In this document: positions 1 through 64,000 of the stretch, piece by piece | How positions within the stretch are numbered: position 1 is the first letter of the stretch | How the letters are laid out: each line of letters begins with the position of its first letter | Source of the DNA: Bacteroidia bacterium | GTDB taxonomy: Bacteria; Bacteroidota; Bacteroidia; UKL13-3 | Direction: 5' to 3' | Length of the DNA stretch: 64,000 nucleotides | Assembly (NCBI GenBank): GCA_025454975.1 | Contig: JALONK010000007.1 | Span: 1 to 64,000, forward strand | Position numbers and translations under genes: made by a program | The notes under the pieces: model-generated | What the model was told of the DNA's origin: nothing | The model's input: the letters and a program-made list of their open reading frames with translations, nothing else | Databases searched by the model: none

Positions 1-1
1 A

Positions 2-514
2 CTCATAAAAATATCATGGGATACCAACGACTTTATATACCAATACAAAAGCACCCGCTTGCGAGTTTTTGGGGTTTTTTGCAAAGGTTGTAGCATAGGA
101 GCTTGGCATGTAGAATCAAGGTCCATTGTATTCATAAATCCAGTTACAGGAGAATTGGTTACTTATGGGAGAAATACATTGGAAATTTTGGAAGGAGGTA
201 TGCTAACATTTGATGCTGTATTTGTAGATACCTTGCGCACCGGAATAGATAGACCTGAGTTAAGCCTGAGTAATTTTATACGAGTAAACAATCCCTTTAA
301 AGAGGAGCTTAACTTAACCTTTACCCAACCTTCCACAGGCCAATTGCAATTGCACAATACCTTAGGGCAAGTGGTGTATGCACAACAAATACCATCTACC
401 CAAACCACATCATTACCAATAAATACCCAGCACCTTGACCCGGGTGTATATTATTTAACCTATACTTTAGGCCAAACCAACCAAACCTTGCTTCAAAAAT
501 TGGTGAAGTATTAG
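2..514 (+). CDS. C-terminal part of a T9SS-secreted protein (5' end outside window)
   Basis: The reading frame is open from the first bases of the window, so this is the tail of a longer gene; a TTG at 59 is not the real start. About the last 75 residues form a type A T9SS sorting domain: an N-P-F motif near the start (VNNPFKEEL), then beta strands, G-Q-V-V-Y (as in the usual LYNxxGQxV pattern), L-D-P-G-V-Y-Y-L-T-Y and a final basic KLVKY. In this family the domain directs a protein through the outer membrane and is cleaved or swapped for a lipid anchor. The preceding 95 residues show no enzyme motif I recognise, so the function of the passenger is unknown. Confidence 0.75.
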   Translation, partial: LIKISWDTNDFIYQYKSTRLRVFGVFCKGCSIGAWHVESRSIVFINPVTGELVTYGRNTLEILEGGMLTFDAVFVDTLRTGIDRPELSLSNFIRVNNPFKEELNLTFTQPSTGQLQLHNTLGQVVYAQQIPSTQTTSLPINTQHLDPGVYYLTYTLGQTNQTLLQKLVKY

Positions 515-1094
515 GTTAAATTTTTATTCCTACCCATCAAGAATTATCAAATTTTTATCAATCGAACGATCACATTTATTATAATATTAATTTTAATGCA
601 AATATTTATTCGCAAGTAAACTGTTGTTATAAAGTAATTGTATAATAAGGTTTTTCCTAACTTAATACTTAAGGCATGTAATTGTATTTCAAACATCGGT
701 CTGGTCAAATAAAGTTTTATTTGATTGATGTATGCCATGGATTCATTGATAAAACTACCATATACATTATTGCTTATTATATCAAAAATTTCAATGGTTT
801 AGGTATTTGCTAATTAAATGAAAACAATTATTTCAGGTACTTTTCAACTTCAAGCATTTAATCAAAAATTGCAATCACATCTTGAGGTAAAGGATGGACA
901 TTTTAATAGAGTCAATTTTACTATCCAATAAATTATAAAAAGTAGAATCATGAATAAATTCATATTGTCATTGCCACTGATAAGTTTTTTACCAAGGCTT
1001 TAGATAAAATTATAAGATCATGGTTCAAAAAGTTTGTAGCCTTAAATACTAATTCAGTTGCACAGAATACAGTTTTAGTTTAAGAGCCCTCAAA
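515..1094. other. Gene-poor stretch with decayed coding remnants
   Basis: This AT-rich interval between the T9SS tail and the OmpA terminator holds no complete gene. It contains one short open remnant (818-931) and, at 950, an ATG followed by a signal-peptide-like MNKFILSLPLIS that stops after 17 codons. Both look like debris of former secreted-protein genes. No clear promoter or hairpin was seen in 515-817. Confidence 0.4.
818..931 (+). pseudogene. 37-residue remnant resembling the end of a Bacteroidota lipoprotein domain
   Basis: ATG at 818 opens a 37-codon frame with the pattern I-S-G-T-F-Q-L-Q-A ... L-E-V-K-D-G-H-F. This resembles the terminal strands of small secreted or lipoprotein families of Bacteroidota (DUF6252-like: GTF.f.A ... 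i.dG.F). There is no signal peptide in frame and the frame ends just after the motif, so a truncated relic is more likely than a working gene. The family match is by eye only. Confidence 0.3.
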
Positions 1095-1096
1095 AT

Positions 1097-1133
1097 AAAA
1101 GCGGCTGTTTCCATATCAGAAACAGCCGCTTTT
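1097..1133 (-). terminator. Rho-independent terminator of the OmpA-like gene (possibly bidirectional)
   Basis: A 15-bp perfect stem (AAAAGCGGCTGTTTC and its complement) around a 7-nt loop lies 24 bases after the stop codon of the minus-strand OmpA-like gene. T-rich runs flank it on both strands. Confidence 0.85.
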
Positions 1134-1156
1134 TTACTTCATTTAATAGTGAAAAT

Positions 1157-2110
1157 TTATCTTCTGTTCTTTTCAATCAACTTATATAATTCATCCAATT
1201 TCGGAGAAAGAATAATTTCAGTTCTACGGTTCTTAGCTCTGCCTTCTGCGGTTTCATTCGATGCTTTGGGATAAAATTCACCTCTTCCTGCTGCTTGTAA
1301 ACGTTTCGGGTTTACACCATGCTCTACACTTAACAATCGAACGATGCTTAATGCACGATCAGCACTTAGCGCCCAGTTATCTTCATATTTTGCAGTTTTA
1401 ATTGGAATATTGTCGGTGTGGCCTTCAATTTGCACATCAATATCTATATTTTTATTTAGCACCTCCGCTAATGTACGTATAGCTTCTAATCCTTTTTCTT
1501 CTACCTGTGCACTTCCCGATTTAAATAATAACTTATCACTTAAAGATACATACACTTTTCCGTTTTTCATTTCAACACTAATCTCATCCGACTTAAATGC
1601 CATTAATGCTTTTTTCACGGTGTTATTCAAGGCATTTAATAAGGAATCTTGTGCATTAATAATACCTTGTAATTCAGCCAAACGTTTTTCTCGGGCTTCT
1701 AATTCTTCAGCCTTAATCTTTAACGCATTATTAAATTTTTCCGCATCACTTAAGCTACGTTTCATCAGGTCGTTATACCTCGCGTTTAATTCAGCATACT
1801 GAGCTTTTAAATCGTTATTGCGGGAAGTGCAATCAGCATATTTACCTGTTAGGGCTTTATACAACGAATCTAAGTAGCGGTATTCGGTTCCTCTTTGTGT
1901 GGTATCCTTATTAAATGCAATAACTAATTCATCTAGTGAATCGCGTTGATTCAACGATTTTTTCAATCGTTTAGATAAAAAGAAATTGTATGTTTTTTCT
2001 TTGAAAGTTTTAGGTTCATCAATCACCGACTTTGGATTGTACTGTGCTAATGAAACTTTACAAACTAAAGCCATCACACATACCAAGGTTAAACGAATGC
2101 TATTTTTCAT
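1157..2110 (-). CDS. OmpA-family peptidoglycan-binding envelope protein
   Basis: This 317-residue protein has a signal peptide ending near residue 22 (VSLAQ), a central alpha-helical region rich in charged heptads (about residues 60-165, likely coiled coil with LNARYNDLMKR and EAREKRLAEL), and a C-terminal OmpA/MotB domain (about 175-300). That domain keeps the core signature: LLFKSGSAQVEEKG, the G-H-T-D-N loop, N-W-x-L-S-x-x-R-A, and a basic RAKNRRTEIIL end. Family members bind diaminopimelate in peptidoglycan and anchor the outer membrane. It is a single gene with its own terminator. The long coiled coil suggests a periplasmic spacer rather than a beta-barrel porin. Confidence 0.88.
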   Translation of the reverse strand: MKNSIRLTLVCVMALVCKVSLAQYNPKSVIDEPKTFKEKTYNFFLSKRLKKSLNQRDSLDELVIAFNKDTTQRGTEYRYLDSLYKALTGKYADCTSRNNDLKAQYAELNARYNDLMKRSLSDAEKFNNALKIKAEELEAREKRLAELQGIINAQDSLLNALNNTVKKALMAFKSDEISVEMKNGKVYVSLSDKLLFKSGSAQVEEKGLEAIRTLAEVLNKNIDIDVQIEGHTDNIPIKTAKYEDNWALSADRALSIVRLLSVEHGVNPKRLQAAGRGEFYPKASNETAEGRAKNRRTEIILSPKLDELYKLIEKNRR

Positions 2111-2275
2111 ATGTTCACACTTTATGTATGATGCAAAAATGTAGTTTTTCCTTCATCTGCACAGGGTTGAGTTATTAAGAGCGTATCTATATTGTATAAC
2201 AATGTATACAATCTTTAAGCATCATTATTAATGTAACGGATGATGCAATGAATGACGATATCCCTAAAAATAAAA

Positions 2276-2302
2276 AAGCTGCACACCGGATGATGTGCAG
2301 CT
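2276..2302 (-). terminator. Rho-independent terminator after secDF
   Basis: A 10-bp stem (AAGCTGCACA and its complement) with an 8-nt loop lies just past the secDF stop codon. It is followed on the minus strand by a run of six T. Confidence 0.88.
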
Positions 2303-2323
2303 TACCAAGATTCTTAGCTATTA

Positions 2324-5278
2324 TTACGCTTTATTTTTCTTATCGAAATCAATTACAATAGGTGTTGCAATTCCGATTGATGAATAGGTACCGAAGATAA
2401 TACCAACTAATAAAGCGAATGTGAATCCTTTAATCACTTCACCGCCAAAAATAAATAATACCAATGCCACCAAGAATACTGTTAATGAAGTAATAATGGT
2501 ACGATTTAATGTATTATTTAAGGCATTATTGATAATTAGGGATTTATTACTTTCGGCTTTATTATTATTCATATATTCACGAATACGATCAAATACTACA
2601 ACCGTATCATTAATAGAGAAACCGATAATGGTTAAGATAGCAGCAATAAAGTTTTGATCAACCTCCATAGGGAATGGAAGTATGCCATCAAATATTGAAT
2701 AGAAACTTAACATCATTAATACGTCATGTGTTAAAGCAATAATAGCACCTAATGCATATTGCCATTTTCTGAATCGAATTAAGATATAAAGCCCTATACC
2801 CAATAAGGCAATAATTGATGCCCAAAATGACGATATTTTGATGTCGTTTGCAACTGTAGGTCCAACCTTAGCTGAACTTAAAATAGAAACATTCCCATCA
2901 ATTTTAGTTAATCCTTCTTTTAACTTAGATTCAACTTGGTCGCTTGCACTTTCACTGCTTTCATTAATTAAATAGGTAGTAGTAATTTTATACTTACTAT
3001 CACTACCGTATGACTTAACCTCAGGTGCTCCTTCAAAAGGAACTTCAAGGGCTGTTCTAATGTCTGCCTGACTAACAGGTTTAGAAAACTCAACTACATA
3101 AGTCCAACCACCTTTAAAATCTACACCTAAAGTAAATCCTTTAGTAAACATCGAAACTAAACCTGCTGCGATTAATACTCCAGAGAACAGATAGAAGCGC
3201 TTACGTTTACCTACCCACTCGTAATTGATATTACGGAATAATTTTTCTGTTGCGGCAGTTGCGTATTTTACTACTTTCCCTTTATCTAATTGCCATTCTG
3301 TTAACACACGTGATAATAATACGGCGGTAAACATTGAGGATAAAATACCTATAATTAAAGTGATGGCAAATCCTTGAACCGGTCCTGTTCCAAAACTATA
3401 TAAAACAACACCGGCAAGTAAGGTAGTTAAATTAGCATCTATAATTGAAGAAGCAGCATGAGCATATCCATCTGCAACTGCATTTTTTAAACTTCTGGCA
3501 TTATGTAAAATTTCTTCTTTTATTCGTTCATTGATTAGAACGTTAGCATCTACGGCCATACCGATGGTTAATACTATACCTGCTATACCCGGTAAGGTTA
3601 GTGCAGCTCCTAACGATGCAAGTACTCCAATAATAAAGAACACGTTGGCTAATACCGCTAAGTTGGCAATGTATCCGCTATTGCTATAATAAACCACCAT
3701 GAAAATTAGGATGATGATTGTAGCAACCACCATACTTAATAAACCTTGATTTATGGATTCAGCTCCTAAAGTTGGACCAACAACTGCCTCTTCTACAATG
3801 CGGGTTGGAGCTGGTAATTTACCGGCCTTTAATATATTTGCTAAGTCATTAGCCTCTTCAACTGTAAAGCTACCGGTAATTGATGAACGACCATTTGGAA
3901 TTTCATTTTGAACATTAGGAGAAGAGTAAACAACATCATCAAGTACAATCGCAATTGAACGACCAATATTAGCTTTGGTAAGGTTTCTCCACTGAGAAGC
4001 ACCTTGACCATTCATCATCATGGTAACTTCTACTTCGCCACTTTGACCAACATCTCTTCTTGCGTCAATTACTTTATCACCTTCTAATTGAGCACCTCCA
4101 TTCATTCCCGGTTTAATGGCGTGAAGCATAACGATTTCACCATTATCACCAACTGCCTTACTTTCCCATAAGAAACGAATATTAGAAGGAAGAGCACCTA
4201 AACTTCTAGCCCTATCTATTAATGAGTTTACTTTTGCAGTATCGCGGATAACCGACATACCACAATTAGAGCCTCTTTCAGCTAATTGACCCTTATCATC
4301 AGCGTTTGGACGAAGAACCACAAACAATGGATTCTCTTTTGTGAAATCTTCTAATTGCTTTTGAGTTGAATCGCTTTTTGCAAGGGTATCAGTGCTACTT
4401 TTTGGATTCTTATTCGCAATACCGGATAATGCACTTGAGGTTTTTGTAGAGTCGCTTGTTGAAGCAGTTGTAGAGTCTCCTTTTCCATTTGCCTTATCGG
4501 CTGCAATGGCTACGGATAATGCTTTATTAGCATCGGATAGAAATTTGAAAGCCTCAGGATTTGTGTAGGTTTCATAGAACTCTAGTTTAGCGCTACCTTG
4601 TAAAAGTTTACGAACACGGGTTGGATTATCAACTCCGGGTAATTCTACCAGGATACGTCCATTACCTTCCAATTTTTGAATGTTAGGTTGGGTAACTCCA
4701 AATTTATCAATACGGGCTCTTAAGATTTGGAAAGAACGATCAATAGCTTGATTAGCTTCTTCTTTAAGGTAATTAACTACCTCAGCATTGGTTGATGTTG
4801 GCTTTACCTTATCTTTATTATTTTGATTAGCAAAAAATGGAGCAAGCTTTCCGTCAGGAGCTAATTCAGCATAAGATTCACCAAACAAGGTTACATAATC
4901 TTTTTGTGTGGTTTTAATTTTTTCATTAGTAAGTTGAATCGCTTTGTTAAAAGTTGCGTCTGTGGTGTTATTGGCCAAAGCCTTAACTAAATCACCAATT
5001 GAAACTTCTAAGGTAACGTTCATCCCACCCTGTAAATCAAGACCAAGATTTAACTCACGTTCTTTACATTCTAAGTAGTTAAACTGTTTAAAACCTAAAT
5101 TAACCAGCGGCTCACGAGCAATACTATCTAAATAAGCCCTTTCTTTTAAAACATCGCCATTTGCATATTCTTTTGCTTCTTGTTCTGCACGATAAGTAAA
5201 CCATGTGAACGAGAGTTGAAACAAGCAAACCACCGTTAATGCGATGGCGAATAACTTAATTGCACCTTTACTTTTCAT
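2324..5278 (-). CDS. secDF: SecDF fusion, protein translocase accessory subunit
   Basis: This 984-residue fusion carries SecD in its N-terminal two thirds and SecF in the rest, the usual Bacteroidota layout. Visible landmarks are the N-terminal membrane helix, the SecD motif LGLDLQGGMNVTLEV, the P1 head region (QILRARIDKFGVTQPNIQKLEGNGRILVELPG), the helix block with GMAVDANVLINERIKEE, then SecF with LGVDFKGGWTYVVEF and GFSINDTVVVFDRIRE. Both halves of the proton-channel signature (VDANV and NDTVVVFD) are intact. SecDF uses proton motive force to pull secreted proteins across the inner membrane, a need consistent with the many Sec/T9SS substrates here. A Ser/Thr/Lys-rich low-complexity linker (about residues 263-310) interrupts the first periplasmic domain. 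Confidence 0.97.
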   Translation of the reverse strand: MKSKGAIKLFAIALTVVCLFQLSFTWFTYRAEQEAKEYANGDVLKERAYLDSIAREPLVNLGFKQFNYLECKERELNLGLDLQGGMNVTLEVSIGDLVKALANNTTDATFNKAIQLTNEKIKTTQKDYVTLFGESYAELAPDGKLAPFFANQNNKDKVKPTSTNAEVVNYLKEEANQAIDRSFQILRARIDKFGVTQPNIQKLEGNGRILVELPGVDNPTRVRKLLQGSAKLEFYETYTNPEAFKFLSDANKALSVAIAADKANGKGDSTTASTSDSTKTSSALSGIANKNPKSSTDTLAKSDSTQKQLEDFTKENPLFVVLRPNADDKGQLAERGSNCGMSVIRDTAKVNSLIDRARSLGALPSNIRFLWESKAVGDNGEIVMLHAIKPGMNGGAQLEGDKVIDARRDVGQSGEVEVTMMMNGQGASQWRNLTKANIGRSIAIVLDDVVYSSPNVQNEIPNGRSSITGSFTVEEANDLANILKAGKLPAPTRIVEEAVVGPTLGAESINQGLLSMVVATIIILIFMVVYYSNSGYIANLAVLANVFFIIGVLASLGAALTLPGIAGIVLTIGMAVDANVLINERIKEEILHNARSLKNAVADGYAHAASSIIDANLTTLLAGVVLYSFGTGPVQGFAITLIIGILSSMFTAVLLSRVLTEWQLDKGKVVKYATAATEKLFRNINYEWVGKRKRFYLFSGVLIAAGLVSMFTKGFTLGVDFKGGWTYVVEFSKPVSQADIRTALEVPFEGAPEVKSYGSDSKYKITTTYLINESSESASDQVESKLKEGLTKIDGNVSILSSAKVGPTVANDIKISSFWASIIALLGIGLYILIRFRKWQYALGAIIALTHDVLMMLSFYSIFDGILPFPMEVDQNFIAAILTIIGFSINDTVVVFDRIREYMNNNKAESNKSLIINNALNNTLNRTIITSLTVFLVALVLFIFGGEVIKGFTFALLVGIIFGTYSSIGIATPIVIDFDKKNKA

Positions 5279-5468
5279 TTGTATGTTGTTTCTGTATATA
5301 TTTAATTAATTTTCAATGGAAGAAAAAATATCAAAGCGGGCAAATATAAAGGCTGTTGCCTATTTTTACAACTACCTTTAAAAACACTTTATAGCTGATT
5401 AGCAGGCAGATAGCGAATTTGCGCCAATTTGAGTAACAATTTAGCTTTTAATGTCACCAAATTAGTAA

Positions 5469-6101
5469 TTATTTCATTTCGCGCAGTTTCCAACGAAAAT
5501 GGTCTTCTATCACTTTTAAACTATGATTAAAATGTTTGTTGTTATTGATAACAATATCTGCTTCACTTCTATAGGGTTCTAAATATTTTCGATAAGCAGG
5601 CATCACATGGTTGTCCCATTGGTATTTTACAAATTCAGCCGGTATATTCCTTTCTAAGGTATCTCGCTTTAAGCGTCGCTCTAATTGTAATTCCTCTTGT
5701 GCCTCTACGAATAATTTTAAATCAAAATGGACGGATATATCATCACGATAAAAAATAAATAAACCCTCAATAATTAAAATGGGAGCAGGGTTAAAGGTGA
5801 GCCAATCTCCCATTTGCTCTTCGTGTTGAAACCTGTATTCGCGACGTTTTACTGTTTGTCCGGCTTTTAATAATAACATGTCAGCCTTAAATGTATCTAA
5901 GTCAATACATTCAGGTAAATCGTAATTGATGTGGCCATTTTCATCCTTTTGGTGTGCTGCGGCTGTTTTGTAATAATTATCCTGTGATAAGATGCACACT
6001 TCTTCCGGCCTAAACAACCTGCCTATTTCTTTAAGAAAAGATGTTTTACCACTGGCACTTCCACCTGTTACACCTACGATATAAGGTATTTTATTAGTCA
6101 T
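5469..6101 (-). CDS. udk: Uridine kinase
   Basis: This 210-residue P-loop kinase of the uridine kinase/PRK family phosphorylates uridine and cytidine in pyrimidine salvage. The Walker A motif GGSASGKTS sits at residues 13-21 and is followed by LSQDNYYK, NYDLPECID (substrate loop) and LIIEGLFIF (Walker B region). An in-frame TTG eight codons upstream would lengthen the protein, but the ATG at 6101 (MTNKIPYIVGVTGG) gives the normal family N-terminus and is chosen. It is transcribed divergently from the TetR gene. Confidence 0.92.
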   Translation of the reverse strand: MTNKIPYIVGVTGGSASGKTSFLKEIGRLFRPEEVCILSQDNYYKTAAAHQKDENGHINYDLPECIDLDTFKADMLLLKAGQTVKRREYRFQHEEQMGDWLTFNPAPILIIEGLFIFYRDDISVHFDLKLFVEAQEELQLERRLKRDTLERNIPAEFVKYQWDNHVMPAYRKYLEPYRSEADIVINNNKHFNHSLKVIEDHFRWKLREMK

Positions 6102-6217
6102 GTATGGCTTTAATTTCGTCTGCAATTAGCAGCGAAAAAACTCATTTTGCAAATCAAAAATCTATTTTACTTGCTTGTACAACTTCGCCATTCACCGATA
6201 AATTTCTTGCAACTGCC

Positions 6218-6263
6218 GAAACTTTTGTTTCATTGGAAACTTTTAGCATAAAAAAAGTTTCCA
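6218..6263 (+). promoter_or_regulatory. Probable TetR operator: nested inverted repeats before the efflux operon
   Basis: A perfect 11-bp inverted repeat, TGGAAACTTTT (6234-6244) and its complement (6253-6263), is separated by 8 bases. Just upstream is a smaller palindrome GAAAC-TTTT-GTTTC (6218-6231), so GAAACTTTT occurs twice as a direct repeat 18 bases apart. The right arm lies where the -33 element of the downstream promoter is expected. This is the arrangement expected of an autoregulated TetR-family repressor; binding is inferred. Confidence 0.65.
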
Positions 6264-6280
6264 TTTTAAATATTCGCACC

Positions 6281-6288
6281 TACCTTTG
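6281..6288 (+). promoter_or_regulatory. Promoter -7 box of the efflux operon
   Basis: TACCTTTG is an exact match to the Bacteroidota sigma -7 consensus TAnnTTTG. It lies 19 bases before the ATG of the TetR gene, giving a very short leader. The expected -33 position falls inside the right arm of the inverted repeat, so a bound repressor would cover the promoter. Confidence 0.6.
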
Positions 6289-6307
6289 GAGCCGAAATAA
6301 ATAATCA

Positions 6308-6925
6308 ATGAGTGAAGTAAAAGATAAAATACTGGTTGAAGCAGAAACACTTTTTATGAGGTATGGCTTTAAATCAATCACCATGGATGATGTTTCTCGT
6401 GAGCTTGGAATCTCAAAGAAAACCTTATATCAGTTTTTTGCAGATAAAAACGACTTGGTTAATCAATGCGTAGATCACCATCTTGATTCAATGCAAAACA
6501 TTTGCAATCACATTATGAATAACAAAGAGAATGATGCCATTGATATGATGATATTAATTGCCGATTCGATGAAAGACATCATGAGACAAATGAATCCAAG
6601 CAGCATGTTCGATTTGAAAAAATATTTTAAACCGGCATGGGATAAGTTGGAAGAAGAAAGAAAAGGATTCATCAGAAATAGTGTAAAACAAAATTTGGAG
6701 TTGGGAATCAAAAAAGGCATTTATAGAAAAGATTTAGATATTGATGTAATATCTCGCATCTATTCTTTTTTAATTGGCTACATCATCAACCCTGATTATT
6801 ATGATACAGCGGAAATGGACATGCGGTCATTACAGGTAGAAATCATAAAGTATCATTTGCGAAGCATTTGCAGCCCTAAAGGATACGAATTACTTGAAGA
6901 AAAAATAAAAGGATTTAAAAAATAA
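6308..6925 (+). CDS. TetR/AcrR-family transcriptional regulator
   Basis: This 205-residue protein has a TetR-type DNA-binding domain in its first 50 residues: helix 1 ILVEAETLFMRYGFKSITMDDVSRELGISKKTLYQFFADKNDLV matches the family signature with the turn at ELGISKKTLYQFF. The remaining 150 residues are the variable ligand-binding and dimer region. It is the first gene of a four-gene efflux operon (16-bp gap to the TolC-like gene), so it probably represses the operon and is relieved by an unknown pump substrate or membrane stress. Confidence 0.9.
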   Translation: MSEVKDKILVEAETLFMRYGFKSITMDDVSRELGISKKTLYQFFADKNDLVNQCVDHHLDSMQNICNHIMNNKENDAIDMMILIADSMKDIMRQMNPSSMFDLKKYFKPAWDKLEEERKGFIRNSVKQNLELGIKKGIYRKDLDIDVISRIYSFLIGYIINPDYYDTAEMDMRSLQVEIIKYHLRSICSPKGYELLEEKIKGFKK

Positions 6926-6941
6926 GTAGAAACCAATAATT

Positions 6942-8285
6942 ATGAAACAACTCTTAACAATTACGGCACTTATGCTGTTGGTGTTACAAGTAAATGCACA
7001 GGTGAAAAAGTTTTCACTTCAGGAAGCTGTTGCATTTGCAAAAGCAAACAACACAACTTTAAAGAACAACAAATTAGAAGTTTTAAGTGCAAGAAAAAAG
7101 GTAATGGAAGTAGCATCCGGTATTATTCCAAATATCTCTGCCGAAGGTTCTTATCTCCACAACCTCCAAATTCCTACACAGCGTTTACCAAACTTTATTA
7201 ACAACGCACTTCCTCCTGAATCGCCCAGAGGTCCTGAATTTATTGATGCACAATTTGGTGTACCTTTTTCAGTTGCGGGAAAAGTTACTGCTTCGCAACT
7301 GTTGTTTGATGGTGGCTTTTTTATGGGGTTAAAAGCATCTCAAGAGTTCGTGCAATTGTCGCAAATAAACTTAGAACGCAACGAAGTACAAACAACAATT
7401 GATGTTAGTCGTGCCTACTACCTAGTATTACTTGCCCAAACAAATATCAATTTGTTATCATCAAATCTTACCCAACTCGAAAAAACACAATTCGATCTCG
7501 AGCAACTCGCTAAGAATGGATTGTTAGATAAAATTGAATCGGACCGAATAAACTTACAAACAAGTAATCTAAAACTACAACTTGCTAAGTTAAAAGACCA
7601 AGAAAAGGTAGCGTTGATGTTACTTAAATTACAAATGGGGATGAATGTTAACGAACCTATTGAATTGAGCGACGACTTAGAAACACTATTTAAAAATAAA
7701 CAGGTTAAAAGCAAAGAATCAACCTTAGATATGAAAAATAGGGTAGAGTATCGCCTGCTTCTCCAACAAGAAAAATTGTATACACTCAGTAAAAAAAGAT
7801 ATCAGTATGGTTATGCTCCTTCATTAGTTGGTTTTATTACGCATCAACAAAATACGTTTGGTCAAAAGTTGGGAGATATTGGGGATCTATGGTTTCCGGG
7901 TACCTTTTATGGAGTAACATTAAATGTTCCAATATTTGATGGTTTACGCAAACGCGCCCAAATACAGCAAGAAGATATCAACCTGAAGATTACCCGAAAC
8001 AATATCGAAAATTTAGAGCGTGTGATTAATGTAGAAGTTAATAGTGCTCAGTTTAATTATACACGAACATCAGAGCAATTAGATATCCAAAAGAAAAACT
8101 TAGAATTAGCTCAGGAGATTTTTAACAGGGTTCAACTTAAATACAATAATGGATTAGCCAGCACACTTGAACTCACCGTATCACAAACCGATTTAGAAAC
8201 GGCAAGAACAAATTATATCACTGCGGTGTACGACTTTTTTATCGCAGAAATGGATTATCAAAAAGCATTAGGAAACATTAAATAA
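6942..8285 (+). CDS. TolC-family outer-membrane efflux channel
   Basis: This 447-residue protein has a signal peptide ending near residue 20 (LQVNAQ) and the two-fold repeated helical outer-membrane efflux protein architecture. Each half shows long amphipathic helices, such as QEAVAFAKANNTTLKNNKLEV near the N-terminus and ARTNYITAVYDFFIAEMDYQKALG at the C-terminus. The latter closely resembles the usual last-helix signature of the family. TolC trimers form the outer-membrane exit duct for RND pumps. It is followed by the adaptor (25-bp gap) and pump genes, completing a tripartite system. Confidence 0.93.
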   Translation: MKQLLTITALMLLVLQVNAQVKKFSLQEAVAFAKANNTTLKNNKLEVLSARKKVMEVASGIIPNISAEGSYLHNLQIPTQRLPNFINNALPPESPRGPEFIDAQFGVPFSVAGKVTASQLLFDGGFFMGLKASQEFVQLSQINLERNEVQTTIDVSRAYYLVLLAQTNINLLSSNLTQLEKTQFDLEQLAKNGLLDKIESDRINLQTSNLKLQLAKLKDQEKVALMLLKLQMGMNVNEPIELSDDLETLFKNKQVKSKESTLDMKNRVEYRLLLQQEKLYTLSKKRYQYGYAPSLVGFITHQQNTFGQKLGDIGDLWFPGTFYGVTLNVPIFDGLRKRAQIQQEDINLKITRNNIENLERVINVEVNSAQFNYTRTSEQLDIQKKNLELAQEIFNRVQLKYNNGLASTLELTVSQTDLETARTNYITAVYDFFIAEMDYQKALGNIK

Positions 8286-8310
8286 AAAATTAAGCATTAC
8301 AACAAATCAT

Positions 8311-9444
8311 ATGAAAAAGATAATTTTAATCGTTACAGCGCTATCATTATTAGCATTCATTTCCTGCGGTGATAAAAACTCGCTTGAAGCAAAGAAAGCT
8401 GAACTCGAAACTTTAAAAGCTGAACAAGCTTCATTAGCCTCCAAAATTTCTGAATTGCAAGCGCAAATAGAAGCTGCCGGCGATAGTAATACCACAGAAA
8501 ACAATCGCTCTAAATTTGTTAGCGTTAACGACGTTACTAAACAAGCATTCGAGCATGCAATTATTACTCAAGGAAAGATTGATGGTGATGAAAATATAAC
8601 CTATACATCTAAAGTTCCCGGTCAAATTACGGTTGTTCGTGTAAAATCCGGCGACCGCGTTAAGGCAGGTCAAGTACTTGCGGAAATTGATAACAACATG
8701 GTTCGTCAAAATTTAGAAGCACTTAAAAAGCAATATGAGTTGGTGAATATTTTATTTGAAAAACGTAAAGCACTTTGGGATCAAAAAGTAGGAAGTGAAA
8801 TTGAATACCTTCAAGCAAAAAACCAAAAAGAAACCCTTGAAAAACAAATTGCTGCTTCAAAAGAAGGCTTGGATATGTATTTTATTAAGGCGGATTTTGC
8901 AGGTGTTGTTGATGTAGTTTCTATCAAGGCCGGACAACTTATAAATCCGGGTGTTCCGGCAATTACAATTATCAATCCTGCTGCACTAAAAATTAAAGCC
9001 GAACTTTCTGAGTCATATTTATCTCGTTTGAAAACTGGTAATAAAGTTATGATTTATTATCCCGACCTAAATGAATCTGCTGTTGCAACTGTATCACATA
9101 TCTCAAGAACGATTGACCCAATGACTCGAACCTTTAAAGTGGAAATAAATCTGCCATCTAATCCTAATTTAAATCCGAATATGGTTGCAGAACTCCGTAT
9201 AGTTGATTACAATAATCCTCAAACCATTGTTGTGCCGGTAAACACTATTCAATACTTGGATAATGAGCAAGTAGTATTTATTGCAGTAGATAATGGTAAA
9301 GAAAAAATTGCCCGAAAAGTTGTTGTTAAATCAGGTGATTCTTATGATAATAAAACAGAAATCATATCAGGCTTAAAAGTTGGTGATAAACTTATAACTA
9401 CCGGTTATCAAGATTTGGTAGATGGACAATCAATTAAATTTTAA
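8311..9444 (+). CDS. RND efflux periplasmic adaptor (lipoprotein, HlyD/MFP family)
   Basis: This 377-residue membrane-fusion protein has a lipoprotein signal with the lipobox LLAFISC, giving a modified Cys at residue 19. Next come a short coiled-coil segment (KKAELETLKAEQASLASKISELQAQ), a biotinyl-lipoyl-like half motif (VPGQITVVRVKSGDRVKAGQVLAEID), a helical hairpin, the second lipoyl half (KADFAGVVDVVSIKAGQLINPG) and a beta-barrel domain ending in GLKVGDKLITTGYQDLVDGQSI. It bridges the pump and the TolC-like channel encoded on either side. The extra coiled coil before the first lipoyl half is a little unusual. Confidence 0.93.
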   Translation: MKKIILIVTALSLLAFISCGDKNSLEAKKAELETLKAEQASLASKISELQAQIEAAGDSNTTENNRSKFVSVNDVTKQAFEHAIITQGKIDGDENITYTSKVPGQITVVRVKSGDRVKAGQVLAEIDNNMVRQNLEALKKQYELVNILFEKRKALWDQKVGSEIEYLQAKNQKETLEKQIAASKEGLDMYFIKADFAGVVDVVSIKAGQLINPGVPAITIINPAALKIKAELSESYLSRLKTGNKVMIYYPDLNESAVATVSHISRTIDPMTRTFKVEINLPSNPNLNPNMVAELRIVDYNNPQTIVVPVNTIQYLDNEQVVFIAVDNGKEKIARKVVVKSGDSYDNKTEIISGLKVGDKLITTGYQDLVDGQSIKF

Positions 9445-9476
9445 CTCATCTCAAGGTTTATAATAATTCAATTCTT

Positions 9477-12400
9477 ATGCACGATACAATAAAAGAATTT
9501 AAGCCCTCAAGTTGGAGTATAGATAATCGAACCAGTGTATATATACTAACCATCATTATATCATTGGCAGGTTTATTATCATACAACAGCTTACCTAAGG
9601 AACAATTTCCTGAGGTGAAGTTTCCTAGTATACTCGTTACAACTATATATCCCGGAACCTCTCCGAATGATATGGAACAATTGGTAACTAAACAAATCGA
9701 AAAACAACTGAGTACACTTACCGGTGTTAAAAAAATAAAAAGTAATTCGGTACAGGATTTCTCTGTTATCAATGTTGAATTTAACACCGATCAGGATGTT
9801 GATTTAAGCTTACAACGCGTAAAAGATGCAGTGTCTAAATCAAAGAATGATTTGCCGAATAATTTACCTTCCGATCCTCAAGTAACAGATATTGATGCGT
9901 CTCAATTTCCCATCATGCAAGTACATATCAGCGGTGATTTACCATTGGATAAAATGAAAAAGTATGCTGATAAATTACAAGATGAAATTGAAGGGTTGAA
10001 AGAAATTACCCGTGCAGATATGGCCGGCGCTTTGGAACGTGAAATTCAAATAAATGTAGATTTATACAAAGCTGAAATTGCCCATGTTACCTTAGATGAT
10101 ATTGAAGCTGCTGTGATATATGAAAATTTAACTATATCCGGCGGACTAATAGATATGGACGGATTAAAACGTTCAATCAGTGTTAAAGGTCAGTATAAAG
10201 ATCCTAAGTTAATCGGTGATATTGTTATTAAAGGTCAAACCGGTGCAGTAGTATATTTAAAAGATATAGCCGAAATAAAAGATGATTTTAAGGAGAAGGA
10301 AAGTTATGCCCGTCTTGAACACAAAAATGTTATCAGCTTAAATGTTATCAAGAAAAGCGGCGAAAACCTTATTGAAGCCGCAGATAAAATTAAGGATATT
10401 GCTAAACGCTACGAAACAGAAGTATTTCCACCCGGTTTAAAAGTAACCATTACCGGCGACCAATCGGAAGAAACCAGAACTACTTTGCACGATTTAATCA
10501 ATACTATTATTATCGGATTTGTTTTAGTAACGGTAATCCTAATGTTTTTTATGGGTACAACTAATGCCATATTCGTGGCGATGTCAGTACCTTTATCTTG
10601 TGCTGTTGCATTTATTGTTTTTCCTGCCATAGGTTTTAAACTTAACTTCATTGTATTGTTCTCTTTTCTTTTAGCTCTCGGGATTGTTGTGGATGATGCT
10701 ATTGTGGTTATTGAAAATACACATCGTATTTTCGCTAATGGTAAAATGCCAATCAAACAAGCTGCTAAATTAGCAGCAGGCGAAGTATTTTTACCTGTAC
10801 TATCGGGTACTATGACAACCTTGGCACCATTTATTCCACTTGCATTTTGGCAAGGTATAATTGGTAAGTTTATGTTCTTTTTACCTGTTACACTTATTGT
10901 AACCTTATTAGCTTCGTTATTTGTTGCTTATATTATTAATCCTGTGTTTGCGGTTGATTTTATGAAAACACATGAAGAGGAGGAAAAAGAACGCAAGAAT
11001 ACTCGCTCTTATAAACGAACAGGAATAATATTTGGTGCAGTAGCAGTGTTATCTTATGTATCAGGATTCTTTGGCTTTGGTAACTTTGTGATGGTATTAT
11101 TCGGTTTGTATTCATTAAATCGTTTTGTGTTTTGGAAATGGATTCAAGCTTTCCAAAATAAACAATGGCCGGCTGTTCAAGACTTATATAAGAATGTTGT
11201 TACTTGGTCATTAGAAAAAAGTCGCCCTATTTGGCTATTGGTTGGTACATTCTTATTGTTTGTGTTTTCGATAGTTCTTACTGGAATCGTTAAACCTAAT
11301 GTAGTTTTCTTCCCTCAGTCCGATCCAAACTTTGTTTATACTTATATCACTTTGCCTATCGGTACTTCTGCTGAATATACCGATAGTATCACACAGATTG
11401 TGGAAGAACGAGTTTATAAGGTGGTTGGTGACAAAAATCCAATTGTTGAGTCGGTAATATCAAATGTTGCAGTAGGTGCTAATGATCCTTCTCAATTTGA
11501 ATATAATTTTAGTGCTACCTCTCACCTGGGAAAAGTAACCGTTGCCTTTGTTGAATTTGCAAAAAGAAATGGTGAATCAACACGTAAATATCTTGATTTA
11601 ATAAGAGAAGCTACAAAAGGTATCCCGGGTGCCGAAATTATTGTTCAACAAGAATCTAATGGACCACCAACTGGTAAACCTATTGCGGTTGAAATTAAAG
11701 GCGACGATATTGAAGAACTTACAAAAGTTGGTGCAGACGTAAAAAGATTTTTAGATTCATTAAATATTCCCGGAGTTGAAGAACTAAAATCTGATGTGCA
11801 AAGTAATAAACCTGAACTTGTGGTTGAAGTAAACCGCGAACGAGCCAATCGCGAAGGTATTAGTACCGGAATGATTGGAGGTGCTTTACGTAAAGCAATA
11901 TTTGGTGCCGATAAACCTTCTAAACTAAAAGATGCTAATGACGAATACCCAATTCAGGTTCGTTACCAAAAGGAGCAACGTAATAATTTGGAAGCTTTAA
12001 TGAACTTAAAAATTACTTTCCGTGATATGAACATGGGTGGGATGGTAAGACAAATTCCTTTATCCTCGGTGGCAACTGTTAAATATAATAATACCTACGG
12101 TGGTATCAAACGTTTAGATGAAAAACCAATTATTACTTTATCATCTAATGTGTTGTCGGGCTTTAATGGAAACGAAATTGTTGCACGTATCGAAAAAGAA
12201 TTAAAGAATTACTCGCTACCAACAGGTGTTAGTATTGGAATGGGAGGCGAGCAACAAGAACAGGCTGAAACAGGAGCATTCTTAGGCTCTGCTATGATGG
12301 TAGCTCTAGGTTTGATCTTTTTAATTTTAGTTACTCAATTTAATTCATTATCTAAACCAATTATTATCTTAAGCGAAATTGTACTGAGTTTAATCGGTGT

Positions 12401-12851
12401 ATTATTAGGTTTCAGTATCTTTAATATGGAAATTTCAGTTGTAATGACCGGCGTTGGTATTGTTGCATTAGCAGGTATTGTGGTGCGTAATGGTATATTA
12501 TTGGTTGAGTTTACTGAAATTTTATTAAAGCAAGGTATGCCTTTGAAAGAAGCAATTATCGAAGCAGGAAGAACGCGTATGACTCCTGTATTATTAACTG
12601 CAACAGCTACTATTTTAGGATTGGTTCCTTTGGCAGTAGGATTAAATATAGATTTCGCCAAATTGTTTCAGGAAGGTAATCCTCATATTTTCTTCGGAGG
12701 TGATAGTGTAGCTTTTTGGGGGCCATTATCTTGGACAATGATATTTGGTTTAGGCTTCGCAACCTTCTTAACTTTAATACTTGTTCCGGTAATGTTGTAC
12801 CTTACTGAAAGACTAAAGTTTAAGTTAGGTTTTAAAAATGCCCATCAATAA
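9477..12851 (+). CDS. RND-family efflux pump, inner-membrane permease
   Basis: This 1124-residue AcrB/HAE1-like transporter exports substrates by proton antiport. The membrane helix 4 motif GIVVDDAIVVIENTHR carries the adjacent aspartates of the proton relay. The N-terminus (TSVYILTIIISLAGLLSYNSLPKEQFPEV) and the C-terminal VGIVALAGIVVRNGILLVEF are typical. It is about 80 residues longer than AcrB, partly because the central loop (about 500-575) has a charged stretch and two extra hydrophobic segments, as in several Bacteroidota pumps. It lies 32 bases after the adaptor gene. Substrate cannot be read from sequence; drugs or organic compounds are more likely than metals, since no metal-binding methionine cluster was noticed. 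Confidence 0.94.
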   Translation: MHDTIKEFKPSSWSIDNRTSVYILTIIISLAGLLSYNSLPKEQFPEVKFPSILVTTIYPGTSPNDMEQLVTKQIEKQLSTLTGVKKIKSNSVQDFSVINVEFNTDQDVDLSLQRVKDAVSKSKNDLPNNLPSDPQVTDIDASQFPIMQVHISGDLPLDKMKKYADKLQDEIEGLKEITRADMAGALEREIQINVDLYKAEIAHVTLDDIEAAVIYENLTISGGLIDMDGLKRSISVKGQYKDPKLIGDIVIKGQTGAVVYLKDIAEIKDDFKEKESYARLEHKNVISLNVIKKSGENLIEAADKIKDIAKRYETEVFPPGLKVTITGDQSEETRTTLHDLINTIIIGFVLVTVILMFFMGTTNAIFVAMSVPLSCAVAFIVFPAIGFKLNFIVLFSFLLALGIVVDDAIVVIENTHRIFANGKMPIKQAAKLAAGEVFLPVLSGTMTTLAPFIPLAFWQGIIGKFMFFLPVTLIVTLLASLFVAYIINPVFAVDFMKTHEEEEKERKNTRSYKRTGIIFGAVAVLSYVSGFFGFGNFVMVLFGLYSLNRFVFWKWIQAFQNKQWPAVQDLYKNVVTWSLEKSRPIWLLVGTFLLFVFSIVLTGIVKPNVVFFPQSDPNFVYTYITLPIGTSAEYTDSITQIVEERVYKVVGDKNPIVESVISNVAVGANDPSQFEYNFSATSHLGKVTVAFVEFAKRNGESTRKYLDLIREATKGIPGAEIIVQQESNGPPTGKPIAVEIKGDDIEELTKVGADVKRFLDSLNIPGVEELKSDVQSNKPELVVEVNRERANREGISTGMIGGALRKAIFGADKPSKLKDANDEYPIQVRYQKEQRNNLEALMNLKITFRDMNMGGMVRQIPLSSVATVKYNNTYGGIKRLDEKPIITLSSNVLSGFNGNEIVARIEKELKNYSLPTGVSIGMGGEQQEQAETGAFLGSAMMVALGLIFLILVTQFNSLSKPIIILSEIVLSLIGVLLGFSIFNMEISVVMTGVGIVALAGIVVRNGILLVEFTEILLKQGMPLKEAIIEAGRTRMTPVLLTATATILGLVPLAVGLNIDFAKLFQEGNPHIFFGGDSVAFWGPLSWTMIFGLGFATFLTLILVPVMLYLTERLKFKLGFKNAHQ

Positions 12852-12912
12852 ATTAGTTGAAAAAGCTTTGTAAAAAATAAAGTGGAAACTTGTATCAACA
12901 ATAAAAATAAAT

Positions 12913-12920
12913 TACCTTTG
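12913..12920 (+). promoter_or_regulatory. Promoter -7 box of the candidate small RNA
   Basis: TACCTTTG is an exact TAnnTTTG match, with a TTG at 12890-12892 placed 20 bases upstream as a possible -33 element. No gene starts within 200 bases; the next landmark downstream is a terminator. Confidence 0.55.
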
Positions 12921-12923
12921 TTT

Positions 12924-13050
12924 ACAGCATTTCACAGGATTATTGAAGGTGCTTTAACAAAGAAAAAATAAAGATATTGCATCCTTGAGTAGAGGTGCAA
13001 TTGTTTCATAGGCTAGGGTGGAGCCCCCAATAAGGGGGCTTCGCTTTTTT
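12924..13050 (+). ncRNA. Candidate small RNA with its own promoter and terminator
   Basis: Between the pump and the protease lies a unit of roughly 120 bases with a consensus promoter at its head and an intrinsic terminator at its end. It contains two hairpins: 12926-12953 (AGCA and TTCA pairing with TGAA and TGCT around a 9-nt loop) and 12976-13001 (ATTGCA/TGCAAT plus CCT/AGG, one bulged T, loop TGAGTAG), then the terminator. No open frame of useful length is present. The start is estimated from the -7 box. No known family could be assigned; a 6S-like or trans-acting RNA are both possible. Confidence 0.5.
13022..13050 (+). terminator. Rho-independent terminator of the sRNA unit / efflux operon
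   Basis: The stem AGCCCCC ... GGGGGCT (13022-13040) has a short AATAA loop. It is followed by TCGC and a run of six T. Confidence 0.85.
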
Positions 13051-13141
13051 ATCAGCAATTCCAATTGTAGCTAAATATATATTCAATTTAATTTTGTTCC
13101 AATATTTTATTACTTTCGAGAGGTATACAGAAATTTTATTC

Positions 13142-14722
13142 ATGAAAAAATTATTATTAAAAGTAAGTTTCTTATCTCTTACTTCACTTGCATTTGCACA
13201 AAATCAAGCACCTGAAAACTGGTTTAATTTAGACTATAGTACAAATAAAGTTCACGGCGTAAGCACCGAAAGAACTTATGCTGAATTGTTAAAAGGCAAA
13301 ACTTCGAAAACCATTGTAGTAGCCGTTATTGATGGTGGTACTGAAGTGAAACATGAAGATTTAAAAGATGTAATTTGGGTTAATCCAAATGAAATTCCCG
13401 GTAACGGAATTGATGATGATAAAAACGGTTATGTAGATGATATCAATGGTTGGAACTTTATAGGTGGTGCCGAAAAAGATGTTGCAGAGGATAACCTTGA
13501 AGTAACTAGATTATACACTAAACTACATGCAAAATATGGTAGTATAGATACTTTATTGCTTGATGGCGAAGAAAAAGTAAATTATGAATTTTATAAAAAG
13601 GTTAAAGAATCATACACAAAATCTTTTACTCAATACGAATCCATAAATAATATTTATAAATCACTTATCAGTGGTATAAAGTCTCTACGCAATGGTATTG
13701 GTAAAGATGATGTAACTATAGGAGATCTAAAGTCGCACCGAGTTGCCAATAAAAATGAAGTAATTGCAGCTAATGCGCTAATTAATGTAATGAAGAACAA
13801 ATCTGGTACAATCAAACTTAGCAGTATTCAAAAAGAAATTGAAGAGTCAGGTTCACAAATAGCTAAGTTTGTTGATTTTCATTACAATACCGAATTTGAT
13901 CCTCGCTCAATTGTTGGTGACGACTATGAAAACGTTAATCAAAGATATTATGGCAATAATAGGGTATATGGACCTCATGGTGATCATGGAACTCACGTTG
14001 CTGGTATTATAGCTGCTATGCGAAATAATCAATTAGGAATGATGGGAGTAGCCGATAATGTAAAAATTATGGTTTTACGTGTTGTGCCTGATGGTGATGA
14101 AAGAGATAAAGATGTTGCTAATGCTATTCGTTATGCTGTAGATAATGGTGCTACAATCATTAATATGAGTTTTGGGAAATCATTTTCTCCTTACAAATCA
14201 GCAGTAGATGAGGCAGTGAAATATGCACAAAGTAAAGATGTTTTATTGGTTCACGCAGCAGGTAACGATAATAAAAATATTGATGTTGAGGATAATTTTC
14301 CTAATGATAAAATGAATGGATATGATGCATCAAATTGGATTGAAGTAGGAGCATCAAGTTGGAAGCCTAAAAAACTTTTAACAGCTGAGTTTAGCAATTA
14401 TGGTAAAGCATCTGTAGATGTATTTGCCCCGGGAGTTGATGTTTATTCTTGTATCCCTGAAAGTAAATATGAATCATTCAATGGTACAAGTATGGCAGCT
14501 CCGGTAACAGCAGGTGTTGCAGCAGTTTTACGCAGTTATTTTCCTCACCTTACTGCTGCTCAGGTAAAAGAAATTATATTAAAATCATCTATTAAAATAA
14601 AAGGTAAAGTACTGATACCCGGTAGTAATAAAAAAGTTAAGCTATCCGAATTGTGTGTAAGTGGCGGAGTCGTTAATCTTTATGAAGCCGTTAAATTGGC
14701 AGCGACCTATCCGGTAAAATAA
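13142..14722 (+). CDS. Secreted subtilisin-like serine protease (S8 family)
   Basis: This 526-residue protein has a Sec signal peptide (cleavage near LAFAQ, residue 20). The S8 catalytic residues are all visible: D64 in VAVIDGGTE, H282 in HGDHGTHVAG, oxyanion N375 in AAGND and S450 in FNGTSMAAP. An insertion of about 170 residues (roughly 105-275), largely helical, separates the catalytic Asp and His, as in a Bacteroidota S8 subgroup. It ends soon after the catalytic domain without a T9SS tail, so a periplasmic location is inferred. The ATG at 13142 is chosen over one 16 codons upstream because it begins the signal peptide. Confidence 0.92.
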   Translation: MKKLLLKVSFLSLTSLAFAQNQAPENWFNLDYSTNKVHGVSTERTYAELLKGKTSKTIVVAVIDGGTEVKHEDLKDVIWVNPNEIPGNGIDDDKNGYVDDINGWNFIGGAEKDVAEDNLEVTRLYTKLHAKYGSIDTLLLDGEEKVNYEFYKKVKESYTKSFTQYESINNIYKSLISGIKSLRNGIGKDDVTIGDLKSHRVANKNEVIAANALINVMKNKSGTIKLSSIQKEIEESGSQIAKFVDFHYNTEFDPRSIVGDDYENVNQRYYGNNRVYGPHGDHGTHVAGIIAAMRNNQLGMMGVADNVKIMVLRVVPDGDERDKDVANAIRYAVDNGATIINMSFGKSFSPYKSAVDEAVKYAQSKDVLLVHAAGNDNKNIDVEDNFPNDKMNGYDASNWIEVGASSWKPKKLLTAEFSNYGKASVDVFAPGVDVYSCIPESKYESFNGTSMAAPVTAGVAAVLRSYFPHLTAAQVKEIILKSSIKIKGKVLIPGSNKKVKLSELCVSGGVVNLYEAVKLAATYPVK

Positions 14723-14733
14723 TAAATTTTAGA

Positions 14734-14756
14734 AGCCCCTTATTGGGGCTTTTTTT
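14734..14756 (+). terminator. Rho-independent terminator after the S8 protease
   Basis: A six-base-pair stem, AGCCCC ... GGGGCT (14734-14750), has a 5-nt loop and a run of T directly after. Confidence 0.85.
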
Positions 14757-14896
14757 ATTATAGACCAAGTTTATTTACTATAATGTTTGTCTATCATGTA
14801 AATTAGTCTTTATCTAAATTAATGAATCACGATTACGGGATTGACTTTAGGACTACTGATAGAAATCTTTTATTTTGCACAAACTTATCCCTAGTT

Positions 14897-17194
14897 ATGA
14901 AAACAATATTGCGCATATGTTGCCTGCATGTGTTATTGCTATGTACATGCTTAGGAAATGCATCCGATGTGCCGAAGCAGTTCCGTACAGCATATCAATT
15001 ACTTAACAAAGCTGATAATACCAAATTGTTGGCAGAAGCTCAAATAAGGTTAAGCGATTTGTATTGGGCTCGTCAAGCCGACTCTTGTTTGTACTTTGCT
15101 AAACTTTCATTAAATTCTTCTATTCAGGCTAGAGATAATTTTTTAATGATTGAATCCTATCGCTGTATTGGCCAAGCCTATAGAAACAGGCAAGAAATGG
15201 ATTCATCCTTTAAGTATCTTAATAAAGCTTTCAAGTTAAGTAGACTATTTCCAAATGCCAATCAATTGGCAAAAATTACCAATAATCTTGGTGCATTATA
15301 TTTTAGTCAACGTAAATATAAAATAGCCTTAGATTATTTTAACCAATCAGCTACCCTCGCTTTTAATAACTCCGATACTTTAATAGGTGCTCTCGCACTA
15401 ACAAATAAAGGTAATGTACTTCAGCAGTTAGGTCAGTTTGATGCTGCTTTCTCTTTACATCATCAGGCAATTGAGTATTTTTTGGCTTTAGGCGATAGTG
15501 TTTGGTTAAGTAATACAATTAACAACCTTGGCGCATTTTATGATAATAAAGGCATTTACAACAAAGCTATTGAAGCTTATTATGAAGCGCTCGAAATAAA
15601 AGATTTAATTAAAGACACGAGGGGTTTACCATTATTGATTTTAAACATCGGCTCTATTCATTTTTCTCAAGGTAATTATGAAAAAGCGTTATACTTTTTT
15701 CAGCGTTCCTTAGCCCTTAACTTATCAGGTATTAACTATAATGCCACAGCAAGCGACATGCATAACATCGCAAACTGTTATATGCGCTTATCGAAATTCG
15801 ATAGCGGGTATTATTTTATTAATAAGGCAATTGAGTTACGTAAGCGTACAAATAATCAATTCGGATTAGCATCATCGTTTAATACCTTAGGAAGATTATA
15901 CCTTGCCGAACTCAAATATAGTGAAGCAGAAAAATTATTCAATTCAGTTTATACGATGAGGGTTGGACTCGGCGATGATATTGGATTGATTGCTACAGGA
16001 CTCGATTTGGCAGAGGTATACACAACGAAAGGTGATTTGAAAAAAGCCAATCAATATGCTTCACAAGCCTATGCTTTGGCAAATGAGTATCACTTAATGG
16101 AAGATTTAACAGTTGCTGCACAACAATTGTATATGATTGCCAAAAAGGAAGGTAATATGCTAAAAGCACTTAAATATCTGGAAACCTTCCATCTTTATGA
16201 AGATTCTTTACGAAAAATGGAAATTTACTCAGGGATTAATCGCTACGAGGCTAATTATGAGTTTACCAAAAAAGAAAGAGAACAAACATTTCTGTTGCAG
16301 CAAGAGCGTTTGCTTAAAGAACAAGAAATACTTTTTCAGCAACAGTTAACTCATTTATATGCAGGTATACTTTTAGTGGTTTTAATACTACTCATTGTTT
16401 TATACTCTGCTTATAAACAACGTAAACAAGCCAACGAAATATTAGAAGTTCAAAACAAAAAAATTGAAGAACAAAAGTCGGTTTTGCAACAACATTCTGA
16501 CTCTCTTGCTGAGTTAAATCTGTCTAAAGACAAACTGTTTTCTGTTATCGCTCACGATTTAAAAAGTCCGCTAAGTATGATTAACAGTATGTTAAATTTA
16601 TTAGGTAATGATTTAATTACTGAACAAGAATTTAAGGAACGCATACATTTATTATCAGAAAAGTCAGGTCAAGCCTCTGTTATGTTAGATAACTTATTGG
16701 CCTGGGCTGCCATACAATTTAAAGGGGAAGCGGTGACTGTTGAATCAATATCCATAAATGAAACGGTGGAACAAGTGGTAGGTTTTTTTCAAAAGCAACT
16801 GCAACAAAAACAAATCACTGTAAATTGTTTTATTTCTGCTGATACCTTTGTTCATGCAAATAAGGAAATGCTAATGATAGTGCTAAGGAACTTGTTAGCC
16901 AATGCAATCAAATATAGTCATCCTGAAAGTGAAATAGTTATTTCTTCTGATACAAAAGATGGTTTGGCTTTGATAAGTGTTAAGGATAACGGAGTAGGCA
17001 TGGCTGATCGTGTTTTAAAGCAACTGTTTACAGCAGGATTGGTTTCTTCGCCGGGAACTAATAAAGAGAAGGGAACAGGTTTAGGTTTAATGTTAAGTAA
17101 GGATTATATCACTAAATTAGGCGGAAATCTTTGGGCAACTTCCGAACAAAATAAGGGCAGTGTATTTTACGCTTCATTACCTCTTGCTAAATAA
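14897..17194 (+). CDS. TPR-repeat sensor histidine kinase
   Basis: This 765-residue protein has a signal peptide (ending about residue 22), five or more tetratricopeptide repeats over residues 80-400 (for example ITNNLGALYFSQRKYKIALDYFNQS), a coiled coil, one membrane helix (about 487-506) and a cytoplasmic kinase. H553 in FSVIAHDLKSPL is the phospho-acceptor; the N box LRNLLANAIKYSH, G1 VKDNGVGM and G2 GTGLGLMLSKDYI complete the ATPase. TPR kinases of this type are common in Bacteroidota and sense unknown periplasmic cues. No response regulator adjoins it, so it is an orphan here. The ATG at 14897 gives a proper signal peptide; an ATG 25 codons upstream would not. Confidence 0.92.
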   Translation: MKTILRICCLHVLLLCTCLGNASDVPKQFRTAYQLLNKADNTKLLAEAQIRLSDLYWARQADSCLYFAKLSLNSSIQARDNFLMIESYRCIGQAYRNRQEMDSSFKYLNKAFKLSRLFPNANQLAKITNNLGALYFSQRKYKIALDYFNQSATLAFNNSDTLIGALALTNKGNVLQQLGQFDAAFSLHHQAIEYFLALGDSVWLSNTINNLGAFYDNKGIYNKAIEAYYEALEIKDLIKDTRGLPLLILNIGSIHFSQGNYEKALYFFQRSLALNLSGINYNATASDMHNIANCYMRLSKFDSGYYFINKAIELRKRTNNQFGLASSFNTLGRLYLAELKYSEAEKLFNSVYTMRVGLGDDIGLIATGLDLAEVYTTKGDLKKANQYASQAYALANEYHLMEDLTVAAQQLYMIAKKEGNMLKALKYLETFHLYEDSLRKMEIYSGINRYEANYEFTKKEREQTFLLQQERLLKEQEILFQQQLTHLYAGILLVVLILLIVLYSAYKQRKQANEILEVQNKKIEEQKSVLQQHSDSLAELNLSKDKLFSVIAHDLKSPLSMINSMLNLLGNDLITEQEFKERIHLLSEKSGQASVMLDNLLAWAAIQFKGEAVTVESISINETVEQVVGFFQKQLQQKQITVNCFISADTFVHANKEMLMIVLRNLLANAIKYSHPESEIVISSDTKDGLALISVKDNGVGMADRVLKQLFTAGLVSSPGTNKEKGTGLGLMLSKDYITKLGGNLWATSEQNKGSVFYASLPLAK

Positions 17195-17818
17195 TGGTTT
17201 TAATCGTGCAGTTACGAATAATATAATCACTGCACCTGAAAAAGCTAAAGCCATATCTTTTTGTGCATCCCAAGGATCGCCTTGTGAACCTAAATAAGCA
17301 GGTCCTTGCGCCGGGAAAAATACTTCTGCTACTAACCATTCTATTAGTTCATAGGCTCCGCTAAAACTCATGGTGATTTCAACAGGTAATACCCAACAAA
17401 CCCAAACAGGCCAATCAAACCAGTTTTTAAAATAGTCGCGCATGGGGTAGGCTAATAAGAAACCAAAGCTAAAGTGTACAATCCTATCGTATTGGTTTCT
17501 TTGTAATGATAACAAATCTTTTAGCCAATATCCGAAAGGGTTTTCAGCATAGGTGTACATTGCCCCGTAGATATGTAGCATTATGTAAATGAATATCATT
17601 GTATAGCTTAAATCACTAAATTTAAACTTAGGGTATGTAAGTGTTAATCCGGCGAGAAATATAATGGTTAACGCATTTTCAGTCCACCAGTTAGCCTTAT
17701 CCGTTGTAAACAAAAAAGTATAGATCCACGTAATAAAAAACAGAACCAAATAAATTTTCAAGAGTGGATTCTGATTGAATAATTTCTTATGAGGAGTTGT
17801 TGCCGTAGATAAAATCAT
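17177..17818 (-). CDS. DUF2238 (YjdF-like) integral membrane protein
   Basis: This 213-residue membrane protein has about six hydrophobic segments and the YjdF-family landmarks: YDRIVHFSFGFLLAYPMRDY and ELIEWLVAEVF, then a soluble loop with GSQGDPWDAQKDMALAFSGA. The DxxHF and GDPWDxQxDM motifs suggest a conserved polar site, but no biochemical function is established for the family. A longer frame from 17884 would overlap the previous gene; the ATG at 17818 lies just after that gene's stop and fits better. Its 3' end overlaps the histidine kinase gene by 18 bases, tail to tail. Confidence 0.85.
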   Translation of the reverse strand: MILSTATTPHKKLFNQNPLLKIYLVLFFITWIYTFLFTTDKANWWTENALTIIFLAGLTLTYPKFKFSDLSYTMIFIYIMLHIYGAMYTYAENPFGYWLKDLLSLQRNQYDRIVHFSFGFLLAYPMRDYFKNWFDWPVWVCWVLPVEITMSFSGAYELIEWLVAEVFFPAQGPAYLGSQGDPWDAQKDMALAFSGAVIILFVTARLKPLFSKR

Positions 17819-17825
17819 ATTGTGA

Positions 17826-18242
17826 TTAAGTAAGTTGAATAAACCATTCATAATTTCCTTGCATAACACAAATTCCTTCTTCATTATGCACTTCTACCGG
17901 GACGTTAATTAAAGTCCGCCTGTTTGCGGTTAATTGCATTCGTATCTCTTCAATTTTATTATCATCCATGATAATCTTTGCACTTACTTTTCCGGTTGCA
18001 GGTTTTCTAAACTTCACATCCGATTTTCTTAATACCGGTATACAATTCGACGCAAAGTCAGGGAATGCATTTATCAGCCATTGCCCTGTTGCAAATTCAG
18101 CTAAGGAGAACTGAGCAGCAGCAGCAACTGTACCTAAATGGTTGGTATAGGCTTCATCGTTGGATAATTCAAATATATACTCCGGAGATGTTGCCTCTTT
18201 TAATGCAATCATTTTTGCAAATGGAATTTGGGTTAAATCCAT
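17826..18242 (-). CDS. Hotdog-fold thioesterase-like protein (DUF4442/PaaI type)
   Basis: This 138-residue protein fits the DUF4442 or YiiD C-terminal hotdog group. An N-terminal segment NHLGTVAAAAQFSLAEFATGQWL resembles the central helix that carries the H/N-G/E active site in PaaI-type thioesterases. It is followed by strands such as VKFRKPATGKVSAKI and TLINVPVEVHNEEGICVMQGNYEWFI. Members hydrolyse or bind acyl-CoA-like thioesters; the substrate is unknown. It sits between the TonB-like and DUF2238 genes with gaps of 2 and 7 bases, so the three are probably co-transcribed. Confidence 0.75.
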   Translation of the reverse strand: MDLTQIPFAKMIALKEATSPEYIFELSNDEAYTNHLGTVAAAAQFSLAEFATGQWLINAFPDFASNCIPVLRKSDVKFRKPATGKVSAKIIMDDNKIEEIRMQLTANRRTLINVPVEVHNEEGICVMQGNYEWFIQLT

Positions 18243-18244
18243 GG

Positions 18245-19045
18245 TTATTTTAATTTAAATACAATTGGAAGATTCATTTTCACATTTACCGGTTTACCAT
18301 TCATTCTCCCGGGCTTCCAATTTGGCATAAGCATGATTACTCTTAGCGCCTCTGTATCGAAAGCTTTTCCGGCCGACTTAATTACCTTTGGTTCTATAAT
18401 TGAGCCGTCTGACATAACAATAAAGCTTATTACCACTTTACCTTCAATTCCTAGCTCAACTTCTTTGCTTGGATATTTTAAGTTATTACTTAAAAATTTA
18501 TAAATATCACCTTGAAATTCAGGCATTTGCTCAGCAAAATTTACTACCTCCATTGATGAACTTTTATCTTCAATAGCTAAATCATTTTGTCCAACAGCAG
18601 GTTCAATAAAAGGTTGAGTTTGTTCTCCAGTAAATAACTTTACAGTACTATCTTTAAGCATAAACAAAATACTAAGGGAGTAATAGGTGTCAACAGGTTT
18701 ATTTCTAATTCTTCCGGGTGTCCATAAAGGCATTAATCGAATAACCCTTGCGGCTTCTTGTTCAAGTGTTTGTTTACCTCCTGCTATAACTTTTACCTCC
18801 CTAATTTTTCCATCTTTTGCAACAATAAAATGAACATCTACGATGCCTTCATGTCTTAATTTAATTGCTTCTAATGGATAAATGGCTTGTCTGGATATAA
18901 AAGCTTGCAGCTCCTTAGCACCTGTTTTATACTCCGGAAGTATTTCTACAATTTTATAGATTGTATCATGATTAGTTAACGGTTGACTGTATGCCCGGTT
19001 AATCAATAAGATAGATAGAATGGCGGATAATAGATATTTTATCAT
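18245..19045 (-). CDS. Protein with two TonB C-terminal domains
   Basis: This 266-residue protein has an N-terminal signal or membrane helix (to about residue 20) and two successive TonB C-terminal modules (about 45-130 and 170-262). Each shows the pattern YP.EA...EG.V...F.V..DG.I......G.....EA.RVI..MP.W.PG...GKPV......F. Canonical TonB has one such domain after a Pro-rich spacer; the spacer and the long membrane anchor are lacking. It may therefore be a periplasmic TonB-like adaptor rather than an energy transducer. The duplicated module is common in Bacteroidota. Confidence 0.85.
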   Translation of the reverse strand: MIKYLLSAILSILLINRAYSQPLTNHDTIYKIVEILPEYKTGAKELQAFISRQAIYPLEAIKLRHEGIVDVHFIVAKDGKIREVKVIAGGKQTLEQEAARVIRLMPLWTPGRIRNKPVDTYYSLSILFMLKDSTVKLFTGEQTQPFIEPAVGQNDLAIEDKSSSMEVVNFAEQMPEFQGDIYKFLSNNLKYPSKEVELGIEGKVVISFIVMSDGSIIEPKVIKSAGKAFDTEALRVIMLMPNWKPGRMNGKPVNVKMNLPIVFKLK

Positions 19046-19078
19046 TGTTTTTACTAATGCAAGTTAACAAAATTTGAT

Positions 19079-19117
19079 AAAAATCTAAGGTACAAAATAT
19101 ATGCTTGTACCTTAGAT
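19079..19117 (-). terminator. Rho-independent terminator after creD
   Basis: A perfect 13-bp stem, ATCTAAGGTACAA and its complement, has a 9-nt loop. It lies 9 bases past the creD stop codon and a run of T follows on the minus strand. Confidence 0.85.
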
Positions 19118-19126
19118 AGCTGCATA

Positions 19127-20470
19127 TCATTTAGGCTCAATACTTATATTTCTGGATATAAACATGATTACAGATAATATTAGCATAAGTCCTATACTTC
19201 CAATTAACAATGCATAATCCTGTTGCAACGTAACTATTAAAACGAATGAATAAATGAATACCAATAATAGGCATAGCATTAATACGTGTTTTTTAGAGGG
19301 TAAAAATGTTAATCCGTATAAACTATTCATGGTAATTACAGCTAATGATGATAGTAAATATGCGGGATAAAATCCTAACTGTTCAGCTAAAGATAATAAC
19401 AAGGTATAATAAATAACCAGCGACGCTCCAATAAGTAGATAACGAAAAGGATGGACCCTAATTTTAGTAATCAGTTCGGTTAAAAATAAACACAAAAACG
19501 TAAGTAAAATAGTTAACACACCATATTTAGATGTTCTGCTTGTTTTTTGATATTGATCAACAGGAAAAAATAGTTCAACACCAAAGTTGCTGTTTCCAAT
19601 AGTAGGAATATGGTTATCCCATTCTTGTTCAAATTCTCTATTATAAGCAAGTATTTCCCAAGTTGCCTCGAATGCTGAATCACCTAGTGTCCTATTATCA
19701 GGTAAGAAAGAACCTATAAACTTTGGATTAGCCCAGTCTCCTTTTATAGTAACATGTGTTTGTTTACCATAAGGTAAGAAGGAGAGTTGCTCACTTCCTC
19801 TTAATTGAAGCTGCAAATTAAAAGGAATAATAGTATTTAAATAATTACTTTTCCAATGCACAGCACCACCTATACACTTCCCTATAGTATTTAATTTATG
19901 ATTACTGATTGGTGCAAGATTAATTAGTTGACTGTCAAGTTTCATTATAGGATTTGTTTGGATTCCCCTTAAATCACTCAACGATGCTATTATATGTACT
20001 TCATTCCAAATTATATCAGATTCGTTGATGTTATAAGTACTAAACTTTGGCAATTTAAAACTACCTGCAATCATAACATTGCTTTGGTAAACAGCAACAT
20101 CGTAAATTCCCCTATGTAATATCTGTGGTTGTAAGTTACTTTGAATGTTTAAATCATCCGGTAAAATATATAAATTACGTGTAGTAGTACGGATACTTTC
20201 TGTACTGTTTTTTACTTTTATTATTTCGTTAAACCGATATGGAATCACCAATATAGGTGCTCCTAAGGTTTGTTTTCCCGACCATTTTGATGCTACTTCT
20301 GTAATTGTTGTTTGAGCTCGATGTTCACGCTCATATAATATATTGTCAACCCAACTTTTGGGGATAAGCAGGATTAGTACAAGAGTTCCTATAACAAATG
20401 CTTTAACAGGGATAGAATTTTGCAACCATTGGTTTAGTTGACGTAAGGCTTCGATAAATGAGTTGTCCAT
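19127..20470 (-). CDS. creD: CreD-family inner-membrane protein
   Basis: This 447-residue CreD family protein has an N-terminal helix (VKAFVIGTLVLILLIPKSWV), the family signature YEREHRAQTTITEVASKWSGKQTLGAPILVIPY, a large periplasmic domain with LPDDLNIQSNLQPQILHRGIYDVAVYQS, and a C-terminal block of five or six membrane helices. CreD is linked in enterobacteria and Stenotrophomonas to envelope integrity and beta-lactam response; the mechanism is unknown. Here it follows a winged-helix regulator instead of the CreBC two-component system, and has its own palindrome and promoter at 20470-20495. Confidence 0.9.
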   Translation of the reverse strand: MDNSFIEALRQLNQWLQNSIPVKAFVIGTLVLILLIPKSWVDNILYEREHRAQTTITEVASKWSGKQTLGAPILVIPYRFNEIIKVKNSTESIRTTTRNLYILPDDLNIQSNLQPQILHRGIYDVAVYQSNVMIAGSFKLPKFSTYNINESDIIWNEVHIIASLSDLRGIQTNPIMKLDSQLINLAPISNHKLNTIGKCIGGAVHWKSNYLNTIIPFNLQLQLRGSEQLSFLPYGKQTHVTIKGDWANPKFIGSFLPDNRTLGDSAFEATWEILAYNREFEQEWDNHIPTIGNSNFGVELFFPVDQYQKTSRTSKYGVLTILLTFLCLFLTELITKIRVHPFRYLLIGASLVIYYTLLLSLAEQLGFYPAYLLSSLAVITMNSLYGLTFLPSKKHVLMLCLLLVFIYSFVLIVTLQQDYALLIGSIGLMLILSVIMFISRNISIEPK

Positions 20471-20495
20471 AAAAGTACTTTTAAAATGAAAGTTA
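20470..20495 (-). promoter_or_regulatory. creD promoter with 14-bp palindromic operator touching the start codon
   Basis: TAAAAGTACTTTTA (20470-20483) is a perfect palindrome whose last base on the minus strand is the A of the creD ATG. Five bases from the palindrome (20488-20495) is TAACTTTC on the minus strand, one mismatch from TAnnTTTG. Transcription would begin inside the palindrome. The same layout precedes the gene at 20806-21429. Confidence 0.65.
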
Positions 20496-20509
20496 ATTGA
20501 TAAAAAAAA

Positions 20510-20809
20510 TTATTTTTGCATGTTTATTATATTCTCTAAGGCTTGTAAATGTTTGTTAAAAGCAGCTTTACCCAGCTTTGTAGCCTTATATTTGGTATTA
20601 GGTTTTTTACCGGTGTATCCTTTAATGATTTCAATATATTCTTCTTTCTCCAGGGCTTTAATTTGTGTAGCTAAATTTCCATCGGTTACCTGTAATAATT
20701 CTTTCAAAGCATTAAATTCATAATGTTCGTTTACCATTAAAACCGACATAATATGTAGTCTGGTTTTATGTTCAAATGCTTTATCAAATTTTGCTAATGG
20801 ATTTTTCAC
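20510..20809 (-). CDS. Winged-helix transcriptional regulator
   Basis: This 99-residue single-domain winged helix protein fits the HTH_27/MarR-like group. The recognition region is NALKELLQVTDGNLATQIKALEKEEYIEIIKGYTGKKPNTKYKATKLGKAAFNKHLQAL, with the wing at GYTGKKPNTKY. Such regulators commonly sit beside CreD in Bacteroidota. Its start overlaps the preceding membrane-protein gene by 4 bases, showing co-translation. The duplicated palindrome before its two neighbours is the obvious candidate binding site. Confidence 0.88.
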   Translation of the reverse strand: MKNPLAKFDKAFEHKTRLHIMSVLMVNEHYEFNALKELLQVTDGNLATQIKALEKEEYIEIIKGYTGKKPNTKYKATKLGKAAFNKHLQALENIINMQK

Positions 20810-21429
20810 TTATCGTATTTTTGATACATTAAAGCTCCGTATATTATATGTATTACACCAAAGCCTGTTGCCCATAACAATAAACCATACCCGGGAAGTA
20901 GTGCACTTATTAACCCTAAGCTAATCTGTAAATAACCTAAGCCTTTAATTTCACTTAATGTGGCATTTGATGCATTAATTAAGGCTAATCCATAAAACAA
21001 TAAAGTTGCCGGGGCTACAATCCCAAGATAACCTCTAAACAGCAGTACTAAAGTAAACAGTCCTCCCGAAAATAAAGGCACACAAAAGCTAATAAATAAT
21101 ATCTTACTGTTTTTATTCAATAATGATTCGCCATTTTTTGCTGCTTTTTTATAGGATAATAGGATTGCACTACTAATTGAAAGTAGCAGTACAACCGCAG
21201 CAGCAATAATTAATTTATTTAATATGGTAACATCATTTACGTATTTAATTCGATATCCAAAAGGTGAATTAGGATAATATAAAATGAAATACGAATAAAC
21301 TGCTCCGCCTAATGCGTATATGCCGGCTAAAATTCCTGATAAGCCGCTCAGTGAAATAAATTTATTAGACCTTTCCATCAAATTTCGTATTGATGAAAGA
21401 TCTTGTTGCATACTTTTTAATTCGTCCAT
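20806..21429 (-). CDS. Membrane protein of the creD/regulator unit
   Basis: This 207-residue protein has a short cytoplasmic helical start (MDELKSMQQDLSSIRNLMERSNKFISLSGLSGILAGIYAL) followed by about six membrane helices. The N-terminal pattern is common to a family of uncharacterised Bacteroidota proteins encoded next to small winged-helix regulators and CreD. No catalytic motif was seen. It is the first gene of the unit and shares the palindromic promoter with creD, so the three genes probably answer one signal, likely envelope or membrane state. Confidence 0.75.
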   Translation of the reverse strand: MDELKSMQQDLSSIRNLMERSNKFISLSGLSGILAGIYALGGAVYSYFILYYPNSPFGYRIKYVNDVTILNKLIIAAAVVLLLSISSAILLSYKKAAKNGESLLNKNSKILFISFCVPLFSGGLFTLVLLFRGYLGIVAPATLLFYGLALINASNATLSEIKGLGYLQISLGLISALLPGYGLLLWATGFGVIHIIYGALMYQKYDK

Positions 21430-21454
21430 AAAAGTACTTTTAAAAACAAAGTTA
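21429..21454 (-). promoter_or_regulatory. Promoter and palindromic operator of the membrane-protein/regulator unit
   Basis: TAAAAGTACTTTTA (21429-21442) ends on the A of the ATG on the minus strand. TAACTTTG (21447-21454, minus strand) is an exact TAnnTTTG -7 box. Spacing between box and palindrome is 5 bases, identical to that in front of creD. Confidence 0.68.
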
Positions 21455-21506
21455 GTAATTAAACGCTAATACTAAAAAAATATTTTACAGTTGTTTTATT
21501 TTTCTC

Positions 21507-21535
21507 AAAAAAAAAGGCGACAGTTAACGTCGCCT
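21507..21535 (-). terminator. Rho-independent terminator after aconitase
   Basis: The stem AGGCGAC ... GTCGCCT (21515-21535) has a 7-nt loop. A run of nine A on the plus strand gives the U-tract for the minus-strand transcript. Confidence 0.88.
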
Positions 21536-21554
21536 CTTTGTTTAGTTCATAAAA

Positions 21555-23819
21555 TTATTTTCCAATGCTTGCTCTGATAATATTTAAAGCACCACCGGCT
21601 TTAAACCATTCAATCTGCTGTTCGTTGTAGCTATGATTTACACTAATATTATCAGTTGTACCATTAGAGTGATTTAACACAAGGGTAAGTGGTTTATTAG
21701 GCGCAAACTCAGTTAATCCAATGATGTCAAAGGTGTCATCTTCTTGAATTTTGTTATAATCTTCTTTATCGGCAAAGGTTAAGGCGAGCATGCCTTGTTT
21801 TTTCAAGTTGGTTTCGTGAATACGAGCAAATGACTTCACAAGTACAGCACGTACACCTAAATGGCGCGGTTCCATGGCTGCGTGTTCACGACTTGAGCCT
21901 TCTCCATAATTTTCATCACCCACAACTATACTTCCAATTCCCTGTGCTTTGTATTGACGTTGCACTTTAGGAACTGATTCGTAAGTACCGGTCAATTGAT
22001 TTTTTACGTTATCTGTTTTTTCGTTAAAATAATTGACTGCTCCAATTAAAAGGTTGTTTGAGATATTATCTAAATGTCCGCGATACTTTAACCAAGGTCC
22101 GGCCATAGAAATGTGATCAGTAGTACATTTCCCTTTTACTTTTATCAACAGCTTTAATCCGGTTAGGTTAGTTCCTTCCCAAGCAGCAAAAGGATCTAAT
22201 AATTGCAAACGGTCGGATGTTGGCGAAACAGCAACACTTACTTGTTCGCCGTTTGTTGCCGGTGCTTGATAACCCGGATCTTCAACGGCAAATCCTTTAG
22301 TTGGTAACTCTTCACCTGAAGGAGGATCAAGTTTTACAGCTTCCCCTTTATTATTGGTTAAAGTATCAGTTACCGGATTAAACCCTAAGTCGCCCGCAAT
22401 AGCCAATGCAGCAACAATTTCAGGTGAGGTAACAAAGGCAAACGTATTAGGGTTACCATCTGCACGTTTAGCAAAATTTCTATTGAAAGAATGAACAATG
22501 GTATTCTTTTCTCCTTTTTCAGCTCCTTCTCTGTCCCACATTCCAATGCAAGGTCCGCAAGCATTAGTAAATACAGTTGCGTTTAAATCTTTAAATGTTT
22601 TTAGTAAACCATCGCGTTCTGCCGTATACCTTACTTGTTCCGATCCCGGGTTAATACCAAATTGAGCTTTAGTTACTAAGCCTTTTTCAATCGCCTGACG
22701 TGCAATTGAAGCTGCACGAGATAAATCTTCATAAGAAGAATTTGTACATGAGCCTATCAAACCCCATTCAACTTTGGTAGGCCAATTATTTTTTTCAGCC
22801 TCAGTTCTCATTTTACCAATTGGCGTGGCTAAATCAGGAGTAAACGGACCATTTAAATGCGGTTCTAATGTATCTAAATTAATCTCAATAATTTGGTCGA
22901 AATATTGTTCAGGATTTGCATAAACTTCTGGATCAGCCGTTAAATGATGCTTGATTGCATTTGCAGCATCAGCTACCTCTGCTCTTCCGGTGGCACGCAA
23001 GTAACGCTCCATGCTCTCATCATAACCAAATGTGGAAGTAGTTGCTCCGATTTCGGCACCCATATTACAAATGGTACCTTTACCTGTACAACTCATGCTT
23101 GTTGCACCTTCACCGAAGTATTCAACAACAGCACCGGTTCCACCTTTTACAGTTAATATGCCGGCAACTTTAAGAATAACATCTTTAGGCGAAGCCCAGC
23201 CATTTAATTTACCTGTTAATTTAACACCAATCAATTTTGGAAATTTAAGTTCCCAAGGCAATCCGGCCATTACATCACATGCGTCTGCTCCACCAACTCC
23301 AATAGCAATCATGCCTAAGCCACCGGCATTTACTGTATGCGAATCCGTACCAATCATCATTCCACCCGGGAAGGCGTAATTTTCTAATACTACCTGATGA
23401 ATAATACCGGCTCCGGGCTTCCAAAATCCGATTCCGTATTTATTAGATACAGAAGCAAGAAAATCGTATACTTCTTTGCTTTCTTTATTAGCAAATGCTA
23501 AATCTTGTTCAGCTCCGCTTTTTGCCGTAATTAAATGGTCGCAATGAACGGTGGAAGGAACTGCAACTTTTGGCCTTCCCGCCTGCATAAATTGTAATAA
23601 TGCCATCTGGGCAGTGGCATCTTGCATGGCTACTCGATCCGGGTTAAAGTCAACATAATCCTTACCTCTTGCATAGGCAGCAGTTGCATTGCCTGCCGTA
23701 AGATGGCTGTATAAAATTTTTTCTGTTAAGGTAAGAGGGCGGTTCACCACTTTGCGGGCCGATGTGATGCGTCCATCCATCTGGGCATACACCGCTTTAA
23801 TCATTTCTAAATCGAACAT
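21555..23819 (-). CDS. acn: Aconitate hydratase
   Basis: This 754-residue aconitase is of the mitochondrial type. The cysteines that hold the 4Fe-4S cluster are visible in [10 protein letters not shown] and [13 protein letters not shown]. Other landmarks are HCDHLI near the N-terminus, [25 protein letters not shown], and the swivel-domain [22 protein letters not shown]. It isomerises citrate to isocitrate in the TCA cycle in the cytoplasm. It is a single gene with its own terminator, divergent from the DUF898 gene. Confidence 0.97.
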
Positions 23820-24016
23820 AATTTATATTTTAGTGTGTTAGTAAAACTTGCGATTCAATTTTGCCCGCAATTTACAAATTACATTTGCCATTTTATCGTT
23901 TCACTAAAAATATCCTTTTATTGTAATGTCCACAAAATCATAATAATAAAAAAAACAACAACGATTTATAATTATTCTAAGCTATCTGTATATTGCCATC
24001 ATAATCATAATATACA

Positions 24017-25012
24017 ATGGAAACTCAAGATATAAATAATGAAGAAGTTCAACAGCAATCATTTCCTGTGGTTCAGAACAGCATTAACTTTAATGGAAAC
24101 GGTTCGCAGTTATTAGTGATAATGCTTGTAAATAATATTTTAACCATCTTAACACTCGGTTTGTATTATCCTTGGGCTAGGGTAAAATCAATAAAATATT
24201 TATATGAGAATACCTCACTCAATCAAACCAATTTCGAATTTTTGGGTACAGGTGCCGAATTGTTTAAAGGGTTTATAAAGTTTTTTGTTTTTATAATAGT
24301 GTTTTATGGTTTGATATTTTATGCAAGTACCTTAAATAACCCTATTTATAATGTCATGGTCTCATTGGTATTTTTAGTTGCCATTACTCTTATCATTCCG
24401 GTTGCAATTCATGGTTCATTGCGTTATCGTTTATCCCGTACCACATGGCGCGGTATTCATTTCGGCTACAGGGGCATGTTATTTAAATTTTTTATTGACT
24501 ACTTGTTAGGCTCATTTATTAGTTTATTTACAATGGGAATTTATCAAAGCTGGTTCGTAAATAAAATGCGTACCTATGTAATTGGAAACATTCGTTTTGG
24601 TAGTATACAATTTGGATACGACGGCAAGGGCGATGAGTTATTTATTATCAACTTGAAAGCGTTAATCTTTGTTCCACTTACTTTTGGTATGTATTACTTC
24701 TGGTATCGTGCTGAGTACATTAGATACTTTGCTAATCATACTTATTTAGAGCAAGATGGACAAAAGTTTTATTTAAAGGCAAATCTTGATGGTGCCAATT
24801 TCTTTTCATTGTCGTTAGTAAATATTTTTTTAACTTTATTTACGTTTGGCTTAGGCGTACCTTTTGTTATTATCCGTACAATAGATTTTTTTATAAGTAA
24901 TCTTGAAATTCCGTCAGGTATTGATTTGGATGTGATGCAACAAACAGAAGACGAATATAAAGATGCAACGGGTGATGATGTAATGGATTATTTTGATATT
25001 GGTTTAGTGTAA
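24017..25012 (+). CDS. DUF898 (YjgN-family) membrane protein
   Basis: This 331-residue membrane protein has about eight helices in a duplicated arrangement. The YjgN signature occurs as ILTILTLGLYYPWARVKSIKYLYENT and is echoed by FTMGIYQSWFVNKMRTYVIGN and LTFGMYYFWYRAEYIRYFANHT. Function is unknown; the family is often found beside M48-type proteases, as here, where the protease gene begins 2 bases after this stop codon. A shared membrane-protein quality-control role is an inference from that pairing. Confidence 0.85.
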   Translation: METQDINNEEVQQQSFPVVQNSINFNGNGSQLLVIMLVNNILTILTLGLYYPWARVKSIKYLYENTSLNQTNFEFLGTGAELFKGFIKFFVFIIVFYGLIFYASTLNNPIYNVMVSLVFLVAITLIIPVAIHGSLRYRLSRTTWRGIHFGYRGMLFKFFIDYLLGSFISLFTMGIYQSWFVNKMRTYVIGNIRFGSIQFGYDGKGDELFIINLKALIFVPLTFGMYYFWYRAEYIRYFANHTYLEQDGQKFYLKANLDGANFFSLSLVNIFLTLFTFGLGVPFVIIRTIDFFISNLEIPSGIDLDVMQQTEDEYKDATGDDVMDYFDIGLV

Positions 25013-25014
25013 AT

Positions 25015-26082
25015 ATGGAATTAGTTTATCAAGCAAGATATTTTACAGGCAAAACGGCTCATCCTTATTCGGCAAGCATTTATTTACACGAGGAAAAACT
25101 GCATATTCATTATTTCGATAAGGACGAACAAATAGAATTGATTTGGGAAAAAAATGCAATTGAAATAGCGCAACATCGTGATCAGTTTTTGTCGCTTAAA
25201 TATGGCCAAGTATTTCCCAAACAACTGCTAGAAATAACGGACACTAATTTTATTGAAGAGTTTAGAAAATTTAGCGGTCATAAAAAGTGGTTTAATGTTA
25301 AACTAACCTCTCCGGTTTCTATTATCGGTTTGATTGTTGTATTTGGCTTATCGTTATGGTTGAGCTACATTTTTTTATTACCTACAATTGCTGATTCTAT
25401 CGCAAAATCATTTCCAAAGGAATATGAAATTAGCATGGGTGAGTCACTTTATAAAAGTGTTTTAGCGGGTGAGGAGATTGATTCTGTTAAAACAAAAGAA
25501 ATTAATCACTTCTTTAATCAATTAGAAATCAAAAAGAGTTATCCGGTAAAAATTACAGTTGTTAAATCAAAGGTTGTTAATGCGTTTGCCTTACCCGGTG
25601 GTGGAATAGTTGTTTATGATGAATTACTGAACAAAGTAAGCAGTGCTGATCAGCTTGCCGCTTTATTAGCTCATGAATATGGGCATGTTGAGAAGAAACA
25701 TGCTACCCGAAATTTATTTAGGACTTTATCAGGATACATATTTATTTCCGTTTTATTTAGCGACTTGAACAGTGTTGCAAACGTTATTGTTGAAAATGCA
25801 AATCAACTCAGAAATCTTAGTTATAGTCGTGAATTAGAATCAGAAGCCGATAATTACGGATTACTTATTTTAAAAGAAAACAATTTAAGTGGTGCCGGGA
25901 TGCAAAAGTTATTCGAATTATTTAAAGAAGAAGGCGGATCAATGGAGGTTGATGAACTTTTAAGCACACATCCTGATTTGGATTCGCGAATAGAAAATGC
26001 CAACCAATTCGTTAAAAATAATACCTATACTTTATCACCAAGTGATAGTTTAATTGCTGCTTTTAATGAAATAAAAAATTAG
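25015..26082 (+). CDS. M48-family zinc metalloprotease, membrane anchored
   Basis: This 355-residue protein has a small N-terminal domain (about 1-90), one membrane helix (about 101-123) and a peptidase domain. The zinc motif HEYGH is at 220-224, and E275 in ESEAD supplies the third ligand; NAFALPGGGIVVYDELL precedes them. The domain resembles the periplasmic BepA/LoiP-like M48 group that degrades misassembled envelope proteins. It is translationally linked to the DUF898 gene upstream (2-bp gap) and the small gene downstream (1-bp overlap). Confidence 0.92.
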   Translation: MELVYQARYFTGKTAHPYSASIYLHEEKLHIHYFDKDEQIELIWEKNAIEIAQHRDQFLSLKYGQVFPKQLLEITDTNFIEEFRKFSGHKKWFNVKLTSPVSIIGLIVVFGLSLWLSYIFLLPTIADSIAKSFPKEYEISMGESLYKSVLAGEEIDSVKTKEINHFFNQLEIKKSYPVKITVVKSKVVNAFALPGGGIVVYDELLNKVSSADQLAALLAHEYGHVEKKHATRNLFRTLSGYIFISVLFSDLNSVANVIVENANQLRNLSYSRELESEADNYGLLILKENNLSGAGMQKLFELFKEEGGSMEVDELLSTHPDLDSRIENANQFVKNNTYTLSPSDSLIAAFNEIKN

Positions 26083-26390
26083 TGGATTCACTTTATTCAA
26101 TAAATGATCATGAATTGTTGCAACGTTTAACAAATTATTTTAAAGATGATGGTTTTATAGCCTGTAATAATCTCCAGCAAGCCCACGAATTGTTATCTTC
26201 ATTATTGGTATTTTATTTAATTAATGATATGCAATTTCTACTTAGGGTATTGTATCAAATTGATGTTTCTGAAACTAAAGTCAGGGCTGTTTTTAACTGT
26301 GGCAATCCTAAAGATATTGCACCGGGTTTGTCGCAACTTATCATTAGCAGAGAATTGGAAAAAAGTATTTCAAGACGGAAGTATAAGTAG
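26082..26390 (+). CDS. Small hypothetical protein after the M48 protease
   Basis: This 102-residue soluble protein begins at a GTG whose first base is the last base of the protease stop codon (TAGTG), a sign of translational coupling. It is mostly helical (HELLQRLTNYFKDDGF, QAHELLSSLLVFYLINDMQFLLRVLYQIDVSE). The pattern FLLRVLYQIDVSETK...AFN.G.P..IA..L..LI..RE..K is one I associate with uncharacterised Bacteroidota proteins. No signal peptide or catalytic motif is present and the function is unknown. The GTG start is the only plausible one. Confidence 0.65.
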   Translation: MDSLYSINDHELLQRLTNYFKDDGFIACNNLQQAHELLSSLLVFYLINDMQFLLRVLYQIDVSETKVRAVFNCGNPKDIAPGLSQLIISRELEKSISRRKYK

Positions 26391-26448
26391 GTTTATATGT
26401 ACGATTTCTGTTCTTAAAATGAACAAGATAAGTCTTGCTTTCGTAAAA

Positions 26449-26462
26449 ATGACACAAGTCAT
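26449..26462 (+). promoter_or_regulatory. CRP/FNR-type palindrome before the desaturase gene
   Basis: ATGACACAAGTCAT is a perfect 5-bp-arm palindrome (ATGAC/GTCAT, 4-base centre), close to the TGACN4GTCA shape bound by some CRP/FNR-family regulators. A further half site AAGTCAT lies about 10 bases downstream, followed by a promoter-like TACTTTCG before the ATG at 26516. Assignment is by shape only. Confidence 0.45.
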
Positions 26463-26515
26463 ATCAAAACCTTAAGTCATTATAATACTTTCGTACTCAT
26501 TCAATATTTTAATTC

Positions 26516-27262
26516 ATGATTATCATTCTATTTTTAATTTTACATTGGTATTTATCCTTGTTCGGACAAACCTTTTATTTACATCGTTATGCAGCTCACA
26601 AAATGTTTACCATGAATATTTTTTGGGAGAAGTTTTGGTATGTTTTTACCTGGGTAATGCAAGGATCATCCTACCTTAATGCACGTGCTTATGCAATTTT
26701 ACATCGTATGCATCATGCATATAGCGACACCGAGAAAGATCCTCACACTCCTCATTTTTTTAAAGAAGTATTTAGTATGATGTGGCATACCCGCAGAATA
26801 TATAATGGGGTACTACGCGGAACATTACAAATTGAAGATAAATTTGATAAAAATTATCCGGTATATCCTAAAGTTGATCGTATTGCAGATAGTTGGTTTT
26901 CGCGATTATTTTTCGCCGGACTTTATATTACTTTCTATGCGTTTTTTGCCACTCATTGGTGGATGTATTTACTTTTACCAATTCATTTTTTAATGGGCCC
27001 TATACAAGGAGCTGTAGTTAATTGGGCAGGACATAAATATGGGTATAGAAATTTCCCTGATGAAAAAGATCAATCTAAAAATACGTTAATAATTGACTTT
27101 TTAATGTTGGGCGAATTGTTTCAAAACAATCATCATCACGCAGGTGCGCGTCCTAATTTTGCTGCTAAGTGGTGGGAAATTGATCCGGTGTATCCTATAA
27201 TAAAAATATTTCATGTTTTGGGGATTATTAAACTCGTTCCAATAAAATCAACAGGTAGATAA
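26516..27262 (+). CDS. Acyl-CoA/lipid desaturase (membrane fatty-acid desaturase)
   Basis: This 248-residue integral membrane di-iron enzyme shows all histidine boxes of the delta-9 group: HRYAAH at 23-28, HRMHH at 63-67 and NNHHHAGARPNFA near 203-215, plus NWAGHKYGYRNF. It introduces a cis double bond into a saturated acyl chain, using oxygen and electrons from an unidentified donor, and adjusts membrane fluidity. It is smaller than eukaryotic stearoyl-CoA desaturases but of typical length for Bacteroidota. The upstream palindrome suggests redox or oxygen control. Confidence 0.93.
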   Translation: MIIILFLILHWYLSLFGQTFYLHRYAAHKMFTMNIFWEKFWYVFTWVMQGSSYLNARAYAILHRMHHAYSDTEKDPHTPHFFKEVFSMMWHTRRIYNGVLRGTLQIEDKFDKNYPVYPKVDRIADSWFSRLFFAGLYITFYAFFATHWWMYLLLPIHFLMGPIQGAVVNWAGHKYGYRNFPDEKDQSKNTLIIDFLMLGELFQNNHHHAGARPNFAAKWWEIDPVYPIIKIFHVLGIIKLVPIKSTGR

Positions 27263-27282
27263 CCTCTTACTATATCAATATG

Positions 27283-27312
27283 AAAAACGCCTGCAAAATT
27301 TGCAGGCGTTTT
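27283..27312. terminator. Bidirectional terminator between desaturase and PID-CTERM-like gene
   Basis: A perfect inverted repeat (AAAAACGCCTGCAAA and its complement) flanked by A and T runs serves both convergent genes. Confidence 0.88.
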
Positions 27313-27315
27313 TAT

Positions 27316-27966
27316 TTAGGTAGTCATTTGTTTTGTTTTGTAAGTCCCTAAGATTATTCCTAAAATTAATAATTCAAAAATGTAATCATTAATTGGAATA
27401 TCAGGATCATCAGGCGGCGGATCAGGAGTTTTTTCATCTCCACCGTTTCCAGGTTGATCACCACCGGTGCCCGGTTCGTCTGATGGTGCTCCATCTTTTC
27501 CAACATGACCTGAACCTTTACCACCTTTTGCAGGTTTTATATCTCCATCTTCAATATTGTTTTGGAAGAATGATCTGCTATTTGGCTTTTTATTTTCATC
27601 AAAAGGAATTTCAGGCGAGTTGTTTTTATTCCAATTACCCATACTTCTCCAACCTGTAAAACCGGCGGTAGCTTCAATTTGAGAATTGTTTGTATTGATA
27701 TTTCGGTAACCTCCGTTATATAGCTCTTCTTCTTTGTAACTCCTCTTTATATTTCTTTGATATCGTTTATAATAATCTTCTTCTGAGCTTCTTTCATAAT
27801 AAGAATTGTTATAATTCTCAGACTCATATTCAACCGAATAGTCATCTTCATATTCTTCAGTGTTTCCATATTGTGCATTAGCAATATTGGAAAGCATTAG
27901 CAATATAACTACGCTAATAATGGTATATACTAATCTTATATGGTTGTTGCGCAATAGGGCTTTCAT
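27316..27966 (-). CDS. Secreted low-complexity protein with PID-CTERM-like sorting tail
   Basis: This 216-residue protein has a signal peptide (to about residue 31, NIANAQ), a Tyr/Glu/Ser-rich acidic region (YGNTEEYEDDYSVEYES), a basic stretch, a Gly/Pro/Asp-rich linker and a tail reading DDPDIPINDYIFELLILGIILGTYKTK. This tail matches the layout of the PID-type C-terminal sorting signal of Bacteroidota (P-I-D/N, one hydrophobic helix, short basic end). The middle has no recognisable fold. A surface or cell-envelope location is inferred. It stands alone between a bidirectional terminator and the beta-helix gene. Confidence 0.7.
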   Translation of the reverse strand: MKALLRNNHIRLVYTIISVVILLMLSNIANAQYGNTEEYEDDYSVEYESENYNNSYYERSSEEDYYKRYQRNIKRSYKEEELYNGGYRNINTNNSQIEATAGFTGWRSMGNWNKNNSPEIPFDENKKPNSRSFFQNNIEDGDIKPAKGGKGSGHVGKDGAPSDEPGTGGDQPGNGGDEKTPDPPPDDPDIPINDYIFELLILGIILGTYKTKQMTT

Positions 27967-28074
27967 CTGAGTTTTTTAGTGTGTCATACACACGTTTTTA
28001 TTATTCTTCTCTTTTTATTTTTAGTTATTCATGCAATTTTAATCTAATTGCTTTACATTCTAAAATATACTTGG

Positions 28075-31000
28075 TTATTTAACTATCAACAATTTATTCC
28101 TGAATGTATAGTGATTGTTGCTTATTTCAATAAAGTACAATCCGTTTTGAAAATTACTAAGTTTAACACAATGTTTGAGCGCTTCCTTAGTAATAATTTT
28201 TCCATTTGCTAACCTAAATGTAACAATCCAATCGTCCGATTCAGGAAGTCCTTCAAAACAAACTTGATCACTTGCAGGATTAGGTATGGCATCTATTATA
28301 CCAAAATCCGTTTCATCATCTATAAATATGATTTGGCTATATTTTGATGTTCCATCATATTCACTCATTCTCAGGCGATAATAACCTGCAAAACCTGCAT
28401 TTCTTTTAAATACATAGGTTTGATTAATGGTCTGATTCCTTGCAGCAAGGAATCCCACTTCGGTAAATCCATTCCCGTTTTCGGAAAACTCAATGTAGTA
28501 ACCAAAAAGATTTGATTCGTCTGCTGTTTTCCAAATTAATTCATGATCAGTTTTAGTTTGTTTACCTGTAAATGAAATCAACCTTACCGGCAATACTTGA
28601 TTAGAATCAAACAGTATTAGTTTAAATCGGTTTCCTTGGCTACCCGTTATACCTGTTGTGATTGTAAATTGGTAGATTGTATTGTTTAAAATGGAAATGG
28701 TTTGCTGTGTATATAAATCTATCAGAATAGCTTTGTTAAATAACCAGAAAGGTAATTCCTTAAACTGCAAGGTAAAGTTTCTAGTTTGCGCCGATGATAC
28801 ATAAATGGTTAGTGTATCAATTGTATGCAACACTTTAGTTTTATTATGTTGTACCAGATGTTGGTCGGTTGTTACAAATGCTACGTTAAAATCAGGATTT
28901 AACATTTTTAAAGCATCTTCTTTAAATTTATAGTTTGACCAATAAGTACTGTCGTGTGTAACTGTTGCCCTATCTGCATGAGTACTATCTAAACTCATGA
29001 TCACTGTTGCTGGTAACTTGGATGCTGTTTTAAAATAGGTTGTAGGATTACCACTTGATTTATCATTTTCTTCAAAAGTTACTGATTCGCCTGTGTTATT
29101 TACTTTCACGAAAAAACCTTGACCTATTCCTATCTCACCTGTATTTGATGATATATAAGCATTTGTTGCATCATCCCAAATGTAATAATAATCATCAACT
29201 CCTGATGTTTTATTTACATTGTTCCAAGTTATTTCACTTGGATATGGATTACCTATTAAATTCCACCCTTGATTTGCAATGGCGCCCGAGTTGTCAAAGT
29301 CAAGTGATACAGTAATATTGTTTTTGTTGATCTGATTAGCATAGGTAATAGCAAAACTCGTAGGCACAATTGCATTGTTGGTTAATGAAGTTGTTTGTGT
29401 TCTATCACCTCTAAAAAAAACAAACATACCTTTACCTGAGGCTAGTGAATTTGTTGTAGCACTTATATTTTTCCAACCCCGGCTTGAACTTTCTTCATAA
29501 ATTAAAACAGACGAACTGCTTCTTGCTGCATCAAATCCATTACTCGCTCCTCCTGGACCTGTAATAAAAATATCATCTATTAATTGGTTATATGTAAAAC
29601 CGGAAACCGGACTACTCATCATACGCCAACCTCTCTTTGTTATAGTACCTCCTTCCAGCCATCGTTGTACAGTAACAGTTCCTGTAATATCAGCAGTTGA
29701 CTGCACTTGGGCAATTCTTGCAGAAGAACTAAGGGAGGTTGATAACAATACTAAATTACCTCCACTTACTAATGTTCCTGAGGTAGGAGTTACAGTACCA
29801 CTTATTTGTAATTGATGGTCTAATGTTATGGTGCTGGAACTTCTATTAATTGTCAGGTTTTGTAACCTATTGCTTGTACCGGGCGTGCTTTGGTCGATAG
29901 GAAGATTGATGTTTAAAGCACTTCCACTAATAATTAAGTTACCACCATTACATCTAATCACTCCGGTTGTTCTCGAAACACCTCCATTTATGGTTAGGGT
30001 ATTACTACCGATGGTTAATATACCTGAACTCAAATTTAAAGTTCCATTAATTTCCATATTACCATCTAGGCTACTTCCTGTTGTAGGAATGGTAAAGTTA
30101 TTTAATGTGGATGGCATCACAAAGTTTGTAATACTACCTCCATTATATATCAATGAACCTGTGGTTGCCAAAGTGAGTTGGTTTGCCGCATTAAATGTTC
30201 CTGTTAAAGTGAGTGTTCCTGTTATTGTTCTTGAAGCGTGTAAGGTTACACCTCCTGATCCAATTGTTACATTTGTAGGTGATGAAGTTGCAGGCCACTC
30301 ATTATTTGTTGAAGTTTGTGTTGAACTCCCGTTATAACTCAATGTTGCCCCACTTCCGTAAGCTATGGTGCCGGCAATACTTCCGGCAGTTAATGTTAGT
30401 GTATTAGTTATCGTTAATGATTGGCTGGTAGTTACGCCAGCGGTATTATTTATGATTAAACTATTTATGTTACCGGAGCTAAATGTCGTGTTTGGAATAG
30501 TTTGAGCCGATGAACCATTAAAATTAATTACAGCCGATGCGTGTGAAGCATCAATTAAACCGCTGGTTCTGCTAATTGTGTTGTTTATAGTTAAAGTATT
30601 TGCATTAATAGTTATTGTTCCATTAGTTAATGTTAAACTATTGTTTACTGTAACGTTGCCGGCTAATGTTACTCCTCCACTACCATTTATTGTAAAGTTA
30701 TTTACATTGTTCCCAAATAAATTTGCCGGTGCAGTAATAGCCGAACTGTTTTGGAAAATTAATGTTGATGATGTACCATATTGAACATTTCCGCTAATGG
30801 AAAAAGTACCTGATGTAAAAGTTAATGTTCCATTAATGGTTAATGTAACTCCGGCATCTACTATCAATTCTCCACTTGTAATGGTTAGGTTATTTATAGT
30901 TTGATTGCTGCTTACCCTTAATCGTCCTCCTGTAATTGTTATATTATTTGTAGATGGAATAGTACCACCACCACTTCTGTTTAATCTAAATGTCCCTGCT

Positions 31001-32013
31001 GAAATTGTTGTTAGTCCGGTATAGGTATTATTGCCGGTTAACTGCACTTCTCCCAGCATAGCAGCATCGGTAAGTACAGGATTTGCCCCTGATATTACAC
31101 CTGAGAATATTGTTGTGCCTCCGCTGTTTAATGCACTTAAATATAAACCACCCGTGCTACTGTTTGCAATATTACCTGAAAAGGTATGTGTTCCTGAAGT
31201 ATTTAATCCACCAATAAATCTTGTGTTGCTATTTCCGTTGTTAATGTTTATGGTATTGCTACATGTGTTTCCTCCGCTCGCATGCGAAAGAAATAATTTT
31301 GTTACGTTACTTAATGAAGATCCGTTACCAATCCATAATGTGCTTCCTGATGCTATCGAACCACTGTTTTGAATCCACAGTTCCCCTTCATCAAGCTCAG
31401 TATTTCCTGTGTAAGTATTAGCAGCATTAAATCTGGCAATGCTATATTGCCTGATTACAAATTTCCCGCTACCGGATATTATTCCATTAAATATTACTGA
31501 CTTACTATTATCACCCCAAATTAATATATCAGTTCCCATATTATTAACCGTTCCGCCAAAGGTTAAATCACCATTGATGGGATTTAATTCTAAGGGATCT
31601 GTATTACCATCACCTTCTAAATTGAAGTTTATGGTGTGATTTCCTGAAGATAAATTTTCAATTTTTGGATCGGCACCACTAAAATCATACAGCCTAACCG
31701 TATTGCCACCAATTGTTCGATTGGATGTATTAAATGTGCCAAAAATAATCTGGTGTTGCGAATAAGTACCCGAAACATTATTCGTCATGCTTAGTTGATG
31801 ATTATTATTAAAACGTAGTATTCCGAAACCGGGTTCATTCCATAATCCTCCCGTCCAACGCGCCCCATTAGCACCGGTTCTCCAGTTTCCATCGGGTGCA
31901 GTATCAAACCAATCAAAAGTTGTTTGCGCTTTTGTAAATGTTGTTTGTAACATTAATAAAATAGATAATCCCATTGTTACTAATGCTTTCCAATACTTAA
32001 TAAAATTATGCAT
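28075..32013 (-). CDS. Large T9SS-secreted beta-helix (autotransporter-like repeat) protein
   Basis: This 1312-residue protein has a signal peptide (about 1-30), then about 700 residues of short repeats of the type GNNTYTGLTTISAGTFRLNR and NSLTLTNGTITINANTLTIN. These are rich in Thr, Asn, Ser and Gly and typical of autotransporter-associated beta-strand repeats forming a right-handed beta-helix. A Bacteroidota surface module follows (GWRMMSSPVSGFTYNQLIDD ... NQGWNLIGNPYPSEITWNNV). The C-terminus is a T9SS type A sorting domain (DAIPNPASDQVCF ... LSNFQNGLYFIEISNNHYTFRNKLLIVK). An adhesive or surface-layer role is likely; no enzyme motif was seen. Confidence 0.88.
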   Translation of the reverse strand: MHNFIKYWKALVTMGLSILLMLQTTFTKAQTTFDWFDTAPDGNWRTGANGARWTGGLWNEPGFGILRFNNNHQLSMTNNVSGTYSQHQIIFGTFNTSNRTIGGNTVRLYDFSGADPKIENLSSGNHTINFNLEGDGNTDPLELNPINGDLTFGGTVNNMGTDILIWGDNSKSVIFNGIISGSGKFVIRQYSIARFNAANTYTGNTELDEGELWIQNSGSIASGSTLWIGNGSSLSNVTKLFLSHASGGNTCSNTININNGNSNTRFIGGLNTSGTHTFSGNIANSSTGGLYLSALNSGGTTIFSGVISGANPVLTDAAMLGEVQLTGNNTYTGLTTISAGTFRLNRSGGGTIPSTNNITITGGRLRVSSNQTINNLTITSGELIVDAGVTLTINGTLTFTSGTFSISGNVQYGTSSTLIFQNSSAITAPANLFGNNVNNFTINGSGGVTLAGNVTVNNSLTLTNGTITINANTLTINNTISRTSGLIDASHASAVINFNGSSAQTIPNTTFSSGNINSLIINNTAGVTTSQSLTITNTLTLTAGSIAGTIAYGSGATLSYNGSSTQTSTNNEWPATSSPTNVTIGSGGVTLHASRTITGTLTLTGTFNAANQLTLATTGSLIYNGGSITNFVMPSTLNNFTIPTTGSSLDGNMEINGTLNLSSGILTIGSNTLTINGGVSRTTGVIRCNGGNLIISGSALNINLPIDQSTPGTSNRLQNLTINRSSSTITLDHQLQISGTVTPTSGTLVSGGNLVLLSTSLSSSARIAQVQSTADITGTVTVQRWLEGGTITKRGWRMMSSPVSGFTYNQLIDDIFITGPGGASNGFDAARSSSSVLIYEESSSRGWKNISATTNSLASGKGMFVFFRGDRTQTTSLTNNAIVPTSFAITYANQINKNNITVSLDFDNSGAIANQGWNLIGNPYPSEITWNNVNKTSGVDDYYYIWDDATNAYISSNTGEIGIGQGFFVKVNNTGESVTFEENDKSSGNPTTYFKTASKLPATVIMSLDSTHADRATVTHDSTYWSNYKFKEDALKMLNPDFNVAFVTTDQHLVQHNKTKVLHTIDTLTIYVSSAQTRNFTLQFKELPFWLFNKAILIDLYTQQTISILNNTIYQFTITTGITGSQGNRFKLILFDSNQVLPVRLISFTGKQTKTDHELIWKTADESNLFGYYIEFSENGNGFTEVGFLAARNQTINQTYVFKRNAGFAGYYRLRMSEYDGTSKYSQIIFIDDETDFGIIDAIPNPASDQVCFEGLPESDDWIVTFRLANGKIITKEALKHCVKLSNFQNGLYFIEISNNHYTFRNKLLIVK

Positions 32014-32225
32014 AGCGTTAACTAATTATTTTATTTATCAATTGAGTGCATCATACTTTTAAAGTCAGTATGGTTCTAACTTTTACTTGTATTGTTGCAA
32101 TAGTTTTACACCATAGTTTCTTTTGCCAAGGCTATAACTGATTTACTTTTATATCAACAGTTTTATGTTTTGATACTAATAATCAATTGGTAAAACATAG
32201 TTTATCATAATGCTATTATTATCCT

Positions 32226-32266
32226 TTACAATAGTTGTGATAGAAATGGATTCACAACTGTTGTAA
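32226..32266. repeat. Strong 15-bp inverted repeat downstream of the 702-residue CBM gene
   Basis: Arms TTACAATAGTTGTGA (32226-32240) and TCACAACTGTTGTAA (32252-32266) pair at 14 of 15 positions, with one mismatch that is a U-G wobble in plus-strand RNA, around an 11-nt loop. It lies about 40 bases past the stop codon of the minus-strand gene. No U-run follows, so it may be an mRNA-stabilising hairpin, a weak terminator or an operator for the beta-helix gene downstream. Confidence 0.6.
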
Positions 32267-32305
32267 TAGATTAGAGGTATCGGGCTCTTTTTGAATTCCT
32301 TTGTT

Positions 32306-34414
32306 TTATTTAATCAATTTGTATGTTGATATTGTTTGTCCGTTTTTAATAGTTAATATATATACACCGTTAGCGAGTTTATTTAAACTATTATCATTAA
32401 TAACAAATTCTTGATTATTTGCCTGTACTATTCCTGAAGTTATAATTACCCCACTTGTATTTGATATGCTCCAATTCAGCTCACCATTAACAGGATTCGA
32501 TAGTTTAACTTGAATTTTATCCTCAAACGGCATAGGAAATAATTCAATTTCTTTTAATGAGTTTTTTGCTAAGGTTACAACTGATGAAAATGAAGTTGTC
32601 CCATCAAAATCAATTTGTTTGATTCTATAATACGTAGTACCATACACTTGTTTATCAATATATTCATAAGATTTAACAGTTGCACTATTACCAACTCCAT
32701 TAATAAATCCAATAGCTTCAAACTGCTCACCATCTTTTGATTTTTCAATATAAAATCCTTTATTGTTTTTCTCATAAGCAGTTGACCATTTTATTATTGC
32801 TCCTTCTTTTACCGCATGAGCACTAACATTTAAGAAGCCAACCGGCACAGCGGTATTACATGTATTAAAAACTGCACCTAATAAAACAGGGGTAGTGTTA
32901 ATTCTGGTATAGGTTCTGTTAAAACCACCAATGCCATTACTCGATGTACATCCTCTTAGTGCAGGGTTAGGAAAAGTTTCTTGATTTGCTATAAGTGCAC
33001 TATCCCCATTCACAAATTTATATTCAAAAAATCCCGGGCAAACATTATTAACCACTGCTTGATAGTGATTTGGTGCGCCTACAATCGGGGTCATTCTTAC
33101 CGCTCCATCTATCCATGTTGGTGAAGCAAAATTGCCTATCACATAAACTCTTCCCAATGGATCAATAGTTTGTCCGGTTAAGTCTACCACAAATGTTACT
33201 GTTGATGGTGCAGGCCAAATTGCGCATGCCCCTGTTCCTCCAAAGCATGGTGTAGCCGGAACGGTATCTTTGGTAATGGTTATCTCTCTATTTCCGGAAG
33301 TAGTGGCAAAGGTTCCCTCCCAGGAAGGTTGTCCATTCCTGTGCGTACGAAATTTATATTGTAAAGCCGTTCCTGAATCAATAGCTACAACTAAATTATA
33401 TACCTGGGTGGTGCCAACTCTATTTAATTTTAATCCATTATTCCAGTTGGTTAAAATGGTTTGATTTCCGGCAACTGTTACTGAGTCAAATACTGCGCAA
33501 TTATTGGCAAGGTTTACCGAAAAGGTGATATTAAATTTAGGGGCTAATGAAACTGAATAATTATTACCAGTATTATCATTTACTTGAAGTGCACATAAAC
33601 TTCTGTCTGTTTCACTTAATTGATTTAAGGTTGTAAGAGCAAGAGTTGAGCTGAATACATAATATCTAATAGTTGTTCCACTTGGTTGCGTTGGAATGGT
33701 AGCTTGCCAACTAGTATTTGTTGGAGAATTGGTTGCAGTTGCTTCAACAATAAATGAACTTCCGGTAGATGCAAAATTATTACCAAGTGTATATCTTACA
33801 AATATACGTTCGCCAGCCGACGGGGCAGCAGTGGTAATAATATTTACCGTTATGCTGTTATTGCTTTGAATATTATTTGAGATAGAAGTTAATCCAACCG
33901 GATTATTTGTGGTGTAACCCACATAATAACGCGCATTCACATTCGTGTAACCACAATCATTAAATACAAATGTATATCGTCCTGCAACACTCATGTTTAA
34001 TCCCATATCATTTCCGGTATTGTATGCACCTGCAACATTAATGGAATCAACCCTACCTTGAGCTACGTTTGTAAAAACCCATTTGTTTTGAAATCGGTTG
34101 GTTGGTGGTCCTGAAATAAATAAAAACCCATTTCCACCACCACCGGCCATATTAACATTTACAAAGTCGCCGCCACTAGGTTGTGCATTATAGGTTTTAA
34201 CCCATTGTCCGCGTCCATCGGTTGGATTCCCTGTAGTTGTTGTTATACGTCGGTACACAGAATTGGTAGCACTGGTTGTAATATAACCATTCATGCTGCC
34301 TGTTATTTGCACGGGTTCTCCTGAAAAAATATTTTGTGCTAAAGCAAATTGTGGGCAAATCCCGCAACAGGTTAGCATAATAAATAAGCATAAATGTAAT
34401 TGTTTTCTTCTCAT
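32306..34414 (-). CDS. T9SS-secreted protein with one CBM20-like starch-binding unit
   Basis: This 702-residue protein has a signal peptide (to about residue 26), an N-terminal module (QNIFSGEPVQITGSMNGY...) shared with the next gene upstream, and a two-part unit from about residue 290. The first part looks like CBM20: TNWNNGLKL, LQYKF, then WEGTFATTSGNRE. It keeps W, K, W and the N-R-E motif at the positions used for starch binding in fungal glucoamylase. The second part (STVTFVVDLTGQTIDPLGRVYVIGNFASPTW ... YKFVNGDS) is a related sandwich. A T9SS sorting domain closes the protein. It is the third gene of the amylase unit. Glucan binding is inferred. Confidence 0.8.
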   Translation of the reverse strand: MRRKQLHLCLFIMLTCCGICPQFALAQNIFSGEPVQITGSMNGYITTSATNSVYRRITTTTGNPTDGRGQWVKTYNAQPSGGDFVNVNMAGGGGNGFLFISGPPTNRFQNKWVFTNVAQGRVDSINVAGAYNTGNDMGLNMSVAGRYTFVFNDCGYTNVNARYYVGYTTNNPVGLTSISNNIQSNNSITVNIITTAAPSAGERIFVRYTLGNNFASTGSSFIVEATATNSPTNTSWQATIPTQPSGTTIRYYVFSSTLALTTLNQLSETDRSLCALQVNDNTGNNYSVSLAPKFNITFSVNLANNCAVFDSVTVAGNQTILTNWNNGLKLNRVGTTQVYNLVVAIDSGTALQYKFRTHRNGQPSWEGTFATTSGNREITITKDTVPATPCFGGTGACAIWPAPSTVTFVVDLTGQTIDPLGRVYVIGNFASPTWIDGAVRMTPIVGAPNHYQAVVNNVCPGFFEYKFVNGDSALIANQETFPNPALRGCTSSNGIGGFNRTYTRINTTPVLLGAVFNTCNTAVPVGFLNVSAHAVKEGAIIKWSTAYEKNNKGFYIEKSKDGEQFEAIGFINGVGNSATVKSYEYIDKQVYGTTYYRIKQIDFDGTTSFSSVVTLAKNSLKEIELFPMPFEDKIQVKLSNPVNGELNWSISNTSGVIITSGIVQANNQEFVINDNSLNKLANGVYILTIKNGQTISTYKLIK

Positions 34415-34437
34415 CGTGATATCTCCTTTATGTTTAA

Positions 34438-37400
34438 TTATGGTTTAATTATTTTTTTTGTTAGCGTTCCTTGATCATTTATTATCATTAATAAATATAT
34501 TCCTGATGGCAACTGTTCAGTATTCATGTTCAGTTGACTTTTGGCTTCAAAAGTTTGAAGTAGTTTTCCATTTATCTCCCTTAATTGGATGGTACAATGT
34601 TCAGGTAATCCTTCAATTTGTACCGATTGATTAAATGGATTAGGGAATATTGACAAATTATTCATCCATGATTCCTTGATACCTGTAGCACTTAAATTTA
34701 CCTGAATGGATATTGTATCAGCACAGGCAACAATTGGTGATACGGATACTGAGCCTGCTGTTCCACTATCCCAAATAACCTTAATTATTGGTGAGTTATT
34801 ATTTGATACTATTCTACCGTTATTGCTGATAAACCAGTTATAGTTAAACGAGAGTTGATTAACCACTTGGTAGGTAACAGTGTCTCCAATATTAGCATTT
34901 AATGATCCCGAAATACTTCCGGCACTTACCGGTGCGCATACATCAACAGTAATGGTTGAAGTAGTGCTACAGGTATCATTCATACGAACACTTACTTGTT
35001 GGTTTCCGGCAACATCCCATCTAACAACAATTGCTGTTGTTCCATCACCTGATATAATTGTTCCACCGTTAACTTGCCAAATTGGAGTAAATCCACTAAC
35101 CGCTGCAATGTTGTATGATGTTAATGCATTAACCTTTGAGGTTCGATTTCCATTAATTGGTCCAACGCTTATCCTACTTCTCCTGGTGATTTCTACACTT
35201 GTACTGATTATTGTTCCTCCTGCCGAAACCAATCTGATTCGATAATTACCCGGAGTTATGGTATTTGGTATAGTTAAATTGGTTTGACCGGTTTGATTAA
35301 AGAGTTGCACATTTCCTATATTTTGTGGTTGATTAAAACTCCCATTCACATCTGATAGTTGAGCAATAAATGTAGTATCTGTATAATTAGCTAATCGTAA
35401 TGAATATTGCACTGTAGTAATTCCATTACCGCAGATGAGTGATGGAATAGGATTAGAGATAGTTATTTCTTCAGCTTTACTACAACGATTGAATTGAAAT
35501 TCAACTGCGAATGGATTACTGTTGCTTCTGATCAAAATCCTGTTAAAGCCACCAACACCATTGCTCACAACACATGAGCGTTGTGAAGGATTATTAAAGG
35601 ATTCAATGTTTGATGAAATAGAACTATCTCCATTTACAAATTTGTATTGAATTGTATCAGCACAAACAAGTCTGGATATTTCAAATAAACCGGGTTTGTT
35701 ATTTACAGGTTGCATCCTCAAGGCTCCTGCTTGCCATTGTGGTTGAGTAAAATTACCTATTAAATAAACCCTGTTTTGAGCATCAATAGTTTCTCCGCTT
35801 AAATCAACTTTAAAGGTGATCATTGAAGGCGGATTATTTATCACGCAATTACTATTTTCATTAAAACAAACCATCACAGGAGATGAATCAGCATTAACTA
35901 TCCATTCTCTATTTCTACTGAATGTATTTCTGTCATTTTCCCAAGTAGCTATCCCATTACGATGTGTTCTAAATTTGTATTGAATTGAAATTCCTGAATC
36001 TAATAATAAGGTATCTGCATATTCATTGGTTCCAGCAACCGGTTTTAATTTAATGCCTAATGTCCAATTGCCAAGTGCTAATTGATTACCTGCAATTGTA
36101 ACTGAATCAGGTAAATTACACTGTTGTTTAGCTAGATTAACCTTAAACACCACAGGTAATTTTGTAATTATTGGTAATGGTGCACAACTGTCAAAAGCAT
36201 AAGTTAATGTTCTCGGTAAACTATCTGTTCTTATCCAAATTCGATTCCATATCCCTCCAATTTGTACCGCACAACTGCGTTGACTTGCTGATGGGAACGA
36301 CTCTGCTCTTGCAGCAATGCTACTATCACCATTAATAAATTTAAATAAAATGGTGTCTTTACAAACTTGTAATGTTGTTTCATACACACCTAATAATCCG
36401 GGAACAGGTTGAAGTCGAACCGCACCACCTTGCCAGGTTGGTGAGGTGAAATTTCCCATTACATAAATTCTTCCTTGTGCATCAGGTGTTCCCCTACTTA
36501 AATCAACCCTAAAGGTTATGGATGAAGGGGCGGGTAGGGGAGCACAATCATTAATTTGATTGAAGCAAACTGTGTTTAAAATTGAATCATTATCAACAAC
36601 CAAGATTCTATTCCCGCCGGTTGTATTGAAGTTTGATTCCCAAGTAGCCATGCCATTCAAAAACCACCTGAATTTATATTGTACTGTTTTTCCTGAATCG
36701 AAACTTATGGTGTCACTGTAAATGTTGGTTGTTCCTATTCTTTTCAGTCTAAGTCCGGTTGACCAATTTCCTATTGCGATATCATTTCCAACAACTAAAA
36801 CTGAATCAAATGGCGTGCATTGAAAAGCTTGCATATTTACATTAAAGCGTATTTGTTTTTTAATAATAATTGGTGCAACAATGCAACTATCAAACATAAA
36901 TTCTAATGTTTGAGGTTGTGTATTGTTCCTCACAAAAACGCGGTTAAATCCGCCTGTTCCATTGTTAACTGTGCAGTTTCGTTGTGAAGCAATCGGGAAA
37001 GTTTCGGCCCTTGCTGCGATACTGCTGTCGCCATTTATAAATTTATATTGAAAGCTATCCGAACATACTTGAACAGTTGTTTCATATAATCCGGGTCGGC
37101 CCGCTGTTGGGCTTAAGCGAATGGCCCCTGCTTGCCAATTTGGAGTAGTGAAATTTCCCATAACGTAAATGCGTCCTTGTGGATCAGGAATATTCCTACT
37201 TAAGTCAACCCTAAACGTAATTGAAGATGGGGCAGGAAATATTGGACAAAGTTGTAATGAACTGAAGCAAAAGTTTGGTAATATACTATCCTTAAACGGA
37301 CGATATTCTCTATTCGTACTTGTTGTACTAAAATTGTTTTCCCAAGTGAAATTTCCGTTTTTGTAATATCGAAATTTATATTGAACCAAGGCACCTGAAT

Positions 37401-38418
37401 CCAACATAAACGTATCGCGATAAATAGTACCTGTTGATTTTAACCTTATAGGTATCGACCAACTTCCCAATGCAAATTGATTTCCGATTATGGTAACTGA
37501 ATCAAACGACACGCATGTAAAACCTGCCATATCCACCCCAATTACTGTGGAATATTTAGGAACGAAACTGAACCTGTAATTGATACCTGCATTATCAAGT
37601 ACCCGCAATGCACAAATTGTTTTTCCCGATTCACTTAAAGCATTAAGTTGAGTTACACTCATGGTTGAAGTGAATGCATAATACGTAACCGCAGTACCTG
37701 CAGGTTGAGCAGGAATAATAGCTTCCCAAATGGTATCGGCCGGACTATTTAATGAGTTGCAAGCAACCACTACACTATTAGTTCCTGCGGCAAATGATGT
37801 GTTTGTCGTATATCGAATATAAACTTTTTCTGTAGGTGAAGGTTTTGTGTTTGTGTTAAAGGTAATTGACAGCGAATTATTCGCATTTAGTTGCGATGAC
37901 AGTCCGCTCAATTGTACGGGTTCGGCAGCCGTATAACCTACATAAAATTGCGCATTGGTTGCCGTATAACCGCAATCATTAAATACAAATGTATATTGTC
38001 CGGGATTACTTAAATTTAATCCCATATCATTACCTGAATTGTAAGCCGATATTGCATTGATTGAATCAAGTCGTCCTTGACCGATTCCACTAAATACCCA
38101 TTTGTTTTGAAACCTATTGGAAGCGGGTCCTGAAATAAATAAGAAACCATTGTTGGATCCGCCTGTCATATTTTGGTTTACAAAATTACCTCCCGAGGCT
38201 TGTACACTAAACGTTCTAAACCATTGGCCTCTTCCATCGGTTGGATTACCAGAGTTAACGGATACCCTTCTATAAACCGTATTAAACGTAGCAGAGGTAT
38301 TATAGTTATTCATTGAACCAACCACTTGAACAGGTTCTCCTGAGAATATATTTTGTGAATTACCGATAATTGGTAACAAGACAAGCAACAGTGCAGCAAA
38401 GCGTAAATAATGTTTCAT
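34438..38418 (-). CDS. Giant T9SS-secreted protein with three tandem CBM20-like units
   Basis: This 1326-residue paralogue of the next gene has a signal peptide (to about residue 21), the shared N-terminal module (22-285), then three tandem units of about 230 residues (approximately 289-515, 520-745, 752-980). Each unit starts with a CBM20-like domain (LGSW/IGNW/LGNW, YKF, WEN or WES, then NREY, NRIL or NREW) and ends with the ITFRVDLSR..D.QGRIYVMGNFT.P.WQ.GA.RL sandwich with YKFINGDSS. Two further immunoglobulin-like or PKD-like regions precede the T9SS sorting domain (IFPNPFNQSVQIEG ... LTKKIIKP). It follows the amylase gene by 20 bases. A multivalent starch or glycogen binder is the simplest reading. 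Confidence 0.82.
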   Translation of the reverse strand: MKHYLRFAALLLVLLPIIGNSQNIFSGEPVQVVGSMNNYNTSATFNTVYRRVSVNSGNPTDGRGQWFRTFSVQASGGNFVNQNMTGGSNNGFLFISGPASNRFQNKWVFSGIGQGRLDSINAISAYNSGNDMGLNLSNPGQYTFVFNDCGYTATNAQFYVGYTAAEPVQLSGLSSQLNANNSLSITFNTNTKPSPTEKVYIRYTTNTSFAAGTNSVVVACNSLNSPADTIWEAIIPAQPAGTAVTYYAFTSTMSVTQLNALSESGKTICALRVLDNAGINYRFSFVPKYSTVIGVDMAGFTCVSFDSVTIIGNQFALGSWSIPIRLKSTGTIYRDTFMLDSGALVQYKFRYYKNGNFTWENNFSTTSTNREYRPFKDSILPNFCFSSLQLCPIFPAPSSITFRVDLSRNIPDPQGRIYVMGNFTTPNWQAGAIRLSPTAGRPGLYETTVQVCSDSFQYKFINGDSSIAARAETFPIASQRNCTVNNGTGGFNRVFVRNNTQPQTLEFMFDSCIVAPIIIKKQIRFNVNMQAFQCTPFDSVLVVGNDIAIGNWSTGLRLKRIGTTNIYSDTISFDSGKTVQYKFRWFLNGMATWESNFNTTGGNRILVVDNDSILNTVCFNQINDCAPLPAPSSITFRVDLSRGTPDAQGRIYVMGNFTSPTWQGGAVRLQPVPGLLGVYETTLQVCKDTILFKFINGDSSIAARAESFPSASQRSCAVQIGGIWNRIWIRTDSLPRTLTYAFDSCAPLPIITKLPVVFKVNLAKQQCNLPDSVTIAGNQLALGNWTLGIKLKPVAGTNEYADTLLLDSGISIQYKFRTHRNGIATWENDRNTFSRNREWIVNADSSPVMVCFNENSNCVINNPPSMITFKVDLSGETIDAQNRVYLIGNFTQPQWQAGALRMQPVNNKPGLFEISRLVCADTIQYKFVNGDSSISSNIESFNNPSQRSCVVSNGVGGFNRILIRSNSNPFAVEFQFNRCSKAEEITISNPIPSLICGNGITTVQYSLRLANYTDTTFIAQLSDVNGSFNQPQNIGNVQLFNQTGQTNLTIPNTITPGNYRIRLVSAGGTIISTSVEITRRSRISVGPINGNRTSKVNALTSYNIAAVSGFTPIWQVNGGTIISGDGTTAIVVRWDVAGNQQVSVRMNDTCSTTSTITVDVCAPVSAGSISGSLNANIGDTVTYQVVNQLSFNYNWFISNNGRIVSNNNSPIIKVIWDSGTAGSVSVSPIVACADTISIQVNLSATGIKESWMNNLSIFPNPFNQSVQIEGLPEHCTIQLREINGKLLQTFEAKSQLNMNTEQLPSGIYLLMIINDQGTLTKKIIKP

Positions 38419-38438
38419 CGTTATAAGCTTAGGATTAT

Positions 38439-41231
38439 CTATTCAATAATTATTTTTCTAGTCTCAACATGTGTTTCGTAGCTAATTTGAATCAAGTATA
38501 ATCCGGGGGTGATATGGCTGATATCAAGGTTAACTAAATTGTTGTGATGATGTTGGTTGATAACTTCTTTGCCGGATAAATCAAGTAGCTTAATATGGGT
38601 AATGTTTTGTTTTAAAGCTTGTATATTTAAAGTGTTTTTTGCAGGGTTTGGATAGATATCACTAAAAGTTGAACTTGTTTCTTCAGTTAATCCGGAAGGT
38701 TGTTGATTATTACTTGAAGCAAGTTTAACATCAGTATATACAACATAAGCACCCGGTTGTAATGAGATGGTCATACCGGTATTTGTTACATTAATAGAAT
38801 CACCGGTTATGTAGTTATACCACCAACCGGTTTTTTGAAATCCTGGAGTTAGGTTTAAACTTACAACATCAAAATTCCCTGCAATCAAGGTATTCATACT
38901 ATCGTGGTTTACTTTTAAAATTTTACCAGTACCTGCAACATCATACGTGTAGTTATCGGAGCCGAAAGAAACATGCTGTTTTAATCGTGCCAACATACCT
39001 ACTTGGTTTAGTGTAGCCACTCGTTCACTATTACTTAAATATTCCCAACGGAATGGTTTATTACCTGTTCGTCCATTGGTATTTATAGATACTTCATAAC
39101 CTAACTCTCCACCTTGCCAAAGCATTTTAGGACCTTTTAGCGGCAATAATAAAGCATGGTATGCAGCCACACGCTTTAAAGCGTTACTTAAATTTTTAGT
39201 GCTGTAACCCCCGCTTGCATTTCCGAAATTTAACGTGGTGTGCATAATACGTTCTTCGTCATGACTTTCGGCGTAGGTTACCAAATTTGGGAAATTCCAG
39301 CCCCTCGATTTATAGTTACCCCAACTAAGGTTTGCTTTACTATTATTATATCCCATAGTTGCCTCAGCAAACGACTCAGTCATTTTGCCCCAAAGCATGA
39401 AGCCCATATTAGCTAAAACTGTTTCTTCCGAATTATCACCAAGGTGTTCAAGGATAAGATATGCATCAGGTGCATAGGTAATAATTTGACTACGGATTCT
39501 ATTCCAGATATCTACTCTTGATTGATCATAAGCACTCCATGCTCCAACATCTCCTAAGGTATTTTTTTGCGTAAAACCTTTTGATAAGTCAAAACGATAC
39601 CCGTCAATTTTGTACTCGGTGATCCAAAATTTCAATACCCTGTCGGTAAATTCTTTTACTATCTGTGCTTCATGATTATAGTCGTAACCAACACCAAAAG
39701 GGTGTTTATCAGTTTGGTTAAACCAAGGGTTTTGAGCGGTAGGTTGGCCAAAATCACCGGCTGCCGGATTAAAATACATACGCACTTGAGGATTTTGTCC
39801 GAATGAATGATTTAGTGCAATATCCAATACAACCGCAATACCATTGGCATGACATTCATCTACAAAAGCTTTGAAATCATTTTTTGTTCCATAGTACTTA
39901 TCCACTGCGAAATAGAACATTGGATTATAACCCCAGCTTTCATTCCCCTCAAATTCCATGATAGGCATAATTTTTACACAATTGGCCCCAACCCTTTTTA
40001 GATAACTTATGGTATCTCGTAGTGTTTTAAAATCGTGTCTACCTATAAAATCTCGAACCAATAATTCATAAATGACTAGTTTATCATTTAAAGGTTTTAC
40101 AAAATTGTTGGTCCTCCATGAATATTGTGGTTGTTCAATTTGTAATACCGATACCACTTCAGTGGTTTTACCGGTAGGGTACGGTTTAAGGTTAGGATAG
40201 GTAACAGCAGGAATCCATTGATCGTTCCAAGGGTCTAATAATTTTTCTGCATATACATCAGCAACCTTCAATTGTGCATCATCAATGCTATACTGAAACC
40301 CGTATTCTGTAGATTTATTTAATCCTGTTAAACTTATCCAATACCTGCTTCCATCAGGTGTTCTTTTCATCAAATATGATGGATGATACTCCCAATTATT
40401 AAAGTCGCCTATTACGTAAACATAATTTTTAAAAGGCGCAAACAATTGAAGAATTACTGTGCTGTCATTTATTACATTAATACCGTCGGTAATTCCTGCA
40501 GGGCTGTTTTCAATACTTGGATTTAAACGAGGCATTATGTAAGAGGTATCGTATGATTTTGTTCCATTTTTATCTCCTTCCAAAACAAAGGTTACCCTCG
40601 TATTACCGAAAGCTAATAACGTATTTTTATAAGATAAAGAAATACTGTTTTGAACGCTTGCAACTTGATTTCCATTGGCGAATAACTTTAAATTGGCGGC
40701 CGCTGAAGCACCTGCACTAACGTTAAATGAATCGGTTGCAGCAAAAAATGAAGCTTTAATTGGAGTGTTTATTTTAACTTGAAAATTTCCTTGGTTGATG
40801 TCGATAAATATATCACCGCCGGCACTTGTTTTTCCTGTCTTTGAACCATCAGTATTTCTGAATACGAATGCTAATCGCAATACAGTTTCGTTAGCAGGAA
40901 CTCCATAAAATGTTCTGATGTTTCCAATATTCAGTACATATTGATTACTGCTACCAATTCTGGTTAATAATGCTTTGGGTAAATTCGTTGTCCAAGTTGC
41001 AATTACATAACGCCAATCTGATGAAGATGTACTGGCAGATGTAATTACACCCGTATGTGCGTAGATGGTTGATTGACCTAATAATCCGGCATTTCCCTGC
41101 GACGCATCAAATGTAATGACTACATTATTATCATCTGCTGTTGCAAATGAAGGGGCTATCGAAATTAATTGCGCATGACTAACAGATGCGATAAACGAAA
41201 ATAAAATCCCAAACAATAAATGTTTTTTCAT
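38439..41231 (-). CDS. T9SS-secreted GH13 alpha-amylase-family enzyme
   Basis: This 930-residue protein has a signal peptide (to about residue 20), two N-terminal beta domains (about 22-245), a CBM48-like domain (about 255-345, VYVIGDFNNWEYHPSYLMKR), then a GH13 barrel. The four GH13 regions are intact: DIALNHS (470-476), DGYRFDLSKGF with nucleophile D548, LILEHLGD with acid/base E595, and AESHDEE with H657 and D658. A small C-domain precedes the T9SS sorting domain (IYPNPAKNTLNIQA ... HVETRKIIIE). It should hydrolyse alpha-1,4-glucans at or outside the cell surface. It leads a three-gene unit with two CBM proteins. Confidence 0.92.
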   Translation of the reverse strand: MKKHLLFGILFSFIASVSHAQLISIAPSFATADDNNVVITFDASQGNAGLLGQSTIYAHTGVITSASTSSSDWRYVIATWTTNLPKALLTRIGSSNQYVLNIGNIRTFYGVPANETVLRLAFVFRNTDGSKTGKTSAGGDIFIDINQGNFQVKINTPIKASFFAATDSFNVSAGASAAANLKLFANGNQVASVQNSISLSYKNTLLAFGNTRVTFVLEGDKNGTKSYDTSYIMPRLNPSIENSPAGITDGINVINDSTVILQLFAPFKNYVYVIGDFNNWEYHPSYLMKRTPDGSRYWISLTGLNKSTEYGFQYSIDDAQLKVADVYAEKLLDPWNDQWIPAVTYPNLKPYPTGKTTEVVSVLQIEQPQYSWRTNNFVKPLNDKLVIYELLVRDFIGRHDFKTLRDTISYLKRVGANCVKIMPIMEFEGNESWGYNPMFYFAVDKYYGTKNDFKAFVDECHANGIAVVLDIALNHSFGQNPQVRMYFNPAAGDFGQPTAQNPWFNQTDKHPFGVGYDYNHEAQIVKEFTDRVLKFWITEYKIDGYRFDLSKGFTQKNTLGDVGAWSAYDQSRVDIWNRIRSQIITYAPDAYLILEHLGDNSEETVLANMGFMLWGKMTESFAEATMGYNNSKANLSWGNYKSRGWNFPNLVTYAESHDEERIMHTTLNFGNASGGYSTKNLSNALKRVAAYHALLLPLKGPKMLWQGGELGYEVSINTNGRTGNKPFRWEYLSNSERVATLNQVGMLARLKQHVSFGSDNYTYDVAGTGKILKVNHDSMNTLIAGNFDVVSLNLTPGFQKTGWWYNYITGDSINVTNTGMTISLQPGAYVVYTDVKLASSNNQQPSGLTEETSSTFSDIYPNPAKNTLNIQALKQNITHIKLLDLSGKEVINQHHHNNLVNLDISHITPGLYLIQISYETHVETRKIIIE

Positions 41232-41900
41232 ATCCTGTTGTGTGTGTTATAAAATCCTAGTAAGTGTAAAAATAACACTTAATATTAAACTCACAAATCA
41301 TTTTTGTTTTCTTAATGTGGCATTTGATGACAAAAGTTAAATTAACTTTATATGATTTCCCTCTAATACTCAGTATTTAATGGATGTTTGGTTGTTTAAT
41401 CACCGTTAAACAAACGAATTATTCAATGTTTACTACACTTTCGAATGCTTAAAAAATGTACTTGGTACACTTAATAAGCCTTTTGCATTACCTTTTCTCT
41501 TCAAATTGTTAAAAGATTATTGAAAAAATCCATAATGTTTATAGGATTGGGCAAGTTAATTTTAATCGATAAAATGGTTTTTATCATTTAGGATTAGGTT
41601 TAACCTCAAAAAAATCTGAATGTGATAACAATGATGTTAAAATATAAATTGGTGTGTACTTTGTTTTGTGTGCAAGTTTTATACTTAGTTTCTGGATATA
41701 AATTTATTTCCATAAAATAAAGATGAAAGCAAACAGGTTTATCTATTACACTAAACTTTTATTCCATTAGATTACATACTATTTATTATAAATCTATATC
41801 TTGTTGAAATTACTTGTATTATAAGTTGTTTAAAATTTTTATATCACTACCCTGGTTTTATTTTATTGGGATGTTAGATTATTCTGTATGTTATAGATCA
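41232..41900. promoter_or_regulatory. Long AT-rich upstream region of the amylase unit
   Basis: This gene-free stretch includes the promoter region of the amylase unit (minus strand). Visible elements are a palindrome TGTAC-TTG-GTACA (41457-41469) and a 25-bp sequence (41516-41540) that recurs in the upstream region of the S74 gene. The rest shows no coding signal on either strand. Confidence 0.4.
41516..41540 (-). repeat. 25-bp intergenic repeat, copy 1
   Basis: This sequence matches 44547-44571 at 24 of 25 bases. On the minus strand it begins with AAACATTATGG and can encode a tiny frame MDFFNNLLTI-stop from an ATG at 41533. It lies about 290 bases upstream of the amylase start codon, near a GTAC-centred palindrome. 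Confidence 0.55.
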
Positions 41901-41904
41901 AAAA

Positions 41905-41934
41905 AAAGACCACATCCTGAAAGGTGCGGTCTTT
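41905..41934 (-). terminator. Rho-independent terminator after the S74-chaperone gene
   Basis: The stem AAAGACC ... GGTCTTT is extended by a G-U and two further pairs. A run of A on the plus strand gives the U-tract for the minus-strand transcript. Confidence 0.82.
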
Positions 41935-41979
41935 TCAATTTAATTAAGTATCTAAACTTATTAACTTAATTTTAGTTAA

Positions 41980-43806
41980 CTATTTAACTAAAATCAGCTT
42001 TTCAGAATCAACTAGTTGTCCATCAACATACAATTCACATAAATATAAGCCTGATGGTAAGCCGCTACCCGAAAGAGTTACATTACCATTTCCTTTTTTG
42101 GTAATATCAACTGAAACATTTTCAGAACTTTTTTCAGAACGTAAAACAATTTTAGCAGTAGTTGCATTAGTATTTATTACATAATTTATAACTACAATAT
42201 CATTGAATGGATTAGGTGTTACTTGTTCAATTTTTCCTCTTGATTCAACTATAGGTGCATTAATGTTGCTGTTAACATTCGATTTCTGTTCTAGGTTAGA
42301 GAGTCTTAGGTTTAAGTCATTAATCATATTAATCAACTTGTTATTTTCTTCTTTTAGCTCTTCAATTTCTTTCTCATTTTCAGTGTTTATAGCACTAAGT
42401 TCTTTAAGTCCTTGAGTTAATACACCGAACAATTGGTTATAGTTAACAACTTTTGTTCCGTCTACGTTTGTACGAACCATTTCTGGAATTACTTTTTCTA
42501 AATCTTGGGCTAAGAAGCCAAATTGTTTCTCTTTAGAAAAATTTCTTCTCACTTTGGTACCATTTTCACTTATAAAGTAAATATCATCTTTATAAAAGTA
42601 AGTTACAGGATTTAATTGATTAATTAGTTCCATAGCATTATCAAATGCTTTTATTTCTCTTTTGAATGTTGCGTCAGAAGGAAACCAATTTCCACCTATT
42701 GATATTGCATCTCCGTTCAATTCAAGTTTGTATACTCCCCCAAAAAATCTACCATAATTACCAATAACCGTAGTTGTGTTTTGATTGAAATCTCCCAAGA
42801 CAACTGTATTATCGGTTTCGACTTTCGCTTCTGAACCAAGTGCAGTGCCATTTGTAATGGTACCGATTGTCATTGTCCGATTACCTAGTAAAACATTGTT
42901 GTTACCTGTATTTTCCGTTTGTAATCCTAAACATACATTATTGTCACCTGCATTTATCTTACTTAAGAAACCAAGTGTTATGTTATAGTCACCTGTTGAT
43001 TCTGACAAAAATCCTAGTTGGATATTACCTGTTCCTTTAACTTCCGAGTTATTGCCAAATAGTACATTTTGACTACCAGTTCCTTCGGCTTTATAGCCCA
43101 TTACTGTATTTTCATTACCAGCTAAATTGGTTAATATCCCAACAAAAGTATTTTTAGTTCGGTCATACATTACAGGAAGATTTGCTGAGCTATTCCCAAT
43201 ATATATATTTAAATTACCATCTTTATTCGCGTTGCCTGCGAATGCTCCAATAAATACATTACTCTGACCTGTTTCATTTCCAAATCCTAATCCACCTCCA
43301 GCACTCCAACCTATTGCAGTATTATATGATCCACCAACATTATTATGCAGGGCGTTTGATCCCACAGCAGTATTCCCGTTCATTTTAATGTATCTTCCAG
43401 CACCAGCTCCAACAACAGTATTATCTTTTCCACTTCTATTTTCAAAAAGCGCTGTATGTCCTACAACAGTATTCCATGTACCCGTATCATTATTTGCTCC
43501 ACTGCTTCTTCCAAGAAAAGTGTTGAAATTTCCTCTGTTAAATGGACCTGCATAAGTACCTAAATATACAGTTCCTAATGAATCTGTTCTGAGGATGTTA
43601 TCACCGTTTATTTTGTAACTTTTCCATGAGCTGATGTTAATGTCTCCATTAACGTCTAATTTAAAAGCAGGAGTAACTCCAATTCCGACTTTGTTGCTTG
43701 GGGTGTCTAATTCTACATTAGATCCGGTAGTTGTCCATTGAGCATTGGCACTTTGTGCAAAGGCAAATAAAATGGTTAGTACTGCAATTTTGGTTAACTT
43801 TTTCAT
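41980..43806 (-). CDS. T9SS-secreted protein with head-like repeats and S74 chaperone domain
   Basis: This 608-residue protein has a signal peptide (to about residue 22). Repeats over residues 80-350 follow the pattern G..N...G..A (NTAVGSNALHNNVGGSYNTAIGWSAG), like trimeric adhesin or tail-fibre stalks. A peptidase S74 intramolecular chaperone domain follows (about 377-465; S377 and K382 in PSDATFKREIK, then FGFLAQDLEKVIPEMV). Next are a coiled coil (about 475-520) and a T9SS type A sorting domain (VTPNPFNDIVVINYV ... LILVK). S74 domains drive trimer folding and often cut themselves off. A surface fibre is likely. Confidence 0.87.
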   Translation of the reverse strand: MKKLTKIAVLTILFAFAQSANAQWTTTGSNVELDTPSNKVGIGVTPAFKLDVNGDINISSWKSYKINGDNILRTDSLGTVYLGTYAGPFNRGNFNTFLGRSSGANNDTGTWNTVVGHTALFENRSGKDNTVVGAGAGRYIKMNGNTAVGSNALHNNVGGSYNTAIGWSAGGGLGFGNETGQSNVFIGAFAGNANKDGNLNIYIGNSSANLPVMYDRTKNTFVGILTNLAGNENTVMGYKAEGTGSQNVLFGNNSEVKGTGNIQLGFLSESTGDYNITLGFLSKINAGDNNVCLGLQTENTGNNNVLLGNRTMTIGTITNGTALGSEAKVETDNTVVLGDFNQNTTTVIGNYGRFFGGVYKLELNGDAISIGGNWFPSDATFKREIKAFDNAMELINQLNPVTYFYKDDIYFISENGTKVRRNFSKEKQFGFLAQDLEKVIPEMVRTNVDGTKVVNYNQLFGVLTQGLKELSAINTENEKEIEELKEENNKLINMINDLNLRLSNLEQKSNVNSNINAPIVESRGKIEQVTPNPFNDIVVINYVINTNATTAKIVLRSEKSSENVSVDITKKGNGNVTLSGSGLPSGLYLCELYVDGQLVDSEKLILVK

Positions 43807-44608
43807 AATTGGTTATGTTTATTTGTGTATATCGAAGTTAATAATAATTCTATGAAAACCAAGTAATTAAATTGTTATTATATTTGTATTTGATAAGTTG
43901 TTATTAGGGTTACTAAATATTTACGTTCGTATAATTACTATTCGAGAGGCTTTACGACTAACCTCTTATAATTGATCTGAAAACTTTAGCTAAAGGTTTA
44001 TAAAGTATTTTCTGTTTGTTATAATTTTACATCAATTGAAATTAAATATAACATGATTTGATAAAACAGTTTTAAATACTTGATTAATATTTTGATAATT
44101 TCAAGTAATAAAATTATTCGGGTCTATTACAGATAATACTAATTATATATTATCACTGTAAAACTCCCACTTATATATGCGTGACGTCCGTGTTATTATG
44201 CTTTTTAGTATACTAAACTTATCCATTTAGTTCATCTTATTGATTATACTGTAATTTGCGATTCATTGCTGGCTGAATTTAATCTAATTTAACACTGTAA
44301 ATTAGGATATTCATATAGCATTCTCTAGTAAATATATTAACTCAATCAACTGCTATCATACTTATGAATTATGTTTTACCGTCTTCTATTCTTTTAAAAA
44401 AATCTGAGATACTTTTGTATAAGAACTTAATTATATAAGTTTTTAATGGTTGTACCTAGTTTGGATATTTAATACAACATTTATTTTTTACACTCGTACC
44501 GTTGGTACGCATGAACGGATATATTTTAAGTTATAATTGATTATATATTATTGAAAAAAACCATAATGTTTGCATGTTAAAATTAGCATAAATTGCGGCT
44601 CTCATAAA
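43807..44608. promoter_or_regulatory. Long AT-rich upstream region of the S74-chaperone gene
   Basis: No gene is evident on either strand. The stretch holds a perfect palindrome CGTACC-GTT-GGTACG (44495-44509) and the second copy of the 25-bp repeat (44547-44571). It probably carries the promoter of the S74 gene (minus strand). The base composition is more AT-rich than in the flanking genes. Confidence 0.4.
44547..44571 (-). repeat. 25-bp intergenic repeat, copy 2
   Basis: This matches 41516-41540 with one difference. On the minus strand the ATG at 44564 opens MVFFNNI-stop, echoing the MDFFNN of copy 1. A GTAC-centred palindrome lies about 40-50 bases to its left, as in copy 1. Confidence 0.55.
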
Positions 44609-44638
44609 AAAAAGTGAAGCCTTTAGACTTCACTTTTT
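44609..44638 (-). terminator. Terminator of the polysaccharide cluster
   Basis: The stem AAAAGTGAAG ... CTTCACTTTT has an inner loop of about 10 bases and A/T runs on both sides. It lies about 30 bases after the last gene of the cluster. Confidence 0.85.
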
Positions 44639-44669
44639 AAGTTGACATAAAATAATGAATTAATAACTA

Positions 44670-45401
44670 CTATTCAAGCTTTTTAAGAAAGTTAATACAT
44701 GTCTGATAATATTCCCATAACTCAGGCATGATAACAAAATTTTCCGGATGAAAAAGCACAGCTATGCTCATTTGTTTCTCTACTGCTTGTTCTACCGTTT
44801 GATAAAATTGCATAAATACTTCTTCTGCCGGTTTATAAAAAAATGAATTATCGGATAGGATAGTAGGAACAGTATTTATTCCATGAGTGATGGAAGGTTG
44901 TTCAGGTAAACTTACTTTTCTTGCCTTACCCAAACTAAAATCTGTTAAAATGCGCTGCTGTTTTAAGGCCGGATATAAATGATCGGGATTAAATTTTAAA
45001 TAATGACTTCTGTGAAAGTGAATGGCATTACCTGTTAATTGTTGTAATGCGTTAACCTGTTTTACTATGGGTTCATGCATTACACTGTGTAAACCAATGG
45101 TTGCTCCATTTTCGCTAAGTTGCTTCAACATTCGCCTATAGCTTCTACAACGAATTGAATACCTTAGTCCATATCGTTTATAGGTATGACCGCTTTGTGC
45201 CCCCACTAGCCAGATTGAATTTATATCATGCAATAAATTAAACCTGTGTAATGCTTCAATTTGGTTTGTAAATAAATGCGTGTTAAATATATTGGTAAAG
45301 TTAATCCATTTTTTACCATGTGTTACCGATTTAATACAAGAATACGGATGCATCGGTGATATCCAATCTATATCATGTGTGATGTAAAACTGTTTCTTCA
45401 T
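44670..45401 (-). CDS. Polysaccharide-deacetylase-like protein
   Basis: This 243-residue protein resembles the NodB/CE4-type deacetylase fold: THDIDW near the N-terminus holds the catalytic/metal Asp pair, IGLHSVMHEP corresponds to the HxxxxH metal motif, and LFHPENF supplies the late His. CE4 enzymes remove N- or O-acetyl groups from glycans. There is no signal peptide, so it would act in the cytoplasm on a precursor or intermediate. It is the last gene of the cluster, 10 bases after the GNAT gene, and is followed by the terminator. Confidence 0.78.
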   Translation of the reverse strand: MKKQFYITHDIDWISPMHPYSCIKSVTHGKKWINFTNIFNTHLFTNQIEALHRFNLLHDINSIWLVGAQSGHTYKRYGLRYSIRCRSYRRMLKQLSENGATIGLHSVMHEPIVKQVNALQQLTGNAIHFHRSHYLKFNPDHLYPALKQQRILTDFSLGKARKVSLPEQPSITHGINTVPTILSDNSFFYKPAEEVFMQFYQTVEQAVEKQMSIAVLFHPENFVIMPELWEYYQTCINFLKKLE

Positions 45402-45411
45402 AGGATAGAGG

Positions 45412-46074
45412 CTAATCTATTGTTTTTGTCATGATATAGGAGACTTTTCCTTCTTCAACTGTAATTTTCCATCCATTTCTTTCATAAGATTGAATGGCTC
45501 TTGCATTTTCTTGGCGTACAGATAGGGAAAAAAATCTTGCACCCATTGCGTATGTGCGGTTCTCAAATTCCTTTATAAGTAGGGAGCCGATTCCTTTTTT
45601 ATGTAATGATGGCATAACCCCAATAACCACTAATCCTGCTTGTAGTTTTTTTTCGGGATTTAGTTGATGCGGAGGTGCAATAATTCCGGTTTTGGTTGAT
45701 TTTTTAAGCTTGAGTTTTCGTAATATATTGGTCCATATAAACTTGTATTTCGACAGTAACTCAGGATGAAATAACAGCCATGGCCTAAGCATTAGCGCAA
45801 TTACAGCACTGTTAAAACCAAATTGAGTCATCCCTGATGTTGCGCCATAAGCATCAGAACCATCCATAACGTATCCACCACAGTAACCTATACATTTTCC
45901 ATCTTCATTGATCCAAAAAATCACCTTGTTTTTACCACTTAAGTACCACCTCATCATATTACTTACAAAGTTAATTCCTAACTTACTTGTGAATGAATTA
46001 GGGAAGGCTGCAATATGACAGGCAGCAATGGCTTTTAAATCATCATTAGTTGCATCTTTAATTGTTGTATCCAT
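45412..46074 (-). CDS. GNAT-family N-acetyltransferase
   Basis: This 220-residue GNAT fold protein begins with TIKDATNDDLKAIAACHIAAFPNSFTSKLG. It has the acetyl-CoA-binding region LVVIGVMPSLHKKGIGSLLIKEFENRTYAMGARFFSLSVRQENARAIQSYERNGW, matching motif A (V.P..QxxGIG..L) and the terminal A..fYe..GW signature. It probably acetylates an amino sugar or other amine in the glycan pathway. Neighbours are a glycosyltransferase and a deacetylase-like protein. Substrate unknown. Confidence 0.82.
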   Translation of the reverse strand: MDTTIKDATNDDLKAIAACHIAAFPNSFTSKLGINFVSNMMRWYLSGKNKVIFWINEDGKCIGYCGGYVMDGSDAYGATSGMTQFGFNSAVIALMLRPWLLFHPELLSKYKFIWTNILRKLKLKKSTKTGIIAPPHQLNPEKKLQAGLVVIGVMPSLHKKGIGSLLIKEFENRTYAMGARFFSLSVRQENARAIQSYERNGWKITVEEGKVSYIMTKTID

Positions 46075-46090
46075 ATATATGTTATTATGT

Positions 46091-47077
46091 TTACCGGGAT
46101 ATAGTTCTCATATACTCCGGAATGGTTTTATTTAATATAATAATATTAAATAAGCCAATTAAATATCCCCATCCGTAAGAAAAATGAAGTATCAGAAAAC
46201 TGTAGAACAAGTAAAATATATTCCCTCGTTTAAATAAACTGTAATAGATTGATATACTCAATATGCTGAGCAAATAGATAGTGGATATCCCGCAAAACAA
46301 TAGTGGGTTAATCATGGAACTGAAAAATAATAGTAGTATAAAAAAAGGCGGAATCAATTGTCGAAACGATGTTATGCGCTGATGTTTGTAGTTTACAAAT
46401 ACCTTCCAAAATCCATATTGAAGATATTGTTTAAAAAAGGTGTTAAATGAAGAACGTACGATATAGGTAGAGGTAGCCTGATCTGTAATCCAAATCTTAT
46501 AGTTAGCCTTATGAATTCTGAAGCTAAAATCATCGTCTTGATTTCTGATGCAAGATTCGTCAAATGTACCAACTTCATCAAACAGTTGGCGGGGAAAAAC
46601 CGGAACGCTTACGGTATCAACAAAACCGGATGTTCTTAATGTACGGAAATTCGTAAGACCAACGCCAAATAACGAACTCATTGCGATTGCAATATTATTG
46701 GAAATGCTGTTGATCCCGGTTTGTTTAATTAAACCACCAACACATTTAATAGCCGATGATTTATTTAATATTAGTATGCAGTTTTCTAGGTATGTGTTGT
46801 TTAGTATACTTCTCGCACCACAAATAGCAATATATTCTCCCTTAGCTGCCTTTATTCCAATATTCATTCCCACAGGTGCAATCATTTTTTCATTCCTTAA
46901 TAAGGATACTTTGTTTTTATAAATGTTTGCTACAAGTTCATAAGTTCCGTCGGAACTCATTCCATCCACTACAATCACTTCTAATTTTTCACCCGAAGTT
47001 TGTTGTTGCAGAGCGGCGTCAATTGTTTGTTGTATATATGCCACTTCATTTTTACAAATGATGATGATTGAAATCAA
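46091..47077 (-). CDS. Family 2 glycosyltransferase with C-terminal membrane helices
   Basis: This 328-residue GT-A glycosyltransferase has the N-terminus ISIIIICKNEVAYIQQTIDAALQQ. A VDGMSSDGTYE segment carries the nucleotide-binding Asp, followed by NIGIKAAKGEYIAICGARS, and NQDDDFSFRIH gives the late acidic motif. Two or three hydrophobic helices close the protein (about 240-315), so it works at the inner membrane. The best start is a TTG at 47077: no ATG or GTG lies nearby in frame, and the family N-terminus begins exactly there. It follows a GT4 gene by 16 bases. Confidence 0.88.
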   Translation of the reverse strand: MISIIIICKNEVAYIQQTIDAALQQQTSGEKLEVIVVDGMSSDGTYELVANIYKNKVSLLRNEKMIAPVGMNIGIKAAKGEYIAICGARSILNNTYLENCILILNKSSAIKCVGGLIKQTGINSISNNIAIAMSSLFGVGLTNFRTLRTSGFVDTVSVPVFPRQLFDEVGTFDESCIRNQDDDFSFRIHKANYKIWITDQATSTYIVRSSFNTFFKQYLQYGFWKVFVNYKHQRITSFRQLIPPFFILLLFFSSMINPLLFCGISTIYLLSILSISIYYSLFKRGNIFYLFYSFLILHFSYGWGYLIGLFNIIILNKTIPEYMRTISR

Positions 47078-47093
47078 AAGTAGTAGATCTAAT

Positions 47094-48311
47094 TTATTTG
47101 TTTAATGATGCTAAGTAATTGATAAAGCTTGTTGCGATTATTTCTCTATCATAATGTTGTTCAACAAATGCCCTTCCATTTTCACCCATTACTTTACATT
47201 TGTCACGGTTGTTATACAATTCCAAAATACAAGATGCAAGTGCATCTGCATTTTCAGGTTCAAAAAATAAACCTGCTTTACCTCTATCTATAAATATTTT
47301 TCTAGCTTCTCCATCCACTCCTAATAATATCGGCTTTTTAAATGCTAAAGCTTCAAATGTTTTCGACGGAATGATTCCATCTAAGTCAATTTTCTTAACA
47401 GGAATAATAGCTGCGTCTGCTGTATTAATTACCTTAGTCATTTTTTGGCGTGGTAAATGTCCGAGATACATTACATTATTTACTTGTAATGTTTCAATGG
47501 CTGATAATACTTTTTCCTTTTCAGGTCCGTCTCCTGCCAAAATAAATGTAATTGGTAGGTTTGGTAATTTACTTGCTGCATGCACTATAATATCAACCCC
47601 TATACCTAAGCCAAATAAACCTGTATACATAAACACAAATTGCGAAGAATCAATGTTAAGTTCAGCTCTTAAATCATCGGTATCGTTAAAGTTAAAAGCG
47701 GAAAAATCAATTCCATTTCTTAAACAGTAAACATTTTTTTTAGGATACTTGGATTCAATTGTTTGCACAATTCCTTCCGTTTGTCCAACTATTATAAATG
47801 AGTTACGATAAATCCAATGCTCTAATATTTCAAGGATTCGTATGATGGTTTTGTTTTTTAAGGCGCCAATTTTCACTATAGTTTCCGGCCAAATATCTGA
47901 AATATTAAAAGCCAGCTTATAACCTTTTATTTTTGATATAAATACTGCCGTTATTCCCAAGAACAATGGTGGTGATTCACAAATCAAATAGTCGGCTTTA
48001 GGGCCTTTAAGCAGCAATAAAAAGAAAGAAGTAAATACGAAGGAGATATAGTTTAGGAATCGGTAAATAAATGCCTGTTTCTTTGAAGTAAATATGGCAC
48101 TTCTAATTACCGTTACTCCATCCAGTTCTTCCTTTAAATACCATTTACCTTTATACCCATCAAATATTTCCGACTTCAGGTAGTTCGGCATGGCTGTAGC
48201 AACAGTAACTTCATGGCCACTGCGTATAAAATATTTTGCTAAACTATGTAACCTATTTTGAGGTGCACCGGTTTCAGGCGGATAATATTGCGTAAGTATA
48301 ATTATTTTCAT
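47094..48311 (-). CDS. Family 4 glycosyltransferase (WbuB/WcaI-like)
   Basis: This 405-residue GT-B enzyme has an N-terminal domain IIILTQYYPPETGAPQNRLHSLAKYFIRSGHEVTVATAMPNY. The C-terminal donor site shows FMYTGLFGLGIGVDIIVHAASKLPNLPITFILAGDGPEKE and FEALAFKKPILLGVDGEARK (E-x7-E motif region). A hydrophobic stretch near residues 85-105 (FLNYISFVFTSFFLLLLKGP) is typical of the WbuB group, which transfers amino sugars such as FucNAc onto lipid-linked intermediates. Its start overlaps the LpxD-like gene by 4 bases. Confidence 0.9.
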   Translation of the reverse strand: MKIIILTQYYPPETGAPQNRLHSLAKYFIRSGHEVTVATAMPNYLKSEIFDGYKGKWYLKEELDGVTVIRSAIFTSKKQAFIYRFLNYISFVFTSFFLLLLKGPKADYLICESPPLFLGITAVFISKIKGYKLAFNISDIWPETIVKIGALKNKTIIRILEILEHWIYRNSFIIVGQTEGIVQTIESKYPKKNVYCLRNGIDFSAFNFNDTDDLRAELNIDSSQFVFMYTGLFGLGIGVDIIVHAASKLPNLPITFILAGDGPEKEKVLSAIETLQVNNVMYLGHLPRQKMTKVINTADAAIIPVKKIDLDGIIPSKTFEALAFKKPILLGVDGEARKIFIDRGKAGLFFEPENADALASCILELYNNRDKCKVMGENGRAFVEQHYDREIIATSFINYLASLNK

Positions 48312-49195
48312 TTTTTCTGTAAAGGTTTGCCTGGGTTGCCAATTATCACTTCACCTTTCTGTACCGGTTTTATAACCACTGCACCCATTCCGATTAATGC
48401 ATCATCGTCAATTGTCGTTTTATTAATAATGGTTGCACTTGGCGCTACCCACACTCGTTTACCAATTTTAGTGCTGCCACCTATTAATGAATTGGCAATA
48501 ATTAATGAGTTTTCATCAATAATTACGCCATGTGCGATATGCACAAGGTTATCAATTTTTACATGTTTTTTGATGAGTGTTGAACCTAATACTGCACGGT
48601 CAATACAAGTATTGTTACCAATTTCTACATATTCTTCAATAATTACATTTCCGATATGTTTAATCAATTGAAGATCGCCGTCGCTATCTTTCTCATATCC
48701 AAATCCATTACCGCCAATGGTGCAGTTAGAACCAATGTAACAATTTGATGCAATTATGGTTCCTTTTTTAATAACGGTATTGTGTTCAATTACTGTATTA
48801 TCACCAATGGTGCAATTGGCTTCAATTATTACATGATGTCCGATTCCTACATTATTTCCTAGCTTAACATCAGATGCTATTATTGCTGTTTTTTCAATGG
48901 TATAGTTCAGTTGTTTAGGGAATAAAATATTAAGTGAAGCAGCAAATGTTAACCTTGGATTTTCACTTATAATATATTGACAATTCTTTTGTAATAATTG
49001 TTCATTTCCCTCAGGTATAATTACAATTCCTGTTTTAACTTTGGGTATTAAATCTATATTTTTAACACTAATCCACATTAATGCATTAGGATTGGTATTA
49101 TCAGAACTGCTTTGTATTACATCACTAATATTTACTTGAATATTACCTATAAATGTTTTATATGGGATATGCGACAATAATTCTTCAATGCTCAT
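48308..49195 (-). CDS. LpxD-like hexapeptide-repeat sugar N-acyltransferase
   Basis: This 295-residue left-handed beta-helix acyltransferase has a small N-terminal domain (about 1-100) resembling the LpxD uridine-binding domain. It is followed by many hexapeptide turns (LGNNVGIGHHVIIEANCTIGDNTVIEHN). H117 or H118 in GIGHHV or H235 in HIAHGVIIDENS is a candidate catalytic His. True LpxD lies with lpx genes and is longer; placement inside a glycan cluster beside a PIG-L deacetylase suggests it N-acylates a UDP-amino sugar for the surface polysaccharide. Whether it uses acyl-ACP or acyl-CoA is open. Confidence 0.83.
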   Translation of the reverse strand: MSIEELLSHIPYKTFIGNIQVNISDVIQSSSDNTNPNALMWISVKNIDLIPKVKTGIVIIPEGNEQLLQKNCQYIISENPRLTFAASLNILFPKQLNYTIEKTAIIASDVKLGNNVGIGHHVIIEANCTIGDNTVIEHNTVIKKGTIIASNCYIGSNCTIGGNGFGYEKDSDGDLQLIKHIGNVIIEEYVEIGNNTCIDRAVLGSTLIKKHVKIDNLVHIAHGVIIDENSLIIANSLIGGSTKIGKRVWVAPSATIINKTTIDDDALIGMGAVVIKPVQKGEVIIGNPGKPLQKK

Positions 49196-49197
49196 AG

Positions 49198-49833
49198 TTA
49201 TAAAATTAACCTGATTACCTCAAAACACTCAGCGTATTTAGTACCTATTTGCACGCCTCTTACCCTTGCTAATGAGCGTATAAATTCATCCGACATATAA
49301 TCACGTTTTCCTTGTGATTTATATTCGGCAAGCGCATTTATTTTACTGTTAACATGGGCTTCTGATAGAATCGAAAAGAATTGGGTTTTAAACGATAAGT
49401 TGTTCCAGATAAGCTCATACGCAAAGATGGAGGTGTTTTTAAACGCTCTTATTCCTTCGTTTGCAATAGTTGAGTGATCTTGATGAATATCTTCTACACT
49501 TGGAAGAAGCACCAAATCAAATTTGTATTTATTTTTAAGTTGTACTAACTCTTCAAGGATTTCCTGACGTGAATAATTAAGTTTTCTTACCCTGAAATTA
49601 AAAATGAACAAATTCTCTTTTTTTATGCCCAATTTTTCTGTTGCGGCTTTTACTTCAGTTTTTAATATATCTTTTGGGAACCCTTCAGGTACCGACTCTT
49701 CCGCAGTAGAAAATGCAGCATAATAAACCTCTGCACCACTTTCTATTAATTTTGCAATTGTTCCTCCGGCACCCAACTCTCCATCATCGGTATGAGGGGC
49801 TAGTACTAATACTTTTTTAAATAAATTAAGCAT
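49198..49833 (-). CDS. PIG-L/LmbE-family deacetylase
   Basis: This 211-residue protein has the zinc-binding motif APHTDDGELGAGGT (H14, D16, D17 and E19) and DIHQDHSTIANEGIRAF, with the HxxH pair that completes the metal site. PIG-L enzymes remove N-acetyl groups from GlcNAc-type substrates. Its start overlaps wecB by 8 bases and the LpxD-like acyltransferase follows 2 bases after its stop. The adjacent deacetylase and acyltransferase could swap an N-acetyl for another acyl group on the sugar. Confidence 0.88.
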   Translation of the reverse strand: MLNLFKKVLVLAPHTDDGELGAGGTIAKLIESGAEVYYAAFSTAEESVPEGFPKDILKTEVKAATEKLGIKKENLFIFNFRVRKLNYSRQEILEELVQLKNKYKFDLVLLPSVEDIHQDHSTIANEGIRAFKNTSIFAYELIWNNLSFKTQFFSILSEAHVNSKINALAEYKSQGKRDYMSDEFIRSLARVRGVQIGTKYAECFEVIRLIL

Positions 49834-50923
49834 GATTAAAATAGTTTTGTAAATAATCTACAATTTGAAAACGTGCATTCCCATCCCCATATAATGATTG
49901 ATTGAAAGGAGTAGTTAACGCTTCCATTTTTTTGAAATTGTTGAGTATATCATCAGTGGTTAGCTGAGTAGTAACACTCACGTTATGATTTATCAGTTCA
50001 ACCCAAGGGGTATAATTCATTAATATTAAGCAATGTTTTTTCATAAGGTAGGCTTCCTTTTGAAGTCCGCCGCTGTCTGTTATAACATACTTGCAATGTT
50101 TAAGTGCATAAATCATTTCAACATAACTTAATGGGTTTAATAGTTTGATATTTGAATGTAAGTTTAGTTGTAGTTTTTCAATAACATTTTTGGTGCGGGG
50201 GTGAATAGGAAAAATAATCTCGTATTGTTGAGCAATTGTATTTATCGCTTGTATAATTTCTACAATACGGATTTCTGTTGTCGACTCAGCCCTATGAATA
50301 GTGCAAAGTATTGGTTTTTGTGTTGATGAAAACAACTTCGCAACAGCAGATGTTTCTGCACTAAACTCATCCAATTTTTCATCATAATAATATACCATAT
50401 CAGCAAGAAGGTCGTCTGTTTTCACCAATTTTGCCGGGAATTTTTCAAAACCTTCTGCTATTAAGTTATTAATTGCTTCTTGCGTAGGACAAAATAAGAT
50501 ATCGGAAACCCTGTCGGTAAGAATTCGATTAACATCCTCGGGTATTGTCATATCAAAATTCCTTAAACCTGCCTCAACATGTGCAATTTTAATATTTAAT
50601 TTTCTTGCTGCGAGTGCTGCCGCAAGTGTACTGTTTGTATCTCCGTAAACAAGCAATAAATCAGGAACTTCATTTTGTAAAACCTTTTCAATTTCAATTA
50701 ACATCCTGCCGGTCATCTCACCATGCGAGTTCGCTTTAATTCCTAAATTATAAGCTGGTTTAGGAATGTTTAATTGGTTAAAAAACACATCCGACATATT
50801 GGCATCATAGTGTTGTCCGGTATGTATGATAATCTCGGTTATACCTCTTTTATTTAATTCGTTGGATATTAAAGCTGCCTTTACAAATTGCGGCCTAGCA
50901 CCTATTACTGTAACAATTTTCAT
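49826..50923 (-). CDS. wecB: UDP-N-acetylglucosamine 2-epimerase (non-hydrolysing)
   Basis: This 365-residue WecB-family enzyme interconverts UDP-GlcNAc and UDP-ManNAc (or 2,3-diacetamido homologues) in the cytoplasm. Landmarks are VIGARPQFVKAALIS, HTGQHYDANMSDVFF, VYGDTNSTLAAALAARKLNIKIAHVEAGLRNFDMTIPEDVNRILTDRVSD and the C-terminal DSGGLQKEAYLMKKHCLIL. Paralogues such as WbpI act on diacetamido sugars in clusters that also contain WbpG/HisH/HisF, so the substrate may be such a sugar. It follows the amidotransferase gene by 21 bases. Confidence 0.94.
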   Translation of the reverse strand: MKIVTVIGARPQFVKAALISNELNKRGITEIIIHTGQHYDANMSDVFFNQLNIPKPAYNLGIKANSHGEMTGRMLIEIEKVLQNEVPDLLLVYGDTNSTLAAALAARKLNIKIAHVEAGLRNFDMTIPEDVNRILTDRVSDILFCPTQEAINNLIAEGFEKFPAKLVKTDDLLADMVYYYDEKLDEFSAETSAVAKLFSSTQKPILCTIHRAESTTEIRIVEIIQAINTIAQQYEIIFPIHPRTKNVIEKLQLNLHSNIKLLNPLSYVEMIYALKHCKYVITDSGGLQKEAYLMKKHCLILMNYTPWVELINHNVSVTTQLTTDDILNNFKKMEALTTPFNQSLYGDGNARFQIVDYLQNYFNHA

Positions 50924-50944
50924 TTCTTTATTTTTAGTTTAACC

Positions 50945-52081
50945 TTAGTTTGGCATGATGCCTAACTTGCGTAGTCGCAATAATGATTTACGAAAGAACA
51001 GTTCATATTTATGGATGTTCGGATAATCATAAATCGTTTTAATCGGTGCATTCATTATCTGATCAAAAGTATCTTCGGTTATACCCAACTTTTTGATAAT
51101 ATAACTTCTGTCTTCCTCCATTATCTTCGGGTCAGCTGTTGGTTGTTTTAATAGTTCTAATGCTTGTTCTCGGCTTAATTCGCCGGTTGACATAATTAAG
51201 CAACTGTAATGCGCTTTTCTTTTATCAATATTAAACTTTTTCGGTAAGATATAGGATTGATAAAATCGCGTGTAAATTGATTCGTAATGTTTCCCGCCAT
51301 AATACTTCCAACCCAATTCAGTTTCGATGGTTTTCATGGCCTCTTGTTTGTTAAAATCAATATAATTAAGGATTGAAAAGGTTTTTATTCCTTTAACCGT
51401 ATTATACAAAATAAATTCAAGTGGTTTCAGGTGAGGGAAAGTATTCAATTTTTCAGTTCCAAATATTTTCTGTACCGAACGTATATATTTCCAATCGAGA
51501 TAACCTCTTGCCCATGACGATGGTAGCATTCCTTCATTGCGAAAGTTTTGTCCGTTAATGATATATTTTATCCCGTACTTATCGGCAATCTTATAAAGAA
51601 TGGCACCGATCGCATGGTCTGTTGGGATTTCACCATCCGGTGTAGAAGCTTTTAAAAATGACAACTGCAAATCCCTGAACTCATTCCAATCCAATACCTC
51701 TGTGTATAAATCAATATTTAGTTTATTTAAAATGTTCTCTATGTTTTTTACTGCTAATTCAGAGTTCCATCCATTATCTAAATGCACAGCTAACGGTCGT
51801 AATCCCAATTTTTTAACCAGCCAAGCCACATAGGTACTATCAACTCCACCGCTCACGCCAATCAAACAATCATACTGTTTATTTTTACCATGTTGTTTAA
51901 TTTTATCAATCAATACTTCAAGTTGTTTTTCTGCAATTTCTTTTGGAGCGATACGTACTTTTAACTTTTCAGTATATTCATAATAATAATTACAAACACC
52001 ATGCTCATCGAAGGTAATATCAGGATCGCCAATTGTATCCATTACTGTTTTTGTGCAAATCTGATAGGGTCTTTCTTTCAT
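50945..52081 (-). CDS. N-acetyl sugar amidotransferase (WbpG/PseA-like)
   Basis: This 378-residue PP-loop ATPase of the WbpG type has the motif GVSGGVDSTYVAWLVKKLG and the family head VMDTIGDPDITFDEHGVCNYYYEY. The enzyme uses ATP and ammonia from HisH to turn an N-acetyl group on a sugar into an acetamidino group. Usual members have two Cys pairs at the head (CxxCVMDT and CNxC); here the second Cys of each pair is Thr or Tyr, so a bound metal seems unlikely. The genes for HisF and HisH partners lie immediately upstream. Confidence 0.9.
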   Translation of the reverse strand: MKERPYQICTKTVMDTIGDPDITFDEHGVCNYYYEYTEKLKVRIAPKEIAEKQLEVLIDKIKQHGKNKQYDCLIGVSGGVDSTYVAWLVKKLGLRPLAVHLDNGWNSELAVKNIENILNKLNIDLYTEVLDWNEFRDLQLSFLKASTPDGEIPTDHAIGAILYKIADKYGIKYIINGQNFRNEGMLPSSWARGYLDWKYIRSVQKIFGTEKLNTFPHLKPLEFILYNTVKGIKTFSILNYIDFNKQEAMKTIETELGWKYYGGKHYESIYTRFYQSYILPKKFNIDKRKAHYSCLIMSTGELSREQALELLKQPTADPKIMEEDRSYIIKKLGITEDTFDQIMNAPIKTIYDYPNIHKYELFFRKSLLRLRKLGIMPN

Positions 52082-52088
52082 CTTCTAA

Positions 52089-52847
52089 TTAGTTAAATAA
52101 TTCTTTTAATTGTTGTTGCGAAGGGTAATTAATGAGTACAGCTTTATGTGGGCCATGATATACAAATAAACTACCCGCAGCTAATGCTGATGCGCCTGCT
52201 TGATATCCTGCTTTTAAATCATGTAATGATCCTGCACCTCCGCAAGCCACAACCGGTACACTTACATGAGGGGCTATTTTAGCGATCAAGTTCGTATCAT
52301 AACCGGTCATCATACCATCTAAATCAACTGCATTAATTATTATTTCACCGGCTCCGGCTGCTGCAGCAGCTTTTGCAAATTCAATTGCGTCTTTATGCAC
52401 CGGATTTATTCCTGCATGGCTATAAATTTGGTATTTACCCCAAAAGTTTTTCTGAACGTCAATAGACACTACTATGCTTTGGTCGCCATAAATTATAGAG
52501 GCTTCTTTAATTAAATCTAAATTAATTAAGGCAGCCGAGTTAATAATTACTTTTTCGACCCCAATGGAAAACATCTTTTTGATATCTTCAATTTCAGTTA
52601 TGCCACCACCATAAGCCACAGGCATAAACGCCTCACTTACCATATCACTGATTGCAGTAAAATCCGGTTTTCTTTTTTCTTTAGCAGCATCAATATCTAA
52701 TATAACCAACTCATCAACTTCCTTATCATTAAATAGTTTAACGGCATTTATAGGATCACCAATATATTTACCTTTACCGAATTTTACAGTTTTTACCAAT
52801 CCTTTTTTACTTAATAATAGTACAGGTATAATTCGAGTTCTTAGCAT
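52089..52847 (-). CDS. hisF: HisF-like partner of the sugar amidotransferase
   Basis: This 252-residue TIM barrel is homologous to imidazole glycerol phosphate synthase HisF. The N-terminus reads RIIPVLLLSKKGLVKTVKF where true HisF has a catalytic Asp (CLDV), so the first catalytic Asp is replaced by Leu. The second (VVSIDVQ) is retained. This pattern fits HisF2-type proteins that guide ammonia to WbpG rather than making histidine. It overlaps the hisH-like gene by one base and precedes the amidotransferase by 7 bases. Confidence 0.9.
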   Translation of the reverse strand: MLRTRIIPVLLLSKKGLVKTVKFGKGKYIGDPINAVKLFNDKEVDELVILDIDAAKEKRKPDFTAISDMVSEAFMPVAYGGGITEIEDIKKMFSIGVEKVIINSAALINLDLIKEASIIYGDQSIVVSIDVQKNFWGKYQIYSHAGINPVHKDAIEFAKAAAAAGAGEIIINAVDLDGMMTGYDTNLIAKIAPHVSVPVVACGGAGSLHDLKAGYQAGASALAAGSLFVYHGPHKAVLINYPSQQQLKELFN

Positions 52848-53458
52848 TAGGTTAGTTCTATGAAGTTTTTTAACAACAACATGCCAAATTTATGGCTTTT
52901 TTCAGGATGAAACTGCACCCCGAATACATTATCCTTAAATACAGATGATGTAAAAGTAATATCAAATTTAGTGGTTGCAGCAACTTGTTGTTGATGTATA
53001 CATTGATAATAATAAGAGTGTACAAAATAAAAGCGTGTTTCTTCAAAAACATCAAACCCTTCGTACAGCCTGCAAGCCTGGTTGTATTGAATTAAATTCC
53101 AACCCATGTGTGGCACCTTAAGTGGTGGTGGGACTATGAATTTTTTCACTTCACCAGGAATAATTGATAATCCTTTTAACGATCCTTCTTCACTAGAATC
53201 TGCGAGTAATTGCATACCTAAACAAATGCCTAATAATGGAGTACCTTCGCTTGCTTTTTGCTTGATAACATCAACTAAATTTAGGCTGGCCAGGTTTTGC
53301 ATAGCCTTATCAAATGAACCTACACCCGGTAATATTAACTTTTTAGCAGAACTTATTTTATTCAAGTCGGCCGTTATTTCAGCTTGGTAGCCTAACTTTT
53401 TTATTATATTTTGGATCGAGCCTAAATTGCCCATTCCATAATCAATTACTGTAATCAT
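52847..53458 (-). CDS. hisH: HisH-like glutamine amidotransferase
   Basis: This 203-residue class I glutaminase has nucleophile C79 in LLGICLGMQLL, catalytic H184 and E186 in VQFHPEKSH, and the N-terminus VIDYGMGNLGSIQNIIKKLG. It releases ammonia from glutamine and passes it to HisF and then to the WbpG-like enzyme. Location in a glycan cluster with no other his genes supports the polysaccharide role, as in Pseudomonas aeruginosa O-antigen loci with HisH2/HisF2/WbpG. Confidence 0.92.
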   Translation of the reverse strand: MITVIDYGMGNLGSIQNIIKKLGYQAEITADLNKISSAKKLILPGVGSFDKAMQNLASLNLVDVIKQKASEGTPLLGICLGMQLLADSSEEGSLKGLSIIPGEVKKFIVPPPLKVPHMGWNLIQYNQACRLYEGFDVFEETRFYFVHSYYYQCIHQQQVAATTKFDITFTSSVFKDNVFGVQFHPEKSHKFGMLLLKNFIELT

Positions 53459-53459
53459 A

Positions 53460-54854
53460 TTAACTCCTCTTTACATGCGAGATTACGGATTTAAACTTAC
53501 CATTAGCACCTTTTGGTATAGCATCTAAAATATTTATTTGAACTACAATATCGCCTAGTTGTGATTGAACCCTGTTTATAATTAATAATTCTTCTTCCTT
53601 AGTTAGCGGTTTTGCAACAGCCAAATTAACATCAATATGGTTTACGTTATGCTGAACTACTTGACTTTCAATAATTGAAGGTATTCCGGTAAATACCCTG
53701 TAAAAACTAACCATTTCACGACCATCCTTACCGATTATGGTATCCATAACTCTCCCGACAATTTCTTCCACAACGGGCATTTGTCGTCCACATTTACAGT
53801 TTTGATTTAAACTTAACTTTACATAGTCACCCATTTTATATCTTACAAGGGGCTGATTCGAGTTGATTAATCCGGTTGAAATAATTTCTCCAATTTCTCC
53901 CGGTTTACAATCATTACCTTGCTCATTAATAAGTTCAACAATTCCTGCATCAGGTATAATATGTAAATTTCCATGTTCACATTCAGAAATTAAGTTACAA
54001 CACTCAACACCGTTGTAAGAGTCGAAGGTTTTACAACCATAAACTCGTTGAAAGGTATCACGCATTTCTGTTGTTAACTTCTCACTTGATGTAAGCACCC
54101 CTTTAAGTTGAGGTGCTTTTAAACCTTTTTCTTCAATAAACCTTGCCAAAATATAATTACTCATACAATAGCCTGTCATATATTCAATGTTATATTTCAT
54201 CAAGCCTTCAAGGTAATTGTCAACCGTACTTCGCGATAAATGAAATGCTGAGAAATAAACTTGTTTTTCTACACTATTGTACCTGTAATAAGGAGGTGGA
54301 GCTTCGGCATCCATTACAATTCTTCTCGGACCAAAAGTACCTCTTGGACTTTTATAGTTTACACCCGCCCAATAGTTTAACCTCGCTTCAAATATGGCAA
54401 AATATTTTTGGTGATTACTTTTAGAAAAATAAGTTTGAGTAGGTGTTCCCGTACTTCCACTGCTGGCCATGAATATGCCGTCTTTTTCTCTGATATCAGA
54501 AAGCAATTCTGTTTTACCTAATTCTCGGTAAGTTTGTTTGCTTAATACCGGAAGTTTTTTTAAGTCAGATAAGTTGAAGTTTAAAATATCTTCTTCGGTC
54601 AGTTGTAATTTTTTAAATTGAGCTTTATAATAAGGTACATGTTTCAAACAAATGAGCAATAGTTTTCGAAGTTCCATGGTTTGAAAATTATTCCACTCTT
54701 CTGTTGTGAAATTATTCCTGCTTAAGCAAGCCTGAAGCTCATCCTTAAAAACACCACCAAATCGTCTATTATACCACTTAAGGCCATACAAACTAATTAA
54801 GGTATTTTGTAAAGCCACAGGGGTGTGATAATATATTTTTTCAAGTAAGGTCAT
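53460..54854 (-). CDS. PaaK/CapK-like adenylate-forming ligase
   Basis: This 464-residue protein is homologous to phenylacetate-CoA ligase and CapK. The nucleotide-binding loop FMASSGSTGTPTQTYF, the QPLVRYKMGDYVKL motif and a zinc-type CKCGRQMPVVEEIVGR segment are visible. Adenylate-forming enzymes of this group appear in many capsule clusters, where they may activate a carboxylic acid for attachment to the glycan; the true reaction is unproven. It begins 68 bases after a glycosyltransferase gene and ends one base before the hisH-like gene. Confidence 0.88.
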   Translation of the reverse strand: MTLLEKIYYHTPVALQNTLISLYGLKWYNRRFGGVFKDELQACLSRNNFTTEEWNNFQTMELRKLLLICLKHVPYYKAQFKKLQLTEEDILNFNLSDLKKLPVLSKQTYRELGKTELLSDIREKDGIFMASSGSTGTPTQTYFSKSNHQKYFAIFEARLNYWAGVNYKSPRGTFGPRRIVMDAEAPPPYYRYNSVEKQVYFSAFHLSRSTVDNYLEGLMKYNIEYMTGYCMSNYILARFIEEKGLKAPQLKGVLTSSEKLTTEMRDTFQRVYGCKTFDSYNGVECCNLISECEHGNLHIIPDAGIVELINEQGNDCKPGEIGEIISTGLINSNQPLVRYKMGDYVKLSLNQNCKCGRQMPVVEEIVGRVMDTIIGKDGREMVSFYRVFTGIPSIIESQVVQHNVNHIDVNLAVAKPLTKEEELLIINRVQSQLGDIVVQINILDAIPKGANGKFKSVISHVKRS

Positions 54855-54922
54855 ATTGAATTCCTATAAATTTACTAACGCATTAACTTATGAGCCATTG
54901 AAATTGGGCTGAACTTGACTTG

Positions 54923-55927
54923 TTATTGATTGAAAAGCTGATTCCAAACCGGGGTTAAATTATGCCAATCAAAACTTTCTGCTTTTATTTTTGCTTGTTT
55001 AGATAGTTTGAATGATAGTTCAGGGTCTTCTAATAAGGTTTCAACTGCATAGGCGAAATGTTGTTGATCGAGTTCCTCTGTAAGCATTATGTTTTCTTTA
55101 TGTTTCCATAAATAAGGTATTTCACCTACGTTACTAGAAACTATTGGAATACCGCAGGCAGCAGCTTCAATAATGGCAGTTCCAAAACTTTCGTATGATG
55201 TTGTATTCAAATAAATTTGATGACTATGATAGTAATCTCTTAACTGATGGTTTGGAACCGGCCCGGTCAGGGTTATTGACTGCTCAAGTTTAAGTTTTTG
55301 GATTTCTTCCTTTACAAGGTGTAGCATACCACCATCAGGGCCAACCATTGTAAGTGTAATTTTTGGAAATTTAGTCTTCAAAATATGTAATGTTCTTACA
55401 GCAATTAAAGGGTTATAAATTTCTGAAAATCCTCGAACCCATAATAACTTTAATCCGTTGGTTTTATTAGGTAAGTATGGGAATTTTTCCAAATCAACTC
55501 CATTGGGTAAATAGTTAATAGAATATCCCCAACTTTCAAAATGAGATTTTAAAAAGTATGAAGGTGTTTGAATGATGTCCGCACGATTAAATACCATTTT
55601 TAATCTATTTTCATTTTCTCCGGAAAACTCTGCTAATTTCCCACCCCGTAAGGTTAAAACAATCTTTTTTCTTTTCCATTTAGCTAATATGGTTCCTACC
55701 TCTGTAATAATAAAAGCATTACCACTAAAAACATCAAAAAAAGCGGTACTGTATTTTTTAAACAGAAGATTTATACTGATGTCGATTAATCTCCACAATT
55801 TATTTTCTTTATTGGAGGACAAATAGATATTGACTTTACCGTTAAACAACAACTTCAATTTCTCAGGAATTGAAATAGTCCCTTTTTTGGCAGAAAGATA
55901 AGTGCCTATGAAAATTACTGATTTCAT
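54923..55927 (-). CDS. Family 4 glycosyltransferase
   Basis: This 334-residue GT-B enzyme is somewhat short. The donor domain is clear: LKLLWVRGFSEIYNPLIAVRTLHILKTKFPKITLTMVGPDGG, then YLNTTSYESFGTAIIEAAACGIPIVSSNVGEIPYLW with the E-x7-E motif. The acceptor domain contains NGVDLEKFPYLP at the linker. It transfers a sugar to the growing lipid-linked repeat unit at the cytoplasmic face. Its ATG overlaps the methyltransferase stop by 4 bases. Confidence 0.88.
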   Translation of the reverse strand: MKSVIFIGTYLSAKKGTISIPEKLKLLFNGKVNIYLSSNKENKLWRLIDISINLLFKKYSTAFFDVFSGNAFIITEVGTILAKWKRKKIVLTLRGGKLAEFSGENENRLKMVFNRADIIQTPSYFLKSHFESWGYSINYLPNGVDLEKFPYLPNKTNGLKLLWVRGFSEIYNPLIAVRTLHILKTKFPKITLTMVGPDGGMLHLVKEEIQKLKLEQSITLTGPVPNHQLRDYYHSHQIYLNTTSYESFGTAIIEAAACGIPIVSSNVGEIPYLWKHKENIMLTEELDQQHFAYAVETLLEDPELSFKLSKQAKIKAESFDWHNLTPVWNQLFNQ

Positions 55928-56625
55928 TTATTTTTTCTCAAAACATATACCTTGTCCATTCCAAGTTTGGATAGAATTGCGTTGGTGTAGGTTTTTTTAT
56001 GAAACTTATATAAAGTATCATTTGATAGGCGGCCTAATCCATTTATTAATAAGGAATATGAAAATGATTTTAATATTTGTAAGGGTAGTTTACTTATCCA
56101 TTTTTCGAAAGAATGTGGATTTATTTTATTTATTTTATAGTTTTCTTTTTCTTTTCTCAACCATGTATTTGCAATGGCAATAGGATGATTAGCATTGGTG
56201 TACTGAGTAATTAGTAGCCCATTTTCATTTAGTAATTCGGCAAGTCGTTTTAAGGTGTTTTCAGGAGAGTTAACATGCATAATCAAGCCAAAAGCAATAA
56301 CAATATCATATTTTTCATCAATAGATAATTGTTCTAGGTCGCCATTATAAAATCTCACTTTCGATTTATGTATATCCGGTATTTTTTGTTCAACCAAGTG
56401 TAACATTTTATCAGATATATCTAAAAAGTGTAAGCATTTCGATGCACTTAAAAATTGAAGACTTACATCACCATTACCACATCCGATATCTATAATTTTT
56501 TTATTTTCAAAGTCACTAGAAACTATTTCTGCAACAATTTCCCTTCTTACTCTTACACCAAAATCTTTATGCAGATATTTATTAGTTTCGTCAAAGAATG
56601 CCTTTACTTCCCTGTTCTTATCCAT
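55924..56625 (-). CDS. Class I SAM-dependent methyltransferase
   Basis: This 233-residue methyltransferase has SAM motif I IIDIGCGNGDVSLQFL, motif II LEQLSIDEKYDIVIAFGLIMHVNSP and post-motif KRLAELLNENGLLITQYTN. It probably O- or N-methylates a sugar, or the non-reducing end of the glycan. It overlaps the carbamoyltransferase gene upstream by 8 bases and the glycosyltransferase downstream by 4, so all three are co-translated. Confidence 0.88.
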   Translation of the reverse strand: MDKNREVKAFFDETNKYLHKDFGVRVRREIVAEIVSSDFENKKIIDIGCGNGDVSLQFLSASKCLHFLDISDKMLHLVEQKIPDIHKSKVRFYNGDLEQLSIDEKYDIVIAFGLIMHVNSPENTLKRLAELLNENGLLITQYTNANHPIAIANTWLRKEKENYKINKINPHSFEKWISKLPLQILKSFSYSLLINGLGRLSNDTLYKFHKKTYTNAILSKLGMDKVYVLRKNK

Positions 56626-58426
56626 TTTTCTTCATTTTAATCAAGTACTTATCCAATACCAACACGTCAATTCTATCTTCTTTTAAGGCTTTATATGCCG
56701 ATTCAGGTGTGCTCACAATTGGTTCTTCGTGTGCATTAAAACTTGTGTTTACAATAGCTCCACATCCTGTAAGTTTATAAAATTCATCAATTATATAATA
56801 ATAATATGGGTTCGTTTCTTTAATCACACGTTGTGGTCTTGCTGTACCATCAACATGTACAACCGCTTGCAATAAATCGTGATATTCACTTTTAACATTA
56901 TAAGTGATAGTCATGTAATCAGCAGCCGGACAATCATCCTTATAATCCGGAATATAGGTTGTCATCATATAATCAATAATAGACGGAGCAAATGGCATAA
57001 ATTCTGTTCGGCTTAATCTTTTATTTACCGAATCATTGACAGTTCGATCAAATGTATTTAAGATCATTGAACGTTTACCTAAGGCACGTGGCCCCCATTC
57101 CATACTACCTTGCCAAAAACCCACAACCAAATTATCCTTCAACATTTGTGCAATTTGATGTGGAGCATTTGGCATTAATTCAACATCAGCTTCATGTTTA
57201 ATTTTTTCTATAAAGGAATTCACTTGTTCATCATAATTAGGTCCGATATAAGTATTTGTAAATTTATAATTCGTAAGGTGTTTTGTTTGATGATATTCAA
57301 CATCTGCTAATAGTGCAGCACCAATTGATAAACCTGAATCACCCATGGCCGGTTGTACAAAAATATTAGTTACTTCAGCCATTTCATAAATCATTTGGTT
57401 AATTCTTACATTGGCGAAAACGCCACCAGCTAATCCTATGCTCACCTTTTTACCTTTGAAATGATTATCTAATACAAATTTTGTTTCTTCTACTACTATA
57501 CGTTCAGCTACTTTTTGACAAGCATAAGCAATGTCTTCTTTGCTCCATCCTTTACATATTTTGGCAACATGTGCCTTTAGTACCTCATATCGTTTGGTAT
57601 ATTCAATACCAATAACTCCTTCAGAAGTTTGATAGTTTATTTTTTCAGCAAGGGTGAGTTGATCTTCGATTTGGTATTCTTGCCAATATTTTTCAAGGTC
57701 GTTGAACGGAAAGCGTGTAAGTTTTCCATTTGTTCTTTTAAACAAATGATAAAATTCATCCTCTAAAATACTGGGTTTTCCATAGGCTGCCAAACCTGTA
57801 ATTTTTCCTTCGTGTCGTGTAGGTCTAAATCCAAGCAATTGGGTAATTGTGCTATAAAATGCTCCTACCGAAACTTCATGGCCATGTATCACTAATGGTA
57901 GTAGTTCATGATTTTCAATTTTGTAAAAATTAAAACTTTCTCCATCCCCTTGTCCATCACACGTAATAACTAAATCTGGTGTAAATGGTGAGCAATAATA
58001 AGCTCCTGCAGCATGACATAAATGATGATTATAAAAGCTGATCTGAGCATTGTTGAACCCTAGTTTTTTTACCTCCTCTATAAACACTGCTTTGTTTTTA
58101 TCGTCGAATCTATTACCAGTTAAACCAATATACGATAATACTCGGTTTAGATACTCTTTCTGTTTGGTACTTTTCTTTTTGTCGAAACGAAAACGTATTT
58201 CATTAGCACCTAATTCTTGATAAATCATTCCACCAATCGCAATTAAATCAATGTTCGTTTTATCAATTTTGTTTTGTTGTAAGATTACATCTATGGCATT
58301 TACAGGCCAACCATAATCTTGCTTTACCCTACTAATTTTTTCTTCTTCAATGGAGCATATAATTTTCCCATTTTGAATTAAGGTTGCCGCTGCATCATGT
58401 CCGAAGTTTATTCCTAAAATATTCAT
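56618..58426 (-). CDS. NodU/CmcH-family carbamoyltransferase
   Basis: This 602-residue enzyme has two domains, a Kae1-like N-terminal part and a C-terminal carbamoyl-phosphate-handling part. It starts ILGINFGHDAAATLIQNGKIICSIEEEKISRVKQ and has the FYNHHLCHAAGAYYCSPF and CDGQGDGESF motifs. The later SIGLAGGVFANVRINQ, QPAMGDSGLSIGAAL and SMEWGPRALGKRSMI are also typical. Such enzymes place a carbamoyl group on a sugar hydroxyl using carbamoyl phosphate and ATP. In this cluster the target is presumably a residue of the surface polysaccharide. Confidence 0.95.
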   Translation of the reverse strand: MNILGINFGHDAAATLIQNGKIICSIEEEKISRVKQDYGWPVNAIDVILQQNKIDKTNIDLIAIGGMIYQELGANEIRFRFDKKKSTKQKEYLNRVLSYIGLTGNRFDDKNKAVFIEEVKKLGFNNAQISFYNHHLCHAAGAYYCSPFTPDLVITCDGQGDGESFNFYKIENHELLPLVIHGHEVSVGAFYSTITQLLGFRPTRHEGKITGLAAYGKPSILEDEFYHLFKRTNGKLTRFPFNDLEKYWQEYQIEDQLTLAEKINYQTSEGVIGIEYTKRYEVLKAHVAKICKGWSKEDIAYACQKVAERIVVEETKFVLDNHFKGKKVSIGLAGGVFANVRINQMIYEMAEVTNIFVQPAMGDSGLSIGAALLADVEYHQTKHLTNYKFTNTYIGPNYDEQVNSFIEKIKHEADVELMPNAPHQIAQMLKDNLVVGFWQGSMEWGPRALGKRSMILNTFDRTVNDSVNKRLSRTEFMPFAPSIIDYMMTTYIPDYKDDCPAADYMTITYNVKSEYHDLLQAVVHVDGTARPQRVIKETNPYYYYIIDEFYKLTGCGAIVNTSFNAHEEPIVSTPESAYKALKEDRIDVLVLDKYLIKMKKNG

Positions 58427-58428
58427 GC

Positions 58429-59613
58429 TTATTTGTTTCTTAATGTATTAATGAGGTTGATAATATAATTTGCTTGATAATTAAGTGTGTTTTGCTTGGC
58501 TAATGCCATACCATTTCCAATCAGTGTTTGTCGTAATGCAGGTGATTGAATCAGATGATTTATTGCACTTATAATTTGTGCCTCACTTTTAGGGTCAATT
58601 ATAATAGCATTTTCTGCATGTTTTAAATAATATGGAATAGCACCAACATTTGTAGCTATTACAGGTAGGCTATTTGCCATTGCTTCCCAAATTGTTCTAG
58701 GAAAACCTTCTTCATAAGAAGGAATTAAATAGATATCTGCCTGTCGGTACATGCCATTTAATTCTTCCCCAATTTTCTTTTTCCCATGAAAAATAACGAT
58801 ATCATCAACACCAAGTTTGGTTGCCAATTTTTGCAGCTCGATAGTTACAGGTGTTTCTTTGTCATTTTCCCATCCTACAATATCTAAAACTACTTTATTA
58901 TTTGTCTTTTTTATTTCTGCCACTGCCCCAATTAACTCTCTCAATCCTTTTAATAAATCAATTCTTCCGGTATAAAGAAGTCGAATGATTTCTTTATTAC
59001 AAGTGTCCTGTCTTACATAAAAATCAGCATCCGCTAAAGTTGTGGTTTTTATGAGATGCGTACTTAAAGCGATTGATTCATATTTATTAAACAGGGCTGG
59101 TGAATTGGCCATAATATGATGCCGCTTCATTTGTCTTAAATATAATCGGTCAAAATGCAAGAGATATGCATTAATGATTTTTTCTCTTATGGTTTGAGAT
59201 GTGGATTTAGTTTGAATAACAGACTCTGCATAATCACCAACAACCATCCAAATGATTTTTTCTTCGTTAAAATAAAGCTGAAAACAAGGTGCTAAAGGTG
59301 TAGGCGAACGAACTATAAATGCATCGGCATCATGTATTTGTTGAAGTTTGTTTTTTAAAGTTTTGCCCGGGAAATAAGTCCTATGCCATGCCGGTTTTTT
59401 ATATCCAAGATTTATAAGTTTGATATTATTGGCTTTTAGTTCATAGTCAGCTTCATTAGCATCTGTAGTTCCATTTTTAGCTTCATGTAAAACCAAGAAC
59501 AGTTCATTACAAACGTTGGCTAAAGCATCCATAAAGACGCCAAAATACCCCGGTAGATAAATACGGTTATTTTTTACAACTGCCGGAATATGATAGTAGT
59601 ATGCTAATTTCAT
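58429..59613 (-). CDS. Family 4 glycosyltransferase
   Basis: This 394-residue GT-B enzyme has the donor-binding motifs LLYTGRIDLLKGLRELIGAVAEI, IVFHGKKKIGEELNGMYRQADIYLIPSYEEGFPRTIWEAMANSLPVIATNVGAIPYYL, the last with the E-x7-E pattern. It lies between the Wzy-like gene (4-base overlap) and the carbamoyltransferase (2-base gap). Donor and acceptor sugars cannot be read from sequence. Confidence 0.9.
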   Translation of the reverse strand: MKLAYYYHIPAVVKNNRIYLPGYFGVFMDALANVCNELFLVLHEAKNGTTDANEADYELKANNIKLINLGYKKPAWHRTYFPGKTLKNKLQQIHDADAFIVRSPTPLAPCFQLYFNEEKIIWMVVGDYAESVIQTKSTSQTIREKIINAYLLHFDRLYLRQMKRHHIMANSPALFNKYESIALSTHLIKTTTLADADFYVRQDTCNKEIIRLLYTGRIDLLKGLRELIGAVAEIKKTNNKVVLDIVGWENDKETPVTIELQKLATKLGVDDIVIFHGKKKIGEELNGMYRQADIYLIPSYEEGFPRTIWEAMANSLPVIATNVGAIPYYLKHAENAIIIDPKSEAQIISAINHLIQSPALRQTLIGNGMALAKQNTLNYQANYIINLINTLRNK

Positions 59614-60848
59614 CGAGGTTGTTGCTTGTACTTTTGATCATTAATTTTAGTAGTAATAGCCGCAACACAGCCAAATAAAAACCATGCATATACATTCACA
59701 ATTTCAGCAATAACATACAGATGTATAACCACGGCTAGAAATGACCAAAAGTAAGCGTTTTCAATTTGTGTTCGTTTATTAAAGTCGATTACAAAGTGGT
59801 ATAATAGGTATAAAAATAATACTACTATTGGAATTAAAAGAATAAGTCCTCCCTCTACAAGCACTAATAAGTATGAATTATGTGCACTAAAGTGTTCGTC
59901 TTCCACCTTATGTAAAACTAATTCAGCACCTTCAAAATTTCCATCGGTGTTAATTACTTTGATGTTAGCATAGTTATTGATGCCAACTCCGGTTAAGGGG
60001 TTTTCTTCAAATACAACTAAACCTCTTTCTATCATAACCCTACGAGTAAGATAAGATTGATCTGTTTTTGTTATTTCTTCTGATTCATAAATTAATTCGT
60101 GAATCCTAGGACTTTGATTAAAGATGGCGTTTTCAACAAATTCAAGTTGAATTAGAATTGCCAATAATGTTGCTACAATAATTGGAGGAAACATATATTG
60201 GAGTTTAACCCTTCGCAAAAATAATGCTGCAACAGATGACAATGATACAAGTACAGTACCTGCCCGTCTTTCAATTACTACAACAGAGATTACTATCAAT
60301 GCGAGTAATAATAGGGAATAAATTTTGTTGTACTTTTCTCCGATATAGGTAACGGCGACAGCGGAAAAACAAACCAATATAAATGAATATGAATTCGGGG
60401 TGTTGTTTTTAATAAACGAAACTGCAATTCCTTTTCTAAAGAAATATATAATCAATGTAAATATTAAACCAATAGTAATGTACTTCGATATATTATTCCA
60501 ATCTATATCATATCTTAAGTTCACAAGCATTATCAACATAATCATCCAGTACAAATAATTGGGAAGCACCTGAATTGATTTAGAGGCATTAACTAAAGTT
60601 TCTTCCTCCGTTGTCCAAAATGATATCAGAACACCTACAATTATTAATAAGGTAATCTTTTGTACAGGTTTAGTAATATTAAATAAATTGTACTTAGGAC
60701 TGAATTGATAAAGAATTAAGACAAATACCAACATTGATATATTGGTTTTAAAAATTAATATTGAGTTAAAACTCATGAAAAGGGCAAAATAGCCCATCCA
60801 TTTATTTAAATCTTTTTTTATTTTATTTTTTAATAAGGTAGATGCCAC
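59610..60848 (-). CDS. O-antigen polymerase/ligase-like membrane protein (Wzy/WaaL)
   Basis: This 412-residue protein has about ten to twelve membrane helices and one large periplasmic loop (about 245-310) holding TGVGINNYANIKVIN and HNSYLLVLVEGG. The G-x-G-x-N and H-N motifs are typical of the O-antigen ligase superfamily (Wzy_C). It either polymerises repeat units or ligates the finished glycan to lipid A core. Its place inside the gene cluster favours polymerase. Flanking glycosyltransferase genes overlap it or lie 6 bases away. Confidence 0.85.
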   Translation of the reverse strand: MASTLLKNKIKKDLNKWMGYFALFMSFNSILIFKTNISMLVFVLILYQFSPKYNLFNITKPVQKITLLIIVGVLISFWTTEEETLVNASKSIQVLPNYLYWMIMLIMLVNLRYDIDWNNISKYITIGLIFTLIIYFFRKGIAVSFIKNNTPNSYSFILVCFSAVAVTYIGEKYNKIYSLLLLALIVISVVVIERRAGTVLVSLSSVAALFLRRVKLQYMFPPIIVATLLAILIQLEFVENAIFNQSPRIHELIYESEEITKTDQSYLTRRVMIERGLVVFEENPLTGVGINNYANIKVINTDGNFEGAELVLHKVEDEHFSAHNSYLLVLVEGGLILLIPIVVLFLYLLYHFVIDFNKRTQIENAYFWSFLAVVIHLYVIAEIVNVYAWFLFGCVAAITTKINDQKYKQQPR

Positions 60849-60854
60849 AAGTTT

Positions 60855-61895
60855 TTATTTAGCAAGCTTATTTATTAACAATGCACTTATTGGAGCGCTC
60901 ATTAATCCAATTTTTCCATACTTGGCAAATCGGTTTGTTTTAGCAGTATCCGGATACGCTGCTTTTAAAAAGTTATACAGTCGCTTTGCGTCCTTAAATT
61001 CTTTGTTTTTTATATGCAGTAATACATATTTCATACCATTTGTAATAAATGCTTGTTCCAATTCACTTTTGGTAAGCTTCGACTTTTCAAGCATTTGTTG
61101 CGTAGTTTCGAAACAATTACGGTATTCATCCATCCAGAATTTAAGAGCTCCGGAAGTTGCCAATTGTGCTGTTTGGTTGGTTTGATGCCATCTGTATTTG
61201 AATAATGGTACATTTACAAATACAGAATGTTCAGTGTGCTCTAATAATTTCCAGTGAAACCATTTATCAGGATTCATCATTCTCGATCCTTCATATCCGC
61301 CAACAGCTTCGTAATGCGACCTTTTGTAAGCAGTTGCGGCAAAATTATAAGGGTTGTTAAATTTTAATAAACAAGAATGAAGTAAATCATTGTTTGGTAA
61401 TAACCTTATATCAGTAGCTGTTAGATTACTTAATACTGGATGTTTTATTACTGTTTTCCAAATACTTGAACCATCGGCATCTAAATAAGCCAAAAATTTC
61501 CCTTCCGCATCAATCTTTTCAAACGTAGAAGTAATTACTAAGGAATAGAATTGTTGTGTTTCTGCTGCTTCAATTATCTCTATATATTTTTCAAGAGCTT
61601 TAGGATACATCACATCGTCTGATGATAACATAATCATCCATTCTCCTTTAGCAAGTGAAGCAACTTTGTCTAAATTTCCGGCAAATCCTACGTTTTTTTT
61701 ATTCTTAACGGCATTTATTCTATTGTCTTTATTTGCATAAGATTCAATTATTTGCCATGAATTATCTGTACTTGCATTATCTGCTATACAAATTTCAAAA
61801 TTTTGATAGGTTTGTTTAAGAACGCTCTCAATAGTTTCACCTATGTATTGAGCATAATTATAATTGGGGATGCAAATGCTAAATTTGGTGTCCAT
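60855..61895 (-). CDS. Family 2 glycosyltransferase
   Basis: This 346-residue GT-A enzyme has the start FSICIPNYNYAQYIGETIESVLKQTYQNFEICIADNASTDNSWQII. It has the donor motif LAKGEWMIMLSSDDVMYPKALEKYIE (DD pair) and a W-H-W-K-L-L-E-H region around residue 213-219. No membrane helix is evident. Its start overlaps the nucleotidyltransferase stop by 17 bases, showing tight coupling with precursor genes upstream. Confidence 0.91.
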   Translation of the reverse strand: MDTKFSICIPNYNYAQYIGETIESVLKQTYQNFEICIADNASTDNSWQIIESYANKDNRINAVKNKKNVGFAGNLDKVASLAKGEWMIMLSSDDVMYPKALEKYIEIIEAAETQQFYSLVITSTFEKIDAEGKFLAYLDADGSSIWKTVIKHPVLSNLTATDIRLLPNNDLLHSCLLKFNNPYNFAATAYKRSHYEAVGGYEGSRMMNPDKWFHWKLLEHTEHSVFVNVPLFKYRWHQTNQTAQLATSGALKFWMDEYRNCFETTQQMLEKSKLTKSELEQAFITNGMKYVLLHIKNKEFKDAKRLYNFLKAAYPDTAKTNRFAKYGKIGLMSAPISALLINKLAK

Positions 61896-62601
61896 CTAAA
61901 TATTTTTCAAATTGTTGTTTAGCTTCGGGAGTACCCATATCCCACATTTCTTGCGCATGCGAAAGTGTTATGGTTTTACCGTATTCTATAAATTTATTAT
62001 ACAATGGCATAATATAATATTCACCCCTTGTTGTTTCTTTATTATTAATCATCTTTTTTGCTTCTTCTTCGAATAGAATACTGTCGCGGAAATAGTAAAT
62101 TCCTGTGCTGGCATTATTAGATATTTTTTTCTTTTCAGCAACCTCAATTACTTTTCCATGTTCATTAGTTTTGGCAAAACTCCATTGTTCTCCCGGCAAG
62201 TCAATCACAGAAATCAAACCATCTGCTTGGCTTGATTTTAATTCTTCCGCAAGGTTGCTTTTTATGTAGGAGTCAGAAGCTGCAATCAAAATCCCTTCAT
62301 TAGGTTTGAAATAAGTTGAAGCTGCAAGTACAGTGCATAATTGACCTTCCGTTACTTCATCCAATAAAATCAACTCGAAATTTTCAACCACTTCCTTTCT
62401 GATTAATTCAGAAACATGATATTCTTGTTCATGCTCTTTTAAAGCAATAAATACAACTTTTCTATAATTTGTATCAGCCACTGATTTAAACGCATGGTGA
62501 ATCATTGGTTTACCACCTACTTGGATCAAAGGTTTAGGGGTTGAATAACCTACATTACTAAATCGGCTACCACGGCCAGCCATAGGAATTACTAGTAACA
62601 T
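61879..62601 (-). CDS. Sugar-phosphate nucleotidyltransferase-like protein
   Basis: This 240-residue NTP_transferase fold protein has the glycine-rich head PMAGRGSRFSNVGYSTPKPLIQVGGKPMIHHAF, the AASDSYIKSN metal loop and STGIYYFRDSILF. It is short, with no C-terminal beta-helix. It probably activates a phosphorylated precursor with CTP, UTP or dTTP. Neighbours are a HAD phosphatase (1-base gap) and a kinase, suggesting a phosphorylation, dephosphorylation and nucleotidylation set for one precursor. Confidence 0.87.
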   Translation of the reverse strand: MLLVIPMAGRGSRFSNVGYSTPKPLIQVGGKPMIHHAFKSVADTNYRKVVFIALKEHEQEYHVSELIRKEVVENFELILLDEVTEGQLCTVLAASTYFKPNEGILIAASDSYIKSNLAEELKSSQADGLISVIDLPGEQWSFAKTNEHGKVIEVAEKKKISNNASTGIYYFRDSILFEEEAKKMINNKETTRGEYYIMPLYNKFIEYGKTITLSHAQEMWDMGTPEAKQQFEKYLDGHQI

Positions 62602-62602
62602 A

Positions 62603-62965
62603 TTATTTTTCTCTTGCCAATGTCTCTAATTGTTCATTACTCAACGTGTCCCAACTTTCGAAACGAAGTGCCCTATCATCAATATATAAATGTGCATTTG
62701 GCTTACCAAAATATATCTCATCATATTCAACTTCATTTTTTTCGAGCCATTCTAAAGTTACCTTCCCAACGTTTTTAATCACTTTGCCAAGGTTACTCTC
62801 ACAAGTTGCCATGTTACGTGCAGTTTGGATGATTATATAGTGTCCATTCTTACGAAGACGTTTGATAAAATCAGCAGCTCCGGCTTTAATCTGAACATCG
62901 GCATAACTTTCACCCGGTTGTTTAAGGTTACATATAGTTCCGTCTAAATCAATTACTATTCTCAT
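62603..62965 (-). CDS. Short HAD-family phosphatase of the capsule-cluster type
   Basis: This 120-residue HAD protein has no cap domain. Motif I is VIDLDGTICNL, with the double Asp, motif II is IIIQTARNM, and the late acidic motif is HLYIDDRALRF. The length and the YFGKPNAHLYIDDRAL signature match small HAD proteins seen in capsule clusters next to sugar nucleotidyltransferases. It probably dephosphorylates a glycan precursor. Its start overlaps the kinase gene by 17 bases. Confidence 0.87.
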   Translation of the reverse strand: MRIVIDLDGTICNLKQPGESYADVQIKAGAADFIKRLRKNGHYIIIQTARNMATCESNLGKVIKNVGKVTLEWLEKNEVEYDEIYFGKPNAHLYIDDRALRFESWDTLSNEQLETLAREK

Positions 62966-64000
62966 TTTTATTTACTAATGCTGTTAATAATTCTACACTT
63001 CTTAAGTACATCATTTGTTGACGTTTGAAATAATCGGCATGATAAGGAATCATACTCACAAAAAGCAGCGCTTCTATCAATTTTATTTCTCTAATGTCAT
63101 ATCCATATGCAACAACACATTGATTAAAGAAGTCAGCTAACTTTTTATTTTTATGATCTTCAAAAATCGCTACCTCAAAATGTGCACTATCAATTTCTTC
63201 AATTTTAAATAAATCTCCTACCAGATAATCATAAAGTCCACTAATACTATGTTTTAATTTTGCAATATCATATCTTGGGTCACCATAAATTCCTTTTTCT
63301 CCAAAACTGCCTCTTGGGTCTATCAGTCGCACTATTTGATTAGTAACATCATATAAAATGTTCGACAAACAATAATCACCGTGAATGATACATCCATTTT
63401 GGTATTCACCTAAACAATCAATTTCAGATTTCAATTGTTGTAATAAATACTTAATGTTTTTAAAGGATTTACCGTTAATTATAATATTTTCTTTTTCCCA
63501 AATTACCATCCAATAAGTATTTTGTCCTAATAGCTGTTTTATCCTTTCCTCTGTTTTTGTGCTGTAAATTTCATGAAGTGTTTGTTGCTTCAAAGGCTTA
63601 GGATATCCTTTAAAAATTTCATGAATTCGGAATAGATATTCTATAATTGACTCCCAAACAGATTCACTTAAATCGCCGTAAACAAACAGCTCGGAAAGAG
63701 CAGGATACCCATAGTATTCTTGTGTTATGGTAATGGTGTCATTATCTTGTTTGGTTTGAATAATTCTTGGAGTAAGTACTTTTATTTCTTCAGGAAGATT
63801 TAAGTACCATTGCAATTCATCGCTTAGTTTATCAGTTTTTTCACTAACCTTCGTTAAAGTATTTAAAATCGGATCAATCGTAATGCTGTTAAAGTGCCTT
63901 GGTCGCATTAAATTCTTTTTAGAATGAATCATGCTTTCCAAATGCCCGAAATCAAACCAATGTTCTGCAAGTTTAATGTGTAAAGGTATTTTTTGATGAT
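62949..64000 (-). CDS. APH/choline-kinase-like phosphotransferase, C-terminal part of a probable nucleotidyltransferase fusion
   Basis: The frame runs off the right edge, so the true start is outside; the TTG at 63941 is only an internal codon. Visible motifs are IIHGDYCLSNILYD (catalytic HGDxxxxN loop) and LIDPRGSFG (metal-binding Asp). Upstream of 63941 the frame encodes EHWFDFGHLESM..SKK...RHFNS. This is the linker seen in Bacteroidota capsule proteins where a sugar nucleotidyltransferase is followed by a kinase domain. A fused nucleotidyltransferase-kinase is therefore inferred; the first domain cannot be seen. Confidence 0.8.
   Translation of the reverse strand, partial: HQKIPLHIKLAEHWFDFGHLESMIHSKKNLMRPRHFNSITIDPILNTLTKVSEKTDKLSDELQWYLNLPEEIKVLTPRIIQTKQDNDTITITQEYYGYPALSELFVYGDLSESVWESIIEYLFRIHEIFKGYPKPLKQQTLHEIYSTKTEERIKQLLGQNTYWMVIWEKENIIINGKSFKNIKYLLQQLKSEIDCLGEYQNGCIIHGDYCLSNILYDVTNQIVRLIDPRGSFGEKGIYGDPRYDIAKLKHSISGLYDYLVGDLFKIEEIDSAHFEVAIFEDHKNKKLADFFNQCVVAYGYDIREIKLIEALLFVSMIPYHADYFKRQQMMYLRSVELLTALVNKNENSN

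Follow-up and report, generated by a model that had tools for sequence, protein, structure and literature searches.

To our knowledge, few small RNAs (sRNAs) are known in Bacteroidota outside Bacteroides. In enterobacteria and Vibrio, sRNAs of the CpxQ and OppZ type are derived from 3′ untranslated regions (UTRs) behind operons. Translation in Bacteroidota does not rely on Shine-Dalgarno pairing. Within Bacteroides, the sRNAs FopS and GibS repress through a 5′ seed that pairs near start codons, according to the available text of two reports (PMC11697453, PMC7366714). GibS pairs with translation starts (PMC7366714). Features that characterize FopS include binding by the RRM protein RbpB and repression of susC-type mRNAs near the start codon.

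We examined a candidate sRNA unit (12890-13050) in a 64,000-nucleotide stretch of DNA from a freshwater bacterium, analysed as a whole and hereafter called the window; the parts of the unit and the genes of the pump operon lie on its + strand. The window probably belongs to family UKL13-3, order NS11-12g, class Bacteroidia, and a published list of MAGs assigns a genus B1 to NS11-12g; UKL13-3 (PMC11080526). The unit stands next to a tetR-tolC-mfp-rnd drug-efflux operon (6308-12851) in which Pfam matches identify TetR (TetR_N, 6308-6925), an OEP/TolC-like protein (6942-8285), an HlyD-type fusion protein (8311-9444) and the RND pump (ACR_tran, 9477-12851), the last being directly upstream of the unit and its conserved neighbor. 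The gene downstream encodes a subtilase whose start is best placed at 13142. A secreted protein similar to this S8 protease (13142-14722), with a PENWFNL-type motif at its start, occurs at L002 and L010, and in three of the loci read (window, L002 and L010) it is the product of the next gene after the RNA. At the other end of the operon, all 18 loci listed (window 6248-6307 and 17 relatives) have AGTTTCC shortly upstream of a TAnnTTTG-like box that precedes tetR; this motif is probably part of the operator for the pump's TetR regulator.

The unit would be transcribed from a Bacteroidota-type promoter (TTG-N20-TACCTTTG). As the original prediction stated, a TTG (−33 element, 12890-12892) is separated by 20 nt from the −7 element TACCTTTG (12913-12920) and starts 39 nt past the final base of the pump stop codon (12851). 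The predicted transcript of ∼125 nt (12926-13050) takes its start from this promoter and its end from the terminator. The promoter is not of the E. coli type and was not listed by an E. coli-type scan, which missed the terminator as well. The pattern TTG-N17-24-TAnnTTTG occurs upstream of 29 of 62 copies of the unit, compared with 0.9 expected from shuffles. In one genus group the box falls inside the last codons of the pump gene, and such boxes weigh less because coding constraint could equally account for them. For several orphan copies, the box extends right up to the hairpin, so the RNA would begin with the hairpin itself.

The segment 12924-13052 folds with −40.2 kcal/mol, as compared with a mean of −27.96 (sd 3.34) for 200 shuffles, only one of which is equally good (z = −3.66). 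Chance occurrence of a promoter and a terminator is rejected by this z value together with the promoter count. The predicted fold contains the two hairpins and the strong terminator that had been proposed: one hairpin in the 5′ leader (12926-12953), a second one at 12972-13006 (as folded in the window) and an intrinsic terminator (13015-13050) with a 14-pair stem (13015-13028 with 13034-13047) and a T-run (13045-13050). However, the leader hairpin is not conserved, and relatives retain only ∼12971-13050, comprising the second hairpin, a linker and the terminator. The conserved hairpin 1 (12976-13001) pairs ATTGCA (12976-12981) with TGCAAT (12996-13001) and carries the apical part GAGTAGA (12987-12993). 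It is followed by the conserved linker TTGTTTCATAGGCTA (13001-13015), the proposed seed, whose core is TTTCATAGGCTA (13004-13015) and which includes the segment UUUCAUAGG. Short frames are present, such as one of 29 codons that opens with the GTG at 12882, but the stems are rewritten in other copies, which argues against coding.

A DNA search of 97 genomes located 12971-13050 in the genus and the family. Seven of eight other species of the genus match at E≤5.6e-12 and the eighth at 0.034, the long matches beginning at ∼12967-12971. Allowing at most two changes, linker TTGTTTCATAGGCTA is present in 35 copies at 30 loci, some in tandem. A single-pattern search of public genome contigs returned 30 contigs, all titled Bacteroidota and nearly all metagenome-assembled; a single-pattern search of viral contigs revealed no copy. 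At E≤0.1, a covariance model (R1) built from 42 copies has matches in 52 of the 64 genomes of the family, or in 50 without a weak pair (G029 at 0.032 and G041 at 5.9e-4). Among 395 genomes sampled from across the phylum, this model matches five at E≤0.01, including the window's own genome; the matches in the other four (L101-L104) were judged by eye to be chance, none having the linker followed by a terminator. A second model (R2) matches 51 of the 64 genomes at E≤0.01, with one to six copies per matched genome. The order is represented here by these 64 UKL13-3 genomes alone. Three genera (g3, g4 and g12) gave no match in either model search, and two (g13 and g14) gave weak matches only. Three R2 copies are present in the window's own genome (on contigs C76, C66 and C17), a count that is not independent, because all three are among the copies from which R2 was built. 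A second recurrent place (L112, L114, L118 and L122, in two genera) lies between an hsp20-like gene, which ends ∼20 nt before the RNA, and a ribF-like gene, names that we assume from sequence features. Copies at this place have a shortened loop and the linker UUUUCAUAGGUUA.

Both structural elements covary. In a MAFFT alignment of 42 copies (A1), 90.5% of cells are paired and 66 double-change cells are observed versus 22.6 in shuffles. The covariation score of 0.351 exceeds the shuffled mean of 0.198 and is reached by 0 of 500 shuffles, and the structure signal is destroyed when the pairing partners are slid. In a larger alignment (A3), dispersed copies were added and 65 distinct copies fitted to the model, with 3 of 73 matches (E 0.002-0.01) dropped in passing from A2 to A3. 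Here 95.4% of cells pair, double-sided changes occur in 16 of 16 pairs, and the score rises to 0.729 versus 0.224, again reached by 0 of 500 shuffles. The terminator stem is helix 2 of this covarying structure. Thus, the hairpin conservation and covariation in relatives on which the original prediction had staked itself were both found.

The order of elements is conserved: a hairpin with the apical loop RGUAGA, then the near-invariant linker UUUCAUAGGCUA, then the terminator. The linker reads exactly TTTCATAGGCTA (RNA: UUUCAUAGGCUA) in 52 of 65 distinct copies and TTTCATAGGTTA in 8. Dispersed copies (for example L106, L107, L108, L113, L116 and L117) have unrelated stems, with the apical part and linker unchanged; the apical part is CUA-GGGG-UAG-A in most of them and GAGUAGA in the window's genus. 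The typical loop hairpin is absent from one weak copy, L034, and otherwise a conserved covarying hairpin precedes the linker. In predictions trimmed at the T-run for 63 of the 65 copies (L119 and L032, without a T-run, were left out), the linker has an unpaired probability of 0.66 overall and CAUAGG one of 0.65-0.83, while the first Us are unpaired at 0.37-0.53 and frequently predicted to pair with the 5′ side. The overall value is 0.49 when bases beyond the terminator are included in the calculation. L119, which has no terminator, is probably a false copy and is counted among the 65 rows of A3. The unit shows the promoter, intrinsic terminator and conserved structure by which bacterial intergenic sRNAs are generally recognized. 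Judged from the DNA, it is a real, family-wide, multi-copy structured sRNA family with promoter and terminator signals, and the proposed candidate sRNA between the efflux operon and the protease is thus supported by conservation, covariation and these signals.

The best explanation as a whole, which we favor with modest confidence, is a multi-copy trans-acting sRNA with a linker seed and a FopS-like mode. For transcription, processing from the pump mRNA, base pairing, the class of targets and the link to stress, we infer the following course. The RNA would come from its own promoter, from the 3′ end of the pump transcript, or from both, and would act in trans. Hairpin 1 would stabilize the RNA and present the conserved apical loop, while the exposed linker UUUCAUAGGCUA, which is antisense to CCUAUGAAA and could cover an AUGAAA start, would serve as the seed, pairing with target mRNAs at their translation starts so as to block them. 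With copies lying at the 3′ ends of both the pump and the hsp20 mRNAs, efflux or envelope stress and heat stress could be connected to a common set of targets, and an RRM protein of the RbpB type might act as a partner in most family members. Pairing with start codons is preferred because UUUCAUAG, itself antisense to an AUGAAA start, is common to the linker and the 5′ seed region of GibS.

Searches for the corresponding targets revealed no enrichment. In the window's own genome, GYYTATGAAAY has 39 sites versus 40 for a backwards control, and of the 30 sites whose loci were read, just 2 fall at plausible gene starts. Forty sites of the 12-nt complement TARCCTATGAAA, a selection from nine genomes that includes sites common to sister species and two copies of the RNA itself, place 12 at plausible starts versus ∼10 expected, an expectation (1.1 per genome) that is rough, having been derived from no more than 75 ATGAAA starts, with 750 of them assumed per genome. 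Across 62 genomes of the family, TARCCTATGAAA has 102 forward and 112 reverse matches versus ∼120 for the backwards control, with no excess at starts; the surplus is about as large as the number of RNA copies, which themselves match the pattern. Self-targeting of the pump operon was suggested by the TolC-like start AUGAAACAA, which is complementary to nine linker bases in the window, but this candidate was rejected because the relatives listed do not preserve it. None of the operon's four starts has conserved pairing with the linker. Enrichment tests of this kind would miss an sRNA whose targets are few or imperfect.

The lack of enrichment at starts also counts in favor of the main rival, in which the loop RGUAGA and the linker form a site for an RNA-binding protein, such as an RRM protein, and tandem copies titrate that protein. 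Two separate conserved motifs on freely changing stems would suit such a protein-binding or sponge RNA, as would the tandem copies themselves and the fact that 51 of 60 genomes of the family encode an RRM_1 protein (within the genus, seven of the eight further species have one). However, the window's own assembly (98.36% completeness) has no RRM_1 match, reflecting either an assembly gap or a real loss, yet it keeps the RNA. The linker core is also common with a seed region proven to act by base pairing, that of GibS, as given in the available text of its report (PMC7366714). We consider a protein site unlikely.

The genomic neighborhood of the main locus supports the original description of the RNA as pump-linked, in the sense of linkage by position. 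In 31 of 32 main-locus contexts a pump gene precedes the RNA on its strand, the 32nd ending at a contig end, and the pump loci fetched contain rnd, mfp and tolC in 20 of 20 cases and tetR in 18, the other two being cut short. This placement immediately behind the pump gene, the strong terminator and, in one genus group, a hairpin close behind the pump stop codon are what one might expect of a cis-acting 3′ end module of the operon, consisting of a terminator and a stabilizing hairpin with no trans activity. Such a module would have no use for the near-invariant linker and loop, nor is it easily reconciled with the promoters of 29 of 62 copies, with tandem copies that each bear a terminator, or with dispersed copies distant from the pump, and we judge it quite improbable. 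In the window, a leader-like RNA with a terminator before a co-directed gene could also be read as a riboswitch or attenuator that controls this gene. The genes downstream of main-locus copies differ, though, including those for the S8 protease, an ArsC-like protein, ABC-F, an ABC transporter and a response regulator, and 2 of 32 contexts have the downstream gene on the opposite strand. Moreover, covariation supports the terminator helix in its drawn form, and we saw no fold that would compete with it, which leaves a controlling role highly improbable.

A 6S-type RNA, one of the options originally raised, would fit in length (∼125 nt) and in having its own promoter, but is rejected and can practically be set aside, because nothing in Rfam matches at gathering score, the ten weak matches in the region do not include 6S, and the short hairpin, linker and terminator anatomy lacks the long rod with a central bubble that 6S RNAs possess. 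A tRNA or tmRNA was likewise rejected, none being found in the window.

We also searched 295 genomes of the class with TTTCATAGGN{20,50}TTTTTT, which gave an apparent excess in some genomes. In eight of these genomes, most sites lack a terminator hairpin, a repeat occurs in one genus, and a site can contribute several rows (T-run registers). Judged by eye in genomes present in both listings, ∼10 of ∼115 seed sites versus ∼3 of ∼75 sites of a permuted control 9-mer are terminator-like, a comparison that weakly suggests a seed used across the class. In G071, G588 and G613, of one genus, a palindromic repeat of the form TTTCATAGGAGAATTTTAAAATTCTCCTATGAAA occurs at dispersed sites and is unrelated to the sRNA. 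Intergenic units of TTTCATAGG and a terminator are present in other families of the class (L307, L312, L308, L309 and L313); some have a hairpin before the seed, and L307 and L312 are one locus shared by two species.

The trans-acting sRNA proposed above could be one branch of a Bacteroidia-wide, multi-copy class built on a single seed, UUUCAUAG(G), antisense to AUGAAA starts. Such a seed might be favored because Bacteroidota translate without Shine-Dalgarno pairing, and the 3′ ends of stress mRNAs, those for the efflux pump and the small heat shock protein, might have captured the sRNA, giving each stress transcript the same regulator. This broader proposal is speculative, and we think it doubtful. 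The clear anatomy, the covariance model and the fixed link to an efflux operon make the RNA findable and removable in any culturable relative, and the seed core in common with GibS offers a way to test whether sRNAs of Bacteroidota generally aim at AUGAAA starts.

As far as Rfam 15 and the literature searched show, this sRNA family is undescribed. The Rfam comparison originally proposed, which covered 6S-type models, yielded no family at gathering score in the window. Our literature searches revealed no report joining NS11-12g with an sRNA and, among the matches listed, no efflux-linked sRNA of Bacteroidota; a text search for the seed letters gave, among the matches listed, none on bacterial sRNAs by title. 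The top weak Rfam match in the region is GibS (RF04182), with a covariance model score of 26.9 bits (E 0.078 in a short search) against a gathering score of 115, which does not place the RNA in that family. The GibS consensus begins GUGUUUUUCAUAGUAUUAGAU, and the 8 nt UUUCAUAG in its 5′ end also occur in the linker, a match that 0.7% of shuffled linkers reach. The model alignment itself covers the hairpin and terminator here and does not run from seed to seed.

Compared with sRNAs of the CpxQ and OppZ type, the RNA has a similar position right behind the final gene of an envelope operon. Unlike them, it has its own promoter in many copies and no conserved pairing with its own operon; processing that involves Hfq or RNase E is known for those systems. 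FopS, a family of paralogous sRNAs of Bacteroidaceae, offers another parallel in having several copies per genome, Bacteroidota-type promoters and a terminator at the 3′ end, and the available text of its report also describes one 3′ UTR-derived member and an exposed seed that holds the GibS sequence called R1 (PMC11697453). The UUUCAUAG in common with the linker comes from the GibS consensus. The FopS seed is described there as a 5′ single strand (PMC11697453), whereas the putative seed here lies between a covarying hairpin and the terminator, reads UUUCAUAGGCUA, and is accompanied by a conserved apical loop, linkage to an RND pump operon and a different lineage. By the features tested, the family is a member of neither FopS nor GibS, and may resemble FopS in its possible mode of action.

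Follow-up and report, generated by a model that had tools for sequence, protein, structure and literature searches.

A T9SS-tailed amylase operon with CBM20 binders as a predicted remote part of a Sus-type starch system in a Bacteroidia bacterium

Does an operon coding for an exported amylase and two starch binders, with no susC/susD pair beside it, work alone or as a distant part of a Sus-type system? The question is raised by a minus-strand operon found in a stretch of 64,000 nt, called here the window, from the genome under study (G000). An earlier note on this DNA described three open reading frames separated by gaps of 20 and 23 bases, which are found exactly at those positions (Table 1). 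Domain searches and SusC/SusD searches also confirm that no SusC/SusD, regulator or transporter adjoins the operon. The description of an exported amylase accompanied by multivalent CBM20 binders is supported by the predicted proteins, as detailed below. The claim that the operon is Sus-independent and differs from the Sus paradigm is not supported: the only susCD pair of the genome lies elsewhere and has the same predicted operator, and there are relatives in which GH13 heads the susCD operon.

Table 1. Position of the predicted features in the window.
Feature	Position	Strand	Remarks
GH13_47-type alpha-amylase, 930 aa	38439..41231	-	First operon gene; assigned from Pfam/NCBIfam, nearest structures and triad
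1326-aa T9SS-tailed predicted starch binder	34438..38418	-	N domain, 3 x (CBM20 + CBM48/AMPK-like), 2 PKD-like, T9SS tail
N-terminal domain, 1326-aa protein	37558..38355	-	Same domain as in the 702-aa binder
CBM20 + CBM48/AMPK-like pair 1, 1326-aa protein	36883..37557	-	
CBM20 + CBM48/AMPK-like pair 2, 1326-aa protein	36184..36861	-	
CBM20 + CBM48/AMPK-like pair 3, 1326-aa protein	35473..36162	-	
702-aa T9SS-tailed predicted starch binder	32306..34414	-	N domain, 1 x (CBM20 + CBM48/AMPK-like), T9SS tail
N-terminal domain, 702-aa binder	33539..34336	-	Common to both binders
CBM20 + CBM48/AMPK-like pair, 702-aa protein	32849..33538	-	AF2 model mf9e71fde36c6
Predicted NrtR operator AGTGTTATTTTTACACT	41263..41279	.	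1 mismatch; 31 bp before GH13 ATG
Second operator-like site AGTGTACCAAGTACATT	41455..41471	.	1 mismatch; 223 bp before GH13 ATG

The amylase consists of a signal peptide, a DUF4961-like N domain, a CBM48-like region (residues ~250-328), the GH13 barrel and a T9SS tail (residues 859-930). Profile searches detect the catalytic domain (PF00128, 1.6e-22) and, weakly, CBM48. The catalytic triad D548, E595 and D658 is present at the positions previously claimed; in the alignment, D548 falls on a D of structure 8xx9, which is replaced by A in the variant 8xxa. These two entries are the nearest solved structures in a sequence search of PDB (560 bits, residues 244-834), followed by 8dge/8dl1 (329 bits), while the next match has 92 bits. 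The name of 8dge/8dl1 is BoGH13ASus, of Bacteroides ovatus, and 8xx9 is probably the GH13_47 enzyme of R. marinus. The nearest solved enzymes and the full triad assign the window amylase to the GH13_47 type, as a prediction. GH13_47 includes the amylases of B. ovatus and R. marinus, and alpha-1,6 linkages are tolerated (PMC11239784). In the Sus locus of B. ovatus, BoGH13ASus stands where SusG would be (PMC11633381). The window enzyme would be of the Sus-amylase type, since it is closest to GH13_47 and BoGH13ASus. Glycogen branching enzyme and TreZ were rejected as identities for this amylase, every NCBIfam GH13 equivalog score being far under cut-off.

With the Pfam CBM20 profile, the 1326-aa protein gives three matches (4.9e-32) and the 702-aa protein a single one (8.9e-7). 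Every CBM20 in both binders has a CBM48/AMPK-type unit behind it; two PKD-like domains are also present in the longer protein. The shorter binder is 50% identical to the first part of the longer one over 517 residues. The starch-site pattern previously noticed by eye, W, K and W plus NRE, is found in large part: W (NW/SW), K (YKF), W (WE) and NR are present in all four units, while the E is absent in one of them, which reads NRIL. In an alignment of 50 sequences of the CBM20 + CBM48-like pair, K62 and W73 are invariant, E74 and R84 nearly so. A PDB sequence search with the 1326-aa binder as lone query gave no match. The family profile retrieved CBM20-bearing chains only (CGTases, glucoamylase, STBD1 and maltotetraohydrolase), with the NW, KF and WEG of the units aligned to their CGTase counterparts. 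The AF2 model of the pair in the 702-aa protein (pLDDT 90.5) resembles the structure of STBD1 CBM20 with maltotetraose (TM 0.81 by target length, rmsd 2.4), so that the model argues against a different fold, an outcome which the earlier note had considered. Profile scores above the Pfam cut-off, modelled fold and W/K/W residues agree in identifying these units as predicted CBM20 modules.

The model of the binder N domain is confident in its second half only, a beta-sandwich weakly like CBM21/CBM56, and a structure search with it gave no significant match. The same domain recurs in far larger T9SS proteins of the family, in frames of up to 4769 amino acids (in G050). This order-level search covered the 64 genomes of the family survey described below.

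All three proteins have T9SS tails, as expected from the previous description, with Por_Secre_tail and TIGR04183 above cut-off in each of them. A by-eye reading of the N-termini gives signal peptides, and the T9SS is present in the genome (SprA, 2563 bits in a profile search). With signal peptide, C-terminal sorting domain and a genomic T9SS, the three proteins would fit T9SS type A cargo; surface-attached and soluble forms look alike from the tail by itself.

Where is the rest of the starch system? A profile search of the genome, which is 98.4% complete, finds one SusD and one full SusC above cut-off, side by side on contig C45. The gene order is susC, susD, a DUF5004 protein and a DUF4961-like protein, with a divergent gene, CBM592, followed by an NrtR-type regulator and a GH31 alpha-glucosidase. 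CBM592 codes for a 592-aa CBM20/CBM48/T9SS protein and is the only CBM20 gene in the genome besides the window pair. The regulator, at C45:37117-37818, has a Nudix-like N domain (PF00293, 4.5e-5), an NrtR winged helix (PF21906, 9.7e-22) and AraR_C (PF19368), domains which place it in a predicted NrtR/AraR type. By its gene content, C45 appears to be a starch locus without an extracellular amylase. A Sus-type PUL in cis would have a susC/susD pair adjacent to the window operon, and there is none. Since the only pair is on C45, the window operon is not itself a PUL and is predicted to be the trans part of one.

The two loci have a putative operator in common, the palindrome AGTGTA-N5-TACACT, which was first spotted by eye in sus-locus intergenic regions of several genomes. 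A pattern search of the 3.44 Mb genome gives 7 exact and 14 one-mismatch sites, several of them within coding regions. Sites are found between susC and CBM592 and between NrtR and GH31 (both on C45), 2 bp before the ATG of a GH13 gene on contig C60, at a GH13/MFS locus on C69 and before the window GH13. With 21 sites genome-wide, the one-mismatch site before the window GH13 is strong in context only. When the 300 bp upstream of this gene are shuffled by a Markov model, an equally good site appears at a frequency of 0.001. Over the whole window, the number of sites with at most two mismatches is not unusual (6 observed, 3.2 expected), so the weight of the window operator rests on its position and conservation.

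Conservation is seen across the family. Thirteen genomes have a close NrtR orthologue (at least 70% identity), and 12 of these carry the operator at sus/GH13 promoters; in the thirteenth, G062, the sus locus is broken. None of the 30 family genomes tested without a close orthologue has the operator at these promoters. Tree-blind p-values for this association, such as the raw Fisher p, are inflated, because the traits change just two or three times on the SusD tree. Among orphan GH13 genes the operator is found in G000, G049 and G050, with identical sites, 25 bp upstream in the last two, and is absent in the other 15. The sus loci of Flavobacteriales have it too, before their NrtR gene or before GH13/susC. 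In front of the window GH13, the predicted operator coincides in part with a possible -7 element of the Bacteroidetes type (TTTG-19-TATTTTTA, by eye), so repression by NrtR would fit. The operator common to the window operon and the susCD locus points to a Sus-type starch regulon in trans. Operator-like sites are also present in G000 before pyruvate kinase (C43:8947, 1 mismatch) and upstream of glycogen branching enzyme (C10:1279, 2 mismatches), which makes a wider carbon regulon possible.

In our preferred reading, to which we give a probability of about 0.77, the window operon would supply the outer, extracellular part of a starch system of the Sus type, split over two genomic places. NrtR would sense a starch-derived sugar or sugar phosphate, and both loci would be switched together. 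The binders would keep starch or glycogen on the cell surface through repeated CBM20/CBM48 contacts, the window amylase would cut it, and SusC/SusD would import the resulting oligosaccharides. The GH31 enzyme and the C69 GH13, which have the same operator, could complete the breakdown, and the adjoining MFS transporter could move the sugar into the cytoplasm.

The distribution of these genes was surveyed in 64 family genomes. GH13 and SusD are found together in 40 of them, SusD alone in 4 and neither in 20; no genome has GH13 alone. The earlier note had suggested a genome survey for the three-gene unit without susCD. The unit is indeed also found in G050 and G001 (shorter in G049, partial in G060), but every GH13 genome has a SusD as well. 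The unit of G049 and G050 has a further T9SS GH13 before it, whose homologue in G000 is the GH13 on C60.

Half of the 40 GH13 genomes have the order GH13-susC-susD-susE-P288 with a divergent CBM592, which is sometimes beyond the reach of the contig. In 18 others, G000 included, GH13 is away from susCD, and two more are cut at GH13 by contig ends, these calls of split or linked genes being partly dependent on draft contigs. GH13 directly before susC is also found outside the family, in many Bacteroidota, including Flavobacteriales loci (among L022-L077). A second, separate split of GH13 and susCD is found in G021-G024 (genus g3; L143-L146, L162-L165), where a GH13_489-type enzyme comes after CBM592 in the sus locus. 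In the broken locus of G062 (L131), SusD is truncated, SusC and GH13 are gone, CBM592 is shortened and the operator is lost; the NrtR orthologue is found 12 kb off.

Gene trees suggest a history for the split in G000. In the GH13 tree, all the orphan genes of g1, g2 and g11 (three genera, 14 genes, G000 included) group as one clade (support 100/99), in which G000 is the neighbour of G049/G050 (100/100). The SusD tree places G000 among genomes with a cis GH13 (98/96), far from the g2 orphans. AU tests, with groups chosen post hoc, once the trees had been seen, reject congruence of GH13 and SusD (p 2.6e-62 and 7e-6). In G060, from the same genus, the cis GH13 survives as an in-frame fossil of 250 aa (L169:6554-7306). 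Its catalytic domain has been deleted, and the signal and N domain (78% identical to residues 41-168 of G018) are fused in frame to the T9SS tail region. This genome also carries a homologue of the 702-type binder, at a contig end. We searched for a GH13 remnant between susC and CBM592 in G000, G049 and G050 and did not find any. We infer that the cis amylase probably disappeared and that its place was taken by a related operon, an orphan amylase with binders, which came from within the family. We lean slightly towards the full account, in which an NrtR-type starch regulon (AGTGTA-N5-TACACT) across several Bacteroidota orders would allow a starch locus to come apart. In this account the cis amylase of one SusCD lineage would have given way to an orphan operon of amylase and CBM20 binders, which came from a different lineage and joined the same regulon, and a fossil of the deleted enzyme would be kept in a genome of the same genus.

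A simple translocation, in which the genome's own sus GH13 moved and gained binder genes, with no foreign-lineage gene and with its trans-Sus function unchanged, is improbable. GH13 is absent at the exact spot which it holds in relatives, and the GC of the window operon (0.363) resembles that of the sus locus (0.358). Nevertheless, the window GH13 is 76% identical to the G049/G050 orphans and shares only 44-54% identity with the GH13s that are in cis in its own SusCD lineage, the fossil in G060 derives from a lineage-A cis GH13, and the first of the AU tests points in the same direction.

We consider it very unlikely that the three proteins capture and digest starch alone, with the products entering through porins or other transporters. 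The absence of susCD from the window agrees with this idea, and so do four close relatives (L016-L019) in which the orphan GH13 is solitary amid unrelated genes. The matching SusD in all 40 GH13 genomes, the operator common to susCD and the window operon and the synteny of GH13 with susC in relatives all argue against it. The note which proposed independence also named co-regulated susCD genes elsewhere as the result that would tell against it, and this is what we find, to the extent that sequence can tell.

A different role for the binders, such as surface adhesion or biofilm matrix, with the amylase as a mere operon-mate, is also very unlikely. The PKD-like domains of the 1326-aa binder, a kind often present in adhesins, and the uncharacterised N domain shared with giant T9SS proteins would suit it, but the CBM20 binding residues are kept in all four units, and CBM592, which is homologous to the binders, adjoins susC or GH13 in nearly every mapped family locus.

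Each part of the split system has a known counterpart. In B. ovatus, a GH13_47-type extracellular amylase also serves a SusCD pair; there, BoGH13ASus is inside the sus locus and the regulator is BoSusR (PMC11633381). The window amylase, in contrast, is T9SS-tailed, unlinked from susCD and followed by two binder genes, with a predicted regulator of the NrtR type. The Sus system of B. thetaiotaomicron (SusRABCDEFG) likewise combines an extracellular amylase, several starch-binding proteins and SusCD. SusE, SusF and SusG are surface lipoproteins, whereas the window binders are built of CBM20/CBM48 units and end in T9SS tails, and the system of G000 is divided between two loci. The AraR/XylR regulators of Bacteroides are also Nudix-like proteins with an NrtR winged helix which adjoin sugar-use genes, and AraR also controls susCD genes (PMC3878776); the predicted targets in G000 are starch genes. 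The fold and W/K/W site are those of CBM20 in glucoamylase, CGTase and STBD1, but the window units alternate with CBM48/AMPK-like units in non-catalytic T9SS-tailed proteins. In the literature searched, we found no published NrtR-type starch regulon, and no paper there joins CBM20, T9SS and SusD. Judged by this literature, three things would be new: a starch regulon of the NrtR type, an amylase operon that includes a pair of T9SS CBM20/CBM48 binders, and a Sus amylase displaced in trans.

Polysaccharide use is usually predicted from the neighbours of susCD. Here a key part of the starch system is away from susCD, and a prediction based on neighbours would miss the window operon or, like the earlier note, label it as a separate system. 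The family offers a natural series of linked, fossil and displaced amylases, which may show how starch loci come apart and re-assemble, and the survey names an operator and a regulator which are directly testable.

Other genes are found around the operon in the window. Directly downstream, on the same strand (28075-32013), there is a gene for a protein of 1312 aa which has beta repeats of the autotransporter type and a T9SS tail below threshold; no link with starch was seen. Upstream of the operon (41980-43806), a 608-aa protein has a Peptidase_S74 (endosialidase chaperone) domain and also a sub-threshold T9SS tail. On the minus strand (44670-48311), genes for a GNAT acetyltransferase and two glycosyltransferases form the apparent start of a surface polysaccharide cluster.
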